Shown one piece after another: positions 1 to 64,000 of a stretch of 64,000 nt of DNA. Both the position numbers and the translations under genes were made by a program. The DNA lies in NCBI GenBank assembly GCA_004322215.1, contig SCSM01000016.1, forward strand, positions 62,001-126,000, given 5' to 3'. The notes under the pieces are model-generated. The model made no database searches and was not told the DNA's origin. It worked only from the letters and a program-made list of their open reading frames with translations. The DNA is from Bacteroidota bacterium (GTDB taxonomy: Bacteria > Bacteroidota > Ignavibacteria > Kapaibacteriales > UBA2268). How positions within the stretch are numbered: position 1 is the stretch's first letter; each line of letters starts with the position of its first letter.

Positions 1-70
1 TTTCAAAAAATATTTTGCAATTTTATGGTGCTTAAATTTAAATATTTTTGAATTTATTTATGAGAATGTT

Positions 71-1438
71 ATGTCAATCATCACAATAAATCCGGTTACC
101 GAAGAAATACTTAAAGAGTATAAGGAAGATTCAGACGAACAGATTGATGTGAAAATTAAAAAAGCATCGATGGCTCAGAAGGAATGGAAAGAAACTACTT
201 ATTCAGAACGTGCAAAATTAATGCTCATTGCTGCCTCAATTCTAAAAAACAAAAGAAATGAATTTGCCGAACTTATGGCTCTGGAAATGGGAAAACCGAT
301 TGCACAAGGTTTGGCAGAAGCAGATAAATGTGCATTGGTTTGCGAGTATTATGCCGGGAATGCAGAACATCAACTGCAGGATGAGCATATCAAAACCGAA
401 ATGTCTAAGAGCTACGTAACTTTCAATCCACTTGGTGTTGTACTCGCTATTATGCCCTGGAATTTCCCTTTCTGGCAGGTATTCCGTTTTGCTGCTCCTG
501 CACTCATGGCAGGAAATGCGGGAATCCTCAAACATTCGAGAAATACTATGAGTTGTGGGATCGCCATTGAAAATATATTTAGGGAAGCAGATTTCCCGGA
601 TGGTTTATTTGTAAATCTCGTTGTGGGTTCTTCTGTGATAGACAAAGTTATAGAACATCATTTAATAGCTGCGGTAACATTAACTGGAAGCACACCTGTC
701 GGTCAGCAGGTTGCGGCTAAAGCCGGCTCATTGATTAAAAAAACAGTTTTGGAACTCGGAGGTAGCGACCCATATATAATTTTGGAAGATGCTGATTTGG
801 AGCAATCTGCAGAAACCTGTGTAAATGCCCGTCTAATCAACAGTGGGCAAAGTTGTATTGCTGCAAAAAGATTTATTGTTGTAAAGTCTGTTCTGAAACA
901 ATTTGAAGATTTGTTTGTCGAGAAAATGAAATTGAGAAAAATGGGTAATCCGTTTGAATCTGATGTAACGGTTGGTCCTCAGGCACGAAATGATTTACAA
1001 ATTGATTTACACAGACAGGTAACTGATAGCATATCAAAAGGTGCTAAACTTATGCTTGGCGGCTACATCCCGGAGGGTAAAGGATATTTCTATCCACCGA
1101 CAGTTTTAACAAATGTCGTTAAAGGTATGCCTGCTTATGATGAGGAATTATTCGGTCCTGTTGCCGCAATAATTCCTGCTGAAAATGAATCCGATGCAAT
1201 CGAAATTGCGAATGATACAATCTTCGGATTAGGTGCTGCAGTGTTTACAAAAGATTTGGAACGTGGTGAAAGAATCGCATCAAAAATGCTCAAAGCAGGA
1301 TGTTGTTTTGTCAATGAATTTGTAAAATCAGACCCGCGACTTCCATTCGGCGGAATCAAGCAATCCGGCTATGGAAGAGAGCTTTCAAACTACGGCATAA
1401 AAGAATTTGTAAATATCAAAACCGTTTGTGTGAAATAA
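71..1438 (+). CDS. NAD(P)-dependent succinate-semialdehyde dehydrogenase-like aldehyde dehydrogenase
   Basis: This 455-residue protein belongs to the aldehyde dehydrogenase superfamily, which oxidises an aldehyde to the acid with NAD(P)+. The cofactor and active-site landmarks are intact: MPWNFPFWQ near residue 128, the general base Glu228 in VLELGG, and the nucleophile Cys262 in NSGQSC. The length and the MPWNFP and ELGG contexts resemble the short Sad/GabD-type succinate-semialdehyde dehydrogenases, but substrate cannot be read from the sequence. No stop or frameshift is seen, and the C-terminal PFGGIKQSGYGRE block is present. It stands alone; the next gene starts 153 bp downstream after a short repeat-like stretch. 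The family is certain and the substrate is a best guess. Confidence 0.85.
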   Translation: MSIITINPVTEEILKEYKEDSDEQIDVKIKKASMAQKEWKETTYSERAKLMLIAASILKNKRNEFAELMALEMGKPIAQGLAEADKCALVCEYYAGNAEHQLQDEHIKTEMSKSYVTFNPLGVVLAIMPWNFPFWQVFRFAAPALMAGNAGILKHSRNTMSCGIAIENIFREADFPDGLFVNLVVGSSVIDKVIEHHLIAAVTLTGSTPVGQQVAAKAGSLIKKTVLELGGSDPYIILEDADLEQSAETCVNARLINSGQSCIAAKRFIVVKSVLKQFEDLFVEKMKLRKMGNPFESDVTVGPQARNDLQIDLHRQVTDSISKGAKLMLGGYIPEGKGYFYPPTVLTNVVKGMPAYDEELFGPVAAIIPAENESDAIEIANDTIFGLGAAVFTKDLERGERIASKMLKAGCCFVNEFVKSDPRLPFGGIKQSGYGRELSNYGIKEFVNIKTVCVK

Positions 1439-1507
1439 TATTATTGTCATTCTGAACGAAGTGAAGAATCCCCTCACCATTTGCCCTTTCATATAATAAA
1501 TTTTAAA

Positions 1508-1538
1508 TTGATATATTCAAAATAAAATACTAAATTTG
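1508..1538 (+). promoter_or_regulatory. Candidate Bacteroidota-type promoter for the HNH gene
   Basis: TTG at 1508-1510 is followed after 20 bp by TAAATTTG at 1531-1538. This fits the Bacteroidota primary sigma pattern of TTG (-33) and TAnnTTTG (-7). It lies 54 bp before the start codon at 1592. In AT-rich DNA such matches can arise by chance. Confidence 0.4.
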
Positions 1539-1591
1539 AAGGTAAAATATAAAAAAAGTTACCGTGTATATAATGAAACAGCAGGTATAAA

Positions 1592-2299
1592 ATGACAGAC
1601 GAAATAAGTCAAATCAGAGAGTTGCTAGACAAAATCGAAAATCCTAAAATAGATGTTACTGAAAAATCATTCAAGGAAAGTTTTGAACTTTTTGAATTGC
1701 CAGAGATTATATCGTCAGTTATTGACTTTTTGCAACCACTATTATTACCATATGAATCTGCTATTTATTGGTATATGTTTAGACATAGCATATTGTATAA
1801 TGGAGAAAATTATATTAGAGTAAGTACAAGACGTCTTGGTAAACCAAAGACAGTTATCAAATCATCATCTGGTCAATCGGAAGGATTAAGCTACAGTGCA
1901 GTTCAAGACGCTTTAATAGGACTTGAACAAAAAGATATTATTAAGAAAGTTGGGGACACAAATAGAGATGGAACATTGTATCAAATATTTTTACCGGAAG
2001 AAATTGAGATTTGCCAAAAGCGTATGAAAGAAGTTATCATTGAGGAACTACCAATTATTGACCCCAAAAAAGAAGCTGATTATTATAATGTGAAAGAAAA
2101 TAGACTAAAAGTATTTGAAAGAGATAGTTTTAAGTGCCATTATTGTAACAAACAACTTACAAGATTTAGTGCAACACTTGACCATATTCAACCAGTGAGT
2201 GAAGGCGGTGATAATTCATTTGACAACTTGGTAACAGCCTGCCTTCATTGCAATTCAAAACGAGGTGCAAAACCTGTTATGGACATAATTGCTATTTAA
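1592..2299 (+). CDS. Winged-helix-like / HNH endonuclease fusion protein
   Basis: The C-terminal third (about residues 172-228) is a complete HNH nuclease: CHYC (Cys182, Cys185), LDHI with catalytic His198, Asn212 in DNL, and CLHCN (Cys217, Cys220, Asn221), forming a zinc-stabilised beta-beta-alpha-metal site. Residues about 50-135 resemble a helix-turn-helix/winged-helix region of the replication-initiator kind (LPYESAIYWYMFR, LSYSAVQDALIGLEQKDII, then a beta hairpin ending in LYQIFLP), which suggests sequence-specific DNA binding. No signal peptide is present, so it is cytoplasmic. It precedes a caspase-like gene by 160 bp on the same strand, between repeat-rich gaps, which suggests an accessory or defence locus. 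HNH is certain; the N-terminal fold and any defence role are inference. Confidence 0.75.
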   Translation: MTDEISQIRELLDKIENPKIDVTEKSFKESFELFELPEIISSVIDFLQPLLLPYESAIYWYMFRHSILYNGENYIRVSTRRLGKPKTVIKSSSGQSEGLSYSAVQDALIGLEQKDIIKKVGDTNRDGTLYQIFLPEEIEICQKRMKEVIIEELPIIDPKKEADYYNVKENRLKVFERDSFKCHYCNKQLTRFSATLDHIQPVSEGGDNSFDNLVTACLHCNSKRGAKPVMDIIAI

Positions 2300-2459
2300 A
2301 AATTACAATGACAACTAAACTTCTATATAAAATAAGGTAGTTACTAATAGCAAATAGACTCTGTTTATGAACTCTACGGCTTAACCGAAGACTAAATCAA
2401 GGTGGTGGAAAGAAAATAAATTAAATTATTTAAAACTAAATATTAAGGAGGAATTAATT

Positions 2460-3920
2460 ATGTCAAAAGAAAATCGTTTTGCAATTATTATTGGAATTAA
2501 TGATTATGAATCGAGTCCACTTAATTATTGCGTTAATGATGCTGTTCAAGTTAAAGATATCCTGATTCAAAAAGCAAGATATTATTCTGAAAATATATTT
2601 ATAATAACTAGTAGAGCTGATGATTCAATTAGAGATATCACTGGTAGATACTTGGAAGCACTTAGAAATATTGAGAAAAGATTTATATCTAAAGAAGATT
2701 CAATATTATTTTATTTTGCTGGTCATGGGAAGTATTTTAATAATGAATCTCAAATTAAATTTCATGATTCATATTATCCTATTTCAAATGTATTTAATGA
2801 TATTGGAAATCTTGAACCACGTTTTCAGTTTTATATTATTGATGCATGTCAATCAGGTGGAAAAGTATTATCAAGACAAGAAACAACTTTAGAAGATGAT
2901 AATTTAATTCAAAATTTTATAAATAAAAGTAGTGGAGTACTTTTCTTATATGCATGCCAAACAAATGAACAAGCACAAGAAGAATCTCAAAAGTCTCATG
3001 GAATAATGACATATCATTTTTTAGAAGCATTGAAGAATGATAATTTATATGATACAGATAGCATTTTAACTCCTGGTAGAATTCAAGAGTATGTATCAAA
3101 AAATACTGCAAGCGAAAGTGGTTTTAATCAAATACCAGTTATTGAAAATAGGATTACCGGTTATTACCCATTTGCTTTTTTATCATCCGATTCATTAAAT
3201 AGAAAGGATACAGAAATAATTCAAGCTAATTCAATCATAACTAATGGTAATATCGGAAAATATGATCAAATTTCTCGCATTAATATTCAAGATAAAATAT
3301 TTGAAAAAATTAACCAAAAAATTGCTGATATTAAATTAAACATCGATGAATATAATATTGTTGAATATAATGATTTTGAACTTCTTCCTTTTTCTAATTT
3401 GCCCATTCTTGTTGAGAAAATTGTTGTTGACTCAAGAAAATTAAATCTGGAATCAATTAATAATATATTTATTACTGAACAGCAACGTAATTATAGAAAG
3501 CCTCAATATAATTTCATGCAACCAATTCTTGTAGCATTGGGTAATATAATAGAAGATCCTGGTCCGGATTTTTTTATTAAATATCGAATTGATTATTCAA
3601 ATCAATATTTCAAACCATATTTTCGCTTTTATAATTCAATAACAATTAAATTTGTATCCTTTTGCTTAGCTTTTTATATTTATCAAGCAAAATGGGGTTT
3701 GGTTCTAAGTTGTTTAACTTTTATGGTTGATTGGGATGGAGAAGAAAATTCTATTATAAGATCAATAGATAAAATTGATTATCCTCTTTTAATTGATAAT
3801 GAATCTTTAAGTAAAATAGATAATTTAACTTTATCTATCTTCAACAATATTTCATCTAAGCTGGTTATGTGGAATAAAAATAGACAAGAAGAATTATCTA
3901 AATTTTTAAGTAAAGAATAG
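2460..3920 (+). CDS. Caspase-like (peptidase C14) protein with C-terminal unknown region
   Basis: Residues 1 to about 240 form a caspase/metacaspase p20-like domain. It starts with FAIIIGINDYES, has catalytic His89 in YFAGHG and catalytic Cys130 in IIDACQSGG, so the Cys-His dyad is intact. The remaining 245 residues match no family I recognise. They contain a linker rich in Ile, Asn and Lys and a hydrophobic stretch around residues 398-422 (FVSFCLAFYIY onward) that could be a membrane or buried helix. A strong ribosome site (AAGGAGG, about 2446-2452) precedes the ATG. Codon use is very AT-rich compared with metabolic genes nearby. Prokaryotic caspase-like proteases are often effectors of regulated cell death or abortive infection. 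That role is inferred here from family and from the neighbouring HNH gene. Confidence 0.8.
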   Translation: MSKENRFAIIIGINDYESSPLNYCVNDAVQVKDILIQKARYYSENIFIITSRADDSIRDITGRYLEALRNIEKRFISKEDSILFYFAGHGKYFNNESQIKFHDSYYPISNVFNDIGNLEPRFQFYIIDACQSGGKVLSRQETTLEDDNLIQNFINKSSGVLFLYACQTNEQAQEESQKSHGIMTYHFLEALKNDNLYDTDSILTPGRIQEYVSKNTASESGFNQIPVIENRITGYYPFAFLSSDSLNRKDTEIIQANSIITNGNIGKYDQISRINIQDKIFEKINQKIADIKLNIDEYNIVEYNDFELLPFSNLPILVEKIVVDSRKLNLESINNIFITEQQRNYRKPQYNFMQPILVALGNIIEDPGPDFFIKYRIDYSNQYFKPYFRFYNSITIKFVSFCLAFYIYQAKWGLVLSCLTFMVDWDGEENSIIRSIDKIDYPLLIDNESLSKIDNLTLSIFNNISSKLVMWNKNRQEELSKFLSKE

Positions 3921-4744
3921 AAAATAATTATGATAAATTAAATTTAATCAGTAAAATTTATTTTTTTTGTGGTTATTGTGATTTATTTCTATTGTTTATT
4001 TTAAAAAAATCATCATAATCACATAAATCACACAAATCACAGTTCCGACACTCTGTGTCTTCGTGTTCTTGCGGTGAAACCTTAATTGTGAATTTTTAAT
4101 TATTAATTATTTTCCAAACCATTTTAAAATCCTTTTAAAACCGTTTTCTTGACATATCACTCCCACATCCTTATCTTTGCACCGCACGTTCTTTGCCAAA
4201 CAATGTCGGGCTGAATCCAGTCAATACAGGTATGTATCTTCACTAAAAAACACCCTCGCCCACTGGGAGAGGGATAAAGGGTGAGGGATTTAAAATTTGG
4301 AATTTATAATTCATTGAAAATTTTAAATTTAAATTTGATAATTGAGCAGGTAATAACTCTTATGACAATGAAATCAGTGATGAGTGAGCACTTTTAATCA
4401 ATTAATCCACAAAGATTTAAATAATGTTTTTGAGCAAATTAAAAATCATGTCAAACCTGCTTAAAATGCCCATTTCTGCTCAATTTTGTCCCTATGCAAC
4501 CAAAAAAAAGTCCCTCGTTTCGGAGTGGGATTTAGGGTAACGTAGACAAAATACACAAAAAAATCATGTCCATTTTGTCCATTTTGTCTATTTTGTCTAT
4601 TTTTGGCTCCATATCACCAAAAAAAAGTCCCTTTCCTATTGGAGAGGGATTTAGGGTGAGGTTGAAAAAACCTTGTGAAAAATGTCGGATGTGTAGAAAA
4701 ATGTCGCTTTTTGACTTTTAATAAACACAATTCAGCATTCAAAA
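3921..4744. repeat. Repeat-filled intergenic region without genes
   Basis: No coding region is supported in these 824 bp. Three diverged copies of an element reading roughly AAAAAAGTCCCT...GAGAGGGATTTAGGGTGAGG lie at about 4243-4290, 4501-4542 and 4617-4662. The stretch about 4015-4200 (TCACACAAATCACAGTTC, TTTTCCAAACCATTTT, CTTATCTTTGC, GTTCTTTG) is homologous to 43735-43830 elsewhere in the window. A 9-bp tandem array sits at 4567-4602. The region looks like a graveyard of dispersed non-coding repeats separating the caspase gene from the core gene at 4745. Confidence 0.6.
4567..4602 (+). repeat. Four tandem 9-bp units TGTCCATTT / TGTCTATTT
   Basis: Two units of TGTCCATTT are followed by two of TGTCTATTT, continuing into a T-rich tail. 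This is a short microsatellite-like array in the non-coding gap. No function is evident. Confidence 0.7.
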
Positions 4745-6754
4745 TTACTTTTCTACATTATCCAATAAAATTTCAGCTACATCCTGAACATGAACTTTAT
4801 CTTCAAGATTTAAAGTTTTAACCCCGTCAGTAAGCATAGTTAAACAAAAGGGGCAATTAGCGGCAACAGTATCTGTTCCTAATGAAACTAATTCTTCAGT
4901 TCTTTCAATATTGACACGTTTTCCTTTTGTTTCTTCCATGAACATCTGACCGCCGCCTGCACCACAGCATAAACCTTTTGAATGATGCCTTTGTGCTTCT
5001 TTGATTTCAAATCCTTTTATTGACTCAATTATTTCTCTCGGCTTGTCATAAATATTATTATATCTGCCAAGGTAGCAGGAATCATGGTAACCGATTTTTT
5101 TGACTTCGTTACCATTCTTAAACTTGAATTTATTTTGTTTGATTAGGTCAAGTAAGAATTCAGTATGGTGAATGACTTCATACTTAGTACCAAAATCAGG
5201 ATATTCATTTTTAAAAGTATTGAAGCAATGAGGACATGTCGTAACGATTTTTTTCACTTTATAATTATTCAATGTTTCGATGTTCGATTTAACAAGCATG
5301 TCCGCAAGATATTCGTTACCCGTTCTTCTTGCAGGGTCTCCGTTACATTTTTCCTCATTACCGAGAATGCTGAAATTTATTCCTGCAATTTTCATAAGCT
5401 GAGAAAAAGCCCTGGAAATTTTAATCGCCCTGTCATCGAAGCTTCCGGCACATCCAACCCAGAATAATACATCAAAGTCAGGATTTTCAGCACATGTTTT
5501 TACATCTAATCCAGATGCCCAATCTGTTCTTTGTGAAGCTGAAAATGCCCAAGGAGAGCCATTGTTTTCAAGGTTTGAGAATGCGGATTGCAATTCAGCA
5601 GGAAAATTTGATTCCATCATTACAAGTGAACGTCTCATGCCAACTATTGCAGGGACATGCTCGATTGTAATCGGACATTCCTGCATACAAGCACCACAGG
5701 TTGTGCATTGCCAGAGTGCCTCTATACTTTCATAATCACCGACAAACTTTTTATTTAATACTTCATTTTCTTTTTCAGATAATTTTTTTCCTTCAGGTAA
5801 TTTCTTTTGTTTTTTCATTAACGGGGCTTTGTCCAGAGTCCTGTGCCTTATTTGAACGATAATATCACGCGGACTCAGTTCTTTACCTGTGATATGTGCA
5901 GGACAAACACTCGTGCATCTTCCACAGTGAGTACAGGAATAACTATCCAGAACTGATTTCCAGGATAGGTCTTCGAAATCAACAACACCAAATTTTTCAA
6001 TACCTTCTTTTTCAAAATCTATCCTGTCAACTTTATTTGTAGGTTCATAATTAGAAAAATATACATTTGGAATAGATGTGTAAACATGAAAATGTTTTGA
6101 AAATGGAAGATAATTAGCAAAAGCAAGAATAAGAACTATATGTACCCACCAGCTTATATGAAAAATCAGGTTTACCGATGAATCCGGCAATATTTTGCTG
6201 ATATATATTGAAACCGGATGCATCCATTCGTGAGCGGGATTCCAAAAGTTCATTGTAGCATTATAAAATAGCAGTGCTGTAACGATAAAGAAAATTGATA
6301 AAAGTACTATCAGTGCATCTTTAACTTCACTTTTATCCCCCTGCAATCTTTCGACTTTGTAAATAAATCTTCTTATTAATGAAATTATTACTGAAATAAA
6401 AACAATCAGGCAAAAGATTTCAGTTGAGATTGTAATTACAGGATAAAACGGTCCAAACCACAATAATGAAAACTTCGGGTATATTCCCTGTATAACCGCC
6501 TCTGCCGCGGAAAACAAGAGCATCAGGAATCCCCAGAATATACCGGCATGTATAATGCCGGCAACTCTGAACCTGAATATTCTGCTCTGCCCTATAGCAA
6601 CTTTTAATGTGTGTATTATTCGTTTCCATATATGGTCTGTCCTTTTATCCGGCTGTGCAAGTTTCAGATATGACAATAAACGGCTGATATTAATAATAAA
6701 AATCGAAACAGCAGCAATCAGAATTACAATGAATATAATTTGTTTTAATTCCAT
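4745..6754 (-). CDS. Membrane-bound Fe-S oxidoreductase, ETF:menaquinone oxidoreductase (EMO/HdrD-like) type
   Basis: The 669-residue protein has an N-terminal NarI-like membrane part (residues 1 to about 215, about five or six helices, with candidate haem ligands His69, His176, His179, His199 and His205). Next come two 4Fe-4S motifs, CTHCGRCTSVCP (274-285) and CTTCGACMQECP (350-361), then two CCG-type domains (about 430-510 and 555-640) of the heterodisulfide reductase kind. The second CCG motif is complete (LCCGAGGG, 596-603), while the first reads EKCNGDPARR with one cysteine. Proteins with this architecture pass electrons from electron-transfer flavoprotein to menaquinone during acyl-CoA oxidation. 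The two acyl-CoA dehydrogenases and acyl-CoA block in this window fit that role. No ETF gene is visible here, so the partner is inferred. It is monocistronic. Confidence 0.75.
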   Translation of the reverse strand: MELKQIIFIVILIAAVSIFIINISRLLSYLKLAQPDKRTDHIWKRIIHTLKVAIGQSRIFRFRVAGIIHAGIFWGFLMLLFSAAEAVIQGIYPKFSLLWFGPFYPVITISTEIFCLIVFISVIISLIRRFIYKVERLQGDKSEVKDALIVLLSIFFIVTALLFYNATMNFWNPAHEWMHPVSIYISKILPDSSVNLIFHISWWVHIVLILAFANYLPFSKHFHVYTSIPNVYFSNYEPTNKVDRIDFEKEGIEKFGVVDFEDLSWKSVLDSYSCTHCGRCTSVCPAHITGKELSPRDIIVQIRHRTLDKAPLMKKQKKLPEGKKLSEKENEVLNKKFVGDYESIEALWQCTTCGACMQECPITIEHVPAIVGMRRSLVMMESNFPAELQSAFSNLENNGSPWAFSASQRTDWASGLDVKTCAENPDFDVLFWVGCAGSFDDRAIKISRAFSQLMKIAGINFSILGNEEKCNGDPARRTGNEYLADMLVKSNIETLNNYKVKKIVTTCPHCFNTFKNEYPDFGTKYEVIHHTEFLLDLIKQNKFKFKNGNEVKKIGYHDSCYLGRYNNIYDKPREIIESIKGFEIKEAQRHHSKGLCCGAGGGQMFMEETKGKRVNIERTEELVSLGTDTVAANCPFCLTMLTDGVKTLNLEDKVHVQDVAEILLDNVEK

Positions 6755-6940
6755 AATATTTTTTAAATTTCAATAATTAACATCATTATAAGAATAATGA
6801 AGCATTTATTCTTGAGCAAAGATAAAAAAAAATTATTTATTGCAATTCCTTTATGTAACCTTGTGTTGTAAAAAATTTTCTTCAAATTATAAAATTAAAA
6901 AATCCATATTTGTATTTGTAAAAAATTTGATTATTTTTGA

Positions 6941-6960
6941 ATTTAACCATTTGGTTAAAT
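6941..6960. promoter_or_regulatory. Perfect palindrome, candidate operator of the ABC exporter
   Basis: ATTTAACCA, a TT spacer, then TGGTTAAAT form an inverted repeat with 9-bp arms, ending 36 bp before the ATG at 6997. Position and symmetry suit a dimeric repressor such as a TetR-family protein, which is a usual controller of YbhF-type exporters. No regulator gene is adjacent. Confidence 0.5.
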
Positions 6961-6996
6961 TGTTTAGTTAAAAATAATAATAAAATTAGAATCAAT

Positions 6997-7920
6997 ATGA
7001 ATGCCGTTGAAGTTAACGGATTGACAAAATATTACGGTGAAAAAAAAGCAATTCTTTCATTGTCATTCAATGTAAATGATGGTGAGCTTTTCGGATTTAT
7101 CGGACCGGATGGTGCCGGTAAAACAACTTTATTCAGAATTCTCACTACTCTTTTATTACCAAACGAAGGTTATGCCAGAATTCTCGGCAAAGATGTCATT
7201 AAAGATTTCAAATTTCTCAGGAATCACATTGGTTATATGCCAGGAAGATTTTCTTTGTATATGGATTTGACAGTCGAGGAAAATCTTCGCTTCTTTGCTT
7301 CGATATTCAATACTACGATTGAAGAAAATTATCATCTGATAAAAGATATTTATGTTCAGATTGAACCTTTCAAAAAAAGGCGGGCTGGTAATTTATCTGG
7401 TGGAATGAAGCAGAAGCTCGCTTTGTCCTGTGCATTAATACACAAGCCACAACTCCTTGTACTCGACGAGCCGACAACGGGAGTTGATGCTGTCTCCAGA
7501 AGGGAATTTTGGGAAATGCTGCAAAGATTGAAAGAACAAGGTATCACAATTATTGTCTCAACCCCGTATATGGATGAAGCGATTTTATGTGATAGGATTG
7601 CATTAATTCAAAACGGTTCCCTACTCGATATTGATTCGCCTAATGATATCGTTGCAAAATATAAAAAGCGATTATTATCTGTTGAAACATCGCTGAAGCA
7701 TCTTGCAATTAAATCCCTTGAAAATTATGAGCATAAAGTTTCAGTTTATCCTTTTGGTGATTCGATTCATTACACTGACATAAGGAATAATTTTGAAACT
7801 GCTGATATTAAGGATTATTTGGTATCGAAAGGTATTGTAGATTGTAAAGTCGTTGAAATTGAAGCAGGAATTGAAGATGTATTCATGTCCCTGATGAAAG
7901 AGAGGGAACATGAACAATAA
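6997..7920 (+). CDS. ABC transporter ATP-binding protein (YbhF-like, first ATPase)
   Basis: This ATPase energises an ABC-2 type exporter. It has Walker A GPDGAGKTT, signature LSGGMKQK, Walker B LLVLDEPT and a downstream switch region (STPYMDEA, where a His is more usual), then about 80 C-terminal residues of variable character. An upstream in-frame start at 6937 would add 20 low-complexity residues and run through the palindrome at 6941-6960. The ATG at 6997, just before AVEVNGLTKYYG, matches where the family begins, so it is preferred (307 residues). It overlaps the second ATPase by 11 nt. The three genes 6997-9765 form an operon corresponding to YbhF (split in two here) and a YbhS/YbhR-like permease. 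The membrane-fusion partner is not next to it. Confidence 0.85.
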   Translation: MNAVEVNGLTKYYGEKKAILSLSFNVNDGELFGFIGPDGAGKTTLFRILTTLLLPNEGYARILGKDVIKDFKFLRNHIGYMPGRFSLYMDLTVEENLRFFASIFNTTIEENYHLIKDIYVQIEPFKKRRAGNLSGGMKQKLALSCALIHKPQLLVLDEPTTGVDAVSRREFWEMLQRLKEQGITIIVSTPYMDEAILCDRIALIQNGSLLDIDSPNDIVAKYKKRLLSVETSLKHLAIKSLENYEHKVSVYPFGDSIHYTDIRNNFETADIKDYLVSKGIVDCKVVEIEAGIEDVFMSLMKEREHEQ

Positions 7921-8659
7921 TAAAAAAGTAATTGAAGTATCGGGTTTGACAAAACGATTTGGAAATTTTACTGCAGTTGACAAAATCAATTTCGATGTAT
8001 ATGAAGGAGAAATTTTCGGATTCCTCGGTGCTAACGGAGCAGGTAAGACAACAGCCATGAAAATGCTCACCGGCTTGCTATCTCCTACTTCGGGAATGGC
8101 ACTGGTCGCCGGTTTCGATGTTTACAAACAATCCGAACAAATAAAAATGAATATTGGATATATGAGTCAGAAATTCTCATTGTATGAAGATTTGACAGTT
8201 GCAGAAAATATTCAATTTTATGCAGGAATATATGGTTTAACAGATAAACAAATTAAAGAGAAAACTGATTTCCTTCTCCATAAGCTTGGTCTCGAGGATT
8301 CAAGAAATGAGCTAATAAAATCATTGCCTCTCGGTTGGAAACAGAAACTTTCTTTTTCAGTTGCCATCATTCATGACCCGAGCATTGTATTTCTCGATGA
8401 ACCGACTGGAGGAGTTGACCCAATCACACGGCGCCAATTCTGGGGGTTGATTTACGAAGCTGCCGAAAACAAACGTACTATTTTTGTTACGACTCATTAT
8501 ATGGATGAGGCAGAATACTGCGACAGGATTTCTATTATGGTTGACGGAAGAATTGAAGCACTGGATTCACCGTCAAAATTAAAAGAACAATTTAATAGTA
8601 AATCAATGAATGAAGTATTTATTCAACTTGCGAGGAAGAATCAGAACCAATTTGTATGA
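7910..8659 (+). CDS. ABC transporter ATP-binding protein (YbhF-like, second ATPase)
   Basis: A 249-residue ABC ATPase with Walker A GANGAGKTT, Walker B IVFLDEPTGG and switch histidine in VTTHYMDEAEYCD. The usual LSGGQ signature is replaced by LPLGWKQKLS. This variant is typical of the second nucleotide-binding half of YbhF-type exporters, so it is probably family-specific and not decay. It overlaps the upstream ATPase by 11 nt and the downstream permease by 4 nt (ATGA), which indicates translational coupling. It probably pairs with the first ATPase as a heterodimer. Confidence 0.87.
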   Translation: MNNNKKVIEVSGLTKRFGNFTAVDKINFDVYEGEIFGFLGANGAGKTTAMKMLTGLLSPTSGMALVAGFDVYKQSEQIKMNIGYMSQKFSLYEDLTVAENIQFYAGIYGLTDKQIKEKTDFLLHKLGLEDSRNELIKSLPLGWKQKLSFSVAIIHDPSIVFLDEPTGGVDPITRRQFWGLIYEAAENKRTIFVTTHYMDEAEYCDRISIMVDGRIEALDSPSKLKEQFNSKSMNEVFIQLARKNQNQFV

Positions 8660-9765
8660 GAACTTTTGCAAATTTCATATTGAAAGAAGTTTACCACATT
8701 ACCAGGGATTGGCGTTCACTCCTTGTATTAATTTGCATCCCGATTATTCAGTTGTTCCTTTTTGGATATGCAATCAGGACTGAATTGAACGAGGCGGAAA
8801 TAGCAGTAATTGACCATTCAAAAGATTATATAACACAGGAAATAACAAACAAATTAATTTCATCCGGCTATTTCAAGTTAAACGCATATATTGAAAACGA
8901 AAATCAGATTGAACATTTATTTAAGAATGGTTCTGTTAAGGAAGTGGTTATATTCGAGCCGCATTTTGCAAAGAAATTAGAAAAGGAAGGAAAAGCATCA
9001 ATAATGCTTGTTGCCGATGCTAGCAATCCTAATATCGGAACTCTTGTTACTTCATATACTTCATCAATCATCAGGACTTATCAGTTGGAACTTAATTCTA
9101 AAGCAATTAAAGCAAACACTTTGATTATTCCTGAAGTGAAAATGTTATTCAATCCCGAATTGAAAAGTGTTTATATGTTCGTGCCCGGTTTAATCGCACT
9201 GATTCTAATGCTCGTTTCTGCCCTTATGACATCGATTACGATAACACGCGAAAAAGAAATGGGCAGCATGGAAGTTCTTCTCGTATCGCCTTTGAAGCCG
9301 CAAATGATAATTATCGGCAAGGTTGTGCCTTATGTAGTAATTTCATTTTTTAATTCCCTGACGGTTCTTGCACTTTCGATTTTAATTTTCAAAATTCCGT
9401 TTGAAGGTAGTTTTTTGCTGTTCACATTTGAAAGTGTATTATTTATTATAACTGCTCTTGCTCTCGGCATTTTGATTTCTACAATTGCAAATTCCCAATT
9501 GGCAGCGATGATGATGTCGCTTGGTGGCTTGCTTATGCCTACAGTTCTATTATCCGGTTTTATTTATCCAGTCGAAAATATGCCTTTGGTTTTGCAATGG
9601 CTTAGTTATCTCATTCCTGCAAAATGGTTCCTGATTATTTTAAAAGGAATAATGCTCAAAGGATTGGGAATCGAACAACTCTGGAAAGAAACGTTAATTC
9701 TTTTAGTAATGGCATTGTTTTACATAGCAATCAGCACGAGGAAACTGAAGATAAGATTAGAGTAA
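8656..9765 (+). CDS. ABC-2 type permease (YbhS/YbhR-like)
   Basis: A 369-residue inner-membrane permease with the layout of the ABC-2 YbhR/YhhJ group. There is one N-terminal helix (LLVLICIPIIQLFLFGYAI), a long extracytoplasmic domain (about residues 45-165), then about five helices from residue 170 on, including FVPGLIALILMLVSALMTS and the ITREKEMGSMEVLLVSPL coupling segment. Only one permease is encoded, so it presumably works as a homodimer with the two upstream ATPases. Substrates of such systems are drugs, lipids or polysaccharides; none can be assigned. Expression is probably governed by the palindrome at 6941-6960. Confidence 0.85.
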   Translation: MRTFANFILKEVYHITRDWRSLLVLICIPIIQLFLFGYAIRTELNEAEIAVIDHSKDYITQEITNKLISSGYFKLNAYIENENQIEHLFKNGSVKEVVIFEPHFAKKLEKEGKASIMLVADASNPNIGTLVTSYTSSIIRTYQLELNSKAIKANTLIIPEVKMLFNPELKSVYMFVPGLIALILMLVSALMTSITITREKEMGSMEVLLVSPLKPQMIIIGKVVPYVVISFFNSLTVLALSILIFKIPFEGSFLLFTFESVLFIITALALGILISTIANSQLAAMMMSLGGLLMPTVLLSGFIYPVENMPLVLQWLSYLIPAKWFLIILKGIMLKGLGIEQLWKETLILLVMALFYIAISTRKLKIRLE

Positions 9766-9800
9766 TTTTAAGAATAAAAAAATAAATTACAAAATTCAAA

Positions 9801-10880
9801 TTACATCTGCATTACTTCATTATAAATTTCACTGACAATGTCTTCTTCTTTGATTTTGCGGACAACTTCGCCTTTCTTGTAAAGCATAGCTACGCCTTTG
9901 CCTCCGGCAATACCGATGTCAGCTTCTTTCGCTTCCCCGGGTCCATTTACCACACAACCAAGAAGAGCAATTTTAACATTCTTTTTAATATTTTTTAGTG
10001 AATCTTCAAGTTCTCTCGATATTTTGAATAGGTCAACATCCAATCTGCCGCATGTCGGACACGATATTATTTCAACTCCCCTTTGTGTCAATCCGAGTGA
10101 GCGAAGAATAGACTTCCCAACTTCAACTTCTTCTTCCGGCTCTGCAGTAAGAGATACCCTTATTGTGTCGCCTATACCTTCAGCAAGCAATGTGCCTATA
10201 CCAACAGAAGATTTAATTGTACCGATTTTTGAGGAGCCGGCTTCTGTTACTCCAAGATGTAAAGGGAAATCTGTTCTTTCGGAAAGCATCCTGTAGGCAT
10301 CTATCATAAGTGGAACACTTGTTGATTTTACCGATATGATAATATTATCGAAGCCGAACTCCGATGCTATCTCTACGTGCCTCATAGCACTTTCGAACAA
10401 TGCCTCTGCAGTTGGAAATCCATATTTTTCGAGCAAATCTTTTTCGAGTGAACCCGAATTAACCCCAATTCGAATAGGAATACCTTTATCTTTTGCAGCT
10501 GTCAATACTTGTTTGATTCTGTCTTTTGAACCGATATTCCCGGGATTAATTCTCACTTTTGCAACGCCTGCCTCGATTGCCTTCAATGCAAATACATAAT
10601 TGAAGTGTATGTCCGAAACGATAGGAACATCGACACTTTTCACGATTTCACCGATTGCATCTGCTGCTTCCTGTTCATTTACCGTTACACGAACAATATC
10701 GGCACCTGCTTTCTGGCATCTCCTTATTTGTTCGACTGTAGCTTTTATATCTGCTGTTTTTGTTTTTGTCATAGTTTGTACCGCTACCGGAGAATCTCCG
10801 CCAACTGGCATATTACCTACCATGACCTTGCGTGTTTTCCTGCGTTTAATATTATTTATGATAGAACTTGAATTATTCAT
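9801..10880 (-). CDS. ispG: 4-hydroxy-3-methylbut-2-enyl diphosphate synthase (IspG/GcpE)
   Basis: This Fe-S enzyme makes HMBPP from methylerythritol cyclodiphosphate, the penultimate step of the MEP isoprenoid route. The 359 residues match the short bacterial form: a TIM-barrel half with MPVGGDSPVAVQTMT near the N terminus and VSDIHFNY at 88-95. The 4Fe-4S ligands are Cys274 and Cys277 (SCPTCGR) and Cys309 (LGCVVNGPGE), with the conserved Glu316 following. It presumably supplies isoprenoids for quinones and for the squalene enzymes at 56449-58267. The rhomboid gene lies 31 bp upstream on the same strand and may be cotranscribed. Finding this MEP gene in the same window as an HMG-CoA synthase is notable. 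Confidence 0.95.
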   Translation of the reverse strand: MNNSSSIINNIKRRKTRKVMVGNMPVGGDSPVAVQTMTKTKTADIKATVEQIRRCQKAGADIVRVTVNEQEAADAIGEIVKSVDVPIVSDIHFNYVFALKAIEAGVAKVRINPGNIGSKDRIKQVLTAAKDKGIPIRIGVNSGSLEKDLLEKYGFPTAEALFESAMRHVEIASEFGFDNIIISVKSTSVPLMIDAYRMLSERTDFPLHLGVTEAGSSKIGTIKSSVGIGTLLAEGIGDTIRVSLTAEPEEEVEVGKSILRSLGLTQRGVEIISCPTCGRLDVDLFKISRELEDSLKNIKKNVKIALLGCVVNGPGEAKEADIGIAGGKGVAMLYKKGEVVRKIKEEDIVSEIYNEVMQM

Positions 10881-10911
10881 AATTCAGTACGAAAAATAAT
10901 CAACAAAATAT

Positions 10912-11817
10912 TTATTTTATTTTCTGGCTCAGTTCAAAAAGAATGTGCTTTTCCCTGTCTGTAAGATTTTGATATCCGCTTGCCGAGATTTTATCTAATA
11001 TCTCATCTATTTTTTGCTGTGTGATTTCTTCGCCGTTAATCACCATTTTCGATTGAGGTTCTTGCTTTATTTCCGGCTCTCTTTTAAACCAATTTGATTT
11101 ATGAACCTTCGGCTCCTCCTGTTGATAATTGCCATATATTTCCTGTTTCGGTTTTTTTGAAAAAATCCGGTATAGACCTGATGAATCGCCGATTTTCAAA
11201 AGTAAAAATCCTGTTGCAGCACCACCGAGATGTGCAAAGTGTGCTACGCTGTCACCGCTCGATGAAAATCCCATAAGCAGCGATATTCCAGCATAAATCA
11301 ATACAAAGAACTTAGCAGGTATTGGAATAAAGAACGGGAACATGAATATAGGCCTGTTCGGAAAAGTCAATCCGAATGCAAGGAGGACTCCATAAATCGA
11401 ACCCGAGGCACCTATTGTGGGCGCAGGTGAAGCAAACATCGGGCTGATAAATAATTGCACAAGTCCTGCTCCTACACCACAAATCAAATAAAACGTGAGA
11501 AATTTTCTTGCTCCCCACATCTGTTCAAGCTCTATTCCGAACATCCACAAAGCTAATAGATTGAAAAATATATGCCAGATGTTTCCGTGCATGAACTGAT
11601 AACTCAGTAATTGCCATATATAGAAGTTTGAGTGGTCTCCAATCGGATACAATGCAAAGTAGTAAAAAAACAAATCACCGAGTGAATAATCTCCTATCCT
11701 GAACATTCCAAATAGTGTCTGAATCAGAAATACTGAAATATTAATAATAATTAGCGTTTTTATTACGGGAGTGAAGACTGTACCGCCAAAACCTCGAAAT
11801 TGATAATTACCTGCCAT
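10912..11817 (-). CDS. Rhomboid family intramembrane serine protease
   Basis: A 301-residue rhomboid with six predicted helices. The catalytic serine is in GASG (Ser138) and the catalytic histidine is His196 in HFAHLGG, with the supporting His77-Gly and WHIFFNLLALWMFG around residues 77-94, so it should be active. It cleaves transmembrane substrates within the membrane. The cytoplasmic tail (about residues 215-301) ends in a conserved helical block QQKIDEILDKISASGYQNLT. A very similar block closes the catalytically altered rhomboid-like protein at 59362-60222, so the tail is probably a shared regulatory or docking module. It lies upstream of ispG on the same strand. Confidence 0.9.
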   Translation of the reverse strand: MAGNYQFRGFGGTVFTPVIKTLIIINISVFLIQTLFGMFRIGDYSLGDLFFYYFALYPIGDHSNFYIWQLLSYQFMHGNIWHIFFNLLALWMFGIELEQMWGARKFLTFYLICGVGAGLVQLFISPMFASPAPTIGASGSIYGVLLAFGLTFPNRPIFMFPFFIPIPAKFFVLIYAGISLLMGFSSSGDSVAHFAHLGGAATGFLLLKIGDSSGLYRIFSKKPKQEIYGNYQQEEPKVHKSNWFKREPEIKQEPQSKMVINGEEITQQKIDEILDKISASGYQNLTDREKHILFELSQKIK

Positions 11818-12112
11818 TCTTTATTTTACAAAATCTATTTGTTCTATTAAATTATTCAAACCTATTTGACGTTATTGAATTATAAGAATTGCTTTTATCC
11901 GCAAAATTGTCCTGATTTCATTTAGTAAAATCGATATATATTAATTCCGAATTTCTAAAAACAGTATTGGCTGCTAACTGTGATGATTAGTAATTTAAAG
12001 TATTGACTGATGGAATAATTTAACTAAAATTAAAATTTATTATTGTAAGGAATTAAATAATAATTTAATTTGTTTTTTTCAAATTCAATAAAAAGAAAAA
12101 AAATTTAAAACA

Positions 12113-14011
12113 ATGATTACTGAATCAACTAATTATAAAGAAGATTTTTCAACGATAAGCATTCTTGACAGTGCTGTAACCGAAACCTCCGAAAAGTTAT
12201 CTAAAAGTACTAAAGGGCAATATGAGGACGGCTTAAAGCTATTAAAGAAGGAAAAATATACTGAAGCAGCAAAGGTCTTTAATTCTATTATTACCTCCGT
12301 ACCCGAATTTGATAATGCATATTTTTATCTTGCTCTGTCTATGTTCAAAATCGGTAAATACACTGATGCAATTGAAATTTGCAAAAAACTCCTCAACAGG
12401 GGATTCAGAAATTATAATATTTACAGTCTCGTCGGCTCGATTTATGAAGCAATGAGAGACTACACTAAAGCAATTGAAGCATTCAAGCAATCAATTTCTT
12501 ACAACCCGGATTCCTTTGACTCACATTTTAATCTCGGAGTCATTTATTCGTATAAACAGATTTACACAAGTTCTATTAATTCGTTAATAGAATGTATCAG
12601 AATTAAGCCGAAACATGCTTTGTCCTATTTTAATCTCGGTTGCAGTTATTTACATTTGGATGATTATTCTAAATCAATAGAGGCATTCAATAAAACTCTG
12701 ATGATACAAAATGACTTCCTCGATGCCTATCATAATCTCGGAATTGTGTATTATAATCAGCAGAATTACGATAAATCCGCTGATAACTTTAAAGCTTTAC
12801 TTAATCTTTCACCTACTTATGAAAATGTTATTGTCCATCTTGGTGCTTCTTTATTCAAAGCCAGGAGATTCAGAGAGGCAATTGATATCATTGAAAATGA
12901 AATTAAACGAAAGCCGGATGATAAAACATTATTTCTGATTCTCGGTAAATGTTATTACAAAGACAAGCAATACGAAAAAGGGATTGATACAATTAGCGAA
13001 TATTTAAATGCAAATCCCAAATCCGGTGAAGGATATGTGGAAATTGGAATTTGTTATTGGTATTCGGGAATGTATGAAAAAGCAATTGATTCATTCACTA
13101 AAGCGATTCAGCTCCAGTATGAGCCTTATGTTGCCTACATTTGGCTTGGTCTTGTAAATTCCAGCTTAAAAAAGATAAAAGAGGCATTCGAGGCATTTAA
13201 TCTTGCAAAATACCTTAATAACAAGCTTCCTGACAGCTACATCGGCTTAGGTGTACTCGAAATGATGAGTGATAACCATATAGATGCAATTCAGTCATTT
13301 CAGCACGCCGCTGCTCTAAAACCGGATTTACCTCTTGCCTATTTCGGAATAGGTGAATGTCAGATTAGAATGTCTGTCGCAACAAATTCAAAATTTCACC
13401 TCTCTTCTGCAATTCTTGCTTTTGAGGAGGTACTGAGGATTGAACCAAAAAATGAAAGGGCTTATATTAAGCTCGGAGTTGTTTACGACAAACTTGAAAA
13501 TTATAAAAAAGCTATCGAGTGTTTTGCTAAGGCAAAATCATTAAACAAGGAAAATGCCGAAGCTGACCTTTATCTCGGGCTCACTCTGGTTCATAACGCA
13601 CGCTACCAGGATGCTATGAAGGCACTGCGCTCTGCAGTTGAGTTGCAGCCGAATCTTGCACCGGCAAGATTCCATTTGGGGTTGCTTTATGCTTTTCTCG
13701 ACAGAACTAAGAATGCGATTCTGGAATTCGAAAAAACCATTGAACTGATGCCAAACTTTGCCGAGGGTTATAAAAATCTTGGTTTACTTTACCATACAAA
13801 CGAGGATTATGAACAAGCCGTATCGTCACTCGAAAAAGCACTTGAACTCGAGCCATATTTAGCCGATGCACAGCTCAATCTGGGAATTGCATATTTAGAA
13901 ATGGGCAAAATCGAAGAAGCAGAAAAACTATACGATGCATTAAAGAACCGGGATGAATCGAAAGCCGACTCTTTATTATTCAGAATAAATAAGAAGAAAG
14001 TGAAGAAGTAG
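12113..14011 (+). CDS. Large tetratricopeptide repeat (TPR) protein
   Basis: From about residue 35 the 632-residue protein is almost entirely TPR units of 34 residues (patterns such as DAYHNLGIVYYNQQNYDKS, EGYKNLGLLYHTNEDYEQA), about 16 to 17 in a row. These form a superhelical protein-binding scaffold. No signal peptide or catalytic domain is visible, so it is probably cytoplasmic. The first 35 residues are Ser/Thr-rich. The 295 bp upstream contain no gene. The exonuclease gene is convergent, 38 bp downstream. The binding partner is unknown. Confidence 0.8.
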   Translation: MITESTNYKEDFSTISILDSAVTETSEKLSKSTKGQYEDGLKLLKKEKYTEAAKVFNSIITSVPEFDNAYFYLALSMFKIGKYTDAIEICKKLLNRGFRNYNIYSLVGSIYEAMRDYTKAIEAFKQSISYNPDSFDSHFNLGVIYSYKQIYTSSINSLIECIRIKPKHALSYFNLGCSYLHLDDYSKSIEAFNKTLMIQNDFLDAYHNLGIVYYNQQNYDKSADNFKALLNLSPTYENVIVHLGASLFKARRFREAIDIIENEIKRKPDDKTLFLILGKCYYKDKQYEKGIDTISEYLNANPKSGEGYVEIGICYWYSGMYEKAIDSFTKAIQLQYEPYVAYIWLGLVNSSLKKIKEAFEAFNLAKYLNNKLPDSYIGLGVLEMMSDNHIDAIQSFQHAAALKPDLPLAYFGIGECQIRMSVATNSKFHLSSAILAFEEVLRIEPKNERAYIKLGVVYDKLENYKKAIECFAKAKSLNKENAEADLYLGLTLVHNARYQDAMKALRSAVELQPNLAPARFHLGLLYAFLDRTKNAILEFEKTIELMPNFAEGYKNLGLLYHTNEDYEQAVSSLEKALELEPYLADAQLNLGIAYLEMGKIEEAEKLYDALKNRDESKADSLLFRINKKKVKK

Positions 14012-14049
14012 AAATTAAATCATAGAGTTTTGACAATAACTTTAAACTC

Positions 14050-14796
14050 TCACCACCTTAAAAATTCCTTCCACTTCAGGAATAGCTCCCATGTGGCTTT
14101 TACGTCGCGTAGGCAGTATTCTGCTATTTCGAGGATTTTGCCTTCGTTGTAAAACTCTGATACTTTTGAACCATCTATTCCGGCACTTTTTGGTGATGTG
14201 ATTCCAAATTCACGTGTGTAGAAGTCAAAATTGAATCGTTTTGTAGCCCCGTAGGGACCGGGATTGAAGTATGTCAATTCATCAAGCAAATCTGTATGAA
14301 GTGGATAAGTAAATTTTGTCCCGGTCATCAGGTTTCTCGTGGGCTTGATGTTAAGTATGGCTGAACGAAGCATGAGAAAAGGAGCATCAAAATTTCTTCC
14401 GTTGAAAGTTATCAAGTGAACATTTCTATAATCTTCTTTTTGAAAAATACTCCAAAAGTTTTTGATTATTTCTTTTTCACTCATTAATTCACATTCGGCA
14501 CCAGATTCAAGCTGCTTTAATTGCGGCTCTTGTTTTAATTCATCTACGGCAAAAGCTTTCTTCTTTTTTAATATATAAGAACCGTCTTCAAGTGTTTCCA
14601 TGAGCTGCAAACCTATGCAAATGATTTTCCCTGTTAATGGGGAAAGTGCCATTTCTCCCAGTTTTTTAATTCTTTCTTCTTCTGTATTTGCTCCCCGAAC
14701 TATGTATTCCTGCTGTGATTCGGAAAAACTGTCATACAATCTCGGAGTCGTTTCTAAGTCATAGACAAGGTAGTATCTCGGTTCGTTTTGTGCCAT
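14050..14796 (-). CDS. Predicted PolB-like 3'-5' exonuclease (DEDDy family)
   Basis: A 248-residue stand-alone exonuclease resembling the proofreading domain of family B polymerases. The DEDDy motifs are visible: ExoI in VYDLETT (Asp12, Glu14), ExoII in TFNGRNFDAPFL, and ExoIII as YCLRDVKAT, where the Tyr and Asp bind metal and substrate. Such proteins degrade single-stranded DNA or RNA ends and are common in Bacteroidota as uncharacterised nucleases. It is monocistronic and convergent with the TPR gene. A weak inverted repeat (AGAGTTT / AAACTCT, 14024-14050) in the junction could serve as a terminator. Confidence 0.8.
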   Translation of the reverse strand: MAQNEPRYYLVYDLETTPRLYDSFSESQQEYIVRGANTEEERIKKLGEMALSPLTGKIICIGLQLMETLEDGSYILKKKKAFAVDELKQEPQLKQLESGAECELMSEKEIIKNFWSIFQKEDYRNVHLITFNGRNFDAPFLMLRSAILNIKPTRNLMTGTKFTYPLHTDLLDELTYFNPGPYGATKRFNFDFYTREFGITSPKSAGIDGSKVSEFYNEGKILEIAEYCLRDVKATWELFLKWKEFLRW

Positions 14797-14989
14797 TTTA
14801 TCCCCTTATTTTCTCATACTTGTTTTGATATTTTCTTATTATTTAATCACTTCTAATTTCAAATTATAAATAATTACAATTAATTTGCAATAACAATTAA
14901 AGCAATACGATTATTCAATTTATAAAATTTGCCATTAATTTTCGTAATTTTATAATTTGTAACTTTGATATTTTAAAAATAAGCAGATA

Positions 14990-15751
14990 ATGTCACAACA
15001 AAAATTTAGAGTTTATTTATATCTTTCTATTGTCGTCGGTACTTCAATATTGTTTTTTGGTTGTAGCTCAACAAAACAGCACGATGTCAAATCTGCCGAA
15101 GAAACTTTTAACGAGGCGATGGAACTTTTTAAAGATGAGGATTATCTCGAAGCTGAAAAGTTGTTCGAGTTGATTCGACTCCAATATTCAGCCAGTCAAT
15201 TTGCTGACGATGCCCAGTTTTATCTCGCTGAATCTAATTTTAAAAGAAGAGAATTTATTTATGCGGCATATAATTACAATATGCTAAGAAAAATTTATCC
15301 CCACAGCGAATACACAAAGAAAAGTCTTTTCCAGTCAGGAATGTGTTATTATAAACTGTCTCCGGCTTATGACAGGGACCAGGATTATACGGTAAAAGCT
15401 ATACAATCATTTTCAGAATTCCAGACAATATATCCCGATGATTCCCTATATGTTCAGGCAACAGGAATTATTAGAGAATTGCGTGACAAATTAGCCCATC
15501 GTGAATATTTTACTGCTGAGCTTTACAGGAAGATGTTCAGTCCCGAATCTGCAATTATTTATTATGATTCTGTGATTAATGATTACCCGGATACAGAATA
15601 TTATGAACCGGCTATTTACGGAAAAATTGAAGTATTGATTGAATTAAAAAAGAATGATGAAGCAAAGAGTTTGATAGATTTATATAAAAAGTTGTTTCCG
15701 GGTAGTTCCAATCTTGATAAAGTAAAAAATTTGGACCAAGTACTAAAGTAA
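14990..15751 (+). CDS. bamD: Outer membrane protein assembly lipoprotein BamD
   Basis: This 253-residue lipoprotein belongs to the BAM complex, which inserts beta-barrels into the outer membrane. The signal sequence ends in a lipobox with Cys25 (LFFGC). TPR-like repeats follow: AEETFNEAMELFKDEDYLEAEKLF, then DAQFYLAESNFKRREFIYAAYNY with the BamD-typical FLRxYP-like segment replaced by MLRKIYPHSEY. DRDQDYTVKAIQSFSEF is characteristic of the family. The next two genes are a predicted barrel protein 10 bp downstream and the T9SS plug-like gene, which suggests an outer-membrane operon. A TAACTTTG element lies at 14960-14967. Confidence 0.85.
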   Translation: MSQQKFRVYLYLSIVVGTSILFFGCSSTKQHDVKSAEETFNEAMELFKDEDYLEAEKLFELIRLQYSASQFADDAQFYLAESNFKRREFIYAAYNYNMLRKIYPHSEYTKKSLFQSGMCYYKLSPAYDRDQDYTVKAIQSFSEFQTIYPDDSLYVQATGIIRELRDKLAHREYFTAELYRKMFSPESAIIYYDSVINDYPDTEYYEPAIYGKIEVLIELKKNDEAKSLIDLYKKLFPGSSNLDKVKNLDQVLK

Positions 15752-15761
15752 AGGTGCAAGT

Positions 15762-16409
15762 ATGAGAAAGATATCAGTAATTCTATTCTCAATTATTCTG
15801 CTTTACAGCAGTAAAGCACAGCTTAATTATCCTTTAAGTGCAGGACCGTTTCTATCTGCAAAAACCGGATATAATACAAGCTATTCGCCATGGGAAAGAA
15901 AAAATCTATTTGCATTCAATGGATTGCCTGATTTCGGATTATCATTCTATATTCCTGCAAGTGATGAATATAAGCTAGGCTGGATGTTCGATTTGGCTCT
16001 TTCAACTTATGCTTACCAGGTCAAAGGGACAAATTCAGATACAAAATTTGCAATGAAATACAGCTACTTTGCTTTATGTCCTGGTTTCTATTACAGCGGA
16101 ATTTATGCCGGTATCAATCTCGGTTTACCTGTATTTGCAGACTATGGCGTCAAACTTGAAACAAACACACTTAATATACTCGCTGAAGTGCGTATTGGTG
16201 GTATAATACCTGTTATCGAAGATGAAACCGGAAGAGTAAATATATTGTTTCATTGCGGTTATATGCTTACAGGAATATATAAAGATTTTGTGAAAGACGA
16301 CCCGTTAATTCAGCATTTCCCTCCCGATTCTTCGCAGAACTTTACAAGTGAATTTAATCCGCATACTCTATCTTTCTCACTTGGATTGAACTATATGTTC
16401 AATTTATGA
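15762..16409 (+). CDS. Predicted secreted / outer-membrane beta-barrel protein, function unknown
   Basis: The 215-residue protein begins with a clear signal peptide (KISVILFSIILLYSSKAQ, cleavage near residue 20). It continues as alternating polar and aromatic strands (AMKYSYFALCPGFYYSGIYAGINLGLPVFADYG, LSFSLGLNYMF) that end in a C-terminal aromatic/hydrophobic strand, as in small outer-membrane barrels. No family is recognised with certainty. It starts 10 bp after bamD and overlaps the next gene by 4 nt (ATGA), so the three genes are translationally linked. Confidence 0.65.
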   Translation: MRKISVILFSIILLYSSKAQLNYPLSAGPFLSAKTGYNTSYSPWERKNLFAFNGLPDFGLSFYIPASDEYKLGWMFDLALSTYAYQVKGTNSDTKFAMKYSYFALCPGFYYSGIYAGINLGLPVFADYGVKLETNTLNILAEVRIGGIIPVIEDETGRVNILFHCGYMLTGIYKDFVKDDPLIQHFPPDSSQNFTSEFNPHTLSFSLGLNYMFNL

Positions 16410-17782
16410 GCATTATGATGGAACTTCTATCTTACAGGAATTCAACTCGATTAATCATACTTAATTCTATATTATTGCTCTTTTCATTTTCGACTTTCAG
16501 TCAGGACACCCTTACAATTAAGGAATCTGATATAAAATTACCTCCTGTTGTGAGGATGCTGCGTGCTTATGGTAAAGATGATGAGAGATTACCCCCGATA
16601 ATAATAAATGATAATAAGAAAAATACGGCAAATCTGCCTTTCGGAGAAGATTTCATTACAATAGAATTTGATGTTGATGCTAATGTTCCTCCGAGTTTCT
16701 ATGCAAAATTTGTACATTGTTCTTTTGATTGGCGTGAAGACGATAATGTTTTTCTTAATGACATAACACTTCTCAGGACAAGCAACATAGATTGGGAATC
16801 ATCGCCTGTTATGTCAAGTTATTATACCTACAGAGGTAAATTACAGGTGCCGAACGAACAGGTCAAATTCCCATTCGCTGGTAACTGGAAAATGAAGCTT
16901 TATGACTTATATGATAATGAAACAGTATTTGGCGAAGCCAGATTCTTTGTGGTAAATCCAAAAGTCGAATCGGAAATGTCTTTATATAGCGATTTTTACG
17001 AGCCGGAACTAAAAGTCACTCCATCTGCATTTATTATAGAAATTCTCACATCATCATTGCAGCCGATTTATGACACGAGACTAAACACATCTGTCGTTTA
17101 TAGAAATAATCGCTGGTTCGAGCCATATTTCATAACCGAATCATCTTCAAATTTGAATGCACTATTGTATAAATATAGGTTTCATACTATGGTTTCGGGG
17201 TTTTCTGCTGCAGGAAAAATTTTCAGAATTTCAGGAATACCAGCAGAAAATGCTTACAGGATTTTGAATCTCGGTAATGTTGCAATGTTTCCTAATACAA
17301 GCACTCCCGTTCGTTTACCGCTTTCCGACCTGAGAAGAAACGGGATTTATTTTGAAAGAGATGATGATGGCGCTATGATAACGAGGTATATCACACACAA
17401 TGACGATAATTATGTGAATGTGGAATTTCTTCTCGACCCTGAAGGATGGGTAAGCGATTATGATGTTTTTGTAGCCGGCTCGTTCAACAACTGGAAACCC
17501 GATGCAAGCTGGCAAATGTATTATGACGAGAATGACAGGTATTATCATCTCAGGCAGTTAGTAAGGCGGGGAAGACACAATTATATGTATGCAACAGGCA
17601 GATTTAATTTTGAAACAGGAAGAGTGGAAAAGTTGGCTTACGATGAGTACGAAGGAAATACTGTAACCTCAGGCGATACATTTATTGCAATGGTATATTA
17701 CCGTGAGTTTGACTATGGTGGTTACGATGCACTTGTCGGAATTGCTGCTGCTAATATTTACGGCGAAATAAGAAAAAGATAG
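16406..17782 (+). CDS. DUF5103 protein, type IX secretion system plug-like
   Basis: A 458-residue secreted protein with a signal peptide in the first 35 residues (LIILNSILLLFSFSTFSQ). The region about 45-190 (LPPVVRMLRAYG, FITIEFDVDA, FYAKFVHCSFDWREDD, FAGNWKMKLYD) has the strand pattern of DUF5103, whose Flavobacterium member plugs the SprA translocon channel. Near residues 350-385 DVFVAGSFNNWKPD resembles a carbohydrate-binding (AMPK/E-set-like) motif, also found in that family, and the end contains FIAMVYYREFDYGG. A T9SS cargo is encoded at 62911-64000, so the secretion system is expected. A second ATG three codons in (16415) could be the true start. Confidence 0.72.
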   Translation: MSIMMELLSYRNSTRLIILNSILLLFSFSTFSQDTLTIKESDIKLPPVVRMLRAYGKDDERLPPIIINDNKKNTANLPFGEDFITIEFDVDANVPPSFYAKFVHCSFDWREDDNVFLNDITLLRTSNIDWESSPVMSSYYTYRGKLQVPNEQVKFPFAGNWKMKLYDLYDNETVFGEARFFVVNPKVESEMSLYSDFYEPELKVTPSAFIIEILTSSLQPIYDTRLNTSVVYRNNRWFEPYFITESSSNLNALLYKYRFHTMVSGFSAAGKIFRISGIPAENAYRILNLGNVAMFPNTSTPVRLPLSDLRRNGIYFERDDDGAMITRYITHNDDNYVNVEFLLDPEGWVSDYDVFVAGSFNNWKPDASWQMYYDENDRYYHLRQLVRRGRHNYMYATGRFNFETGRVEKLAYDEYEGNTVTSGDTFIAMVYYREFDYGGYDALVGIAAANIYGEIRKR

Positions 17783-17830
17783 ATGAATTTATTTGTTCTG
17801 TAAACTGAATTTTATTATTTTTCATTTAGT

Positions 17831-18970
17831 ATGGAACAAATTCAATCGAATATGACAAAAAGAGAATTCCTGAAACTTGGTGCAGCAGGGTTATGTGGAA
17901 TTTGTGCATATTGTATCCCTTTTTCATTACTTGCAAAGCCCCAAACTAAGCTCTGGAAATGGAGCAGGGAAGCATCTTTTTATCATAGTAAAGACAATAT
18001 TGTTTATTGTGAATTATGTCCTCATGGATGTATTGTTGAGCCCGATGAGAGAGGATTCTGCAGAAGCAAAATCAATATTGACGGGAAATATTTTACAATT
18101 GGTTATGGCAATCCCTGTGCTGCAAACATTGACCCAATCGAGAAAAAACCACTTTTTCATTTTTTACCGACTACTAAAGCGTTTTCAATTGCTGTTGCAG
18201 GTTGTAATTTTAGATGCCTGAATTGCCAGAACTGGACTATATCCCAGGTTACACCGGAAGAAACTAATAATTTCGACATGTTTCCCGATGTGGTTGTTAA
18301 TAAAACAATTGAAACCAAATGTAATTCGATTGCCTACACATACTCTGAGCCAAATTCATATTATGATTATATGTATGATACAGCCAAACTGGCAAATTCA
18401 AAAGGAATTAAAAATCTTCTTATTTCAAATGGCTTTATCAATGAGAAACCTTTGAGACGGCTTGCAAAATATATTAATGCGGCGAATATAAATCTGAAAA
18501 GCTTTAAAAATGAAATATATAAAAAATTAAACGGCGGTTCTCTCGCACCTGTTCAAAATACATTGAGAGTATTAAAAGAAGAAGGTGTTTGGCTGGAAAT
18601 TACTAATCTTGTGATACCGACCTGGACTGATGATTTCAAAATGATTAATGAAATGTGCAAATGGCTCGTTGCAAATAAATTTGATAATTGCCCGCTTCAT
18701 TTTCTGAAATTTTATCCATTATATAAATTAACACATTTGCCTGTTACACCTGTATCAACACTTGAAAAAGCAAGGAAAATTGCTATGGATGCAGGTATGA
18801 AATATGTATATTTGGGAAATCTACCCGGCCATGCAGGTGAAAATACATTTTGTCCGAAATGCAAAAAGCAAATCTTAGAAAGAAAAGGATTTTATATTTT
18901 AGAGAATAATATTAAGAAAAATAAATGTAAGTTTTGTGGTGAACCGATAGCAGGTGTTTGGGAAAATTGA
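17831..18970 (+). CDS. AmrS-like radical SAM enzyme with Tat-type leader and zinc-ribbon tail
   Basis: The protein matches the AmmeMemoRadiSam-system radical SAM enzyme family. The 4Fe-4S motif is Cys125-x3-Cys129-x2-Cys132 (AGCNFRCLNCQNW), preceded by the family-typical block CELCPHGCIVEPDERGFCRSK (split across residues 60-80). The N terminus TKREFLKLGAAGLCGIC looks like a Tat leader with KR in place of RR, so it may be exported or membrane attached, which is unusual for this enzyme. Residues about 337-376 form a four-cysteine ribbon (FCPKCKK, CKFCGEP). Neither the Memo nor the AMMECR1 partner is adjacent. Substrate is unknown. The next gene, recG, starts 21 bp downstream. Confidence 0.78.
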   Translation: MEQIQSNMTKREFLKLGAAGLCGICAYCIPFSLLAKPQTKLWKWSREASFYHSKDNIVYCELCPHGCIVEPDERGFCRSKINIDGKYFTIGYGNPCAANIDPIEKKPLFHFLPTTKAFSIAVAGCNFRCLNCQNWTISQVTPEETNNFDMFPDVVVNKTIETKCNSIAYTYSEPNSYYDYMYDTAKLANSKGIKNLLISNGFINEKPLRRLAKYINAANINLKSFKNEIYKKLNGGSLAPVQNTLRVLKEEGVWLEITNLVIPTWTDDFKMINEMCKWLVANKFDNCPLHFLKFYPLYKLTHLPVTPVSTLEKARKIAMDAGMKYVYLGNLPGHAGENTFCPKCKKQILERKGFYILENNIKKNKCKFCGEPIAGVWEN

Positions 18971-18991
18971 TTATTGAGAATAGTTTAATTA

Positions 18992-21220
18992 ATGACAGAC
19001 AATAAAAAAGAAAAAATCAGTGAATTGCAGTATATCAAAGGTGTTGGACCTGTCAGAGCCGCAGCACTTGCAAAAGATGGCATTTCCACACAGCAGGATT
19101 TATTGAATTATTTTCCCCGTGATTACATTGACCGCAATGCTATTTCATCATTGAAGGCACTCGCTGTTAAATTAAGGCAGGATGACTTGTTTGAATCAAA
19201 GCCGATTCCAAAGGATTTTTCACTGAAGAATGAAGTAATTGCTATCGGTCAGATTACTGATAGCGATGAAAAACATTTCGGTAAAAATAAAAAGATGCTT
19301 AAACTGAGTATAACAGATGGAAGCGGTGGCTTTGCTAACATAATTTTCTGGTCTTATACTGATTTTTATAAAAAGTCATATCCTACTGGTGAGTTAATCG
19401 TAATTAGCGGCAGACCGGAACTGGACTCATTCGGTAGAATAAACTTCCATCATCCTGAAATCGAGAAATTCCATCCCGATGATGAAAAATTATACAGGGA
19501 AGGAAGAATACTTCCTGTCTATCCTTTAACACAGGCAATGAAATCCGGACGATGGAATATGAGGGTTCTTCGTCAGGTAGTTTATTCTGCCATAGAAAAT
19601 CAGTTATCAAATATTAAAGAGAATTTATCAGAAAATTTATTGACAAAATATAAATTAATCAAACGTCCTGATGCTTTCAGAATTTTACATTTCCCCGATA
19701 ATATTGAAGATGTAGGAAAAGCAAAATTCAGAATGAAATTCGAAGAAGTATTCTTCTTTGAACTTTTTCTCGCAATCAGGCAGAAAAAAAGCAAAGTTGC
19801 TGAACCGGGATTAATAATCAATCCCAAAAGTCCGAGGGCTAGACGTCTTTATGAATCGCTTCCATTCAACCTGACCAAAGACCAGAAAAAAGTTATAAGG
19901 GAAATAACCGATGATATGAAAAGCGGAAACCCGATGAACCGGCTTTTGCAGGGAGATGTCGGCTCCGGTAAAACTATAGTTTCGTTACTCACTATGCTTG
20001 ATGTAATTGATAACGGCTACCAGGTAGCAATTATGGCTCCTACCGAAATACTTGCCGAGCAGCATTTTCACACAATCAGAGATTATGTCGATAATTTAAA
20101 TGTTAATGTTGTTCAGTTAATCGGAGGGCAAAAGACAAAAGCAAGGAGTCAGATACTTGATAGTATCAAATCAGGCGAAGCGAATATTATTGTTGGAACC
20201 CACGCAATGTTTGAAAGTACAGTTACTTATAAAAATCTCGGTCTCGTTGTCATTGATGAACAGCACAGGTTCGGAGTTGCTCAAAGAGGGCAATTGAAAC
20301 GGTTGGGCGAACAATCGCATGATGTCTCGAGGACACCTCACATTCTCGTTATGTCTGCAACGCCGATTCCCAGAACTTTATCAATGACTCTTTATGGGGA
20401 TTTGGATGTTTCGATTATTCGGGAAATGCCCTTGAACAGGAAATCAATTAAGACGAGAGTAGTATTTGAAAGTCAATTAACTGATATTTATATATTCATT
20501 AAAAAAGAAATAAGTGTTGGACATCAGGCATTTATTGTTTTCCCACTCGTTGAAAAATCAGAAAAACTGGAACTAAAATCGGCTGTAGAACATTTCGAAA
20601 TGCTGAAAAACAATGTCTTTCCCGAATTGAAATGCGGTCTTCTTCACGGTCAAATGTTCTGGTATGAAAAAGAAGACACAATGAAAGCCTTTCTCAACAA
20701 GCAATTCGATATTTTAATTGCTACTACAGTCATCGAGGTAGGTATTGATATCCCAAATGCAACGGTAATGCTGATTAATAATTCAGAAAGATTCGGACTT
20801 TCAACTTTACATCAATTACGGGGAAGAGTCGGGAGAAGCGAGTTACAATCTTATTGTTTCCTCGCAACGAAAGAAAATTATAAGTATGATCTAAAGAGAA
20901 AAGATGCTCAGGAAGATGACAGAAAAGCAGCAATCATTAGATTAAAAACCATGGAGGAATCAACCGATGGATTCAATATTTCCGAAGTTGATTTGAAATT
21001 GCGCGGTCCGGGTGATGTGCTCGGTACACGTCAGTCCGGCTTGCCTTCCTTCAAATTTCTTGACCTTGTCAGAGATGGCGATATTATTACAGAAGCGAGG
21101 AGGGAAGCATTTTCGATGATTGAAGATGACCCACATTTACGAAAACCACAAAATGAAATTATCAGAAATGAATTTCTTAGACAATATAAAGATGACAAGA
21201 GTTATTTCGATATTGCTTAA
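18992..21220 (+). CDS. recG: ATP-dependent DNA helicase RecG
   Basis: RecG remodels stalled replication forks and Holliday junctions. The 742 residues show the N-terminal wedge region with helix-hairpin-helix-like IKGVGPVRAAALAK at 15-28 and an OB-fold around 80-160. The helicase core has P-loop GDVGSGKT (321-328), DEQHRFG (motif II), SATPIPRT (motif III) and the C-terminal QLRGRVGRSELQSYC block (motif VI). The RecG-specific tail LRGPGDVLGTRQSGLP is present. Between residues about 60 and 80 there is a short low-identity insert. It is full length and should be functional. Confidence 0.96.
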   Translation: MTDNKKEKISELQYIKGVGPVRAAALAKDGISTQQDLLNYFPRDYIDRNAISSLKALAVKLRQDDLFESKPIPKDFSLKNEVIAIGQITDSDEKHFGKNKKMLKLSITDGSGGFANIIFWSYTDFYKKSYPTGELIVISGRPELDSFGRINFHHPEIEKFHPDDEKLYREGRILPVYPLTQAMKSGRWNMRVLRQVVYSAIENQLSNIKENLSENLLTKYKLIKRPDAFRILHFPDNIEDVGKAKFRMKFEEVFFFELFLAIRQKKSKVAEPGLIINPKSPRARRLYESLPFNLTKDQKKVIREITDDMKSGNPMNRLLQGDVGSGKTIVSLLTMLDVIDNGYQVAIMAPTEILAEQHFHTIRDYVDNLNVNVVQLIGGQKTKARSQILDSIKSGEANIIVGTHAMFESTVTYKNLGLVVIDEQHRFGVAQRGQLKRLGEQSHDVSRTPHILVMSATPIPRTLSMTLYGDLDVSIIREMPLNRKSIKTRVVFESQLTDIYIFIKKEISVGHQAFIVFPLVEKSEKLELKSAVEHFEMLKNNVFPELKCGLLHGQMFWYEKEDTMKAFLNKQFDILIATTVIEVGIDIPNATVMLINNSERFGLSTLHQLRGRVGRSELQSYCFLATKENYKYDLKRKDAQEDDRKAAIIRLKTMEESTDGFNISEVDLKLRGPGDVLGTRQSGLPSFKFLDLVRDGDIITEARREAFSMIEDDPHLRKPQNEIIRNEFLRQYKDDKSYFDIA

Positions 21221-21331
21221 AATTATATTAATATTTGTATAAAAAACTAATTTTACTCGGTAAATTGATATAATAATTCTTAATTTTATATTATATATTA
21301 GTTTACAATTATCTTATGAAAATTTAGAAAA

Positions 21332-21790
21332 ATGAAAAATATAAATATCAGGTTAGCTGAATTAAAAGACAGGGATACTCTTGTAAATTTCAATTTAGCG
21401 CTCGCAAAAGAAACAGAAGGACAAAAACTTTCAAAAGATGTTCTTGAAAAGGGTGTTGAGGCAGTCCTAAAGAACTCGAACCTTGGATTTTATCTCATTG
21501 CTGAGAAAGGCAACCAAATAATCGGTTCATTGATGATTACCAACGAATGGTCAGACTGGCGAAATGGTATGTTCTGGTGGATTCAAAGCGTTTATGTTCA
21601 TCCCGATTTCAGACGAAAAGGCATTTACACTAAACTATATGGACATGTTAAAGATTTAATTTCAGGAAAAGCCAATGTACTCGGATTTCGGCTCTATGTC
21701 GAAAAGAAAAATGTTACGGCTATAACGGCTTATAAATCGCTTGGTATGAAAAAAACAGCTTATAGGTTATTTGAAGAAATTATAGAATAG
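21332..21790 (+). CDS. GNAT family N-acetyltransferase
   Basis: A 152-residue GNAT-fold enzyme that transfers acetyl from acetyl-CoA to an amine. The acetyl-CoA binding signature is VHPDFRRKGIYTKLYGHV (motif A, R-x-x-G-I-Y form), with the beta-bulge region FWWIQSVYV before it and LYVEKKNVTAITAYKSLGM after it. Acceptor specificity cannot be inferred. It is monocistronic, with AT-rich gaps on both sides. Confidence 0.85.
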   Translation: MKNINIRLAELKDRDTLVNFNLALAKETEGQKLSKDVLEKGVEAVLKNSNLGFYLIAEKGNQIIGSLMITNEWSDWRNGMFWWIQSVYVHPDFRRKGIYTKLYGHVKDLISGKANVLGFRLYVEKKNVTAITAYKSLGMKKTAYRLFEEIIE

Positions 21791-21899
21791 TTCTACTGTT
21801 ACAGTATATTCAATTCAAATTTCTTTATTTCATAAATATTTATTACTTTCAGAAAAATTATAGACAAAATTTATCTCAAAATTATTCAGGGGTTAAGAA

Positions 21900-22778
21900 A
21901 TGGAAATCAAAAAAGTGTTAGTTCTCGGTGCCGGCACTATGGGAAATGGTATTGCCCACGTTTTTGCTCAAACCGGCTATGATGTTATTCTCTGTGATGC
22001 CTTCGAAGATGCCCTAAAAAAAGGAATCTCGACAATTGAAAAAAATCTTGCAAGACAAGTAAAAAAAGGCATAATCACTGATGACGAGGTTAAGGCAATT
22101 ATGGGTAAAATTAAGGGTACAACTAATCTTGCCGATGCTGCTGATGTTGACCTCGCAATCGAGGCAGTTACTGAAAACAAAGAATTAAAATTCAAAATAT
22201 TCAGAGACCTCGACAAAACAATTAAACAAGGTGTTATAATTGCAACAAATACCTCGACTATTTCGATTACTGAGATTGCCGCTCAAACCGGAAGACCTGA
22301 CAAAATTATCGGTATGCACTTTATGAATCCCGTTCCGATGATGAAACTTGTCGAAGTAATACGTGGACTCGCCACAAGCGATGAGACTTATCAAGCTGTA
22401 AAAGAAACATCGGAAAAATTAGGCAAAACACCTGTTTTAGCAAACGATTATCCAGGATTCATTGCAAATCGCATCTTAATGCCATTACTCAACGAAGCAA
22501 TCTTTGCCGTAATGGAAAATGTTGGAACAGTTGATGCAATTGATGAGGTTGCAAAGCTTGGTTTAGCTCATCCAATGGGACCTTTGGCTCTTGCAGACCT
22601 AATCGGACTCGATACAACTCTTGCTATTATGAAAGTTCTGCATGAAGATATCGGTGACCCGAGGTACAGACCTGCACCATTATTAAAGAAAATGGTTGCA
22701 GCAGGCTATTTCGGCAGGAAAACCGGAAAGGGCTTTTATGATTATTCGGGTGAAAAGCCGGTTCCTATGAAATTTTAA
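21900..22778 (+). CDS. 3-hydroxybutyryl-CoA / 3-hydroxyacyl-CoA dehydrogenase
   Basis: This 292-residue enzyme is the Hbd/PaaH2-type stand-alone dehydrogenase, converting 3-hydroxyacyl-CoA and NAD(P)+ to 3-oxoacyl-CoA. The Rossmann site is [22 protein letters not shown] (7-28, split glycines G9, G11, G14). The catalytic His is in [11 protein letters not shown] and the second domain begins [32 protein letters not shown] and [11 protein letters not shown] complete the family. It belongs with the acyl-CoA dehydrogenase, hydratase and thiolase genes of this window in beta-oxidation-type metabolism, but lies apart from them. Confidence 0.93.
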
Positions 22779-22904
22779 GAAAATTTATATTATCAGGTTA
22801 CTTTAATTAGAATAAATTTTATAAATTGGATTTTCTTGTAATTCAAATAATTCTTTTTATTTGGCAAGACTATAACTTTGTTAGTTTGTAATATTTACGT
22901 TTAA

Positions 22905-23615
22905 ATGATTATGATGCTCGAAAGTAAACCCCAGAGATTTGATTCGGATGACCCAGACGTCTTAGCCGCATACCAGGCAGAAACAAACGGAGATTACCTG
23001 CTTGCTGTTGAATATTATAAAAAAGCATTAGCAAAAAATCCCGAACTCGGAATTGTCTATAAGCATACAGGTAACGTTTATTACCGTATCGGGATGCTCG
23101 ATAATGCAGTTGAATACCTTCAAATGGCTGTCGAAAAACTACCTAACTACCCTACTGCTTTATATGAACTTGGTTTGGCATACTACAGACAGGTTAAGAT
23201 TAAAGAAGGTATTGAATGTTTGAATAAAGTACTTGAAATGGACTCTGGCTTTCTTATGGCTCATTACTGGCTGGGTATTATGAACTATCACTACGGCCAT
23301 CTTCGCGAGGCAAAATTCCACTACCAAACTGTAACTGAAAGAAATCCTAATTTCACAATTGCTTTCTTCCATCTTGGTGTAACAAACCTACGGCTCGGTT
23401 TCTATGATGAGGCAATAAAAGACCTGACTGAAGTAACACTCAAGAATCCCGACAGCCCTGCTGCTTATGCACTTTTGGGCGATGCATATCTGAACATGGA
23501 CCATAAATTCGAAGCAAGAAAAGCATTTCAGAAAGCACTGGAATTAGACCCTGAAGACAGGAAAGCTATGCGCGGCTTAGTCCTGCTGGATGATTTTAAT
23601 GAGATTATATTCTGA
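22905..23615 (+). CDS. TPR-repeat protein
   Basis: The 236 residues contain about six TPR units covering residues 25-225 (for example LAVEYYKKALAKNPELGIVY, EAIKDLTEVTLKNPDSPAAYALLGDAY, EARKAFQKALELDPED). There is no signal peptide or enzymatic domain, so it is a cytoplasmic scaffold of unknown partner. Several ATG codons cluster at the start (22905, 22911, 22914). A TAACTTTG box at 22873-22880 resembles the -7 element of Bacteroidota promoters. Confidence 0.75.
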   Translation: MIMMLESKPQRFDSDDPDVLAAYQAETNGDYLLAVEYYKKALAKNPELGIVYKHTGNVYYRIGMLDNAVEYLQMAVEKLPNYPTALYELGLAYYRQVKIKEGIECLNKVLEMDSGFLMAHYWLGIMNYHYGHLREAKFHYQTVTERNPNFTIAFFHLGVTNLRLGFYDEAIKDLTEVTLKNPDSPAAYALLGDAYLNMDHKFEARKAFQKALELDPEDRKAMRGLVLLDDFNEIIF

Positions 23616-23717
23616 TATGAGACATAAAAATTCTTTGTTATATTATTTTTCCTTTATTTGGGATAGTTCTATAATTATAAGACGAAACGTAAAAATCACA
23701 AATAAAACAATTTATCC

Positions 23718-23972
23718 ATGAAACCTATAAGAATATCAAAACATGCTGAAGATAGCTGCAATAAACGTGGAGCGACAAACGATGAAGTTTTTTCAGCTAT
23801 AAAACATGGAACACGTGAATCTGCCAAGTTAGGAAGAACAATGTGTAGACTTAATTTTGAATTTAATGAAATTTGGGAAAATAAATTTTTTTCAACGAAG
23901 CAGGTAGCACCGGTTATTGTTGAGGAAGACAATGAAATTGTAGTCGTAACCGTTTACACATATTATTTCTAA
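23718..23972 (+). CDS. DUF4258 domain small protein (possible toxin)
   Basis: The 84-residue protein fits DUF4258: an ISKHAEDSCNKRGATNDEVFSAIKHG helix-turn-helix-like opening and a C-terminal strand ending EIVVVTVYTYY. The fold is thought to be related to small RNase-type toxins, although activity is not established. It is followed 20 bp later by a DUF2283 gene, and the two families are frequent neighbours in bacterial genomes. This suggests a toxin-antitoxin-like module. Other small TA genes lie within 3 kb. Confidence 0.65.
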   Translation: MKPIRISKHAEDSCNKRGATNDEVFSAIKHGTRESAKLGRTMCRLNFEFNEIWENKFFSTKQVAPVIVEEDNEIVVVTVYTYYF

Positions 23973-23992
23973 TTTATTATTGGAGAAAAATT

Positions 23993-24211
23993 ATGAAAAT
24001 AAAATATGACCCGGAAGTTGATGCAATATATATTGATATAATCGAAGAAAAAAAGTCTGTCAAGACTATTCATTTAAGTGATGATATTGCCTTAGATTTC
24101 TCAGGAAATGAAGAATTAGTTGGAATAGAAATTCTGGATGCTTCAAAAGTTATCGGACCTGAGCGCAAAGGAAAGTTGGTACTTGAAGGTCTTGAAGCAG
24201 TGGCAGTATAA
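23993..24211 (+). CDS. DUF2283 domain small protein (possible antitoxin)
   Basis: A 72-residue DUF2283 protein: KIKYDPEVDAIYIDI, then HLSDDIALDFSGNEELVGIEILDAS, a compact beta-rich domain. It has a good ribosome site (TGGAGA) and sits 20 bp after the DUF4258 gene, in the position of an antitoxin or partner. The function of the family is not known; the pairing is the main evidence. Confidence 0.65.
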   Translation: MKIKYDPEVDAIYIDIIEEKKSVKTIHLSDDIALDFSGNEELVGIEILDASKVIGPERKGKLVLEGLEAVAV

Positions 24212-24391
24212 TCTTAAAGCATTTAAAAAGGAGTTTGTAAAGTAAAGAAAATTTAAAATAATATTAGTAAGCGTTGTCTTACTGTGTTCCTAAGTGAAAA
24301 TTACTAAATTATTAAATGAGAACAGTAATAATTCTTGTTTCGATTAATCTTTAATTTAGACAGATATATTTGACAAAATAAAGGAGAAGAA

Positions 24392-25243
24392 ATGGAAATA
24401 ATACTTCTTATATTAGTAGTAATTGTATTTATTTCTTGCAATGAAAATTCAACAAATAATATTAACAATATTAATTATGATTTCTATGTAGAATGTTATG
24501 AGTATGGTTATTATTCGGATAAAAATGATTGGGATTTAAATAGTAAAAAATTAGTTGAAACGTATTATTTAAAAAAAATTCAAAATTATAAGAATAATAG
24601 TTAACAAAGTTCATTTGGAATAGGATACATTAGTGAAGGTACAATTTAGCCGTTGAATGATTTTTTAAATCCCTCAGATTATTATTATTTATTTCAAGGT
24701 TTATTATTACAGGTAAAAGATTCAAAAGATCGAATTACATGTAATTTGGTTTATGATGCTGATAAATATATCCAAGAATCTGTATTTTATTCTGATAAAC
24801 TGATTTTTAAAAAAAATAGTAATAATAAATTACTTGAAATACACAGATTCGATTTAGATGATGTAAATGAAAAACGTATTTATAAATATAATTATGGTAA
24901 TAATGGATATATTAATTCTCAAGCGGAAGAACGAACATCTAACATATAATATTTTGTTCAAGATAGCCAAGGTATATTAATAGAAAAGTCATATGATAAT
25001 AACGTCTATAATTTTTTATATGATAATTATTATAGATTAATAAAAGTAGTGCGGAATCAACAAGATACTACTTATTATAATTATAATGATTCAGGTAATC
25101 TAATTGAAAGCTGGGATGTGGGTTATAAGTATGAACTTAATTATCAAACTAACCTGATTACCGAAATTTATTACCAGAGTATAAACCACGATAATAATTG
25201 GACTACTATAGCTAAACATGAGTATATAATATTCAGTAAATAA
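24392..25243 (+). pseudogene. Lipoprotein gene interrupted by three in-frame stops
   Basis: A single frame of 284 codons runs from the ATG at 24392 (ribosome site AAGGAGAAG just upstream) to TAA at 25243. It has internal stops at 24602-24604 (TAA), 24647-24649 (TAG) and 24947-24949 (TAA), and no frameshift. The start encodes a lipoprotein signal (ILLILVVIVFISC, Cys as lipidation site). The rest is Tyr/Asn-rich with YD-like repeats (KYNYGNNGYINSQ, YYNYNDSGNLIES), as in cell-surface RHS-like domains. All three stops could arise from Gln codons by one C-to-T change. It is probably a recent pseudogene; readthrough is possible but not supported. Confidence 0.7.
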
Positions 25244-25380
25244 AGTTTTAAATATTGAATTTACTTTTTATTTTTTAATACTTTAAATGGAAATGGTTTT
25301 GGGAAAGTTGATTATAAAATAAAACGTATTATCTATTATTTGCAATAAAATTATGTACGTAGCACTATGTCTCAATAATT

Positions 25381-25399
25381 AAGGAAAAGAATTTTCCTT
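25381..25399. promoter_or_regulatory. Inverted repeat upstream of hicB
   Basis: AAGGAAAA, GAA, TTTTCCTT form 8-bp arms about 100 bp before hicB. It could be an operator for HicB autoregulation or the remains of a hairpin. There is no T-tract typical of a terminator. Confidence 0.3.
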
Positions 25400-25496
25400 A
25401 GGAGAATATGAAATTCAATTAGAGACAAAACTTTTCTAATAATAATTATTACCGGTTTTCGTTGAATAATTTTGTGTTATCATTTTTGCAGGAATT

Positions 25497-25709
25497 ATGA
25501 TGAAAAAATACTTTACAGCTTCAGTGTGGCGTGAAGGTGAGTGGTTCGTAGCTCATTGCAATGAATTTGAGATTGCAAGCCAGGGCGAAACAAAAGAGCA
25601 AGCATTATTCAATCTAAAAGAGGCAATAGAACTTCACTTCGAAGAACCAACAGCCACTATTTTTCCTGAAATTTTTCAAATAGAAGCACAGGTTAATGCC
25701 ACCGTTTAA
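25497..25709 (+). CDS. HicB-like antitoxin (type II toxin-antitoxin)
   Basis: The 70-residue protein has the HicB/UPF0150 partial RNase H-like fold: YFTASVWREGEWFVAHCNEF, then the EIASQGETKEQALFNLKEAIELHFEE helix. It has no obvious DNA-binding C-terminal domain. Its end overlaps the start of a hicA reading frame by 14 nt, the usual arrangement of a hicBA operon. HicB binds and inhibits the HicA mRNA interferase. Because the adjacent hicA is broken, this antitoxin may have no cognate toxin. A second ATG (25500) immediately follows the first. Confidence 0.8.
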   Translation: MMKKYFTASVWREGEWFVAHCNEFEIASQGETKEQALFNLKEAIELHFEEPTATIFPEIFQIEAQVNATV

Positions 25710-25909
25710 ACCCTTACCATTCAGAGAAGTAAAACGCAGGCTGGAAAATCTTGGTTTTACAGAAAGGTAGTCATATCAAGTTTGTAAAGTTTGTGGAGAG
25801 AGGAACAATAACTGCTGTTGTTCCTAAACATCGTGAAATTTCCCCCGGCACTTTGAAAAGTATAATAAAACAATCAATGCTTACTGAAGATGAATTTTAT
25901 ACTGATTAA
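25696..25909 (+). pseudogene. Frameshifted hicA toxin gene
   Basis: From ATG 25696 the frame encodes PPFKPLPFREVKRRLENLGFTER and then hits TAG at 25768-25770. From 25763 another frame continues KGSHIKFVKF... AVVPKHREISPGTLKSIIKQ and stops at 25909. This is the second half of HicA, with the catalytic GSH histidine and the conserved PGTLKSIIKQ helix. The two halves are separated by a shift in the ACAGAAAGG region. The gene is therefore inactive unless the shift is a sequencing error. It overlaps hicB by 14 nt. Confidence 0.8.
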
Positions 25910-25961
25910 TTTTCCTGAATTGCAGAAGCTTCTATTAATTCCGATTAACGTATTTCATAGA

Positions 25962-26049
25962 TTATTTTTTCTTCCCGTTACTTTTTGATGCTTTTATTTC
26001 AGCTATACTTTCTTTAATTTCACTTAGGATAGCTAATTTATTTTCTATT
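25962..26049 (-). pseudogene. Fragment of a second antitoxin gene, duplicate of the one at 26484-26714
   Basis: Read on the minus strand this stretch encodes NKLAILSEIKESIAEIKASK followed by SNGKKK and a stop. The intact antitoxin 500 bp away has NKLALMTGIKVGIAEIKASK followed by RNGKK. The nucleotide match is also strong (CTTTTTGATGCTTTTATTTC at both sites). No start or upstream half remains; the 5' side runs into TTTTCTAT-type short repeats (26041-26068). Confidence 0.7.
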
Positions 26050-26143
26050 TTCTATTTTCTATTTTCTTATTCTGGTCTTGTATTATTAATTTCCAATTAT
26101 ATAACTCTTCTTTCTCTTTCTCAACAATAATAAGAATTATTAT

Positions 26144-26500
26144 TTATACAACTTGACTGATAAGTGTTTTTAAATCTCTGTCATTTAATGTATCCGTCGT
26201 CGATTTGTCATATATTGAAAGCAAATAAACAGTAATTTCTTTATCATCTGATTCAACATAACCGATAATGACTTCATCAACCAAACTAATTATTCTCAGC
26301 CCACCTCTCTTACCTCTGCCTTTGCTTTTAACTTTCAATCTTATTTTATAAACTGATTTGCCGAGTGATATTCCCAACCTTGGATTTTCAAGAAGTTTGT
26401 TTTCAAATTCTTTAAGTTCTTCCCGTAGCGAAGGATATTTCTTTAAAAGGGGTTTTGCTTGTTTTTGGAAATATGAGGTAACTCTAACTGTTATTTTCAT
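26144..26500 (-). CDS. RelE/ParE-superfamily toxin
   Basis: A 118-residue protein with the RelE/HigB-like layout: an N-terminal strand, the FQKQAKPLLKKYPSLREELKEFENKLLENP helical pair, KVYKIRLK-like SVYKIRLKVKSKGRGKRGGLRIIS, and the closing strand VYLLSIYDKS. Relatives are ribosome-dependent mRNA interferases or gyrase poisons. The start overlaps the upstream antitoxin gene by 17 nt, so the operon order is antitoxin then toxin. No truncation is seen, which makes this the only apparently complete toxin-antitoxin pair with both parts recognisable here. Confidence 0.75.
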   Translation of the reverse strand: MKITVRVTSYFQKQAKPLLKKYPSLREELKEFENKLLENPRLGISLGKSVYKIRLKVKSKGRGKRGGLRIISLVDEVIIGYVESDDKEITVYLLSIYDKSTTDTLNDRDLKTLISQVV

Positions 26501-26714
26501 TCAGAAATCCGCTCAGAGTTTGTAATTTCTTCCCGTTCCTTTTTGATGCTTTTATTTCAGCTATACCTACTTTAATTCCTGTCATCAGAGCTAATTTATT
26601 TTGCAATTTTACATAATCACTATTCAGCTTTTCCCATTTAGAAAAAGGAACAATAACTGCAGCTTTGCTGCCCTTTTCATTAATTATATATTGTATTGCT
26701 GTGTTCATATTCAT
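26484..26714 (-). CDS. Antitoxin of the RelE-type toxin (Phd/YefM-like)
   Basis: The 76 residues begin IQYIINEKGSKAAVIVPFSKWEKL, the strand-helix start typical of Phd/YefM-type antitoxins of Bacteroidota, then a helical C-terminal tail (KVGIAEIKASKRNGKK) expected to wrap the toxin. It precedes and overlaps the toxin gene by 17 nt. A degraded copy of its 3' half is at 25962-26049. It probably autoregulates the operon. A second Met (codon 3) is an alternative start. Confidence 0.7.
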   Translation of the reverse strand: MNMNTAIQYIINEKGSKAAVIVPFSKWEKLNSDYVKLQNKLALMTGIKVGIAEIKASKRNGKKLQTLSGFLNENNS

Positions 26715-26763
26715 TACCTATATATTTTTTTATTACAATGACAAAAATATGAATAAATTATTT

Positions 26764-27267
26764 TTACTCATCCTTCTCCTTCTCCACTACCAATAACACT
26801 TTATCAGAATCAACCTGCTCGCCTGCAGTGGCATTTACTTCTGTAACGATGCCTGATATTGAAGAATACATTGTGGTTTCCATTTTCATTGCTTCGATAA
26901 TGATTAATCCCTCGCCTTCTTCAACTTTTTGTTCCTTGTCCACTAATACTTTTACAATACTGCCGGGCATCGGGGGTTTGATTACTTGCTTATCACCAAG
27001 ATTTTTCTCATCTTCACCGTAAGATTTTTCTTCTGCTTTAACCTTTTCTAATGTGAAATTATTTCCATCAATATTTACGAAAAACCGGCTGTCATCCTCT
27101 GCCACATAAACATTGGATTTTTCATCTTTATTAATTATAGTAAAAACATTTGCTGATATAACTATTGAAGAAAATTCAATCTTTTCATTATTAATAAATA
27201 CAGATTGATTATCGTTTTGATTTTCAATCTTAATATCAAATTCTTTTTCTTTGTATTTCAATTGCAT
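26764..27267 (-). CDS. Biotin carboxyl carrier protein of an acyl-CoA carboxylase
   Basis: A 167-residue subunit. Residues about 95-165 are a biotinyl domain with the biotin-accepting Lys128 in EAMKMET, flanked by MPGSIVKVLVDKEQKVEEG and GIVTEVNATAGEQVDSDKVL. The first 90 residues are a beta-rich region like the BT-adjacent part of propionyl- or methylcrotonyl-CoA carboxylase alpha chains. The biotin carboxylase gene ends 16 nt upstream, so this is the detached C-terminal part of an MCC/PCC alpha chain. With the carboxyltransferase at 29805-31412 it completes a methylcrotonyl-CoA carboxylase. It is the last gene of the minus-strand catabolic cluster. Confidence 0.9.
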   Translation of the reverse strand: MQLKYKEKEFDIKIENQNDNQSVFINNEKIEFSSIVISANVFTIINKDEKSNVYVAEDDSRFFVNIDGNNFTLEKVKAEEKSYGEDEKNLGDKQVIKPPMPGSIVKVLVDKEQKVEEGEGLIIIEAMKMETTMYSSISGIVTEVNATAGEQVDSDKVLLVVEKEKDE

Positions 27268-27283
27268 AATTTCTTCCTGAATA

Positions 27284-28792
27284 TCATTTATATTGTCTTA
27301 AGCATATTTCCCAACCTCCTATTGTCTGCCATGGTGAACTTGGTTCACCGGTAGCATACTGTATATTATTCCCGTTCTTTTTCCTTTGACTCTCAAACAA
27401 AGCCGCTCCAATCAATGCTTTATTCAGTAATGTTGTATCATCATCAGGTTTAACTTTCATATTTTTATCTATGAAATCAGTAAATGTATTGCCATTGATA
27501 AATTCCTCATGCTCGAGGCATTTTGACATAAATCCGATTGATGTCTTCACACCAAGAATAACATTTTCCTTCAGGGCTATAAGCATCTTATTACGTGCTT
27601 CTTCACGTGTAGGAGCCCATACAATCAGTTTGGCAAGCACAGGGTCATAAAATACCGGAATATCAGCACCCTGGTAAATACCCGAGTCATAGCGGACACC
27701 TGGGCTAATCGGCACTTTAAGAAAAAGAATTTTCCCCGATGAGGGTATGAAATTATTATCGGGGTCTTCTGCATAAATTCTGCACTCGATTGCATGTCCG
27801 TTTTGTTTCAAATCTTTTTGCTTGAATGGCAGTTTCTCACCGCTTGCTATCTGAACCTGTAGTCTAACAAGGTCAATTCCCGTTGTCATCTCAGTTATCG
27901 GATGCTCTACCTGGATTCTTGCATTGACTTCGAGAAAATAAAAATTCTTGTTCTTATCTACAAGAAATTCCACAGTCCCAAGATTATTATAATGTGCAGT
28001 TTGTATTACTTTAACGGCAGTCTCACCCATCTTCTTCTGAAGTTCAGTATCCATGCCAGGAGATGGTGTCTCTTCTATTATCTTCTGATGACGTCTCTGT
28101 ATTGAACATTCACGTTCAAAAAGATAAACAGCATTTCCGAAATTGTCTGCTGCAACCTGGAATTCTACGTGCCTTGGAGCTTCGATATACTTTTCAAGAT
28201 AAACCTCATCGCTTCCGAAAGCAGAAAGTGACTCTCTCATGGCAGATTCAACTGAAGTTTTCAGTTCATCTTCACTTCTTACAATTCTCATTCCCTTGCC
28301 GCCGCCTCCGGCAGATGCTTTAATTAGAACGGGAAATCCCATTTCACTTGCAGATTTCTCAAATTCCTTAATATCTTTTGAACTACTCTTCATACCGGGA
28401 ATAACAGGAACTCCTGCATCAATCATTGTAACTCGCGACATTACTTTCGAACCGAGAAGCTTCATTGGTCCCGGTTTCGGTCCTATAAAAATCAGACCTG
28501 CATCACATACTTTTTGATTGAAATCTGAATTTTCAGCGAGAAATCCATAGCCGGGATGAATTGCATCACAGCCAGTATCTTTTGCAGTCTGAATAATTTT
28601 CTCCATATTCAGGTAGGATTGCAAAGCCGGGGGTGGTCCAATACAAACCGCTTCATCAGCAAGTTGAGTATGTAAGGCAGTCTTATCGGCTTCGGAATAT
28701 ACAGCCACTGTTCTTATTCCCATCTCTTTGCAGGAACGAATCACCCTGCACGCAATCTCACTTCTGTTGGCAACTAATATCTTTTTAATCAC
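27284..28792 (-). CDS. Biotin carboxylase subunit of acyl-CoA (probably methylcrotonyl-CoA) carboxylase
   Basis: This 502-residue ATP-grasp enzyme carboxylates biotin on the carrier encoded just downstream. The sequence shows KILVANRSEIACRVIRSCKEMG, HPGYGFLAEN, the ATP-binding glycine loop AGGGGKGMR (161-169), EVNARIQVEHPITEMTTG and the BC C-terminal domain. It is slightly longer than AccC (about 450) but lacks the biotinyl domain of fused MCC alpha chains. Its location after the MCC beta chain and the LiuC-like hydratase points to leucine catabolism rather than fatty-acid synthesis. The 182-bp gap before it is AT-rich without a gene. Confidence 0.92.
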   Translation of the reverse strand: MIKKILVANRSEIACRVIRSCKEMGIRTVAVYSEADKTALHTQLADEAVCIGPPPALQSYLNMEKIIQTAKDTGCDAIHPGYGFLAENSDFNQKVCDAGLIFIGPKPGPMKLLGSKVMSRVTMIDAGVPVIPGMKSSSKDIKEFEKSASEMGFPVLIKASAGGGGKGMRIVRSEDELKTSVESAMRESLSAFGSDEVYLEKYIEAPRHVEFQVAADNFGNAVYLFERECSIQRRHQKIIEETPSPGMDTELQKKMGETAVKVIQTAHYNNLGTVEFLVDKNKNFYFLEVNARIQVEHPITEMTTGIDLVRLQVQIASGEKLPFKQKDLKQNGHAIECRIYAEDPDNNFIPSSGKILFLKVPISPGVRYDSGIYQGADIPVFYDPVLAKLIVWAPTREEARNKMLIALKENVILGVKTSIGFMSKCLEHEEFINGNTFTDFIDKNMKVKPDDDTTLLNKALIGAALFESQRKKNGNNIQYATGEPSSPWQTIGGWEICLRQYK

Positions 28793-28974
28793 AATCTATA
28801 ATTTCCTTTTCTTTTTTACTTTAAGCAATTTTATATCAATAATTTTAAATTTATAATTTTCAATTTTTTAATACTTTACTTTCAACTTTATGAACTTTAT
28901 AAACTTTTTACATATAAAATCGTTAATCCTTGTTCTTAAATATTTTCTATAATCTTTTTTCTTTTTTCTATCTT

Positions 28975-29799
28975 CTATTTGCTCTTTCCTTTCTTTGAAA
29001 TCCACGAAGGAGGTCTCTTTTCGAGAAAAGCACTCATTCCCTCCTGCCCTTCAGGGCTAATTCTCAATTTTGCGATTAACTCAGCAGTATATTCAGTAAT
29101 TTCCGGAAAGTTCATTTGAGGAACTTTGAATATTAACTCTTTTACAGTCTTTATTGCTTCGGGACCATTTGAGAGTATCTGCTGAATTACTTCATTAACA
29201 GCTTTATCGAGTTCAGTATTTACAACTACCCTGTTCACTAATCCGATACTCATAGCTTTATGTGCATTTATTCTTTCACCGGTTATGAACAATTCGCGTG
29301 TGTTAGCATGTCCGATACGGTCAATGACAAACGGTGAAATGACTGCCGGCACCAATCCGATTTTCACTTCGCTCAATCCAAATGTTGCAGTATCTGCCGA
29401 TATTAATATATCGCAAACTGACATCAACCCAACACCACCGCCAATAGCAGGGCCGTTAACTCTTGCAATTGTCGGTTTCGAGTGTGTATATATTAGAAGC
29501 ATTAATTCAGCAAGTTTTAATGACTCCTCATAATTCTGGTCGTATGAGTATTTCATTACATCTTTCAGCCATTTCAGGTCAGCACCTGCACAAAATGTTT
29601 GACCGTTTCCGGTTAATACTATCACTCTTATATCTGTTTCATTTTTCAGCTTTTCGAATGCATCATATAATTCATATATGAGCGTATTATTTAAAGCATT
29701 GTGAACTTCAGGCCTGTTCAGTGTAATTATACATACAGCTCCCTGGTGTGAAAGTGATATTGTCGAATATTCGTGATGTAAATTCATCTTTTCTTTCAT
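28975..29799 (-). CDS. Enoyl-CoA hydratase/isomerase family, methylglutaconyl-CoA hydratase-like (LiuC)
   Basis: A 274-residue crotonase-fold enzyme. The oxyanion-hole segments are GQTFCAGADLKWL and NGPAIGGGVGLMSVCDI. The following FGLSEVKIGLVPAVISPFV is the form typical of 3-methylglutaconyl-CoA hydratases, which add water to give HMG-CoA in leucine breakdown. The gene lies 5 nt after the methylcrotonyl-CoA carboxylase beta gene, which makes the same product one step earlier, so context and motif agree. An alternative is a general short-chain enoyl-CoA hydratase. Confidence 0.82.
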   Translation of the reverse strand: MKEKMNLHHEYSTISLSHQGAVCIITLNRPEVHNALNNTLIYELYDAFEKLKNETDIRVIVLTGNGQTFCAGADLKWLKDVMKYSYDQNYEESLKLAELMLLIYTHSKPTIARVNGPAIGGGVGLMSVCDILISADTATFGLSEVKIGLVPAVISPFVIDRIGHANTRELFITGERINAHKAMSIGLVNRVVVNTELDKAVNEVIQQILSNGPEAIKTVKELIFKVPQMNFPEITEYTAELIAKLRISPEGQEGMSAFLEKRPPSWISKKGKSK

Positions 29800-29804
29800 A
29801 TATT

Positions 29805-31412
29805 TTACATTCTGAAAATGCCGTATTTTTGTTCGGGTATTGGTCTGTTTAATGCCATTGATATACCGAGGGCAAGAGCATTTCTCGTATCGAGCGGGTC
29901 AATAATCCCGTCATCCCACAATCTGGCACTTGCATAATATGGACTCGATTCAAATTCGTATTTATCAAGTATCGGTTTTTTAATCTCATCAATTTCTTTC
30001 TGAGTTAATGTTTTCCCGGACGCTTCCAACTGCTTGATTTTTACTGTTGCCAAAACTCCGGCAGCTTGTTCTCCGCCCATAACTGAAATTGTTGCTGTAG
30101 GCCACATCCATAACAAATTAGGATAATAACCGCGCCCGCACATTGCATAATTACCTGCCCCATTCGAACTGCCAACAATAACCGTGAACTTCGGTACTTC
30201 TGCATTTGCTACAGCATGTACAAGCTTTGCCCCATCTCTTGCAATCCCCCCATGCTCATATTTTTTTCCGATTATGAATCCGGTTATGTTTTGCAAAAAG
30301 ATTAATGGTATTTTTCTTGAAGTACATAATTCTATGAAGTGCGCCCCTTTCAAAGCTGATTCAGAAAAAATCACTCCGTTATTACCAAGTATTCCTACAG
30401 GATAACCCATGATTTTTGCAAAGCAGGTAATAAGTGTAGCTCCGTAATTTTCCTTGAACTCCTGGATTCTACTCCCATCAACGATTCTTGCAATCACTTC
30501 GCGAATATCAAATGGCTGTCGTATATTTTTCGGTACAATACCAAAAATTTCTTCAGGGTCAAGTTCCGGTTCTTCCGGCTCTTCCCTTCCAATGTCAAAC
30601 TTTTTTTGTTTGTTTAAATTCTCTACGATATTTCTTGTAATTTCAAGTGCGTGTTCATCATTTTGTGCAAGATGGTCTGATACACCTGAAATCTTGCAAT
30701 GAACATCCGCACCTCCAAGTTCTTCGTCGGTTACGATTTCACCTGTTGCAGCTTTGCATAATGGAGGACCGCCGATAAATATTGTCGCCTGGTTGCGAAC
30801 CATCACGGTTTCATCGCTCATTGCGGGTACATAAGCTCCTCCCGCTGTACATGACCCCATAACCACAGCAATCTGTGGAATTCTTTCTGCAGAAAGTCTC
30901 GCCTGGTTGTAAAAAATATTTCCGAAATGGTCTTTATCGGGAAATACTCCGTCCTGCAATGGAAGAAATACACCCCCGGAATCTACGAGATATATGCAAG
31001 GCAATTTATGCTGCATAGCAATCTGCTGTGCCCTCACATGCTTTTTCACTGTAATAGGATAATATGTACCGCCTTTGACAGTTGCATCATTAGCTACAAT
31101 CATACATTCCCTTCCCTTAATAACACCAACACCTGTTACTACTCCTGCAGCCGGTGCATCGTTATCGTACATATTGTATGCGGCGAATGGCATAACTTCG
31201 AGAAAAGGAGTATCTTTGTCACAAAGTAATTTTATCCTGTCGCGGACAAGTAATTTTTTCCTGTCGAGATGTTTCTGCCTTGCTTTTGGAGGACCACCCT
31301 GTTTGATTAATTCATATCTTTCTTTTAATTGTTTTGACAATCCGAGATTGAATTCCTTGTTTTCCTGGTATGCAGGACTCTTTGTTGAGATTTTTGATTT
31401 AAAACGATTCAT
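29805..31412 (-). CDS. Methylcrotonyl-CoA carboxylase beta (carboxyltransferase) subunit
   Basis: The 535 residues form a crotonase-like carboxyltransferase. [21 protein letters not shown] (split around residues 147-167) and [17 protein letters not shown] are hallmarks of the MCC beta chain. [16 protein letters not shown] and [14 protein letters not shown] are the acyl-CoA site, and [22 protein letters not shown] is in the C-terminal half. It transfers carboxyl from biotin to 3-methylcrotonyl-CoA. It is placed 21 nt after icmF and 5 nt before the hydratase. The biotin carboxylase and carrier lie downstream in the same cluster, completing the holoenzyme. Confidence 0.92.
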
Positions 31413-31433
31413 CTGATTTATTCCGATTTTTAT

Positions 31434-34400
31434 TTACATTCCTCTTCTGTATTTACCACCGATTTCATAAAGAACTTTTGTGATTTGTCCCATCGAAGCG
31501 AATTCAACTGTGTTCAGCAGTTCTTCAAATATATTTCCTTTTGTCAGGGCAACCTCTCGGAGTCTGTTCAATGCTTTTTCCAACCCTTCCTTATTCTTTT
31601 TCTGGAATGAATGAAGCTGTTTCAACCTTTCATTCTTCTCCTCATCTGTTGCTCTTGTGATTAACATCTTATCGTAAGGATTATCAGTGGTTTCCCTTAT
31701 GAATTTATTAACGCCGATTATCGGGTATTCCCCTGATTGTTTCAACGTTTCATAATACATAGATTCTTCCTGAATTTTCGACCTTTGGTACTGTGTTTCC
31801 ATAGCACCAAGTACACCGCCACGCCTTGAGATTCTCTCAAATTCATCGAGAACTGCTTCCTCAACCAAATCAGTCAATTCTTCCATAATGAATGACCCTT
31901 GGTTTGGGTTTTCATTCTTCAGCATACCGAATTCATTCGATAAAATCATCTGGATTGCCATCGAACGCCGGACAGATTCCTCGGTTGGAGTTGTTACTGC
32001 CTCATCATAAGAATTGGTGTGCAGTGAATTGCAATTGTCGTAAAAAGCAAGAAGCCCCTGCAAGGTTGTCCTGATGTCGTTGAAATCAATTTCCTGTGCG
32101 TGAAGAGAACGTCCCGAAGTTTGTATATGGTATTTCAGTTTCTGGCTTCTCTCATCTCCGCCATATTTGTATTTCATAGCAATTGACCATATTCTTCTCG
32201 CGACTCTTCCAATCACTGAATATTCCGGGTCCATTCCGTTTGAGAAGAAGAATGATAAATTCGGAGCGAATTCATCAACCGGAATTCCACGGTTCAGGAA
32301 ATATTCAACATAAGTAAATCCGTTCGCCAGTGTGAATGCAAGCTGTGTTATCGGATTGGCACCTGCTTCGGCAATATGATAGCCGCTTATGCTGAGTGAA
32401 TAATAATTCTTAATATTATTTTTTGATAGGAATTCCTGCAAATCACCAATCAATTTCATTGCAAAATCAATTGAAAATATACATGTATTCTGCCCCTGGT
32501 CTTCCTTCAGCATATCTGCCTGAACGGTTCCCCGCAATTTTCTGAATGTATCGAATTTCAATTTTTCTTTATCTTTTTCTGATAGTTTCGTTCCCTTTTT
32601 TTCAAGTTTCTCCAATTCACGTTTATATGCAACCATAAAGAAAAAAGCAACCATAATCGGAGCCGGGGCATTTATTGTCATTGAAACTGATGTCAGCGGG
32701 TCAGTCTGGTCAAATCCTTTTAGTAAAATATTCATATCATCAATCGTACAGATTGATACTCCACTTTCACCGATTTTTCCATATATGTCAGGAATTTCGC
32801 TTGGGTCTTCGCCGTAAAGTGTAATACCGTCAAAGGCAACCGAAAGTCTTTTTGCATTATCTGCCTGGCTAAGAAAATGGAATCGCTTATTTGTCCTTGC
32901 GGGTCCACCTTCACCTGCGAATTGTCTTTTCGGGTCTTCTGTTGTTCTTTTGAAGGGAAATACACCTGATGTATATGGGAAATTTCCCGGTAAATTCTCT
33001 TTATAGAAAAATCTTACCAACTCTTTCCACGATTCATAATGAGGTAGAGCTATTTTCGGTATTTTCGACCCCGATAAACTTTTATTATACAAGCTGATTG
33101 AAAATTCTTTTCCCTGTATATTGTATTTCATTTCATCCACCTGGAAACATTTCTTTTGCTCATCCCAATTGGAAAGATAAGAAACAGTTTCCGGTTCCAG
33201 CTTATTCCACTTCTCAGAAAATTTTTCTTTGAGCACTTTCATTGCAGATGAATCATCAATCTGTTTGATAGCTTCCCGAATAGCATAAGCATCATTTGCA
33301 AGATTTGCCTGTTCTTCAGCTTTATGTTTGTAGTTCCTTACCGCATCTGAAATTTCTGCAAGGTAATTGACTCGCTTGTTATCAATTAATCCGAAATCCT
33401 TTTCGAGTGAAACCGGCAACAGGTCGAGCATTTTTTTATTTGGCTTGTAATTTCCTTTTTTCTTGTCCTGGAGCAGATTCAGAAAATCCTTGAATAATTT
33501 ATTCACCCCGTGATTGTTAAACTGGTTACTACTCGTAGCATAAACAGGCAGTTCAACTTTTTCGAGAGGTGTTGTATGCGGAACTTTCAGTTGATGTGTC
33601 CTTATATAATGAATTTTCACTTCTCTCAAAGCATCTTCAGAGCCGATTTTTTCAAATTTATTGATTGCAATATAATTCGCCATATCGAGCATGTCTATCT
33701 TTTCAAGCTGCGTCGGAGCACCAAATTCGGCAGTCATTACATACATCGAATAATCGCTGATTTTTGTTACACTGCTGTCTCCCTGACCTATTCCACTTGT
33801 CTCGACAAAAATTATGTCAAATCCGAAAGACTTGAGTACAGATATTGAATCCTGAATTGATGCGCTAAGCTCATTAATACTCTCACGTGTGGCAAAACTT
33901 CTTAAATAAACCCTGTCATTATAAATTTGGTTATACCTGATTCTGTCTCCAAGTAAAGCACCGCCTGACCTGGTCTTCGAGGGGTCAACGGCAAGCACTC
34001 CAATATGTACATTCTCCGTGAAAGACATAAACCTGCCGATTATTTCATCAATCAAAGAACTCTTACCGCTACCGCCTGTTCCGGTAACACCAATGACTAT
34101 AGATATATTCTTGTCATATTGTTTGTAAAGTTTCCGGATTGATTCGTGTTCTTTTGCTTTAAATGTATTATTCTCAAAAAATGTAATTTGCCTGGCTATA
34201 TCAAAATGGTTTTTTATATCATTCTTTTTCAGGTATGAATCCGTTATTTTAAATTCTTTCTTAACTTTCTTTTTCCTGAATTCCTGAATTCGTTTGATGA
34301 TGTCATCAGCTATGCCGTCAATGCCGATTTTCTGCCCGTCAACTGCATGATAAAGCCGTTTTACTCCATATTTTTCGAGTGCTTCAATTTCCGATGGAAG

Positions 34401-34688
34401 TATTACTCCTCCGCCACCGCCAAATATCAACTTATCGGTTGCACCTAAACGCTTCAACTCATCAACAAGAAATCTGAAATATTCATTATGTCCTCCCTGG
34501 TATGAACTAATCAAAAGCGCATCTACATCTTCCTGGATAGCAACAGTTATTACTTCATTTACAGAACGGTTATGCCCGAGATGAATTACTTCAGCACCCC
34601 GTTTTTGCAGTAATCTCCTGTATATATTCACCGACACATCATGCCCGTCAAAAAGGGCTGTAGCTGTCAAAACCCGTATTTTATCCAT
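31434..34688 (-). CDS. icmF: Fused acyl-CoA mutase with G-protein chaperone (IcmF)
   Basis: A 1084-residue protein joins three parts. A cobalamin domain (about 1-135) has DGHDVS with the axial His16 and GGGGVILP. A MeaB-type GTPase has P-loop GVTGTGGSGKSS (200-211) and switch DPSKTRSGGALLGDR. The mutase TIM barrel starts at about residue 560 (RTNKRFHFLSQ, LSVAFDGITLYGEDPSEIPDIYGKIG, SVSMTINAPAPI). This order B12 domain, GTPase, mutase is diagnostic of IcmF, which interconverts isobutyryl-CoA and n-butyryl-CoA (some forms also act on isovaleryl/pivalyl-CoA) and repairs its own cofactor. It lies between an acyl-CoA dehydrogenase and the MCC genes, placing it in branched-chain acyl-CoA metabolism. 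Confidence 0.95.
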   Translation of the reverse strand: MDKIRVLTATALFDGHDVSVNIYRRLLQKRGAEVIHLGHNRSVNEVITVAIQEDVDALLISSYQGGHNEYFRFLVDELKRLGATDKLIFGGGGGVILPSEIEALEKYGVKRLYHAVDGQKIGIDGIADDIIKRIQEFRKKKVKKEFKITDSYLKKNDIKNHFDIARQITFFENNTFKAKEHESIRKLYKQYDKNISIVIGVTGTGGSGKSSLIDEIIGRFMSFTENVHIGVLAVDPSKTRSGGALLGDRIRYNQIYNDRVYLRSFATRESINELSASIQDSISVLKSFGFDIIFVETSGIGQGDSSVTKISDYSMYVMTAEFGAPTQLEKIDMLDMANYIAINKFEKIGSEDALREVKIHYIRTHQLKVPHTTPLEKVELPVYATSSNQFNNHGVNKLFKDFLNLLQDKKKGNYKPNKKMLDLLPVSLEKDFGLIDNKRVNYLAEISDAVRNYKHKAEEQANLANDAYAIREAIKQIDDSSAMKVLKEKFSEKWNKLEPETVSYLSNWDEQKKCFQVDEMKYNIQGKEFSISLYNKSLSGSKIPKIALPHYESWKELVRFFYKENLPGNFPYTSGVFPFKRTTEDPKRQFAGEGGPARTNKRFHFLSQADNAKRLSVAFDGITLYGEDPSEIPDIYGKIGESGVSICTIDDMNILLKGFDQTDPLTSVSMTINAPAPIMVAFFFMVAYKRELEKLEKKGTKLSEKDKEKLKFDTFRKLRGTVQADMLKEDQGQNTCIFSIDFAMKLIGDLQEFLSKNNIKNYYSLSISGYHIAEAGANPITQLAFTLANGFTYVEYFLNRGIPVDEFAPNLSFFFSNGMDPEYSVIGRVARRIWSIAMKYKYGGDERSQKLKYHIQTSGRSLHAQEIDFNDIRTTLQGLLAFYDNCNSLHTNSYDEAVTTPTEESVRRSMAIQMILSNEFGMLKNENPNQGSFIMEELTDLVEEAVLDEFERISRRGGVLGAMETQYQRSKIQEESMYYETLKQSGEYPIIGVNKFIRETTDNPYDKMLITRATDEEKNERLKQLHSFQKKNKEGLEKALNRLREVALTKGNIFEELLNTVEFASMGQITKVLYEIGGKYRRGM

Positions 34689-34729
34689 TTTAAAATTCCA
34701 ATTCCTTTACATTATTGTCAATTAAATTT

Positions 34730-35161
34730 TTATCTCGGAGCACTAGCGCATCCTTTTAAAAGACCTCCGAAAATATTCACTCCTTTTTTTTTTGCTTCTT
34801 TTGTAGACTTTTCATCGTATCTTATTACTTCGGCTTCATCTATTTCATTCACATTAATTGATATGTCACTGAAAAAATATTCAGATAAACTATCACTCAT
34901 AATACTTTCTCTAATCGAGAACAATGAATCAGTCGCAAACAGCATCGCTTTACCAACAATATTAACAGAATTTTCAACAAAACCGGCTCTATTCTCATCA
35001 AAATAATAGTAAACACCACTTTTTAATTTAATCCACACAAATTCATCATTTGCACTGAAAAATTTTGTTCTTCCTACAATTACTTTTTTTGTGGAATAAC
35101 ACCCTGCAATATTTGCTATAATGAAAATAAAAAATAAAATATGAAAAAATCTTATCTTCAA
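34730..35161 (-). CDS. Small lipoprotein, function unknown
   Basis: The 143-residue protein has a lipoprotein signal (FFHILFFIFIIANIAGC, Cys21) and a small beta-rich domain (ANDEFVWIKLKSGVYYYFDEN) that ends in a Lys-rich linker and GGLLKGCASAPR. No family is recognised. It sits between the acyl-CoA dehydrogenase and icmF on the same strand (34 and 41 nt gaps), an odd insertion of an envelope protein into a catabolic operon. Confidence 0.6.
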   Translation of the reverse strand: MKIRFFHILFFIFIIANIAGCYSTKKVIVGRTKFFSANDEFVWIKLKSGVYYYFDENRAGFVENSVNIVGKAMLFATDSLFSIRESIMSDSLSEYFFSDISINVNEIDEAEVIRYDEKSTKEAKKKGVNIFGGLLKGCASAPR

Positions 35162-35195
35162 TAGATATTATTTATAAATTTTGTTACATATCTGA

Positions 35196-36335
35196 TTACT
35201 TCAGCAAACTCCTCGAAATCACAAGCCGTTGAATTTCACTCGTTCCTTCATATATCTCTGTGATTTTTGCATCCCGATAATAACGTTCCACATTAAAATC
35301 CTCAGTATATCCATATCCACCGTGAATCTGAACAGCTTTCCTCGCACAATCCATTGCTACTTCGGATGCTTTTAATTTAGCAACTGCTGATTCAGTTGAA
35401 TAATTCAAACCCTTATCCTTCATCATCGAAGCTCTCCAGTTAAGCAGCCATGCGGCTTCGTATTCCATCCACATATCAGCCAGCATCCACTGAATTGCCT
35501 GGAAACTTGCAATCGGTTGGTCGAACTGGAATCTCTCTTTTGCATATTTCACCGAATCTTCGATACATGCTCTTGCTATTCCCAATGCCTGTGCAGCTAT
35601 TCCCAATCTGCCTCCGTCGAGTGTAACCATTGCTACTTTGAATCCTTTATTCAATTCCCCAAGTAGATTTTCTTTTGGAACGACACATTCTTCCAAAATA
35701 ATTTCTGCGGTTGAAGAAGATTTAATACCTAACTTTTTCTCTATTTTTCCGATTTTATATCCGGGTGTATCCCTGTCAACAATGAATGCACTGACACCCC
35801 TCGTTTTTTGGCTTGGGTCTGTTGATGCAATTAATACAAATACCTCGGCTTCTTTTCCGTTAGTTGCAAATAGTTTCGAACCGTTAAGTACCCATTTGTC
35901 ATCAATCAGTTTTGCGGTTGTCTTGGTCGCACCAGAATCCGAACCGGCTCCTGCTTCTGTCAATGAAAAACTGCCAATCTTTCTTCCTGAAAGTAAGTCC
36001 GGCAGATATTTCTGCTTTTGTGATTCCGTACCAAAGCGGTAAATCGGGTCACAAACAAGTGATGAATGTGCCGATACAATTACACCCGTCGAAGCACACC
36101 ATCGTGAAAGTTCCTCGACAGTCAGAAAATATGACACATAATCCATTCCTGCTCCACCGTATTCAGTAGGGTAAGCAACGCCCATCAATCCAAGTTCGCC
36201 TGCTTCTTTTATTATTTCGGCAGGATATCTGTGATTTTTTTCATTTTCTGATGCTACAGGGGCAATTTTTTCATGTGCAAACTTTGACACCATATCTTTG
36301 AGCATTTTCTGCTCTTCGGTTAACAAGTAATCCAT
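35196..36335 (-). CDS. Acyl-CoA dehydrogenase (short/branched-chain type)
   Basis: A 379-residue FAD enzyme that introduces a double bond into acyl-CoA and passes electrons to ETF. The FAD/substrate motif GSFSLTEAGAGSD and C-terminal GGYGYTEDFNVERYYRDAKI are intact. The catalytic base is Glu363 in YEGTSEIQR, as in butyryl-, isobutyryl- and 2-methylbutyryl-CoA dehydrogenases. True isovaleryl-CoA dehydrogenases carry the glutamate elsewhere and lack it here. It heads the minus-strand cluster that continues with icmF and the MCC genes. Substrate is likely a short or branched acyl-CoA. Confidence 0.9.
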   Translation of the reverse strand: MDYLLTEEQKMLKDMVSKFAHEKIAPVASENEKNHRYPAEIIKEAGELGLMGVAYPTEYGGAGMDYVSYFLTVEELSRWCASTGVIVSAHSSLVCDPIYRFGTESQKQKYLPDLLSGRKIGSFSLTEAGAGSDSGATKTTAKLIDDKWVLNGSKLFATNGKEAEVFVLIASTDPSQKTRGVSAFIVDRDTPGYKIGKIEKKLGIKSSSTAEIILEECVVPKENLLGELNKGFKVAMVTLDGGRLGIAAQALGIARACIEDSVKYAKERFQFDQPIASFQAIQWMLADMWMEYEAAWLLNWRASMMKDKGLNYSTESAVAKLKASEVAMDCARKAVQIHGGYGYTEDFNVERYYRDAKITEIYEGTSEIQRLVISRSLLK

Positions 36336-36605
36336 TGAGACCTCTCTTTATAATTAGTTGTTTTTTTTATTAATTAAGAAAAATATAATCTAAGTAATCT
36401 ATTTTTTGCTATTCTATTATTTCAAAGAGAACAAAATAACAATAGAATTTTAAATTACCAATACATATAAGAAATGTAACCATTTTGTTATTGTTATTTT
36501 TTTAACTTATTAATAAATTTAGTATTTTCATTTTTATAAGATTAGCTGAAATTTGGCAATAAAGTAATATTATTATGAATTAAAGAAATAAATCAGGAAT
36601 TAATT

Positions 36606-37766
36606 ATGGATATCAATCGAAATTTTACTGGTGAACAAATTCTTTTAAGGGATACTATCCGGAAATTTGCCGAAGAAGTCATCAAACCAAAAGCTCGTGA
36701 ATTAGATGAAAAAGAGGAATTTTCAGTCGAAATCACAAAACAAATGGCTGAGATAGGATTGCTTGCGTGTTTCTTGCCTGATAAGTATAATGGCTGCGGA
36801 TTGGATTATGTTTCTTACATTATGGTAGTTGAAGAATTAGCTCGTGTTGACGGCTCTCACGCCGCTACTATTGCTGCACACAATTCACTCGGTGCAGGTC
36901 CTTTATATTATTACGGCAATGAAGAACAAAAGAAAAAATATCTTCCGAAATTTGCTGATGGATACCTCTGGGGTTTCGGATTAACAGAACCCGAAGCTGG
37001 CTCCGACGCAGGGAACACTCAGACAACTGCCGTTCAGGACGGAGATTATTGGGTGCTTAACGGGGCAAAGATTTTCATTACAAATGCTTCAACCGATATT
37101 ACACTTGGCTCGACTGTTCTTGCTTGCACAGGCACAAAACCCGGTGGTAAAAAAGAATTGTCATGCTTCATAGTCGAAAACGGCACTCCCGGTTTCACAA
37201 CAAAAGCAATGAAAAACAAACTCATGTGGCGTGCCTCAAACACGAGTGAACTCTACTTTGAAGATTGCCGCGTACACAAAGATAATATGCTCGGTAAACG
37301 CGGTGACGGTTTCCACCAGATGCTCGGCACTCTCGACAACGGCCGGCTTTCGATTGCCGCTATGGGATTGGGAAATGCACAGGGTGCTTTTGAAACTGCC
37401 TTGAATTATGCAAAGACAAGAAAGCAATTCGGCAAGCCGATTTCAACCTACCAGGCAACTGCATTCAAGCTTGCCGACATTGACATGGGATTGGAAATGG
37501 CAAGAAATTACCTGTATGAAGTCTGCCGAATGTTAGACAGAAATGAAAATATTACGAAAGAAGGAGCAATTGCAAAACTCTATTGCTCAGAGCTTGCACA
37601 CATGGCTTCAAACCATTGTGTCCAAATTCACGGTGGCTATGGTTTAATGAAAGAATATGATGCAGAAAGATTTTACCGAGACCAGAAATTACTTGAAATC
37701 GGCGAAGGGACTTCCGAAATTCAAAGATTGGTTATATCGAGAATGATTGGCTGTTTTGATGTTTAG
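36606..37766 (+). CDS. Acyl-CoA dehydrogenase (second, divergent copy)
   Basis: A 386-residue acyl-CoA dehydrogenase related to, but clearly diverged from, the gene at 35196-36335. It has the FAD site GFGLTEPEAGSDAGNTQT, substrate-side LDNGRLSIAAMGLG, and catalytic Glu367 in GEGTSEIQR. The two dehydrogenase genes are divergent with a 270-bp AT-rich spacer that presumably holds both promoters. A thioredoxin-fold gene follows 14 bp later. Chain length is unknown. Confidence 0.9.
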   Translation: MDINRNFTGEQILLRDTIRKFAEEVIKPKARELDEKEEFSVEITKQMAEIGLLACFLPDKYNGCGLDYVSYIMVVEELARVDGSHAATIAAHNSLGAGPLYYYGNEEQKKKYLPKFADGYLWGFGLTEPEAGSDAGNTQTTAVQDGDYWVLNGAKIFITNASTDITLGSTVLACTGTKPGGKKELSCFIVENGTPGFTTKAMKNKLMWRASNTSELYFEDCRVHKDNMLGKRGDGFHQMLGTLDNGRLSIAAMGLGNAQGAFETALNYAKTRKQFGKPISTYQATAFKLADIDMGLEMARNYLYEVCRMLDRNENITKEGAIAKLYCSELAHMASNHCVQIHGGYGLMKEYDAERFYRDQKLLEIGEGTSEIQRLVISRMIGCFDV

Positions 37767-37780
37767 ATTTGATTATATAA

Positions 37781-38098
37781 ATGAATAAAATCGAATTAAT
37801 ATTTCAGTATTTTGATGGATGCCCCCATGCCGGTACATTAAGGCAAAATGTAAAAGCGGCTATTGAAAAATTTGAAGGAAGTATTGCTTACAAAGAAGAA
37901 TTAATCGAAACACAGGAACTCGCAATAATGAAAAAATTCAGAGGTTCTCCGACTTTATTAATAAATGGAGAAGATTTAGAGAATATGCCTCCTCCGGAAC
38001 ATCCTGCTCTTGCATGCAGGTATTATCCGAATGGAATTCCTTCTAAGGAAAAGATTATTGAGCGATTAAAAATAATTATGAATAGCCACTATCTTTAG
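37781..38098 (+). CDS. Small thioredoxin-fold protein (alkylmercury-lyase-associated type)
   Basis: The 105 residues fit a small thioredoxin-like family: strand IELIFQYFDGCPHAGTLR with a single active-site-like Cys followed by His, and FRGSPTLLINGEDL with the cis-proline context, then ACRYYPNGIPSKEKI. The family's reaction is not established; relatives occur near mercury-resistance genes. The last codons (SHYL and TAG) lie inside the first copy of a palindromic repeat at 38081-38104, so the repeat supplies the C terminus and stop. It is probably cotranscribed with the upstream acyl-CoA dehydrogenase. Confidence 0.6.
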   Translation: MNKIELIFQYFDGCPHAGTLRQNVKAAIEKFEGSIAYKEELIETQELAIMKKFRGSPTLLINGEDLENMPPPEHPALACRYYPNGIPSKEKIIERLKIIMNSHYL

Positions 38099-38251
38099 AT
38101 AGTGAAGCAGATTATTAATAGCCACTATCTTTAGATAGTGGATTGGTTTGAATATCTGGCATTGACTTTAGTCACTTATTTCAAAAGGATAAATCCATAA
38201 TTGTGATGATAGAACTTGACCACGACTTAAAAGTCCTGGCTATTCATAATA
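38075..38251. repeat. Hairpin-rich element with terminal inverted repeats (REP/BIME- or MITE-like)
   Basis: The ends TTATGAATAGCCA (38077-38089 region) and TGGCTATTCATAA (38237-38249 region) are inverted repeats. Inside are two direct copies of a unit with the palindrome CACTATCT-TT-AGATAGTG (38081-38104 and 38117-38140), plus two smaller palindromes, GACTTTAGTC and GACTTAAAAGTC. The layout matches clusters of paired hairpins mobilised by RAYT/IS200-type transposases. No transposase is in the window. The element fills the gap between the thioredoxin-fold gene and the HMG-CoA synthase gene. Confidence 0.6.
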
Positions 38252-38388
38252 ATCAATTTTTCAATTAATTAAACAACATTCTTAAAATACAGAATCATTT
38301 TTTATTTGCTTTGTTTTAAAAAAAGTATAAATTGTAATTCTTTTGAAATTGAAAATTTGATTACTAATAAATTTTAGGAGTTATTATT

Positions 38389-39435
38389 ATGGTAGGTATA
38401 GTTGGTTATGGTGCTTATGTGCCGGCGTTCCGAATCAAAGCAAGCACAATCGCAGACCAGTGGGGCGATGACATTGTCGCCATCGAGCGAGGTCTTCTGA
38501 TGAAGGAAAAAACGGTTCCCGGCAAAGATGAAGATACCATTACAATTTCAGTTGCAGCAGCTAAAAATGCTGTAAAACGTGCAGGTATAGACCCGCAAAA
38601 AATCGGAGCAGTTTATATCGGCTCCGAATCACATCCTTATGCAGTTAAACCATCAGGCACAGTACTTGTTGATGCTCTCGGCATTGGTCCAAATGTCCAT
38701 GTAGCAGATTTTGAATTTGCCTGTAAAGCAGGCTCGGAAGCGATGTTCGTTGCATACAGCCACGTCAAATCAGGCAATATGGATTATGCTATGGGAATCG
38801 GCTCTGATACATCACAGGGAGCACCCGGCGATGCACTCGAGTATTCTGCATCCGCAGGAGGTGCCGCATTTATTTTCGGTAAAGATAATGTCATTGCCGA
38901 AGTATTGCATACATACTCATATACAAGTGATACGGCAGACTTCTGGAGACGTGAATACCAGCATTATCCACGTCATGGCGGAAGGTTCACAGGCGAGCCT
39001 GCATATTTCAAGCATATCCTCGGTTGCGGGAAAACTTTGCTCGAAAAATCAAAGATGAAAGCAAGTGATTTTGCCTATGCTGTGTTTCACATGCCGAACG
39101 GGAAATTCCCACTGAAAGCCGGAGAAATTCTCGGTTTCAAAAAAGAGCAGATGGAACAGGGCTGGCTCGTTAATATTATGGGTAACACTTATTCCGGCTC
39201 TTCTCCGACCGGACTTACAGCAATCCTTGATGTAATTAAGCCCGGGGAGAAAGTATTCATGGTCTCATTCGGTTCAGGTGCTGGAAGTGACGGATTTATT
39301 TTTAAAGCTACTCCGAGAATCACTCAAGTACAGAATAAAGCACCGAAAACGAGAGATATGCTCAATGGTAAGAAAATTTATCTCGATTACGGCAAGTATG
39401 CAGCATTCAGAAGAAAAATAAAGTTCCTTGAATAA
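38389..39435 (+). CDS. Archaeal-type hydroxymethylglutaryl-CoA synthase
   Basis: A 348-residue thiolase-fold condensing enzyme of the archaeal HMGS type: GIVGYGAYVPAFRI start, IGSES (Glu80 region), catalytic Cys112 in FACKAGSEA, and His in VFHMPNGKFP. It interconverts acetoacetyl-CoA plus acetyl-CoA with HMG-CoA. A good ribosome site (AGGAG) precedes it. The next genes are a thiolase and a DUF35 protein. In archaea these three proteins form one complex that channels acetoacetyl-CoA, with DUF35 as a bridge. The leucine-degradation genes 7-12 kb away make HMG-CoA, so it may run in the cleaving direction. Confidence 0.85.
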   Translation: MVGIVGYGAYVPAFRIKASTIADQWGDDIVAIERGLLMKEKTVPGKDEDTITISVAAAKNAVKRAGIDPQKIGAVYIGSESHPYAVKPSGTVLVDALGIGPNVHVADFEFACKAGSEAMFVAYSHVKSGNMDYAMGIGSDTSQGAPGDALEYSASAGGAAFIFGKDNVIAEVLHTYSYTSDTADFWRREYQHYPRHGGRFTGEPAYFKHILGCGKTLLEKSKMKASDFAYAVFHMPNGKFPLKAGEILGFKKEQMEQGWLVNIMGNTYSGSSPTGLTAILDVIKPGEKVFMVSFGSGAGSDGFIFKATPRITQVQNKAPKTRDMLNGKKIYLDYGKYAAFRRKIKFLE

Positions 39436-39505
39436 TATGAATAAAAAAAATTAAAAATTAATGATTATGTTTTTTAGTTAGGTTTTATGGTTCAGATTAA
39501 ATAGG

Positions 39506-39574
39506 CAACACCATAGGTGTTGAACGTTTGTAACATATAAATTACTCGTCCAACACACAACACCGTAGGTGTTG
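39506..39574. repeat. Two REP-like hairpins in direct repeat
   Basis: CAACACC-ATA-GGTGTTG (39506-39522) and CAACACC-GTA-GGTGTTG (39558-39574) are perfect 7-bp-arm hairpins, both followed by AAC(G/A)TT. They occupy the 297-bp gap between the HMG-CoA synthase and thiolase genes. There is no T-tract, so they are less like terminators than like REP elements. They may stabilise the upstream transcript 3' end. Confidence 0.6.
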
Positions 39575-39732
39575 AACATTAGTAAGAGCTTAGTTATTTG
39601 AAAATTCACATATTAAAAATTTAAAATTAAAAATTTAAAATTGATGTTTATTAGAATATAATAATTATATGATAAAATGAACTTATAAAAAGAAAGTGAT
39701 ATGAAAATAAAAATTAATAAATGGAGGTTAAA

Positions 39733-40881
39733 ATGCGAGAAGTCGCAATAATCGGCGTCGGTATGACTAAATTCGGCGAGCTTTGGGGGCAGGGCATCAG
39801 GGATGTCTTTGCTGAAGCGGCACTCAAAGCCATCGAAGATGCCGGTGTTGACAAAATTGATTCTTTATATGTCGGCTGTATGTCCAGCGGACTTTATGCA
39901 TATCAGGAACATCTTGGTTCTGTGTGTGCAGACTACATTGGCCAAAAAGGCATTCCCGCCGCAAGAGTCGAGTCTGCCTGTGCATCGGGTGGAACATCTG
40001 TTAGGGCGGCATTTATGGAAGTTGCATCCGGAATGAGCGACATTGTTATGGCAGGCGGTGTCGAAAAAATGTGGGATGTCGAAGACGGAACTTTTGTCCT
40101 CGCAACCGCATCCGACCAGGAATACGAAGCATACAGCGGAGTTACGTTCCCTGGTCTCTATGCAATGATGGCACGTGCCTACATGGAAAAATACAAACTA
40201 ACTCGTGAAGAACTTGCACAAGTCCCGATTAAAAATCACAAGCATGCTGTACACAATCCGAATGCACAGTATCCTTTTGAATTGGATTTAAAAGGTGTTC
40301 TTAGTTCTTCTATGGTTGCTGACCCGCTGAGATTGATGGATTGCTCACCAATCACAGACGGTGCTGCTGCAGTCATTCTCTGTCCACTGGATAAGGCAAA
40401 GAAATATACAAAGCATCCTGTAAAAATTCGTGCAGTTGGTGCGGCTACTGGTCCGATTGCATTGCATGACCATGTTGACATGACAAAGCTGGATGCAGTT
40501 CGTATTGCCGGTGAGAGAGCATACAAAATGGCTCAGTTGAAGCCGAATGATATTTCCTTTGTCGAAGTTCATGACTGTTTCTCTATTGCCGAAGTAATAG
40601 TTGCCGAGGAACTTGGATTCTTTAAGTACGGTAAAGCTGGAAAAGCAATAGCAAACGGCGAAGCTACTTACGGAAGCAAAATCGTGATTAATCCAAGCGG
40701 CGGCTTGAAGGCGAAAGGACATCCTGTCGGTGCTACCGGTGTAGCTCAAATCATCGAATGTGTCGAGCAGTTGAGCGGCAAAGCCGGAAAGCGGCAGGTG
40801 AAAAATGCAAAATACGGTATGGCTCAGAACATGGGCGGTTCAGGTGGCAGTTGTGTTGTACATATATTGGAGGCAGTATAA
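39733..40881 (+). CDS. Archaeal-type acetyl-CoA acetyltransferase (thiolase)
   Basis: A thiolase of the archaeal/SCP2-like group, forming or cleaving acetoacetyl-CoA. It has catalytic Cys at residue 83 of the preferred start (ESACASGG), HDCFS, and [14 protein letters not shown]. An upstream ATG at 39721 overlaps a perfect ribosome site GGAGG (39723-39727). The ATG at 39733 is 5 nt after it and begins [15 protein letters not shown] as in relatives, so it is chosen (382 residues). The stop overlaps the DUF35 start by one base (TAATG), which shows translational coupling. It belongs to the HMGS-thiolase-DUF35 set. Confidence 0.88.
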
Positions 40882-41270
40882 TGGCTATTAGTCCGAGATA
40901 TACACGCGAAATTCCGCATCGTTACCGGCTCGAAGCCCAACAATTCGAATGCGGTGCAGTTACTCTTCCGAACAGGTACATCTGTCCCGATAACTGCTGC
41001 AAGAAATCAAAGAAAATCACTTTGAAAGGAAAAGGCAAAATCCTGACTTATACAATCATATACATTGCAAGTGACCAATACACCAGGGCAACACCATTTG
41101 CAGTTGCCGTAATCGAAACCGAAGAAGGAGCAAGATTGACGGCACAGGTTGTTGACTGCAACTTCGATGACTTGAAAATCGGTGCAAAGGTCGAACTCAT
41201 CTTCCGCAAAATCATGGAAGAAGGTGCCTCAGGCATCATAAACTACGGATACAAAGCAATCCTTGTGTAG
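40881..41270 (+). CDS. DUF35 OB-fold protein, bridge of the thiolase/HMGS complex
   Basis: The 129-residue protein has a small N-terminal zinc-ribbon-like part and an OB-fold (KGKGKILTYTIIYI, PFAVAVIETEEGARLTAQVV). In archaeal complexes DUF35 holds thiolase and HMG-CoA synthase together and shuttles the CoA arm. The ribbon reads ECGAVTLPNRYICPDNCC, so the first of the four usual cysteines appears to be missing and zinc binding may be weak. A longer frame from 40758 is only open sequence inside the thiolase gene. The ATG at 40881 follows GGAGG and overlaps the thiolase stop. A strong terminator follows at 41284. Confidence 0.82.
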   Translation: MAISPRYTREIPHRYRLEAQQFECGAVTLPNRYICPDNCCKKSKKITLKGKGKILTYTIIYIASDQYTRATPFAVAVIETEEGARLTAQVVDCNFDDLKIGAKVELIFRKIMEEGASGIINYGYKAILV

Positions 41271-41283
41271 TAGATTTCATTAA

Positions 41284-41309
41284 CCCCACACTTAAGTGTG
41301 GGGTTTTTT
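41284..41309 (+). terminator. Rho-independent terminator of the thiolase-DUF35 operon
   Basis: A perfect 20-bp palindrome CCCCACACTTAAGTGTGGGG (41284-41303) is followed by six T residues. It starts 14 bp after the DUF35 stop. Confidence 0.85.
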
Positions 41310-41361
41310 AATAACAATATATCTAAGTAAAAAAAGTCTCATATAAAAAAATAGATGACTT

Positions 41362-41541
41362 ATGAAATTACAAATAGAAACAGATTGAGAAACAGACGGT
41401 AGATGGATTGCAGAAATACCATCTATGCCCGGTGTGATGACCTATGGCAATACAATGGAAGATGCCATTCAAAAGGTAATGTCATTGACACTTAGGGTCA
41501 TTGCCGATAAATATGATAACTCCAATAAACCACAAAAATAA
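41362..41541 (+). pseudogene. HicB-like gene with an internal TGA
   Basis: From ATG 41362 the frame reads KLQIETD, then TGA (41386-41388), then ETDGRWIAEIPSMPGVMTYG and NTMEDAIQKVMSLTLRVIADKY to a TAA at 41541. This is a clear HicB/UPF0150 domain of about 59 codons with one nonsense codon. No hicA is next to it. It lies between the DUF35 terminator and a second terminator at 41661. A short protein from a downstream start cannot be excluded, since the domain after the stop lacks only its first strand. Confidence 0.7.
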
Positions 41542-41660
41542 ATTTTCATTCATATTTCATAATTCGTAATTCGTAATTGATTCTGTCATTCCGCACTCAA
41601 TGTGGATTCTATAACTATGGATACAAAGCGAATCAAGTTTAAGAATTATATAATTAAATT

Positions 41661-41705
41661 AAAGTCACTCTGAAATGTTATATTTTGGAGTGACTTTTTT
41701 ATTTT
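41661..41705 (+). terminator. Rho-independent terminator
   Basis: AAAGTCACTC (41661-41670) pairs with GAGTGACTTT (41688-41697) and is followed by a T-rich tail (TTTTATTTTT). It isolates the methyltransferase gene downstream from upstream transcription. Confidence 0.8.
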
Positions 41706-41749
41706 TAATACCTAAAAAAAATAATTAAATATTGAATAAAATCTAATTG

Positions 41750-41757
41750 TAAATTTG
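41750..41757 (+). promoter_or_regulatory. Possible -7 element before the methyltransferase gene
   Basis: TAAATTTG matches the Bacteroidota TAnnTTTG box 33 bp before the ATG at 41790. The nearest TTG (41732-41734) is only 15 bp upstream, shorter than usual, so the call is weak. Confidence 0.25.
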
Positions 41758-41789
41758 TAAATAATTTTTTTATTAATAATCAATATTAA

Positions 41790-42641
41790 ATGGAAAAACT
41801 TGGGATATATAATTTAAATGATGTTTATTGTGGTGATTGTGTTGATTTAATGCGTTCAATACCGGATTCATCAATTGATTTGGTTGTAACATCACCTCCT
41901 TATGATAAGGTTAGAGATTACAATGGCAATATAAATTTTAACTTACATAATACTGGAAAAGAGATTTATAGAATTTTGAAAGACGGTGGTATTGCTGTAG
42001 TCGTTATTCAGGACCAAACACAAAATTATGGTAAATCATTAACATCATTTAAAACTATTATTGATTGGTGTGATAATATTGGATTTAAGTTATTTGAAAC
42101 AGTAATATATCGGAAATATGGACCTGAGGGTGCATGGTGGACTCAGAGGTTCCGAGTTGACCATGAATATATGCCAATTTTTTTAAAAGGAGAAAAACCA
42201 AATTATTTTAACAAGGAATCTTTGAAAGTACCCTCAAAACACGGTGGAAAAGTAATGACAGGAAGCGGCGCAAGAAAAACTAATGGCGAAACACAAAAAA
42301 CAGTAACACGAGCTATCAATATGACAAAATGCAGAGGTACGATTTGGGATTATTTAATGGCAGGTGATAAAAATCCATTGAAAAGAAAACATCCTGCTGT
42401 GTTCCCTGATAAAATTCCTTATGATTTTATACAATGCTTTTGCCCGGAAGGTGGAATTGTCTTAGATCCTTTTGCTGGAAGTGGTTCAACTTTAGTCATG
42501 GCAAAAATTCTTGGACGTAATTTCATTGGTTTCGATATTGTACCTGAGTATTGTGAATTAGCAAAAGAAAGATTAAAAACTGAAACCAATGAAGACCAAA
42601 TTAGTCTATTTACTAACAAAATGGCTATTGAGTATATTTAA
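41790..42641 (+). CDS. Site-specific DNA methyltransferase (beta class, N4-cytosine or N6-adenine)
   Basis: The 283-residue enzyme has motif IV TSPPY at residues 34-38 near the N terminus and the SAM-binding motif I DPFAGSGST at 226-234 near the C terminus, followed by FIGFDI. This order (IV, recognition region, I) is the beta class. TSPPY occurs in both N4-cytosine and N6-adenine enzymes, so the base is open. The recognition sequence is unknown. It is followed after 1 bp by a reading frame broken at an A8 tract (42643-43667), the likely restriction or effector partner. Codon use is AT-rich, consistent with transfer. Confidence 0.88.
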   Translation: MEKLGIYNLNDVYCGDCVDLMRSIPDSSIDLVVTSPPYDKVRDYNGNINFNLHNTGKEIYRILKDGGIAVVVIQDQTQNYGKSLTSFKTIIDWCDNIGFKLFETVIYRKYGPEGAWWTQRFRVDHEYMPIFLKGEKPNYFNKESLKVPSKHGGKVMTGSGARKTNGETQKTVTRAINMTKCRGTIWDYLMAGDKNPLKRKHPAVFPDKIPYDFIQCFCPEGGIVLDPFAGSGSTLVMAKILGRNFIGFDIVPEYCELAKERLKTETNEDQISLFTNKMAIEYI

Positions 42642-42642
42642 T

Positions 42643-43667
42643 ATGGCTATCCAAGATTTATTAAAAGACAAAAATGAATTAATTGACTATAATCATCTAT
42701 GTAAAAAACATAGCTGGATACTTGAAAAAAATCATTGTTGTGTACTTAGTCCAGATAGTGATGGACTTTTATGTGGCCTTTTCATGTCAATGTATCGTGG
42801 CTGGAAAATTGTTGGCTTTTATGATGGAAAAGTTGCAATAATTAATAAAGATTATATAAATAATAATCCTATATTTTTGGATATAGAGATATTTAGGAAA
42901 GAAATTCGGAGTATAGGGCATCACATGCTATTATTAAACAAGAAACATATACCTGGCGAATGGACTAATTTCGATAATTGCATTCAGCCGAATAATCTGA
43001 GAAATTATGATGGAAAAAAAATTATCGGCTAAAATACCCATTGGCAACTATCCATTTGTTAATTAGCATTATTGCATTCAAATATAGAAATATTAAAATT
43101 CCTGAATCAGCAATCCCACCTCTTTTTTTTACTGATGGTGTTTTTAATGTTTTATTTAGCTATCCGGAAAATGTTTTGAATTGGTTACATTACTTAAGAA
43201 TCCATGAGGATTGGAATCCATTAAAACCAATATTTGAAAATGATGAGTATAGTGTTTTTACTTTAATGATGGAGATGGATAATTTTTTTCGCAGAAGAGA
43301 TGCCATTAGTATTAAAAATGAACGTGGTGATAGGCTAAGAATTTCAAATAAAGATGGCACTCCTGCAAATATAGAAAATATTAGAAATAGAAAATGCAGT
43401 ATAAATACCAGTGCTAAAACAAGAATAATTGAATTTATGAGAATTCTATCTGATTTAACAAAATGGGAATATAAAAATGAAAATTGGAGTTGCTGGGATG
43501 AGATGAAATATTACCAGTTTAAGAAAGGTGATTTCAAAGGAGATAAAAAAACTCTAACAATTCAGAATTTTATGGAATTTATAGAAAGAAAGCCATTATC
43601 ATGGGCTATGACAAGCGGAGATAATATCGAATACACATTAGAAGAGCCAGATAAATTGTTAAAATAA
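42643..43667 (+). pseudogene. Frameshifted partner of the methyltransferase, DHH-like motifs (phase-variable or broken)
   Basis: Two frames join into one protein of about 341 residues. The first (42643-43032) ends NYDGKKIIG after reading an A8 run at 43014-43021. The second is open through the run in the -1 frame (NYRLKYPLATIHLLISIIAF onward) to 43667. A ninth A would restore the frame. The N-terminal half has VLSPDSDG (Asp38, Asp40), IFLDIEI (Asp80) and SIGHHM (His93, His94). This spacing resembles DHH-family phosphoesterases and nucleases, although it matches no family with certainty. The start lies one base after the methyltransferase stop. Restriction, regulatory or anti-phage function is inferred only from this linkage. 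Confidence 0.6.
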
Positions 43668-44094
43668 ATAATTAAGAAATTAAATTTTCAAAATCTTAAT
43701 TTACAATTGAAATAATCTATTGAAAATAATGTAAATCACACAAATCATAGTTCTGACATATTTTCCAAACCATTTTCTTTTTATATCATACCTCCCGGCT
43801 TATCTTTGCCCCGCATTGTTCTTTGTGCCTTCCCTTTGTGCCCTTTGTGGTAAAAATTAACATGGTTGTTGATTTACGGCAATGGATTCTGGACCAAGTT
43901 CAGAATGACATTTTTACTACCATTCAAAACACAACACAAAAAAAAAAATTCAAAATCCAACATTCAAAATTCAAAATTCTAAAAGGCGTTTGTGATTTAT
44001 TTTGATATTTAATAGATTGCAATTTCTCTCAAAAGCAAATGTTTATTTACTTTTTGAAAAACAATTTATTATTATATATTTAAAAGAGTTTATT
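43668..44094. repeat. Gene-free region with dispersed repeats
   Basis: No gene is supported in these 427 bp. The stretch 43735-43830 is a diverged copy of 4015-4200 (AAATCACACAAATCA, ATTTTCCAAACCATTTT, CTTATCTTTGC, GTTCTTTGTG). It is followed by a GGATTCTGGACCAAGTTCAGAATGACA type segment and a run of ATTCAAAATTC units (about 43940-43980). An open frame at 43823-44005 is repeat-derived and not called. The sucC start follows. Confidence 0.5.
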
Positions 44095-45339
44095 ATGAAA
44101 ATTCATGAGTATCAGGCAAAGGAATTATTGAAAAAATTTAACGTTCCTGTTCTATTCAGCAAAGTAGTGTTTGGAGCAGATGAAGCAGGTAAAGTTGCCT
44201 ATGAAGATTTTATGCAAAAGGGTATCAACACAGTAGTAGTCAAGGCACAAGTTCACGCAGGAGGTAGAGGCAAAGGCATCATGCACAATACCGAAACCAA
44301 CGAACAGGTTCAACTATTCGACAAGCCGCTAAGAGGTGTGAATGTCATCCATGGAAATAACATAGCTGACAAAGTTTATCAGATTGCAAGTAATATGCTG
44401 AATAACAAGCTTGTAACAATTCAGACAGGAACTGCCGGCAGTGTCGTCAGGCGTATCCTGCTCGAAGAGGGTGTCGGAATTGCAAAAGAATTTTATGCGG
44501 GAATCGTTCTCGACAGGCAGACCGGAAAAAATACAATCATGTGTTCAACCGAAGGCGGAGTTGAAATCGAAAAAGTGGCAGAAGAAACACCTGAAAAAAT
44601 ACTTAAAGAACAGGTTGAGCCATCCCTCGGATTACAGGGATACCAGGCACGGCGTCTTGGTTTTGGGCTTGGTTTAAGTGGTGAGCCATTCAAAAATTTC
44701 CTGTCTTTCATCAAGAATTTATACAAAGCTTATGAATCACTCGATTGCAGTCTGCTCGAAATCAATCCACTTGTATTAACTGAAGACGGGAAGATTATCG
44801 CATTAGATGCTAAGATGAATTTCGATGATAACGCATTATTCAGGCATCCAGACTATCTTGATTTGAGGGATACACACGAAGAATCACCACTCGAAGTTGA
44901 AGCATCAAAATTTGATTTGAATTACATCAAGCTCGACGGCAATGTCGGCTGTATGGTCAACGGTGCCGGTCTTGCAATGTCCACTATGGATTTGATCCAG
45001 CTTTCCGGCGGCAATCCTGCAAACTTCCTGGATGTAGGCGGTGGTGCTAATCCTGATAGGATTGCAAACGCATTCAGGATAATGATGAGTGACCCGAATG
45101 TGAAAGCAGTGTTAATCAATATTTTCGGCGGAATTGTCCGTTGCGACAAAGTTGCAGATGGAATTGTCCAGGCATTGCAAAGTGTTGATGTTCATATTCC
45201 TGTTATTGTCCGGCTCGACGGCACCAATGCCGAAGAAGGAGCTGAGACGCTGAAGAAATCAGGAATGAAGTTCAAAGTTGCAAAGAATTTTGAAGATGCC
45301 GCTAAGAAAGTAACAGAAGTAGTTGCTAGCGTAGCTTAA
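44095..45339 (+). CDS. sucC: Succinate-CoA ligase (ADP/GDP-forming) subunit beta
   Basis: SucC grips nucleotide and succinate in the reversible succinyl-CoA step of the TCA cycle. The 414 residues begin MKIHEYQAKELLKKFNVPV, the ATP-grasp start of the family. They include VVVKAQVHAGGRGKG, EINPLVLTEDGKIIALDAKM and the C-terminal NIFGGIVRCDKVADGI with the ligase active loop. An in-frame open stretch from 44002 adds 31 unrelated residues, so ATG 44095 is chosen. No sucD is adjacent, which is unusual because the two genes are normally paired. Length exceeds the usual 385-390 residues by about 25. Confidence 0.93.
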   Translation: MKIHEYQAKELLKKFNVPVLFSKVVFGADEAGKVAYEDFMQKGINTVVVKAQVHAGGRGKGIMHNTETNEQVQLFDKPLRGVNVIHGNNIADKVYQIASNMLNNKLVTIQTGTAGSVVRRILLEEGVGIAKEFYAGIVLDRQTGKNTIMCSTEGGVEIEKVAEETPEKILKEQVEPSLGLQGYQARRLGFGLGLSGEPFKNFLSFIKNLYKAYESLDCSLLEINPLVLTEDGKIIALDAKMNFDDNALFRHPDYLDLRDTHEESPLEVEASKFDLNYIKLDGNVGCMVNGAGLAMSTMDLIQLSGGNPANFLDVGGGANPDRIANAFRIMMSDPNVKAVLINIFGGIVRCDKVADGIVQALQSVDVHIPVIVRLDGTNAEEGAETLKKSGMKFKVAKNFEDAAKKVTEVVASVA

Positions 45340-45369
45340 GAAATTTTAATTTTAAGTTTTTATATTTTG

Positions 45370-45400
45370 AATGGCTGTTTGAATTACTCGGACAGCCATT
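45370..45400. terminator. Bidirectional terminator between sucC and tsaD
   Basis: AATGGCTGT (45370-45378) and ACAGCCATT (45392-45400) form a 9-bp stem with a 13-nt loop and a T-rich right flank, in the short gap between convergent genes. Confidence 0.65.
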
Positions 45401-45402
45401 TC

Positions 45403-46425
45403 TTATTTCTTCCTCTTTGCTCTCAGCGAACTTGCATTTACCTTAAAAGTTAAATCCTGGTATGCATCAGGTCCGTTTTCGAGTAACCTCTTTTCAGCAA
45501 TAAAGCCAATCATCGCTGCATTGTCAATACAATATTCAGGATTGAGAACGACAACTTTTATTCCTTGCAATCTTGCCATATCTGTTGCTCTCTTTCTCAA
45601 ACAGGAATTAGCTGAAACTCCTCCGGCTATAATCAGATGTTTTACATTATACTCGACAGATGCATCAATGCTTTTCTTTACAAGCACATCCACAATTGCT
45701 TCCTGCACAGAAGCACAAACATCAGGTAGTTTTTCCTCAGGTAAGCCATGTGGAAATTGCTTTTCAAGAAAATATCTCACTGATGTTTTCAGTCCGCTGA
45801 AACTGAAATTGTAATTCCCGCTGTGCAGCATTGACCTGGGAAACGCAAAAGCATTTGGATTTCCTGTTTTTGCAAGTTTGTCAATTTCAGGTCCTGCAGG
45901 ATAAGGCAATCCGAGCATTGTCCCTATTTTATCGAATGCTTCACCAGATGCATCATCAACAGTCGAACCAAGCAAAGAATATTTTGAGTAAGATTCCACT
46001 TTGAACAGTGCGGTATGTCCTCCGCTTACAACGAGAGCTATATATGGTAATACAATTGTCTCATCCTGAATATTTCCTGAATACAAATGCCCTTCGATAT
46101 GATTCGTCGGAATAATAGGAATATTATATTTAATTGAAAGTCCTTTTGCAAAGTTGGAACCTACAATCAGTGAGCCAATCAATCCGGGTTCAGTAGTAAC
46201 CGCAATTGCATTCATTTCTTCAATTTTCTTTTCGGCTTTTGTCAATGCTTCCCGGGCTACAACGCTTATGCTTTCAAGATGAGCCCTCGAGGCAAGTTCA
46301 GGAATTACTCCACCATACTTGCTATGGAAATGCTGTGATGAAATGATATTGCTCAACACCCGTGAGTTGCTGATTACAGATGCCGCCGTTTCATCGCAGG
46401 AACTTTCTATGGCAAGTATATTCAT
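45403..46425 (-). CDS. tsaD: tRNA N6-adenosine threonylcarbamoyltransferase TsaD
   Basis: This ASKHA-fold enzyme, working with TsaB and TsaE, adds threonylcarbamoyl to A37 of ANN-decoding tRNAs. The 340 residues contain ESSCDETAASV at the start, the metal ligands His109 and His113 in NHIEGHLYSG, VSGGHTALF, and GGVSANSCLR. It is complete. The purH gene ends one base upstream on the same strand, so the two are probably cotranscribed. Confidence 0.96.
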   Translation of the reverse strand: MNILAIESSCDETAASVISNSRVLSNIISSQHFHSKYGGVIPELASRAHLESISVVAREALTKAEKKIEEMNAIAVTTEPGLIGSLIVGSNFAKGLSIKYNIPIIPTNHIEGHLYSGNIQDETIVLPYIALVVSGGHTALFKVESYSKYSLLGSTVDDASGEAFDKIGTMLGLPYPAGPEIDKLAKTGNPNAFAFPRSMLHSGNYNFSFSGLKTSVRYFLEKQFPHGLPEEKLPDVCASVQEAIVDVLVKKSIDASVEYNVKHLIIAGGVSANSCLRKRATDMARLQGIKVVVLNPEYCIDNAAMIGFIAEKRLLENGPDAYQDLTFKVNASSLRAKRKK

Positions 46426-46426
46426 C

Positions 46427-47980
46427 TTAGTGCCTGAAATGCCTTAAGCCAGTGAATATCATTGCTACGTTCTTCTCATCAGCCGCTTTGATAACTTCTT
46501 CGTCTCTCACTGAACCTCCCGGCTGAATTACTGCTGTGGCTCCGGCTTCGACTGCCTCCAATAATCCGTCAGGATATGGAAAGTAAGCATCAGATGCAAC
46601 TGCCGAACCTTTCAAATCAATTCCCATCATCCTGGCTTTCTCTGCCGCAATACGCGAAGAATCCACCCGTGACATCTGCCCTGCTCCGATTGCAAGTGTT
46701 CTGTCTTCGGCAGAATAAACAATGGAATTGGATTTAACATGTTTGGTAATTTTCCAGCCGAACATTAATGCTGATAATTCTTTTTCCGTCGGCTGTCTTT
46801 TTGTAGCAACTTTCATTTTCGAATCATCATATAAAAGCATGTCTGTTGACTGGACAAGGAATCCTCCTGAAACAGATTTTACCTCAAAACCTAATGATTC
46901 TTTTAGCTTTTTTAGGTCAGCAGTTATAAGTCGCCTGTCTTTTTTCTTTGTCAGAATCTGTAATGCTTCCTCAGTATATTCGGGAGCAATTAAAACTTCA
47001 GTAAATAAGCTGTGAATTGTTTCTGCGGTTTCCTTATCAACAGGTCTGTTCATTGCAATTATCCCACCGAATGGAGCGACGGTATCAGTAGCATAAGCTT
47101 TGTGGTATGCTTCCGATAAAGTATTACCAACAGCTACACCCGAAGGATTTGTATGCTTAATTATTGCCAGTGCAGTCTCATCAAACTCAATTATCAATCG
47201 TGATGCGGCATCAATATCCAGAATATTATTATATGACAGTTCTTTACCATGAAGCTGTTTGAATATTTTGAAGAAATTGCCATAGAGCTGTGCCTTCTGA
47301 TGTGGATTTTCTCCATATCTCAATGGCTGTTGTACTTTCATTCCGATTATCAGTTTTTCAGGTAATTCGATTTTATTGACTTTTCTGAAATAAGATGAAA
47401 TCAGAGAATCATAATATGCAGTATGAGTGAAAACCTCTCCTGCAAGTTCCTGCCTTACATTAACAGGTATTGTCTTTTTATTATTTTTAAGTAAATTAAT
47501 AATTTCACCGTACCATTTCGGATTTACAATAACAACAGTCCATAAATAATTCTTCGCTGCCGCCCGCAACATTGTCGGTCCGCCAATATCAATGTTCTCT
47601 ATTATTTCTTCGTTAGTGCTTACTTGTTTTTCGAGTGTTTCTTCAAACGGATAAAGATTAACAACAAGTAAATCAATTGATGTTAAATGATGTTCATCAA
47701 GTTGCTTCTGATGTTCTTCTTTATTCAGTTCGGCAAGTAAACCCGCATGTACTGCGGGATGTAATGTCTTTACTCTGCCGTCAAGTATTTCAGGGAATCC
47801 TGTTAATTCACTTATATTCTTAACTGGAATTCCAGATTCTGACAAGAGCTTTGAAGTTCCTCCTGTAGAATATATTTCAATACCGAGTAAATTCAACTCT
47901 TTCGCAAAATCAACAATACCTGTTTTATCAGATACTGATATAATAGCTTTTTTAATAACATAATTTTCTGGTGTAATCAT
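46427..47980 (-). CDS. purH: Bifunctional AICAR transformylase / IMP cyclohydrolase PurH
   Basis: PurH performs the last two steps of IMP synthesis. The N-terminal MGS-like cyclohydrolase domain (about 1-150) shows KKAIISVSDKTGIVDFAKEL and FPEILDGRVKTLHP. The transformylase part has RYGENPHQKAQLYG, the catalytic Lys-His in AIIKHTNPSGVAVG, and IQPGGSVRDEEVI plus FTGLRHFRH at the end. At 517 residues it is full length. It is separated by one base from tsaD downstream. Confidence 0.96.
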   Translation of the reverse strand: MITPENYVIKKAIISVSDKTGIVDFAKELNLLGIEIYSTGGTSKLLSESGIPVKNISELTGFPEILDGRVKTLHPAVHAGLLAELNKEEHQKQLDEHHLTSIDLLVVNLYPFEETLEKQVSTNEEIIENIDIGGPTMLRAAAKNYLWTVVIVNPKWYGEIINLLKNNKKTIPVNVRQELAGEVFTHTAYYDSLISSYFRKVNKIELPEKLIIGMKVQQPLRYGENPHQKAQLYGNFFKIFKQLHGKELSYNNILDIDAASRLIIEFDETALAIIKHTNPSGVAVGNTLSEAYHKAYATDTVAPFGGIIAMNRPVDKETAETIHSLFTEVLIAPEYTEEALQILTKKKDRRLITADLKKLKESLGFEVKSVSGGFLVQSTDMLLYDDSKMKVATKRQPTEKELSALMFGWKITKHVKSNSIVYSAEDRTLAIGAGQMSRVDSSRIAAEKARMMGIDLKGSAVASDAYFPYPDGLLEAVEAGATAVIQPGGSVRDEEVIKAADEKNVAMIFTGLRHFRH

Positions 47981-48017
47981 TAATAATCCTGTTTTTATTT
48001 AATTAAGATGTTTATTT

Positions 48018-48767
48018 CTATGGTTTCTTCGGGGTCCCTTTATAACCTTTAATAAATGGACAATAATAAAATATATTATCAATTTTCATTCGAATAAAAT
48101 ACAATCCATCATCGAGGTCTTCTCCAAATGTAATCATATTTTTCCCTGATTGAAAAACCTTATTGTATAATATTTTAGAAAAAGTTTTTTTAATATCAAA
48201 AATTTCAAATTCAATATTAGATGTTTTCTCAACAAAAAAATCAATTTCTCCCTCCTTAGTAAAGGGAATAGGAATAACATTCAGATTTTGCTGATTTGTT
48301 AATAAATCAAAAACAATATTCTTTTCAGGTTCATTGAGCATTGCAACATAGTATTTAGTGTTTTTCATCCAATCCGGTTTTCCTTCCACTGTATCAGTAA
48401 CAAAAATTGTATCATTTTCTGTCACTGTGAATTCTTCAGTCGTATCAATAAAATCTTCATTCAAAGTAATTCGAATTCTATATGGTACATTTAGTTCAAT
48501 ATTTTCAAATAAATAAATATTATCTGAATTTGTGTCTGGAAATGTATGCGCTGTTTTAATTATTATCCCGTTTTTCATTAAATCTACTTTCACACCTGAA
48601 AGATAATAGTTGGGATAAAATTTTCCTAATACAACACCTGATTCATGAATTCTAAGAAGTTCAACATTGACAAAACCAATTAATTTATTATTTTGTTCCT
48701 GAATTTCAGTGTTTTCACAGGAAATGAAAAGAAAAATAACCATCAAAAAAGGTAGTATTTTTTTCAT
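48018..48767 (-). CDS. Lipoprotein with a FlgD/T9SS-sorting-like C-terminal fold
   Basis: A 249-residue protein with a lipoprotein signal (LPFLMVIFLFISC). A start at 48785 would add six residues ahead of KKILPF; 48767 is preferred because GGGG precedes it. A beta-sandwich-like middle (YLSGVKVDLMKNGIIIKT, PYRIRITLNEDF) is followed by a C-terminal block (IPIPFTKEGEIDFFVEKTSNIEFEIFD, then GLYFIRMKI) with the rhythm of T9SS type A sorting domains, though it lacks the NYPNPFN start. A lipoprotein carrying such a domain is unusual. No named family is recognised. Confidence 0.6.
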   Translation of the reverse strand: MKKILPFLMVIFLFISCENTEIQEQNNKLIGFVNVELLRIHESGVVLGKFYPNYYLSGVKVDLMKNGIIIKTAHTFPDTNSDNIYLFENIELNVPYRIRITLNEDFIDTTEEFTVTENDTIFVTDTVEGKPDWMKNTKYYVAMLNEPEKNIVFDLLTNQQNLNVIPIPFTKEGEIDFFVEKTSNIEFEIFDIKKTFSKILYNKVFQSGKNMITFGEDLDDGLYFIRMKIDNIFYYCPFIKGYKGTPKKP

Positions 48768-48864
48768 AATATACCCCACAATCAATTATAAATTTTAATT
48801 GGATACAAAAATATAGTTAAATGACGAATTTACACTTTTATTCTTATCATATTCGGTAAATAAT

Positions 48865-50217
48865 TTATTCCTTAATCGTTTTATTTAAGAACGGCAAGAA
48901 TTCCCCAAGTAGATAGAATGAACCGATTACAAGAATTGGTTGTGGTTTTGATAAAACCAATTCTGCACTTTCACGTACATTTTTTGTAATCACAATATTT
49001 TTTATTCCGGATTCAATTGCTTTTAATTTTAAATCTTCTGGTTCTGCTGCTCTTGTTATTTCAGGTTTTGTAATAATCAACTTATAACAGATTAATTTTA
49101 AATATTTTAATACATTTACCGCATCTTTATCAGACATGAGTGCAAAAACTATATTCCATTTCTTTTTCTCTAATCCGCAATCAATTATTGTTCCCACTGT
49201 TTGTCTTACGGAATCAGGATTATGTGCCACATCCAATACAATTGGATATTCCTTATTTATAAGCTCAGTCCGGCAGTGAAAATTTGTATTTTTTATAATG
49301 TTTTTGAATCCATCGCAAACTGATTTTTTTGTAACCTCCATACTTCTATTAACAATTTTTATTGCTGACCAGACAGTTTTTATATTATCTATCTGATGAG
49401 AGCCGGCGAGAGCAACATTTACGCTTGGATAATGACAAACATCGGATTCCATTTTAATATCCATTGTCAAATCGTCTTTGTATGTAAATTCTCCGCATTT
49501 CATGGATTCATCTGCTAAAATCAGTTCACTTGCTTTAGACTTTGCCTTTTTTCTGATTACATCATAAACTACATTGTCATTTTTTGAAACTACAACCGGT
49601 TTTGATTTTTTTATAATGCCTGCTTTTTCAAAAGCGATTTTGGCTAATGTATTCCCAAGGTATTCGGAATGGTCATAATCAACTTTTGTGATTATACTTA
49701 ACATTGGAAGTAAGACGTTAGTCGAATCATAGCGTCCTCCCATTCCGGTTTCAATAACAGCAACTTCGGTTTTCTGTTCGGCAAAATATTTGAATGCCAT
49801 AGCTGTTGTGATTTCAAAAAAAGTAGCTCCTATATGCTCTGCATATGGGAGAATTTCCTCAGACAGTCCAATCAAATCTTCATCTTCTATCAACTTACCG
49901 TTAATACTTATTCTTTCATTGAATGAAACGAGATGAGGCGATGTATATAGACCGGTTCTGTATCCCTGCTCCATTAAAATTGATGCAAGCATTGAACAGA
50001 CAGAACCCTTGCCGTTCGTACCTGCTACGTGAATAGAATGAAAATGTTCCTGTGGATTATCTAAAAACGATATAAGTTTCTTTGTCCTTCCAAGTCCGGG
50101 TTTTATACCGAATCGCTGGAAAGAAAATAATTTATCGAGAATTTCTTTCTTTTTTTTATATTTTGCTTTATTTGAACTAAGTTTCATTCTTAGTTTATTC
50201 GTTTCATAATTATTCAA
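48865..50217 (-). CDS. folC: Bifunctional dihydrofolate synthase / folylpolyglutamate synthase
   Basis: FolC adds glutamate to dihydropteroate and then to folates. The 450-residue Mur-ligase-fold protein shows FSFQRFGIKPGLGRTKKLI, the ATP-binding HVAGTNGKGSVCSMLASIL (63-81), ITKVDYDHSEYLGNT, and VLDVAHNPDSVRQT. The first about 20 residues are Lys-rich and poorly conserved, so an internal start (Met11) is possible. It is divergent from the SDR gene; the spacer is only about 40 bp. Confidence 0.93.
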   Translation of the reverse strand: MNNYETNKLRMKLSSNKAKYKKKKEILDKLFSFQRFGIKPGLGRTKKLISFLDNPQEHFHSIHVAGTNGKGSVCSMLASILMEQGYRTGLYTSPHLVSFNERISINGKLIEDEDLIGLSEEILPYAEHIGATFFEITTAMAFKYFAEQKTEVAVIETGMGGRYDSTNVLLPMLSIITKVDYDHSEYLGNTLAKIAFEKAGIIKKSKPVVVSKNDNVVYDVIRKKAKSKASELILADESMKCGEFTYKDDLTMDIKMESDVCHYPSVNVALAGSHQIDNIKTVWSAIKIVNRSMEVTKKSVCDGFKNIIKNTNFHCRTELINKEYPIVLDVAHNPDSVRQTVGTIIDCGLEKKKWNIVFALMSDKDAVNVLKYLKLICYKLIITKPEITRAAEPEDLKLKAIESGIKNIVITKNVRESAELVLSKPQPILVIGSFYLLGEFLPFLNKTIKE

Positions 50218-50257
50218 TACAAACTTAATAAAATTAATATATTAATTGTTTTTTTAT

Positions 50258-50986
50258 ATGAGCAAAGTATTTAATAAAAAAGTAATATGGATAACAGGTG
50301 CAAGCCGTGGAATCGGTGCATCTATTGCATTAAAACTCGCTAAAACCGATGCAATTTTAGCTCTTAGTGCGAGAACCCTTAAATCCTTCAATAAATTAAA
50401 AAAAGAGCTGACAAATTATAAAAATGTTCATATATTACCATGTGATGTTTCTGTTCCGGAGGAAGTTCATAATGTTAATGAAAAAATTTCGGACAAATTG
50501 GGTAATGTTGATATTTTAATTAATAATGCCGGTGTGGCAAAATTCAAACCTTTTAATGAGTTTACTATTGATGATTTTTATGAAATTATTTATCCGAATC
50601 TTTTCGGAAATTTTCTGTGTTCAAAATTTGTTCTTCCTTCTATGCTGGAAAAGAAAAAAGGGATGATTATTAATATTATTTCTGTAGCTGCAGAAAAAAC
50701 TTTCACCGGCTCTGCTCTTTATTCTGCATCCAAAGCTGGTGTGCTTGCTATGAGCCGCTCGATGAGAGAAGACCTAAGGGTTAAAGGAATAAAAGTAATT
50801 GATATTTTGCCCGGTGCTACAGAAACTGAATTGTGGAACGAAAAATCAAGAGATAAATTTGGTTGGCGTATGATGAATCCTGATAATCTTGCCGGAGTTA
50901 TAATTGATGTGCTGAAAAAATCTTTGAGTGATAATTTAATGATTGAGGAAGTAATTGTAAGACCACAACTGGGGGATTTGAGTTAA
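50258..50986 (+). CDS. SDR family NAD(P)-dependent oxidoreductase
   Basis: A 242-residue short-chain dehydrogenase/reductase with cofactor loop TGASRGIG, NNAGV, and the catalytic YSASKAG (Tyr-x3-Lys) preceded by IISV. Substrate is not inferable; it resembles 3-ketoacyl-ACP-reductase-like and sepiapterin-reductase-like members. An upstream TTG start would add four residues (50246); the ATG at 50258 is preferred. Its TAA is directly followed by the ATG of the TPR gene, so the two are cotranscribed. Confidence 0.85.
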   Translation: MSKVFNKKVIWITGASRGIGASIALKLAKTDAILALSARTLKSFNKLKKELTNYKNVHILPCDVSVPEEVHNVNEKISDKLGNVDILINNAGVAKFKPFNEFTIDDFYEIIYPNLFGNFLCSKFVLPSMLEKKKGMIINIISVAAEKTFTGSALYSASKAGVLAMSRSMREDLRVKGIKVIDILPGATETELWNEKSRDKFGWRMMNPDNLAGVIIDVLKKSLSDNLMIEEVIVRPQLGDLS

Positions 50987-52216
50987 ATGAAAAGCATTTT
51001 ATATTTATTTATTTTGGTAACTTTCCTGATAAATACATCTTTTTCGCAGGATGATGCACAGTTCAATCTCGGTTTAAAGAAAATTGAAAAAGGAGAATAC
51101 CAGGAAGCGGTCAAAATATTTTCAGAAGTTATTAAAAGGAAGCCACTATCATCTTATGGTTTCTATAATCGCGGCTTGGCTTATGACCGGCTTAATAAAA
51201 CAGATTTGGCAATGTCCGATTATACTATCGCAATCAAACTGAATAAAAAGAACTTTGAGGCATACAACAACAGGGGTACGCTGAAAGATAAATTGGGCGA
51301 TAAAACAGGAGCTTTTAAAGATTATAATACTGCTTTAAAAATCAATCCCAAGTATGCACTTGCATACTATAACCGCGGGATTACAAAAAGTGAAAAGGGT
51401 GACAGAAAGGGTGCAATACAAGATTATGATTTATCAATTAAATATGACCCCAAATATGAAAATGCATGGTATAACCGCGGTATTGTTAAAAGCGATATGG
51501 ATGATGATTCTGGTGCAATCAGCGATTATACAGAAGCTATCCGGCTGAATCCGAAATTTCGCGATGCCTATTACAATCGTGGTAATGTTAAAAGACGGAT
51601 TAAGAATTTCACAGGTGCAATAGAAGATTATAATCAAGCCCTCTTAATTGATTCATTATTTGTCAATGCTTTGAATAACAGAGGTTTGGCAAAGTATGGT
51701 TTGAAGGATGTCGATGGAGCAATCAAGGACTATACCGAAGCCATCAGTATTAAACCCGATTATTATCTTCCTTACTGCAACAGGGGGATAATTTATTATG
51801 AACAATTGAGGGCAACAGGAACAAGCAGTGAATATATGAACGATTTTAATAAATCAATTCAGTTAAAACCGGACTATTCAAATGGATATTATTATCGTGG
51901 TCTTGCTAAAAAGTTCCTTAAAGATTTCCAGGGTGCAATTGAAGATTTCACACAAGTAATTAAACTTAACCCAAATTTTGCTTATGGATATTACTACAGG
52001 GGAATTGTCAATTATGAAAGGGAAAAATATGATGCTTCTATTCCCGATTTTGATACTGCTATTAAAAAATATCCCGATTATAAGGAAGCATATTATTATA
52101 GGGGTATGGCTTTTTACAATATCGGTAAAAATGACGATGCCTGCAAAGACTGGAAGAAAGCATTAGAACTTAAATATAAGGAAGCCGAATACGTGCTTCA
52201 GAGCTACTGCAAATAA
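50987..52216 (+). CDS. Secreted TPR-repeat protein
   Basis: The 409-residue protein has a signal peptide (SILYLFILVTFLINTSFSQ) and then about eleven TPR units of the Sel1/NRG-rich type (YNRGLAYDRLNKTDLAMSDYT, YNRGIVKSDMDDDSGAISDYT, YYYRGLAKKFLKDFQGAIEDF). It is a periplasmic or surface scaffold with unknown partner. It begins directly at the stop of the SDR gene and is followed 13 bp later by uvrC, suggesting an operon. Confidence 0.8.
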   Translation: MKSILYLFILVTFLINTSFSQDDAQFNLGLKKIEKGEYQEAVKIFSEVIKRKPLSSYGFYNRGLAYDRLNKTDLAMSDYTIAIKLNKKNFEAYNNRGTLKDKLGDKTGAFKDYNTALKINPKYALAYYNRGITKSEKGDRKGAIQDYDLSIKYDPKYENAWYNRGIVKSDMDDDSGAISDYTEAIRLNPKFRDAYYNRGNVKRRIKNFTGAIEDYNQALLIDSLFVNALNNRGLAKYGLKDVDGAIKDYTEAISIKPDYYLPYCNRGIIYYEQLRATGTSSEYMNDFNKSIQLKPDYSNGYYYRGLAKKFLKDFQGAIEDFTQVIKLNPNFAYGYYYRGIVNYEREKYDASIPDFDTAIKKYPDYKEAYYYRGMAFYNIGKNDDACKDWKKALELKYKEAEYVLQSYCK

Positions 52217-52229
52217 TTTATAATTTCAA

Positions 52230-54098
52230 ATGCAGAATGAGAATTTAAATATTGAATCATTTATCTTGGAGTTGCAGGAAAAGGTTAAATCAATGCCGAC
52301 TAATCCCGGTGTTTATCAATATAAAAACCAGGCGGGAAAAATTATTTATATTGGTAAGGCAAAGAACTTAAGAAACAGAGTCAAATCATACTTCCAGACA
52401 AAAAGACCTGTTGATGCAAAAACCAAAGTAATGATTCAGAAAATCAAAGATGTTGAAGTAATTGTTACTGATTCCGAAGCCGAAGCGTTAATTCTCGAAG
52501 ATACTTTAATAAAAAAGTACAGACCAAAATATAATATCATGTTAAAAGATGATAAGTCTTATCCTTTTGTCAGGGTAACGAATGAGCCATACCCAAGAAT
52601 TTTTGCTACACGAAAAGTAATAAAGGACGGCTCGAAATATTTTGGTCCATATACAGAAGTAAGACAATTGAAAAACCTTTTGAAAACTATTCGAACTTTA
52701 TTTCTCATACGTAGTTGCGATTTAAATCTGACAGATGAATCTATTGCAAATAAAAAATTCAAGCTTTGTCTTGATTACCATATAAAAAAATGCGAAGGCC
52801 CCTGCGAAGGTCTAATATCGAGGGAAAAATACAATGAAAACATACGTCAGGCAGTTCAAATCATTAATGGCAAAACGCGTGAACTGGAGCGAAAGCTTGA
52901 AAATGATATGGAAAAGCTCTCCGAACAAATGAAATTCGAGGAAGCAGCAGTTGTCCGAAATCAGTATTTAATTCTTAAGGATTACTTATCTCACCAGAAA
53001 ATTGTTTCGACAGAGCTAATTGACAGGGATGTTATCGCTCTTGCCAGAATTGATGAAAGTGCCTGTATCCTGATTTTTCAAATACGTGACGGGAAACTTA
53101 TTGGGAGAAGACATTATATCATTTCAAATACTCTCAATCAATCCGACGAAGAAATTATTCAGATTGCCATCGAAAAATGGTATTTGGAAACTAATTTCAT
53201 TCCCGATGAAATTCTGCTTCAGTCAGAACCCGAACAATTGGAATTCATTATTGAGTGGTTGGAAAAACTAAAAGGGAGTAAGGTTGATATACAAATACCC
53301 AAAATCGGCGAAAAGAAAAAGCTTATCAATATGGCTGTTACTAATGGAGAATTTCTTCTTCGTGAATATCATATTGCAATGTCAAAAAGAGAACAGACAT
53401 TGCCAAAAATCCTTCATTCGATTCAACGAGACCTTCGGCTTAAAAGTCCTCCGCGTCGAATCGAATGTTTCGATAATTCTCACATTCAGGGTAGTGAACT
53501 CGTTTCCTCGATGGTGGTCTTTGTTGACGGAAAGCCAAAGAAATCGGATTATAGGAGATTCAAAATCCAGACTGTTGACCATAATGATGATTTTGCTGCT
53601 ATGCGTGAAGTGATTTCAAGAAGGTATGGGAAAGTAAATGATGACTATTCCGTTTTACCGGATTTAGCTATTATTGATGGAGGCAAGGGACAGCTTTCCT
53701 CAGCAATAGAAGTGTTAAAAGATTTAGGTATTGATAATAAATTTACTGTGATCGGACTTGCAAAGCGACTCGATGAAATCTTTTTTCCGGGACAATCCGA
53801 ATCCTTACAGCTTCCGAAAACATCGAGCAGTCTTAAGCTTATTCAGCAATTAAGAGATGAAGCACACAGATTCGCGATTACATATCACCGCCTGCTCAGA
53901 AGCAAAAGAATTTTACAAACTGAATTGACAGAAATAGAAGGTATCGGGGAAAAGACTGCTCAAAAGCTGTTAGTAAAAATGAATTCGGTCGAAAACATCA
54001 GGAATGCAAAAAAAGAAGAACTTATAGCCGTTGTCGGTCCTAAAGCCGGCACACTGGTATTTGAATACTATAACAAAGACAATATTAATCAAAATTAA
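52230..54098 (+). CDS. uvrC: UvrABC excinuclease subunit C
   Basis: UvrC makes the two incisions of nucleotide excision repair. The 622 residues hold the GIY-YIG nuclease domain (NPGVYQYKNQAGKIIYIGKAKNLRNRV), a UVR motif (MEKLSEQMKFEEAAVVRNQ), the RNase H-like C-terminal nuclease (RRIECFDNSHIQGSE, AIIDGGKGQLSSA) and a final helix-hairpin-helix (LTEIEGIGEKTAQKLL). All are intact. It lies 13 bp after the TPR gene and 12 bp before the GH13-like gene. Confidence 0.96.
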   Translation: MQNENLNIESFILELQEKVKSMPTNPGVYQYKNQAGKIIYIGKAKNLRNRVKSYFQTKRPVDAKTKVMIQKIKDVEVIVTDSEAEALILEDTLIKKYRPKYNIMLKDDKSYPFVRVTNEPYPRIFATRKVIKDGSKYFGPYTEVRQLKNLLKTIRTLFLIRSCDLNLTDESIANKKFKLCLDYHIKKCEGPCEGLISREKYNENIRQAVQIINGKTRELERKLENDMEKLSEQMKFEEAAVVRNQYLILKDYLSHQKIVSTELIDRDVIALARIDESACILIFQIRDGKLIGRRHYIISNTLNQSDEEIIQIAIEKWYLETNFIPDEILLQSEPEQLEFIIEWLEKLKGSKVDIQIPKIGEKKKLINMAVTNGEFLLREYHIAMSKREQTLPKILHSIQRDLRLKSPPRRIECFDNSHIQGSELVSSMVVFVDGKPKKSDYRRFKIQTVDHNDDFAAMREVISRRYGKVNDDYSVLPDLAIIDGGKGQLSSAIEVLKDLGIDNKFTVIGLAKRLDEIFFPGQSESLQLPKTSSSLKLIQQLRDEAHRFAITYHRLLRSKRILQTELTEIEGIGEKTAQKLLVKMNSVENIRNAKKEELIAVVGPKAGTLVFEYYNKDNINQN

Positions 54099-54110
54099 AT
54101 TATACTAATT

Positions 54111-56042
54111 ATGAAAACTATTCTTGATTTGTTAGAAGAAAGACTTGATGATTTACTAAATGAGAAGGGTAATGAAAAGTTTTACAAAATTCCCTCTCTT
54201 TGGTATGACCCATATAAAAATTCTAATGAAAAAGAATTATGGGTATCTCCTTATGAATTTTATTTAAACAGAATAAAAGAAATTAAGAAAATCGCAAATG
54301 AAGAGCCGGCCTCTCTTCCACAAAAAGGGTGGACAAAAAAATCAGTCATTTATAACATTTTTGTCAGACACACAACATCATTTGACCACAATAATGATGG
54401 TATTATTAATATCAATGAAAATTATAATGGATTCAGGGAAACTGGAACTTTTCTCAAATCAATAGCACTCTTGCCATACATTCATTCGCTGGGAGCAAAT
54501 ACAATTTATCTACTTCCAATCACATCAATTGGTATTGACGGAAAAAAAGGGACCCTCGGTTCGCCTTATGCAATCAAAAATCCATACAAACTTGATGAAA
54601 ATTTATCAGAGCCGCTATTAAATCTAAGTGTTGAAGATGAGTTTCGGGTCTTTGTCGAAGCGGCACATTTGCTTGGTATAAAGGTCGTTCTTGAATTTGT
54701 CTTCCGCACAGCAAGTATTGACAGCGAACTTGCATTGGAACATCCCGAATGGTTTTACTGGCTTAAAAAAGAAATTAAAGACAGGGAATCCGGCTCAAAT
54801 GATGAAACTAAATATGGTCCGCCAATTTTTTCCGAAGATGAGTTGGTTGAAATAAGGAAAAAAGTTGAAACAAATGATTTCAGTAAATTATCTGCACCGG
54901 CTGAATCATATATAGAATTATTCACAGAAACACCAGTAAAAGTAATAAGAGAGAATAATAAAATAATTGGAATATTGAAAAACGGGGATAGGTGCCGAAT
55001 TCCAAGTGCCTTTGCCGACTGGCCTCCCGACGATACTCAACCCGTATGGAGCGATGTCACTTATCTGAAACTATTCGACCATCCTGACTTTAATTATATT
55101 GCCTACAATACTGTAAGAATGTATGATGAAGAATTAAATAAGGAAAAGTATAAAGTTGCTGAACTATGGGATAATATTTGCAACATTATTCCTTATTACC
55201 AAAAGAATTTCAATATTGATGGTGTTATGATTGATATGGGACATGCTCTTCCTTCTTCACTTAGACAGGAAATAGTCAGCAGGGCAAAAGAAGTAAATGA
55301 AAATTTTGTCTTTTGGGAAGAAAACTTTTTGATGAAACAGAAATCACTTGAAGATGGTTATGAAGCAGTAGTGGGTTATTTATGCTTTGATGCACACAAA
55401 CCGGATAAAGTTAAAGAGTTTATCGGTATTTTGTCGGACAGCGGATTCCCTATTCCTTTTTTCGGGACACCCGAAAATCATAATCTTCCCAGAGCAGCTT
55501 CAAGAAATGGTGGAGTTCAATTCTCAAAATTTGCCTGGACTATCATTAATTTAATTCACGGAATTCCGTTTATCCATTCCGGTTTTGAGCTTGGCGAAAT
55601 TCATCCTGTCAATACGGGACTATGTTTTGAACCTTGGCAGATAGCTGATTTCCCACCAGAAAAATTGCCTCTCTTTTCAGAAGGACAATTATGCTGGACT
55701 AATGAAAACGAATGGACAAATTATTTAAGGAAGATTTCTGTAATCAGAAAAGAGATAATTAATCCGATTGATTACAGAACTGAAAATATTGTTTATTTGA
55801 ATAGCTCGAATATTAATATCATATCCTTTATTCGAAAAGGAATTGATGACAAAAGTTATTTGTTTATTGGAAACATGAATCCTGAAAAAGGACTGTATTT
55901 TTATGTTAAACTTCCGCCAATATCCAAATCCTTCAGAGATATGTTTTCAACCAAATTTTTCCAATTCTATAATAATGAGATTATTACAAACCTCAATCCG
56001 TTTGAGATTATGTTCGGCGAATTAGTTTTCAAAGATGAGTGA
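54111..56042 (+). CDS. GH13 (alpha-amylase superfamily, GlgE-like) protein with altered catalytic motifs
   Basis: A 643-residue barrel of the alpha-amylase type. It has a candidate nucleophile Asp375 in DGVMIDMGH, acid Glu403/404 in FWEENF, the LGANTIYLLPIT strand, and EHPEWFYW as in GlgE-type maltosyltransferases. Region I, normally D-x-x-x-N-H, reads LEFVFRTAS, and the third catalytic Asp is replaced in TPENHNLPR (His457, Asn458). Activity may therefore be altered or lost. It is not next to other glycogen genes; it follows uvrC and overlaps the DCC gene by 8 nt. No signal peptide is seen. Confidence 0.75.
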   Translation: MKTILDLLEERLDDLLNEKGNEKFYKIPSLWYDPYKNSNEKELWVSPYEFYLNRIKEIKKIANEEPASLPQKGWTKKSVIYNIFVRHTTSFDHNNDGIININENYNGFRETGTFLKSIALLPYIHSLGANTIYLLPITSIGIDGKKGTLGSPYAIKNPYKLDENLSEPLLNLSVEDEFRVFVEAAHLLGIKVVLEFVFRTASIDSELALEHPEWFYWLKKEIKDRESGSNDETKYGPPIFSEDELVEIRKKVETNDFSKLSAPAESYIELFTETPVKVIRENNKIIGILKNGDRCRIPSAFADWPPDDTQPVWSDVTYLKLFDHPDFNYIAYNTVRMYDEELNKEKYKVAELWDNICNIIPYYQKNFNIDGVMIDMGHALPSSLRQEIVSRAKEVNENFVFWEENFLMKQKSLEDGYEAVVGYLCFDAHKPDKVKEFIGILSDSGFPIPFFGTPENHNLPRAASRNGGVQFSKFAWTIINLIHGIPFIHSGFELGEIHPVNTGLCFEPWQIADFPPEKLPLFSEGQLCWTNENEWTNYLRKISVIRKEIINPIDYRTENIVYLNSSNINIISFIRKGIDDKSYLFIGNMNPEKGLYFYVKLPPISKSFRDMFSTKFFQFYNNEIITNLNPFEIMFGELVFKDE

Positions 56043-56448
56043 TTTTAATACCAATAATCCAATTATATTTTTCGACGGGATTTGTAATCTCTGCAACTCA
56101 GTCGTCCAGTTTGTAATAAAGCATGATAAAAAGAAAAGGTACTTATTTTGTCCGCTTCAATCCGATAAAACAAAGGAAGTATTCGGCGAATTCAATAATC
56201 AATTAACCAAAGCTGAAACTATTATTTTATTTGAGGAAAATAAACTGTATTTCGGTTCTACTGCTGCACTTAATATAGTTAAACATTTGAATTTATTATA
56301 TCCTATATTATTTTTTTTTATTATCATACCCAAACCTTTGAGGGAATTCGTCTACAGATTCATAGCAAAACACAGATATAAATGGTTCGGTAAAAGAGAA
56401 AGTTGTATGCTCCCGACCGATGATTTAAAAAACAGATTTATTGATTGA
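56035..56448 (+). CDS. DCC-family thiol-disulfide oxidoreductase-like protein (DUF393)
   Basis: The 137-residue protein has the DCC signature IIFFDGICNLCNSVVQFVI (Asp then C-x-x-C at residues 17 and 20), FCPLQSD, and YFGSTAAL, ending in one possible membrane helix (YPILFFFIIIPKP). These proteins are predicted thiol-disulfide exchangers with no settled role. It overlaps the preceding gene by 8 nt and abuts the HpnC gene (stop and start adjacent), so it is part of the uvrC to hpnD run of closely spaced genes. Confidence 0.85.
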   Translation: MSDFNTNNPIIFFDGICNLCNSVVQFVIKHDKKKRYLFCPLQSDKTKEVFGEFNNQLTKAETIILFEENKLYFGSTAALNIVKHLNLLYPILFFFIIIPKPLREFVYRFIAKHRYKWFGKRESCMLPTDDLKNRFID

Positions 56449-57360
56449 ATGATTGATTACAAAAGCATAAATGTATTGGAACTTGTCAAACCCGACGGTG
56501 GCAAGTATTCTGTCTCTTCAATTGATGAAGCTTTCGAGTTTTGCAGGCAAATAACAATCTCTCATTATGAAAATTTTCCCGTATCTTCATTCTTAATTCC
56601 AAAATCTTTGAGAAAATATGTTTACAGTATTTATGCTTATGCACGGATTGCTGATGATATAAGTGATGAACTTTCATCTATCGGGAAAGAAACGCAGTTG
56701 AAAGCATTGGATAATTATGAAAATCTTCTCTTAAATCTTACTGCTCAAATGAATGGAAATCCTGTTTTTCTTGCTATTCATCAGACAATGTTTGATACCA
56801 AAATTCCTGCAGAGCCATTACAAAAACTATTAACTGCATTTAGGATGGACATAGAATTTGAACAAGCAAAAACATTTAAGGAGTTGGAAAATTACTGCTA
56901 TTATTCTGCAAATCCCGTCGGTGAATTAATATTAAGATTATTCAATAATTATAATGAAAAAACAGCTTATTATTCCGATAAAATTTGTACAGGATTGCAA
57001 ATTGCTAATTTCTGGCAGGATTTATCTGTTGATTTAATACAAAATCGAATTTATATTCCAACCGAAATTCTTAACAAATACAAACTCGATGTTGAAATCC
57101 TGAAAAATAATATAAAAAATGATAATTTGATTAATTGTTTGAATGAATTATATTTGCACTCAGAAAATTACCTGATTGAAGGTTATGAACTCGTTAAATA
57201 TTTAAATAATAAAAGATTTAAGCTGGAAATCAAAGCTACTGTATTTGGCGGATTGTCAATAATTAAAAAATGCAGGAAATTGGGAGACCAAATATTAATA
57301 ATAAGACCTGAATTGTCTAAGCTTGATTTTCTGAGGATTTTTATGAGAGTGTTTTTCTGA
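56449..57360 (+). CDS. hpnC: Squalene/hopanoid pathway synthase HpnC (hydroxysqualene synthase)
   Basis: A 303-residue isoprenoid synthase of the squalene/phytoene family. The HpnC-like start (QITISHYENFPVSSFLIPKSLRKYVYSIYAYARIADDISDE) holds the first Asp-rich motif. ANPVGELILRL and NFWQDLSVDLIQNRIYIP hold the second. In the HpnCDE route HpnD makes presqualene diphosphate, HpnC turns it into hydroxysqualene and HpnE reduces that to squalene. HpnD is the next gene (4 bp gap); no HpnE or cyclase is in the window. Confidence 0.88.
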   Translation: MIDYKSINVLELVKPDGGKYSVSSIDEAFEFCRQITISHYENFPVSSFLIPKSLRKYVYSIYAYARIADDISDELSSIGKETQLKALDNYENLLLNLTAQMNGNPVFLAIHQTMFDTKIPAEPLQKLLTAFRMDIEFEQAKTFKELENYCYYSANPVGELILRLFNNYNEKTAYYSDKICTGLQIANFWQDLSVDLIQNRIYIPTEILNKYKLDVEILKNNIKNDNLINCLNELYLHSENYLIEGYELVKYLNNKRFKLEIKATVFGGLSIIKKCRKLGDQILIIRPELSKLDFLRIFMRVFF

Positions 57361-57364
57361 TTTA

Positions 57365-58267
57365 ATGAACTATATCACACATATTGAACTTGCGAATTAT
57401 GAAAATGTCGAACCACCCGAGTTCGAGAAGTCTAACTTTTACTATTCATTCTCAATCCTGCCAATAGAAGAAAGAAAAGCAATTCATTCCGTTTATGCTT
57501 TTTGCAGTTACATTGACGATATAGTTGACAACACCCCTTCTTATGATTTGGAAATTATTGACCGAAAAAAGAGACGGCTTGACTGGTGGGAAAATGAAGT
57601 CGAAAAGATTTATTCCGGTGAATCGGCAAGTCCACTGATTATGCCTCTCGTCAGCGTAATTAAACGTTTTGCGATCCCCAAGCAATACTTCCTTACTCTA
57701 ATCCATGGTTGCCGGAGAGATTTGATTCAAAACAGATACAGAACATTCGAAGAACTCAAAGATTATTGCTATGGTGTAGCCAGCACAGTTGGATTAATAA
57801 GCATTGAAATTTTCGGGCATAAATACGAGGAAACAAAAAATTATGCTATAAATTTGGGGTATGCACTGCAACTCACGAATATTTTGCGCGACATAAAATC
57901 CGACAAGGACAGGGGTTATATATATATCCCTCAGGAAGATTTAGCCCGATTCAATTATACTGAAGAAGAATTGGAAAGAGAAATATATAATGACAACTTC
58001 GTTGAGTTAATGAGGTTCCAGGTACAGCGCGTTAGGGAATATTTCCATAAAGCACGCACATATCTTCGCCCGGATGAAAGAATAACTATTTCAGCCGCGG
58101 AAATTATGGATGCTATATATTTTCGGCTCCTGGAAAAAATTGAATTAAATGAATATAATATTTTTGAAAAAAGAATAAAAGTTTCCACTTTGCATAAAAT
58201 ATTAATTGCAATGAAACACTGGCTCTCGATAAAGGTATTTGTTAAACGTCTAAAGAAACGCACATAA
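57365..58267 (+). CDS. hpnD: Presqualene diphosphate synthase HpnD
   Basis: The 300-residue protein has the squalene/phytoene synthase motifs YSFSILPIEERKAIHSVYAFCSYIDDIVDN and ALQLTNILRDIKSDKDRGYIYIP (Asp-rich motifs 1 and 2), plus YCYGVASTVGLISIEIFG. Its length and order after hpnC fit HpnD, which joins two farnesyl diphosphates to presqualene diphosphate. Its last 18 bp overlap the end of a convergent hicB gene. Confidence 0.88.
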   Translation: MNYITHIELANYENVEPPEFEKSNFYYSFSILPIEERKAIHSVYAFCSYIDDIVDNTPSYDLEIIDRKKRRLDWWENEVEKIYSGESASPLIMPLVSVIKRFAIPKQYFLTLIHGCRRDLIQNRYRTFEELKDYCYGVASTVGLISIEIFGHKYEETKNYAINLGYALQLTNILRDIKSDKDRGYIYIPQEDLARFNYTEEELEREIYNDNFVELMRFQVQRVREYFHKARTYLRPDERITISAAEIMDAIYFRLLEKIELNEYNIFEKRIKVSTLHKILIAMKHWLSIKVFVKRLKKRT

Positions 58268-58525
58268 AATCTTATTCAACTTAGCAACTACTAATTCTGA
58301 CTGATTCTGAACAATTATTCTGATTGGTTCATTTTTTTGAGGTATCGGTAAATTATTTTCTTTCATTAATTCTAAATGTTCTTTCATTCCCCATTTTGCC
58401 TTGTAAATGCAATCTTCAATGGAGTTACCAACTCCGGTAAATCCCTCCAAGTCAGGAGAATAAAACCCAAAAAAATCAGGCTCATCCGTTGCTTCAATAA
58501 CAAGTGAATAATCTAATTCAATCAT
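58250..58525 (-). CDS. HicB-like antitoxin (cognate hicA is broken)
   Basis: A 91-residue HicB-domain protein: ELDYSLVIEATDEPDFFGFYSPDLEGFTGVGNSIEDCIYKAKWGM, then a short C-terminal region. The downstream end runs 18 bp into the convergent hpnD gene. It is preceded on the minus strand by a hicA frame with a stop codon, and the ATG overlaps the hicA stop (ATGA), the usual hicAB coupling. HicB presumably lacks an active toxin to neutralise here. Confidence 0.78.
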   Translation of the reverse strand: MIELDYSLVIEATDEPDFFGFYSPDLEGFTGVGNSIEDCIYKAKWGMKEHLELMKENNLPIPQKNEPIRIIVQNQSELVVAKLNKILCAFL

Positions 58526-58725
58526 AACTTTTTACCTTTGTTTTTTAATCCTGCTGCCTTCAATATCGAATTGCAAGTACCTGTAGGTACTTCCTTAGAA
58601 CCGTGATAATCCACCCTAATTAAATTTTTACATCCTGCTTACATATAATATCTAATCGAACCTTTTTCTTTTAAAAGTCTAAAACCATTTGGTTCTAACA
58701 ATCTAACAAGCTCTGAAAATCTCAA
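58522..58725 (-). pseudogene. hicA toxin gene with internal TAA and no ATG
   Basis: On the minus strand the frame from TTG at 58725 reads RFSELVRLLEPNGFRLLKEK, GSIRYYM, then TAA (58639-58641), then AGCKNLIRVDYHGSKEVPTG and TCNSILKAAGLKNKGKKL to a TGA that overlaps the hicB ATG. The HGSKEVPTGT block is typical of HicA. The GSH motif reads GSI, so the catalytic histidine of the first motif is also lost. No ATG exists at the start. It is inactive unless the stop is read through. Confidence 0.8.
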
Positions 58726-58886
58726 ATTAAAACCTAAAAATTTAAGAGTATATACTAAAATAGCTAAAATTTATTTTAGTTTCAATTTCCTATTGATGTA
58801 TGAAAAATAATTGAATAACCCAATATTATTTATTTTTTTTAGATTTGTAGTTTATATTTTAACAAAGTTTGTAATGGATTCGAATA

Positions 58887-59360
58887 ATGGTAATTGAATT
58901 TAATAAGGAAGAATTGATTCAGGTAGAAAAAATTAAATCAAAATATCCCCAACCGAAAGCGGCGATAATGGCTGTACTCTGGCTTGCACAAAAAAAGTTC
59001 GGCTGGATTTCGGATGATGTGAAGAAATATATCGGTGAATTGTTAGGTCTGTCTTATTCTCACGTTCACGGTGTCGCAAGTTTTTACACTATGTACTTCA
59101 AAAAGCCGATGGGTAAATATCATCTGCAGGTTTGCACTAATGTTTCCTGTATGCTTCTTGGAGGTGAAGAACTCTATTCGCATATAAGCAATAAACTTGG
59201 TATCGGTCATAATCAAAGAACTGATGACGGGAAATTCTCTCTTGAAGAAGTCGAATGTATGGGTGCTTGCGGTGGCGCTCCAATGCTCGCAATAAATGAA
59301 GATTACCACGAATTCGTCAATATTAATGAAGTTGATAAACTGATTGATTCATTAAAATAA
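58887..59360 (+). CDS. nuoE: NADH-quinone oxidoreductase subunit E (NuoE-like, 2Fe-2S)
   Basis: The 157-residue protein has a thioredoxin-like 2Fe-2S fold with ligands Cys83 and Cys88 (VCTNVSC) and Cys124 and Cys128 (CMGACGGAP). The N-terminal helical part PQPKAAIMAVLWLAQKKFGW is typical of the 24-kDa subunit. It passes electrons from the NADH-binding subunit into Complex I or a related hydrogenase. No nuoF or other subunit is adjacent, so it may act with genes elsewhere. The rhomboid-like gene begins 1 bp after its stop. Confidence 0.88.
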   Translation: MVIEFNKEELIQVEKIKSKYPQPKAAIMAVLWLAQKKFGWISDDVKKYIGELLGLSYSHVHGVASFYTMYFKKPMGKYHLQVCTNVSCMLLGGEELYSHISNKLGIGHNQRTDDGKFSLEEVECMGACGGAPMLAINEDYHEFVNINEVDKLIDSLK

Positions 59361-59361
59361 A

Positions 59362-60222
59362 ATGTTTGAACAGGAACATATAAAGTCGGTTTCTTTTAGG
59401 TTACTGATGATAACAGGACTGGTTTATATTTCCGATTTTTTTACAAATGGATTTATTTCGAACTACCTGTCTTTACAACCCGCTCTTATCCTTGAAAAGT
59501 TTGAGTTGTGGCGTCTTATCACATTCCCTTTTGCTAGAGGTACTGTTGAAGGAACGATGTTATTTCTTACAGTATTTTATCTTTACGGTCCTAAACTCGA
59601 GGAAATTCTCAATCACACTTTATTTTCTCTTATTCTTGTATTATTTATTGTTTTACAAGGTACGATTCTGACTCTTATATACAGGCAGTCTTCTTCGGTT
59701 TTATCTGGCATGGAAGGTCTCTCATTTTTTATCATGCTGCTCTTTACATTTTTCAAAAAGGGTAAACGGCTTTACGTTTGGCTTTTCAAGCCGATAAAAA
59801 CGGCTATACTTACAACCATTATTTTCATGTTATGGGGCACCTCTATTCTGCTTCATTCACTGCTTATTATCGATGGACACCTTTTGCTAATTAAAGGCGC
59901 TCTTTCTGCCATCATTGGATTTACTGCAGCTTCTATTTCATTTATGCAAATCAGAACGACCAGGAATCTGATTAAGGAACGTCTCGAACAAAAGGGTTTG
60001 GTTATTCCCAAACCCGAAGAACTTACTCCTGCATTGATCGAACAAAATGAACTGCGTAAATTCAGCCAGAGCTTAAAAGAGGAACCTACGTATTACGGCG
60101 ACTTCAAATACACTGAAGACCGGTTGAATGAAATTCTCGATAAAATCATTGACCTGGGAAAAGAATCACTCACTCACGAAGAAAAGCTGTTTCTCGAGGG
60201 ATATTCAAAAAATGTCAAATAA
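59362..60222 (+). CDS. Rhomboid-like membrane protein lacking the catalytic serine
   Basis: A 286-residue protein with about five or six membrane segments arranged as in rhomboids or derlins (FELWRLITFPFARGTVEGTMLFLTVFYLYG matches the loop and second helix). Where GASG is expected it reads VLSGMEGLSF, and the downstream His-Leu-Gly-Gly motif is absent, so it should be proteolytically inactive. The C-terminal end DRLNEILDKIIDLGKESLTHEEKLFL closely matches the tail of the active rhomboid at 10912-11817. It starts 1 bp after nuoE. Such iRhom/derlin-like proteins usually bind membrane proteins without cutting. Confidence 0.75.
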   Translation: MFEQEHIKSVSFRLLMITGLVYISDFFTNGFISNYLSLQPALILEKFELWRLITFPFARGTVEGTMLFLTVFYLYGPKLEEILNHTLFSLILVLFIVLQGTILTLIYRQSSSVLSGMEGLSFFIMLLFTFFKKGKRLYVWLFKPIKTAILTTIIFMLWGTSILLHSLLIIDGHLLLIKGALSAIIGFTAASISFMQIRTTRNLIKERLEQKGLVIPKPEELTPALIEQNELRKFSQSLKEEPTYYGDFKYTEDRLNEILDKIIDLGKESLTHEEKLFLEGYSKNVK

Positions 60223-60225
60223 TTA

Positions 60226-60759
60226 CTAATTTTTACAATAATGTAATTGCACTAATCCGGAATCAAATGTTTCTGCACTTAATAATTTAAGTTTTATTCC
60301 TTTATTATCAAGCTTAAATAATCTAATTCCTTCACCTAAAATTATCGGGATGATTGAAATTATATATTCGTCAATTAAATCGAATTCCATTAATTGATTT
60401 ATAATCTCAGCACCACTGTCAACAAAAATATTTTCCCCTTCTCGTTCCTTCAATTTATTAATTAGTGATTTCAATTCACCACAGTAAAATTCAATATTTT
60501 TTATATCAGGTCTTTTAGTTCTTGTTATAATATAACATTTCTTGTTTTCATGAGGGAATTTATCAACCATACTTAATACCTTATCATAAGTTTTTCTTCC
60601 CATTATAACTGTATCAATTGTTTTTATAAATTCTGAATAATGATAGTCCTCTCCCTCCCTTTCAACGATTGATAACCAGCTAATATCACCATCGTCCTTT
60701 GCGATATATCCATCTATGCTCATAGCTATATAAACTATGATTTTCCTTTTATATTCCAT
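60226..60759 (-). CDS. Dihydrofolate reductase / RibD C-terminal-domain family protein
   Basis: The 177-residue protein has the DHFR-like fold: KIIVYIAMSIDGYIAKDDGDISWL, VIMGRKTYDKVL, then ENIFVDSGAEIINQLMEFDLIDEYIISIIPIILGEGIRLF. The last segment is typical of the RibD C-terminal/DHFR-like group that uses NADPH. It is not clearly a true folate DHFR. It is monocistronic with repeat-like intergenic DNA on its 5' side. Confidence 0.8.
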   Translation of the reverse strand: MEYKRKIIVYIAMSIDGYIAKDDGDISWLSIVEREGEDYHYSEFIKTIDTVIMGRKTYDKVLSMVDKFPHENKKCYIITRTKRPDIKNIEFYCGELKSLINKLKEREGENIFVDSGAEIINQLMEFDLIDEYIISIIPIILGEGIRLFKLDNKGIKLKLLSAETFDSGLVQLHYCKN

Positions 60760-60779
60760 ATATTTTTACATTATATTTT

Positions 60780-60938
60780 ATATAAACTCATTTGTTTCTC
60801 AGTTTCTGCTATGTATTCTCTGTGTCCATTGTGGTAAAAATAAATGTGGATACAAATTGTTACGTAATGAATTCCGAATCAAATTCGGTTGACAATGGAA
60901 CATCAGTTCAGAATTCAGCATTTAGAATTCTACATTCT
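60780..60938. repeat. Repeat-like intergenic segment
   Basis: CTCTGTGTCCATTGTGGTAAAAAT (its core TGTGTCC...TGTGGTAAAA, about 60820-60843) resembles sequences near 4050-4080 and 43830-43860. It is followed by CCGAAT-CAA-ATTCGG and TTCAGAATTCAGCATTTAGAATTC type repeats. There is no gene. Confidence 0.4.
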
Positions 60939-61931
60939 TTACGGTAAATTCCTAAATACAAAAAATCTCAAAAGTAGTTCAAGTAATAGAAATGCACCTG
61001 CAGCAATTGCGAACGGCAGAAATTCCTCCGAACGGCGATTCCAAACTGCTACATCAACCCTTGTCTTTTCCATTTTATCAATTTCATTATAAATGTTTTC
61101 TAATGCCTTATTGCCTGTTGCACGGAAATATTTTCCGTCGGTAGTTTTTGCTATATCCTTCAACACCTGCTCATCAATTTCTACCGGAATATTCTGATAC
61201 TGAATTCCAAATGGTGTTTTGAACGGATATGGTGCTACTCCTCGCGAACCGATACCAATTGTATATACCCTGATACCGAATGTTTTGGCAATCTCCGCAG
61301 CACTTAACGGTGCTACAAAGCCGGTATTATTCACCCCATCAGTAAGCAGTATTATAACCTTGCTTTTTGCCTTACTGTCCTTAAGCCGGGTTATTGCTGT
61401 AGCCAAACCATTCCCAATTGCAGTGCCATCGGTAATCATTCCGCTCTTGATTGAATTGAACAGGTTTTTCAATACATCATGGTCTATGGTTACTGGACAT
61501 TGGGTAAAACTTTCACCGCTGAAAATAACCAGTCCAATCCTGTCATCCACCCTGTTATCAATGAATGTCATGGCTGTTTTCTTAGCTGCTTCCAACCTGT
61601 TCGGATGAAAATCCTCAGCGAGCATCGAGGTTGAAATATCGAGTGCAAGTACGATATCTATTCCTTCGGTAGTAACATTTTTATGGCTCGAACTCGACTG
61701 TGGTCTTGCAAGTATTATTATCATCAATCCGATAACGATAACACGCAGTACAAATAAAATATGTCTCAGCCGGACTCTCAGTGATGGCTTGGTATTCTCG
61801 AATCCCTGCATAGTTGATAATATCAAAGCTGGTTGATGTTTCTTCAATCTGTAAACATACCAGCCGATAATGAATGGGATTAATATCAGCAGATATAAAA
61901 ACTCGGGGTATGCGAACACAATATCTCTCAT
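60939..61931 (-). CDS. VWA-domain protein, BatA-like
   Basis: A 330-residue membrane-anchored von Willebrand factor A protein. It has two N-terminal helices (FLYLLILIPFIIGWYVY, ILFVLRVIVIGLMIIILA), a MIDAS site DISTSM (Asp98, Ser100, Ser102), and LLTDGVNNTGF. A C-terminal helix (IAAGAFLLLELLLRFFVF) follows. This is the BatA/BatB layout of Bacteroidota Bat operons, which are linked to stress and aerotolerance through MoxR-type ATPases. It overlaps the upstream DUF4381-like gene by 4 nt. Confidence 0.85.
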   Translation of the reverse strand: MRDIVFAYPEFLYLLILIPFIIGWYVYRLKKHQPALILSTMQGFENTKPSLRVRLRHILFVLRVIVIGLMIIILARPQSSSSHKNVTTEGIDIVLALDISTSMLAEDFHPNRLEAAKKTAMTFIDNRVDDRIGLVIFSGESFTQCPVTIDHDVLKNLFNSIKSGMITDGTAIGNGLATAITRLKDSKAKSKVIILLTDGVNNTGFVAPLSAAEIAKTFGIRVYTIGIGSRGVAPYPFKTPFGIQYQNIPVEIDEQVLKDIAKTTDGKYFRATGNKALENIYNEIDKMEKTRVDVAVWNRRSEEFLPFAIAAGAFLLLELLLRFFVFRNLP

Positions 61932-62884
61932 TGACCGCTTTCCTCCTCTTTTTGTGCTTGCTCATTCTGTGCAGGAATTGTTCGGTTAATAAAATCTTCC
62001 GCAATTGTCATCACCAGTGTATTCTCATTGGGCAACGGCTGGAACTTAGCAAATTTTACCAGGTCTGCTGTCTCAAATATTCTTCTCATATTGAATATTA
62101 GTTCATCAATAATAGATACTTTATTAAGCGACTCGATGATATCCGAAGTAATCATCTCTAATGCAGGTATATTAAATCTCCGTTCTATATATAATCTGAT
62201 TATTTCAGTCAATCGTATGTGATACAATTTCACTTTACCTTTTTGCCATAGCTTTTCCGAATCGAGTTGTTTCAATGCTTCGAGGGCAATTATATGAGCC
62301 GGTATTTTCGGGTCATAATCCAATGGATTTTCCTTTTTCTTCTTATATCTCTTCCAAAGGTAATATCCTAAGAAACCAAGTCCGATAACAACTACTCCAA
62401 TAATAAAATACAACAGGTATTCCTCCCAGGAAATCGCTTCGTCCAATGGCGGTTTTATATCTTTTATTGCTTGTGATGTATCAACATCAACAGTGTTGAA
62501 TTTTATTGGCAATGAATCAGTCCAAGCTGTAAATTCATCAGTCATCCCCTTCGTTGTATATGAAAAAGTCATTGAAGGGAGAGTATGCCATCCGCTGTCA
62601 AATGATGTTATTACAAATTGTTGTTTGTAAGTTAATAAACCATTTGAATCGAGTGTGTCAATTTTTGAACGGTTCAATACTTCAATTTTACCTATTGTAT
62701 CGGGAACAATCGGGAAAACTATTTTTGTCTTTTTGTCACTCCTGGCTTCAAGTATCAGTTTCAACTGGTCGCCTATTAATACATTGTTTGTATCGAGCCA
62801 AGCTCTGACTGCTACGTTCTGTGCCTTTAAAGAAATAGAAATTAAAATTAATAAAACTATTAAAATATATTTTATACTTCTCAT
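61928..62884 (-). CDS. Bat-operon membrane protein, DUF4381-like
   Basis: The 318-residue protein has a signal sequence (YILIVLLILISISLKAQ), an extracellular beta-rich part (VAVRAWLDTNNVLIGDQLKLILEARS), one membrane helix near residue 172 (EYLLYFIIGVVVIGLGFLGYYL) and a cytoplasmic helical domain (LYHIRLTEIIRLYIERRFNIPALEMITSD), as in DUF4381/BatD-like proteins. The start at 62905 adds seven residues ahead of RSIKYI; 62884 is preferred because it begins the signal peptide. It is cotranscribed with batA (ATGA overlap). Confidence 0.7.
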   Translation of the reverse strand: MRSIKYILIVLLILISISLKAQNVAVRAWLDTNNVLIGDQLKLILEARSDKKTKIVFPIVPDTIGKIEVLNRSKIDTLDSNGLLTYKQQFVITSFDSGWHTLPSMTFSYTTKGMTDEFTAWTDSLPIKFNTVDVDTSQAIKDIKPPLDEAISWEEYLLYFIIGVVVIGLGFLGYYLWKRYKKKKENPLDYDPKIPAHIIALEALKQLDSEKLWQKGKVKLYHIRLTEIIRLYIERRFNIPALEMITSDIIESLNKVSIIDELIFNMRRIFETADLVKFAKFQPLPNENTLVMTIAEDFINRTIPAQNEQAQKEEESGQ

Positions 62885-62910
62885 TATTATTTTCAAAATT
62901 ATCATTCCTG

Positions 62911-64000
62911 TTATTTATTTATGAGCATTGATTTTGTTTCGATTTTATTACCGGTTTTTAACCTGTAATAATATTTACCCGAATTCATTCCTTCAGAATC
63001 TACATTATAGGTATATTTCCCGGCATCCATTGTTGTACTGACAATAGTCTTGATTTTCAATCCTAAATAATTAAAAATTTCAAGTTTGACATCTGCCTTT
63101 CTCTTGATTTCAAAACTTATTGATGTTATCGTGTTGAATGGATTCGGATAATTTTGTCCCAGCCAATTCGATGAAAAATCCTCTTCGACACCTACATAAT
63201 CTATCGTTTTAAAATTCCGGCTTCTGGAGAAAATCCCTTCTCCATCATCATCTGTGGAACTCACTTTCCAATAATATCTCTTCCCGTAATCCAGTCGGGG
63301 TTCGAAGGTATTTCCGATTATTCCGGTTGTATCGTAAACTATTTTAGAGAAAAGGAAATTCTCTGCTATAATCAGATGATATGATTTTGCTCCTTCAACA
63401 TTTTCCCACTGAAGTGAGACATTCAACGGTATTGAATCAGATTGATTATCGGGATACATTAAATTTGGTGACTGAATAGCCGTTGTAAATGACCATACAT
63501 CAGACCATTCGCTCGGTCCGCCGGAACCCTTTGCCAATACCCGCCAATAATATTTTACTTTTCCCTGTTCCAATTCGCTCACTTCTAATGAATCCTGAAC
63601 TATTCCATCCTTCTCAAAAAATATATCTGAAAATGTCTGCTCCGTTGCAATCTGAATTTTATAAAATGAACCTCCCTCGACTTTATTCCATCTGACCACC
63701 TGTTTGTCATATACCCCTTTGCTATTATCCGAAGGATAGTTAAGAGTAGGTTTTGATGGCACAGAAGGAAACAAATTCACTGTTGCTGTAAATACACCTG
63801 CTCCATGTGTGGCTGCGGCAATCAAACCGTCACTATTCCTTGCATCCAGCATATCAACAACTACGTTACCTATTGTTGTAGCTCCTTCTTGTTGCCATAC
63901 TGTAAATTCGCCGTCCAGATAAGCGGTTGAATATATACCGGTCGAAGTACCGGCAAAATATATATTATTACCGTTTACTTTCAGTATTTCAATCCAGTTC
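62911..64000 (-). CDS. C-terminal part of a secreted protein with T9SS sorting domain (5' end outside window)
   Basis: The frame is open to the window edge, so the N terminus is missing. The visible residues show a WD/BNR-like start (ILKVNGNNIYFAGTSTGIYS), then two fibronectin-like repeats each closing with YYWRVLAKGSGGPSEWSDVWSF or RYYWKVSSTDDDGEGIFSRS. The end is a type IX secretion sorting domain beginning LGQNYPNPFNTITSISFEI with GKYYYRLKTGNK near the close. It is therefore exported and surface-attached or released by T9SS. The Bat genes follow on the same strand, separated by a short gap. Confidence 0.85.
   Translation of the reverse strand, partial: NWIEILKVNGNNIYFAGTSTGIYSTAYLDGEFTVWQQEGATTIGNVVVDMLDARNSDGLIAAATHGAGVFTATVNLFPSVPSKPTLNYPSDNSKGVYDKQVVRWNKVEGGSFYKIQIATEQTFSDIFFEKDGIVQDSLEVSELEQGKVKYYWRVLAKGSGGPSEWSDVWSFTTAIQSPNLMYPDNQSDSIPLNVSLQWENVEGAKSYHLIIAENFLFSKIVYDTTGIIGNTFEPRLDYGKRYYWKVSSTDDDGEGIFSRSRNFKTIDYVGVEEDFSSNWLGQNYPNPFNTITSISFEIKRKADVKLEIFNYLGLKIKTIVSTTMDAGKYTYNVDSEGMNSGKYYYRLKTGNKIETKSMLINK

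Follow-up and report, generated by a model that had tools for sequence, protein, structure and literature searches.

In archaea, an HMG-CoA synthase, an acetoacetyl-CoA thiolase and a DUF35 protein form a channelling complex for mevalonate, the start of archaeal membrane lipids. The complex is known as the point where archaeal isoprenoid synthesis begins; as a 2018 study reportedly found, its channelling lets a downhill step pull an uphill one. The bacterial liu pathway of leucine degradation uses the HMG-CoA lyase LiuE, and the myxobacterial isovaleryl-CoA route consists of MvaS, LiuC and AibA/B/C. A thiolase fold with a DUF35 partner is also used for degradation, and passages of PMC12329534 describe this for the benzoylsuccinyl-CoA thiolase BbsAB and for the steroid aldolases Sal and Ltp2, of which Sal acts by retro-aldol cleavage.

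Here we compare with these systems a trio found in the window, the whole 64,000-nucleotide stretch of DNA analysed, and in the genome that carries it (G000). The trio resembles the complex of Methanothermococcus thermolithotrophicus (6ESQ, 6ET9) in its sequence and catalytic residues, but it lies in a bacterial genome with ispG and without HMG-CoA reductase, is linked to methylcrotonyl-CoA carboxylase (MCC) and leucine genes, and in the window's family some or all of the DUF35 zinc ribbon is gone. With the liu pathway the locus shares the MCC subunits and a methylglutaconyl-CoA hydratase-like gene; it differs in the lyase, which is absent from most MCC-linked trio genomes examined outside this family and is located elsewhere in G000. 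With the myxobacterial route it shares an HMG-CoA synthase and a LiuC-type hydratase, whereas PF01144, which we take to be the family holding AibA/AibB (glutaconate-CoA-transferase-type decarboxylase), is absent from G000 and the synthase is of the archaeal TIGR00748 type. The DUF35-thiolase pairing in a catabolic setting is also that of BbsAB, Sal and Ltp2 (PMC12329534 and PDB matches), which lack an HMG-CoA synthase subunit and act on other substrates.

Results

Three proteins are encoded at 38389-41270 of the window: an HMG-CoA synthase of the archaeal type, the thiolase that goes with it and a DUF35 protein. This assignment is confirmed: profile and PDB matches agree with the sequence-only reading, which had described three genes in order, the last two overlapping by one base. 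The synthase (38389..39435, plus strand, 348 aa) scored 501.9 bits against TIGR00748 (HMG_CoA_syn_Arc, cut-off 353.35) and 517.4 bits against NF003274 (cut-off 244) in profile searches, with 6esq_I as best PDB match. Its stop codon is separated by 285 bases from the start of an acetoacetyl-CoA thiolase of the kind found in the archaeal complex (39721..40881, plus strand, 386 aa; best PDB match 6esq_A), which scored 530 bits against PRK06064 (cut-off 420) and 543 bits against NF053570, the latter under the equivalog cut-off of 600. The thiolase stop overlaps by one base, 40881, the start of the DUF35 scaffold protein (40881..41270, plus strand, 129 aa), which matches PF01796 and 6esq_E. The M. 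thermolithotrophicus complex is the top PDB match for all three proteins, with E-values against 6ESQ/6ET9 chains of 1e-127 for the synthase, 2.4e-118 for the thiolase and 5e-29 for the DUF35 protein. These sequence matches to a solved complex suffice to settle the folds.

The catalytic residues Glu80, Cys112 and His234 of the synthase are kept in 121 of 121 aligned rows, and those of the thiolase, Cys87, His284 and His334, in 112 of 112, incomplete matches having been left out of the count; both window proteins carry them. The four-cysteine zinc ribbon of DUF35 is incomplete in the window protein and wholly or partly gone in its family relatives. The zinc-ribbon pattern that we used fails in 32 of 110 DUF35 rows, and the ribbon may not be a defining feature of the archaeal complex. 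The synthase type, the collinear thiolase and DUF35 genes and the catalytic residues agree with membership in the archaeal complex, and the zinc ribbon does not.

The trio faces a cluster of MCC genes, a hydratase-like gene and a mutase gene, which runs on through two acyl-CoA dehydrogenase genes up to the trio. On the minus strand lie the MCC biotin carboxyl carrier subunit (26764..27267, Biotin_lipoyl) and the MCC biotin carboxylase subunit (27284..28792, accC family), both assigned to MCC by context, an enoyl-CoA hydratase of the ECH family resembling methylglutaconyl-CoA hydratase (LiuC-like, 28975..29799), and an MCC-type carboxyltransferase, the beta subunit (29805..31412). PDB-chain comparison gave the carboxyltransferase 733 and 721 bits with MCC beta chains, against 433 with geranyl-CoA carboxylase and at most 276 with typical propionyl-CoA carboxylases; its top match, 9tps (739 bits), is deposited as 'propionyl CoA carboxylase beta subunit', and it also matches 4q0g (702 bits), deposited as 'probable acetyl-/propionyl-CoA carboxylase AccD1'. 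The best NCBIfam matches of the hydratase, PRK07468 and gamma-carboxygeranoyl-CoA hydratase, are both under cut-off, and its context suggests specificity for methylglutaconyl-CoA. The MCC genes that had been read from the sequence at 26764-31412 are borne out in type by the beta-subunit scores. Further along the minus strand are IcmF, a fused isobutyryl-CoA mutase/GTPase (31434..34688; NF045497, 1585 bits, cut-off 1500), and the acyl-CoA dehydrogenase ACD1 (35196..36335), identified by profile and PDB matches and synteny; its best PDB matches are short-chain-type acyl-CoA dehydrogenases, and isovaleryl-CoA dehydrogenases score lower. Divergent from it is the acyl-CoA dehydrogenase ACD2 (36606..37766, plus strand, Pfam Acyl-CoA_dh), which precedes the trio and shares its strand; a 105-residue open reading frame lies between ACD2 and the trio. 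The order from ACD2 to the trio is also seen in several relatives.

A PF00368 search of G000 returned no HMG-CoA reductase candidate, and a mevalonate role of the trio was rejected for this genome on that ground. The ispG gene noted earlier at 9801-10880 was upheld (TIGR00612, 441 bits, cut-off 280). G000 carries a genuine HMG-CoA lyase (NF004283, 269 bits, cut-off 246), which lies on another contig, C26, where its neighbour is a gene of the isocitrate/isopropylmalate-dehydrogenase family, and away from the MCC genes. All features of liu-type leucine degradation that we looked for are present in G000, namely the MCC subunits, the hydratase (by context) and, on the other contig, the lyase, which excludes the trio as its sole replacement there. 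Searches of the same genome gave no match for the PF01144 CoA-transferase family or for ketol-acid reductoisomerase, no acetoacetyl-CoA synthetase over cut-off and no 2-isopropylmalate synthase, the sole PF00682 match being the HMG-CoA lyase.

In other phyla, mostly Aminicenantes, Zixibacteria and Coatesbacteria, MCC genes come after the trio and share its strand. An MCC beta gene of more than 55% identity lies in the stretch around 35 of 80 trio loci, and in 29 loci HMG-CoA synthase, thiolase, DUF35 and MCC beta follow in this order on one strand. The gaps between these four have medians of 13, 21 and 100 bases, and the hydratase, where it comes next, begins after a median of 20 (measured between BLAST-match ends, with outliers to 2.3 kb). 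The stretches around the 35 MCC-linked loci held no match to the lyase of G000 or to two query reductases. On a quick synthase tree, 74 of 117 scored rows were MCC-linked, with at least four changes on starred branches and 11 by parsimony. Some members of the window's family are arranged differently, with divergent genes, and three loci of this family (L063, L065 and L246) have the trio without MCC, ACD1 or ACD2 in the surrounding stretch. No clear conserved neighbour was found for the unlinked trios of the Gemmatimonadota and Krumholzibacteria clades.

Fifty genomes picked from the 80 loci, whose completeness is unstated, were surveyed together with G000 (51 in all); the 29 MCC-linked genomes outside the window's family among them overlap with, and are not identical to, the 29 collinear loci. 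HMG-CoA lyase was missing from 28 of these 29 MCC-linked genomes of unstated completeness and present in one, and within the window's family G031 (98% complete, locus L069) has the trio beside MCC without a lyase. No reductase was matched in 24 of the 29; the other five had matches over the Pfam cut-off, two of them strong. Across the 50 trio genomes, eight had reductase matches, three weak (49-60 bits) and five above 320 bits. PF01144 was found in 4 of the 29 (no match in 25), and acetoacetyl-CoA synthetase over cut-off in none. Ketol-acid reductoisomerase, taken as a marker of leucine synthesis, exceeded the Pfam cut-off in 15 of 51 genomes, twelve of them with mere candidates at 127-160 bits and three at 219-231 bits; the latter are the same three with the strongest PF00682 matches, two of which (G091 and G103) have LeuA by scan, G090 being the third.

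Across the class, trio and lyase are not mutually exclusive and co-occur above expectation: the lyase is present in 15 of 38 trio genomes and in 36 of 237 others (p = 0.001, a statistic that ignores kinship). Class-wide scoring of MCC co-occurrence was dropped because the MCC query picks up carboxylases of ∼50% identity as well, throughout most of the class, which would be scored as MCC. A swap of trio for lyase beside MCC was likewise rejected, as nine stretches (six from trio-less and three from trio-bearing relatives) had no match to the lyase of G000 beside MCC. In G001 the contig ends inside ACD1, and the missing trio may be an assembly gap.

Discussion

On balance we favour leucine catabolism over mevalonate synthesis as the role of the trio, which would replace HMG-CoA lyase where, in other phyla, it stands in a row with MCC genes, and provide a second exit in G000. 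The hydratase product HMG-CoA would be the starting point: the synthase in reverse would convert HMG-CoA and CoA to acetyl-CoA, acetoacetyl-CoA and water, and the thiolase would receive the acetoacetyl-CoA through a common CoA site and cleave it into two acetyl-CoA, an exergonic reaction that would draw along the uphill step of the synthase. The net reaction, HMG-CoA + 2 CoA -> 3 acetyl-CoA, would free no acetoacetate and need no ATP or succinyl-CoA for its re-activation, and we lean slightly towards such a lyase-free leucine pathway, with the complex running in reverse, being spread over several phyla. For trios of the window's type we infer complex formation, co-transcription, direction, channelling and energetics alike.

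Points for this role are the intact trio, its linkage to MCC, the lack of a lyase in most MCC-linked genomes examined, the rarity there of reductase, PF01144 and acetoacetyl-CoA synthetase matches, and the leucine-dehydrogenase-like and butyrate-kinase genes next to the trio in two Zixibacteria loci. Against it stand the co-occurrence of trio and lyase in the class, the trio genomes without close MCC, the five MCC-linked genomes with a reductase match, the three family loci without MCC, ACD1 or ACD2, and the lyase of G000 itself; moreover, HMG-CoA synthase is usually regarded as irreversible, which counts against a reverse reaction. The sequence-only reading had proposed that the trio stands in for the lyase in leucine catabolism, and this is not borne out for G000, because G000 has its own lyase, although on a different contig from MCC; a parallel role, as a second exit beside the lyase that ends in acetyl-CoA, is the likelier one there. 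Of the two findings that were to count against that reading, the reductase is missing from G000, and the other is borne out halfway, by a separate lyase that lies apart from the MCC genes. Genomes other than G000 do support the proposal, with the 29 collinear loci and the 28 of 29 genomes without a lyase, and in the MCC-linked rows of other phyla the trio would most likely take the place of the lyase. The literature searched, judged by titles and abstract openings, gave no earlier account of this trio acting in leucine breakdown.

The same linked genes would serve a forward, anabolic route: acetyl-CoA would be built up to HMG-CoA by the trio and dehydrated by the hydratase, the resulting methylglutaconyl-CoA would lose CO2 through MCC working backwards, and a reversed acyl-CoA dehydrogenase step would give isovaleryl-CoA for iso-fatty acids or leucine. 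The synthase step is favoured in this direction, and G000, without 2-isopropylmalate synthase or a match for ketol-acid reductoisomerase, must obtain leucine or isovalerate from elsewhere; this absence fits a leucine importer equally well. MCC, however, is an ATP-driven carboxylase, and genes for a leucine-dehydrogenase-like protein and a butyrate kinase lie immediately upstream of the trio in two Zixibacteria loci (L089 and L093). The myxobacterial form of this route, which had been offered as the alternative, is weakened because PF01144, the family to which AibA/AibB belong, is absent from 47 of the 51 genomes, G000 included, and what is left of it, a forward route with MCC in reverse, is possible but unlikely. 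An acyl transfer tied to the breakdown of terpenes or isoprenoid acids, or some other CoA chemistry to which the leucine genes are secondary neighbours, is improbable. It would accord with other families of the class, in which the trio often adjoins atuA and a small partner (PF07287, PF23544), and 9 of 51 trio genomes lack an MCC beta gene of at least 57% identity, so that some trios do something else; but the catalytic residues are kept in every retained row, and the nearest solved relative is the HMG-CoA complex.

G000 has both trio and lyase, as have 15 of the 38 trio genomes in the class sample, and this could also mean an acetoacetate (ketone-body) cycle, in which the trio makes HMG-CoA and the lyase frees acetoacetate that is then excreted or reduced, and G000 has neither a PF01144 CoA-transferase nor an above-cut-off acetoacetyl-CoA synthetase that would re-activate it. 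Such a cycle is more doubtful still, with the lyase on a different contig from the trio and missing from all but one of the 29 MCC-linked genomes that were examined outside the family. Service at the start of the mevalonate pathway, as in archaea, is highly improbable: the complex type is the same, and reductase and trio occur together in four relatives (G008, G020, G033 and G034), yet no reductase was matched in 42 of 50 trio genomes, ispG is present in the window, and for G000 this role is already contradicted unless there is a reductase that is unrelated or unassembled.

Should the trio indeed run backwards to break down leucine, the coupling known from archaea would serve the opposite direction, and an enzyme deemed irreversible would be reversible in context. 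This would explain why bacteria that lack HMG-CoA reductase have an archaeal-type HMG-CoA synthase. Uncultured bacteria whose annotation has them making HMG-CoA, or missing the last step of leucine degradation, would then have been misread.

An archaeal-type trio beside carboxylase genes

The sequence-only reading had described three genes in order, the last two sharing one base, and we confirmed this arrangement on the forward strand at 38389–41270: an HMG-CoA synthase gene (38389–39435), a thiolase gene (39721–40881) and, overlapping the latter by one base, a DUF35 gene (40881–41270). The synthase scored 501.9 bits against the archaeal-type model TIGR00748 (cut-off 353.35), and the first PDB match of each trio protein was a chain of one solved complex, 6ESQ/6ET9 of Methanothermococcus thermolithotrophicus (E 1e-127 for the synthase, 2.4e-118 for the thiolase and 5e-29 for DUF35). 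The window proteins were aligned with those of 120 related loci (four duplicates), the synthase set also with the archaeal protein. Removal of truncated rows (one synthase, nine thiolase) left 121 synthase and 112 thiolase rows, in all of which the catalytic residues were invariant. Because of the family score, the matches to the solved complex and these invariant residues, the trio is, as far as sequence can tell, a competent-looking set of the archaeal kind and no chance likeness. The zinc-ribbon cysteines of DUF35 are partly or wholly lost in the window (40881–41270) and in related loci L065, L066, L068, L069, L070, L241, L243, L244 and L246; the remainder of the protein is conserved in this family, and the cysteines are retained in many other aligned DUF35s. 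Two short palindromic repeats were also seen, each in two copies: CCACTATCTTTAGATAGTG upstream of the synthase gene (38075–38141) and CAACACC(A/G)TAGGTGTTG between the synthase and thiolase genes (39506–39596).

Genes for a biotin carrier, a biotin carboxylase, a hydratase, a carboxyltransferase, a fused isobutyryl-CoA mutase/GTPase (IcmF) and an acyl-CoA dehydrogenase (ACD1) lie on the reverse strand at 26764–36335, and a second acyl-CoA dehydrogenase gene (ACD2), a 105-residue ORF and the trio follow on the forward strand. The carboxyltransferase scored 733 and 721 bits against two methylcrotonyl-CoA carboxylase (MCC) beta chains, 433 against geranyl-CoA carboxylase and at most 276 against typical propionyl-CoA carboxylases; judged by these scores it is of the MCC type, with equally good matches under other names (9tps, propionyl-CoA carboxylase, 739 bits; 4q0g, acetyl-/propionyl-CoA carboxylase, 702 bits). 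The top family models of the hydratase score below their own cut-offs, and it is LiuC-like by gene context. MCC genes near the trio, as first read, were thus borne out. In the window family, MCC beta, IcmF, both dehydrogenases and the trio occur together in eight loci (L061, L066, L068, L069, L072, L231, L241 and L249); the stretches of L070, L243, L244 and L248 hold both dehydrogenases and the trio without MCC, and in L063, L065 and L246 the trio has no copy of these genes nearby. The 105-residue ORF (37781–38098) has no Pfam match, and a 99-residue ORF takes the matching position in L009, L010 and L061.

Elsewhere in the window, at 1592–3920, an HNH-nuclease gene precedes one that encodes a caspase domain (Peptidase_C14), a pair that may be part of a defence or conflict system. 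A DNA N4/N6 methyltransferase gene (PF01555) and two small ORFs just past the trio (41790–43667), the ORF at 43041–43667 without a match in a Pfam scan, are possibly a restriction-modification set, and small ORF pairs at 23718–24211 and 26144–26714, in a stretch otherwise short of long ORFs, look toxin-antitoxin-like by eye.

Linkage of the trio to MCC in other genomes

A scan of genome contigs gave at least 550 synthase relatives, with record titles naming Ignavibacteria, Kapabacteria, Krumholzibacteriia, Gemmatimonadota, Coatesbacteria, Zixibacteria, Aminicenantes, Acidobacteria and others. Among the best 80, MCC beta at >55% identity was found in 35 loci, a lower bound because many locus stretches are short, and in 39 of 120 once further chosen loci were added. 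In 29 of the 35 it lies 3′ of DUF35 in the same orientation and in most cases leads into hydratase, biotin carboxylase and carrier genes, with median gaps of 13, 21, 100 and 20 bases between BLAST-hit ends; the DUF35–MCC gap is about 2 kb in L123 and L136. The remaining six are five window-family loci and L101 (Planctomycetales), where MCC genes flank the trio on both sides on the opposite strand. On a quick synthase tree of 117 sequences, 74 of them scored for linkage, parsimony required 11 changes, at least four on starred branches. Because of these repeated changes and the window family's own arrangement, the association does not resemble a single accident of descent. The HMG-CoA lyase of the window's own genome and two HMG-CoA reductases, used as queries, had no match in any of the 80 stretches.

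In two Zixibacteria loci (L089, L093) a gene resembling leucine dehydrogenase and one for butyrate kinase (508 bits, cut-off 289) sit immediately upstream of the trio, and L102 has the former without the kinase; the top named PDB matches of this dehydrogenase are leucine dehydrogenases (293, 292, 290 and 273 bits), and NCBIfam gives tryptophan dehydrogenase alone, under its cut-off. In L094 (10001–13431) and L133 (2905–6330) a LiuC-like hydratase gene directly follows the trio, and neither genome gave a match to MCC beta; this is possibly a different route through methylglutaconyl-CoA.

Fates of HMG-CoA and acetoacetate

The window's own genome (4.2 Mb, 96.7% complete) has ispG, as had been claimed for it, and a genome-wide search gave no candidate HMG-CoA reductase, so that an objection from a mevalonate pathway found no footing there. 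The parallel check for a lyase was divided in outcome: a true HMG-CoA lyase exists, the one PF00682 protein of this genome (269 bits, cut-off 246; the PDB match agrees), but it is on contig C26, adjoining an isocitrate/isopropylmalate-dehydrogenase-family gene and away from the MCC genes. No PF01144 CoA-transferase matched in this genome, and its single acetoacetyl-CoA synthetase match (279.6 bits) is below the cut-off of 520.9; therefore, acetoacetate released by the lyase lacks a recognised route to acetyl-CoA there, and another ligase or transferase could return it. Among 14 control genomes, seven had below-cut-off synthetase matches and none a match above it. 2-Isopropylmalate synthase is absent from the window's genome and a search for ketol-acid reductoisomerase gave no match, which fits import of branched-chain amino acids.

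We then sampled the genomes of 50 of the best 80 loci, picked non-randomly for MCC linkage and longer records: 29 MCC-linked outside the window family (L101 plus 28 that keep the same-strand order), five of the window family and 16 others. HMG-CoA lyase was found in one of the 29 (G093), four of the five and three of the 16 (1/29 versus 7/21, p = 0.007, kinship ignored); the window-family genome G031 (98% complete, locus L069) lacks a lyase and carries its trio next to MCC. Ten other PF00682 proteins, eight from the 29, were scanned and proved to be LeuA, homocitrate- or isopropylmalate-synthase-like or 4-hydroxy-2-oxovalerate-aldolase-like; at E 1e-30 the lyase model matched none of them. For the remaining PF00682 matches (in the 29: L146, L167, L168, L171, L174 and three that have no locus), the call was made from E-value and open-frame length, and also from BLAST if a locus was available. 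The five records of the 29 titled 'chromosome' (L088, L097, L100, L105, L126) yielded no lyase. HMG-CoA reductase exceeded the Pfam cut-off in five of the 29 (two strong, 363 and 346 bits; three weak, 49–60 bits), none of the five and three of the 16 (all strong), and 24 of the 29 had no match at all. PF01144 was found in 4/29 and in none of the 22 other genomes, the window's included, and acetoacetyl-CoA synthetase above cut-off in 0/29, 0/5 and 2/16, that is, in two of 51 trio genomes (873 and 906 bits). In most of the 29, the trio was the sole HMG-CoA outlet visible in the searches made. Weak reductase-like matches (E 1e-13 to 1e-16) occur in three Aminicenantes genomes with an MCC-linked trio (L180, L181 and L182; G104, G084 and G109), and the reductases of L141 and L143 (G020, G033), whose open frames span 747 and 757 aa, carry a C-terminal extension that appears kinase-like by eye.

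A probable reversed complex and other uses of the trio

The HMG-CoA synthase step is regarded as irreversible, and the reversed synthase alone would be uphill because a thioester is formed from a carboxylate; the thiolytic cleavage of acetoacetyl-CoA is downhill. According to PMC12329534, which cites the 2018 structure, both enzymes of the archaeal complex use a common CoA-binding site and acetoacetyl-CoA is not released. The same coupling, reversed, could convert HMG-CoA to three acetyl-CoA, and would be cheaper in energy than the lyase route, because the latter leaves acetoacetate needing re-activation by ATP or succinyl-CoA.

That the trio stands in for the lyase, as originally suggested, agrees with the near absence of lyase from the 29 linked genomes but not with the window's own genome or its class. 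Among 275 genomes sampled from that class, the trio was found in 38, lyase above cut-off in 51 and both in 15, an overlap above expectation (p = 0.001, kinship ignored); because of this excess, the trio is as a rule no general replacement for lyase within the class. Other families of the class have the trio unlinked to MCC in the stretches examined, often adjoining atuA and a small partner. BLAST placed atuA-like genes in the neighbourhood of the trio in 17 loci (16 distinct, 14 from the class sample; for example L218 at 12339–14002, L222, L221, L232 and L139), mostly within 4 kb and at most 8.4 kb away, and in L218 the scan gave PF07287 for the atuA-like gene and PF23544 for its partner. We know of no settled role for AtuA; its proximity to the trio may point to a step close to HMG-CoA-like intermediates. 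Moreover, MCC beta at ≥57% identity is missing from nine of 51 trio genomes (eight without a match, one at 49%), five of which fall in one Gemmatimonadota/Acidobacteria clade of the synthase tree. From these unlinked trios, it follows that the trio serves at least one further use.

Catabolic DUF35–thiolase complexes have precedents in the retro-aldol enzymes Sal and Ltp2, as described in PMC12329534. Another is benzoylsuccinyl-CoA thiolase, which was found among the PDB matches. The tripartite complex was reportedly stated already in 2018 to occur in some bacteria. In the open-access literature, a scope outside which most subscription journals fall, we found no description of the trio in leucine catabolism. 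An archaeal complex attached to leucine catabolism would therefore be a matter of known parts in a setting not found described there.
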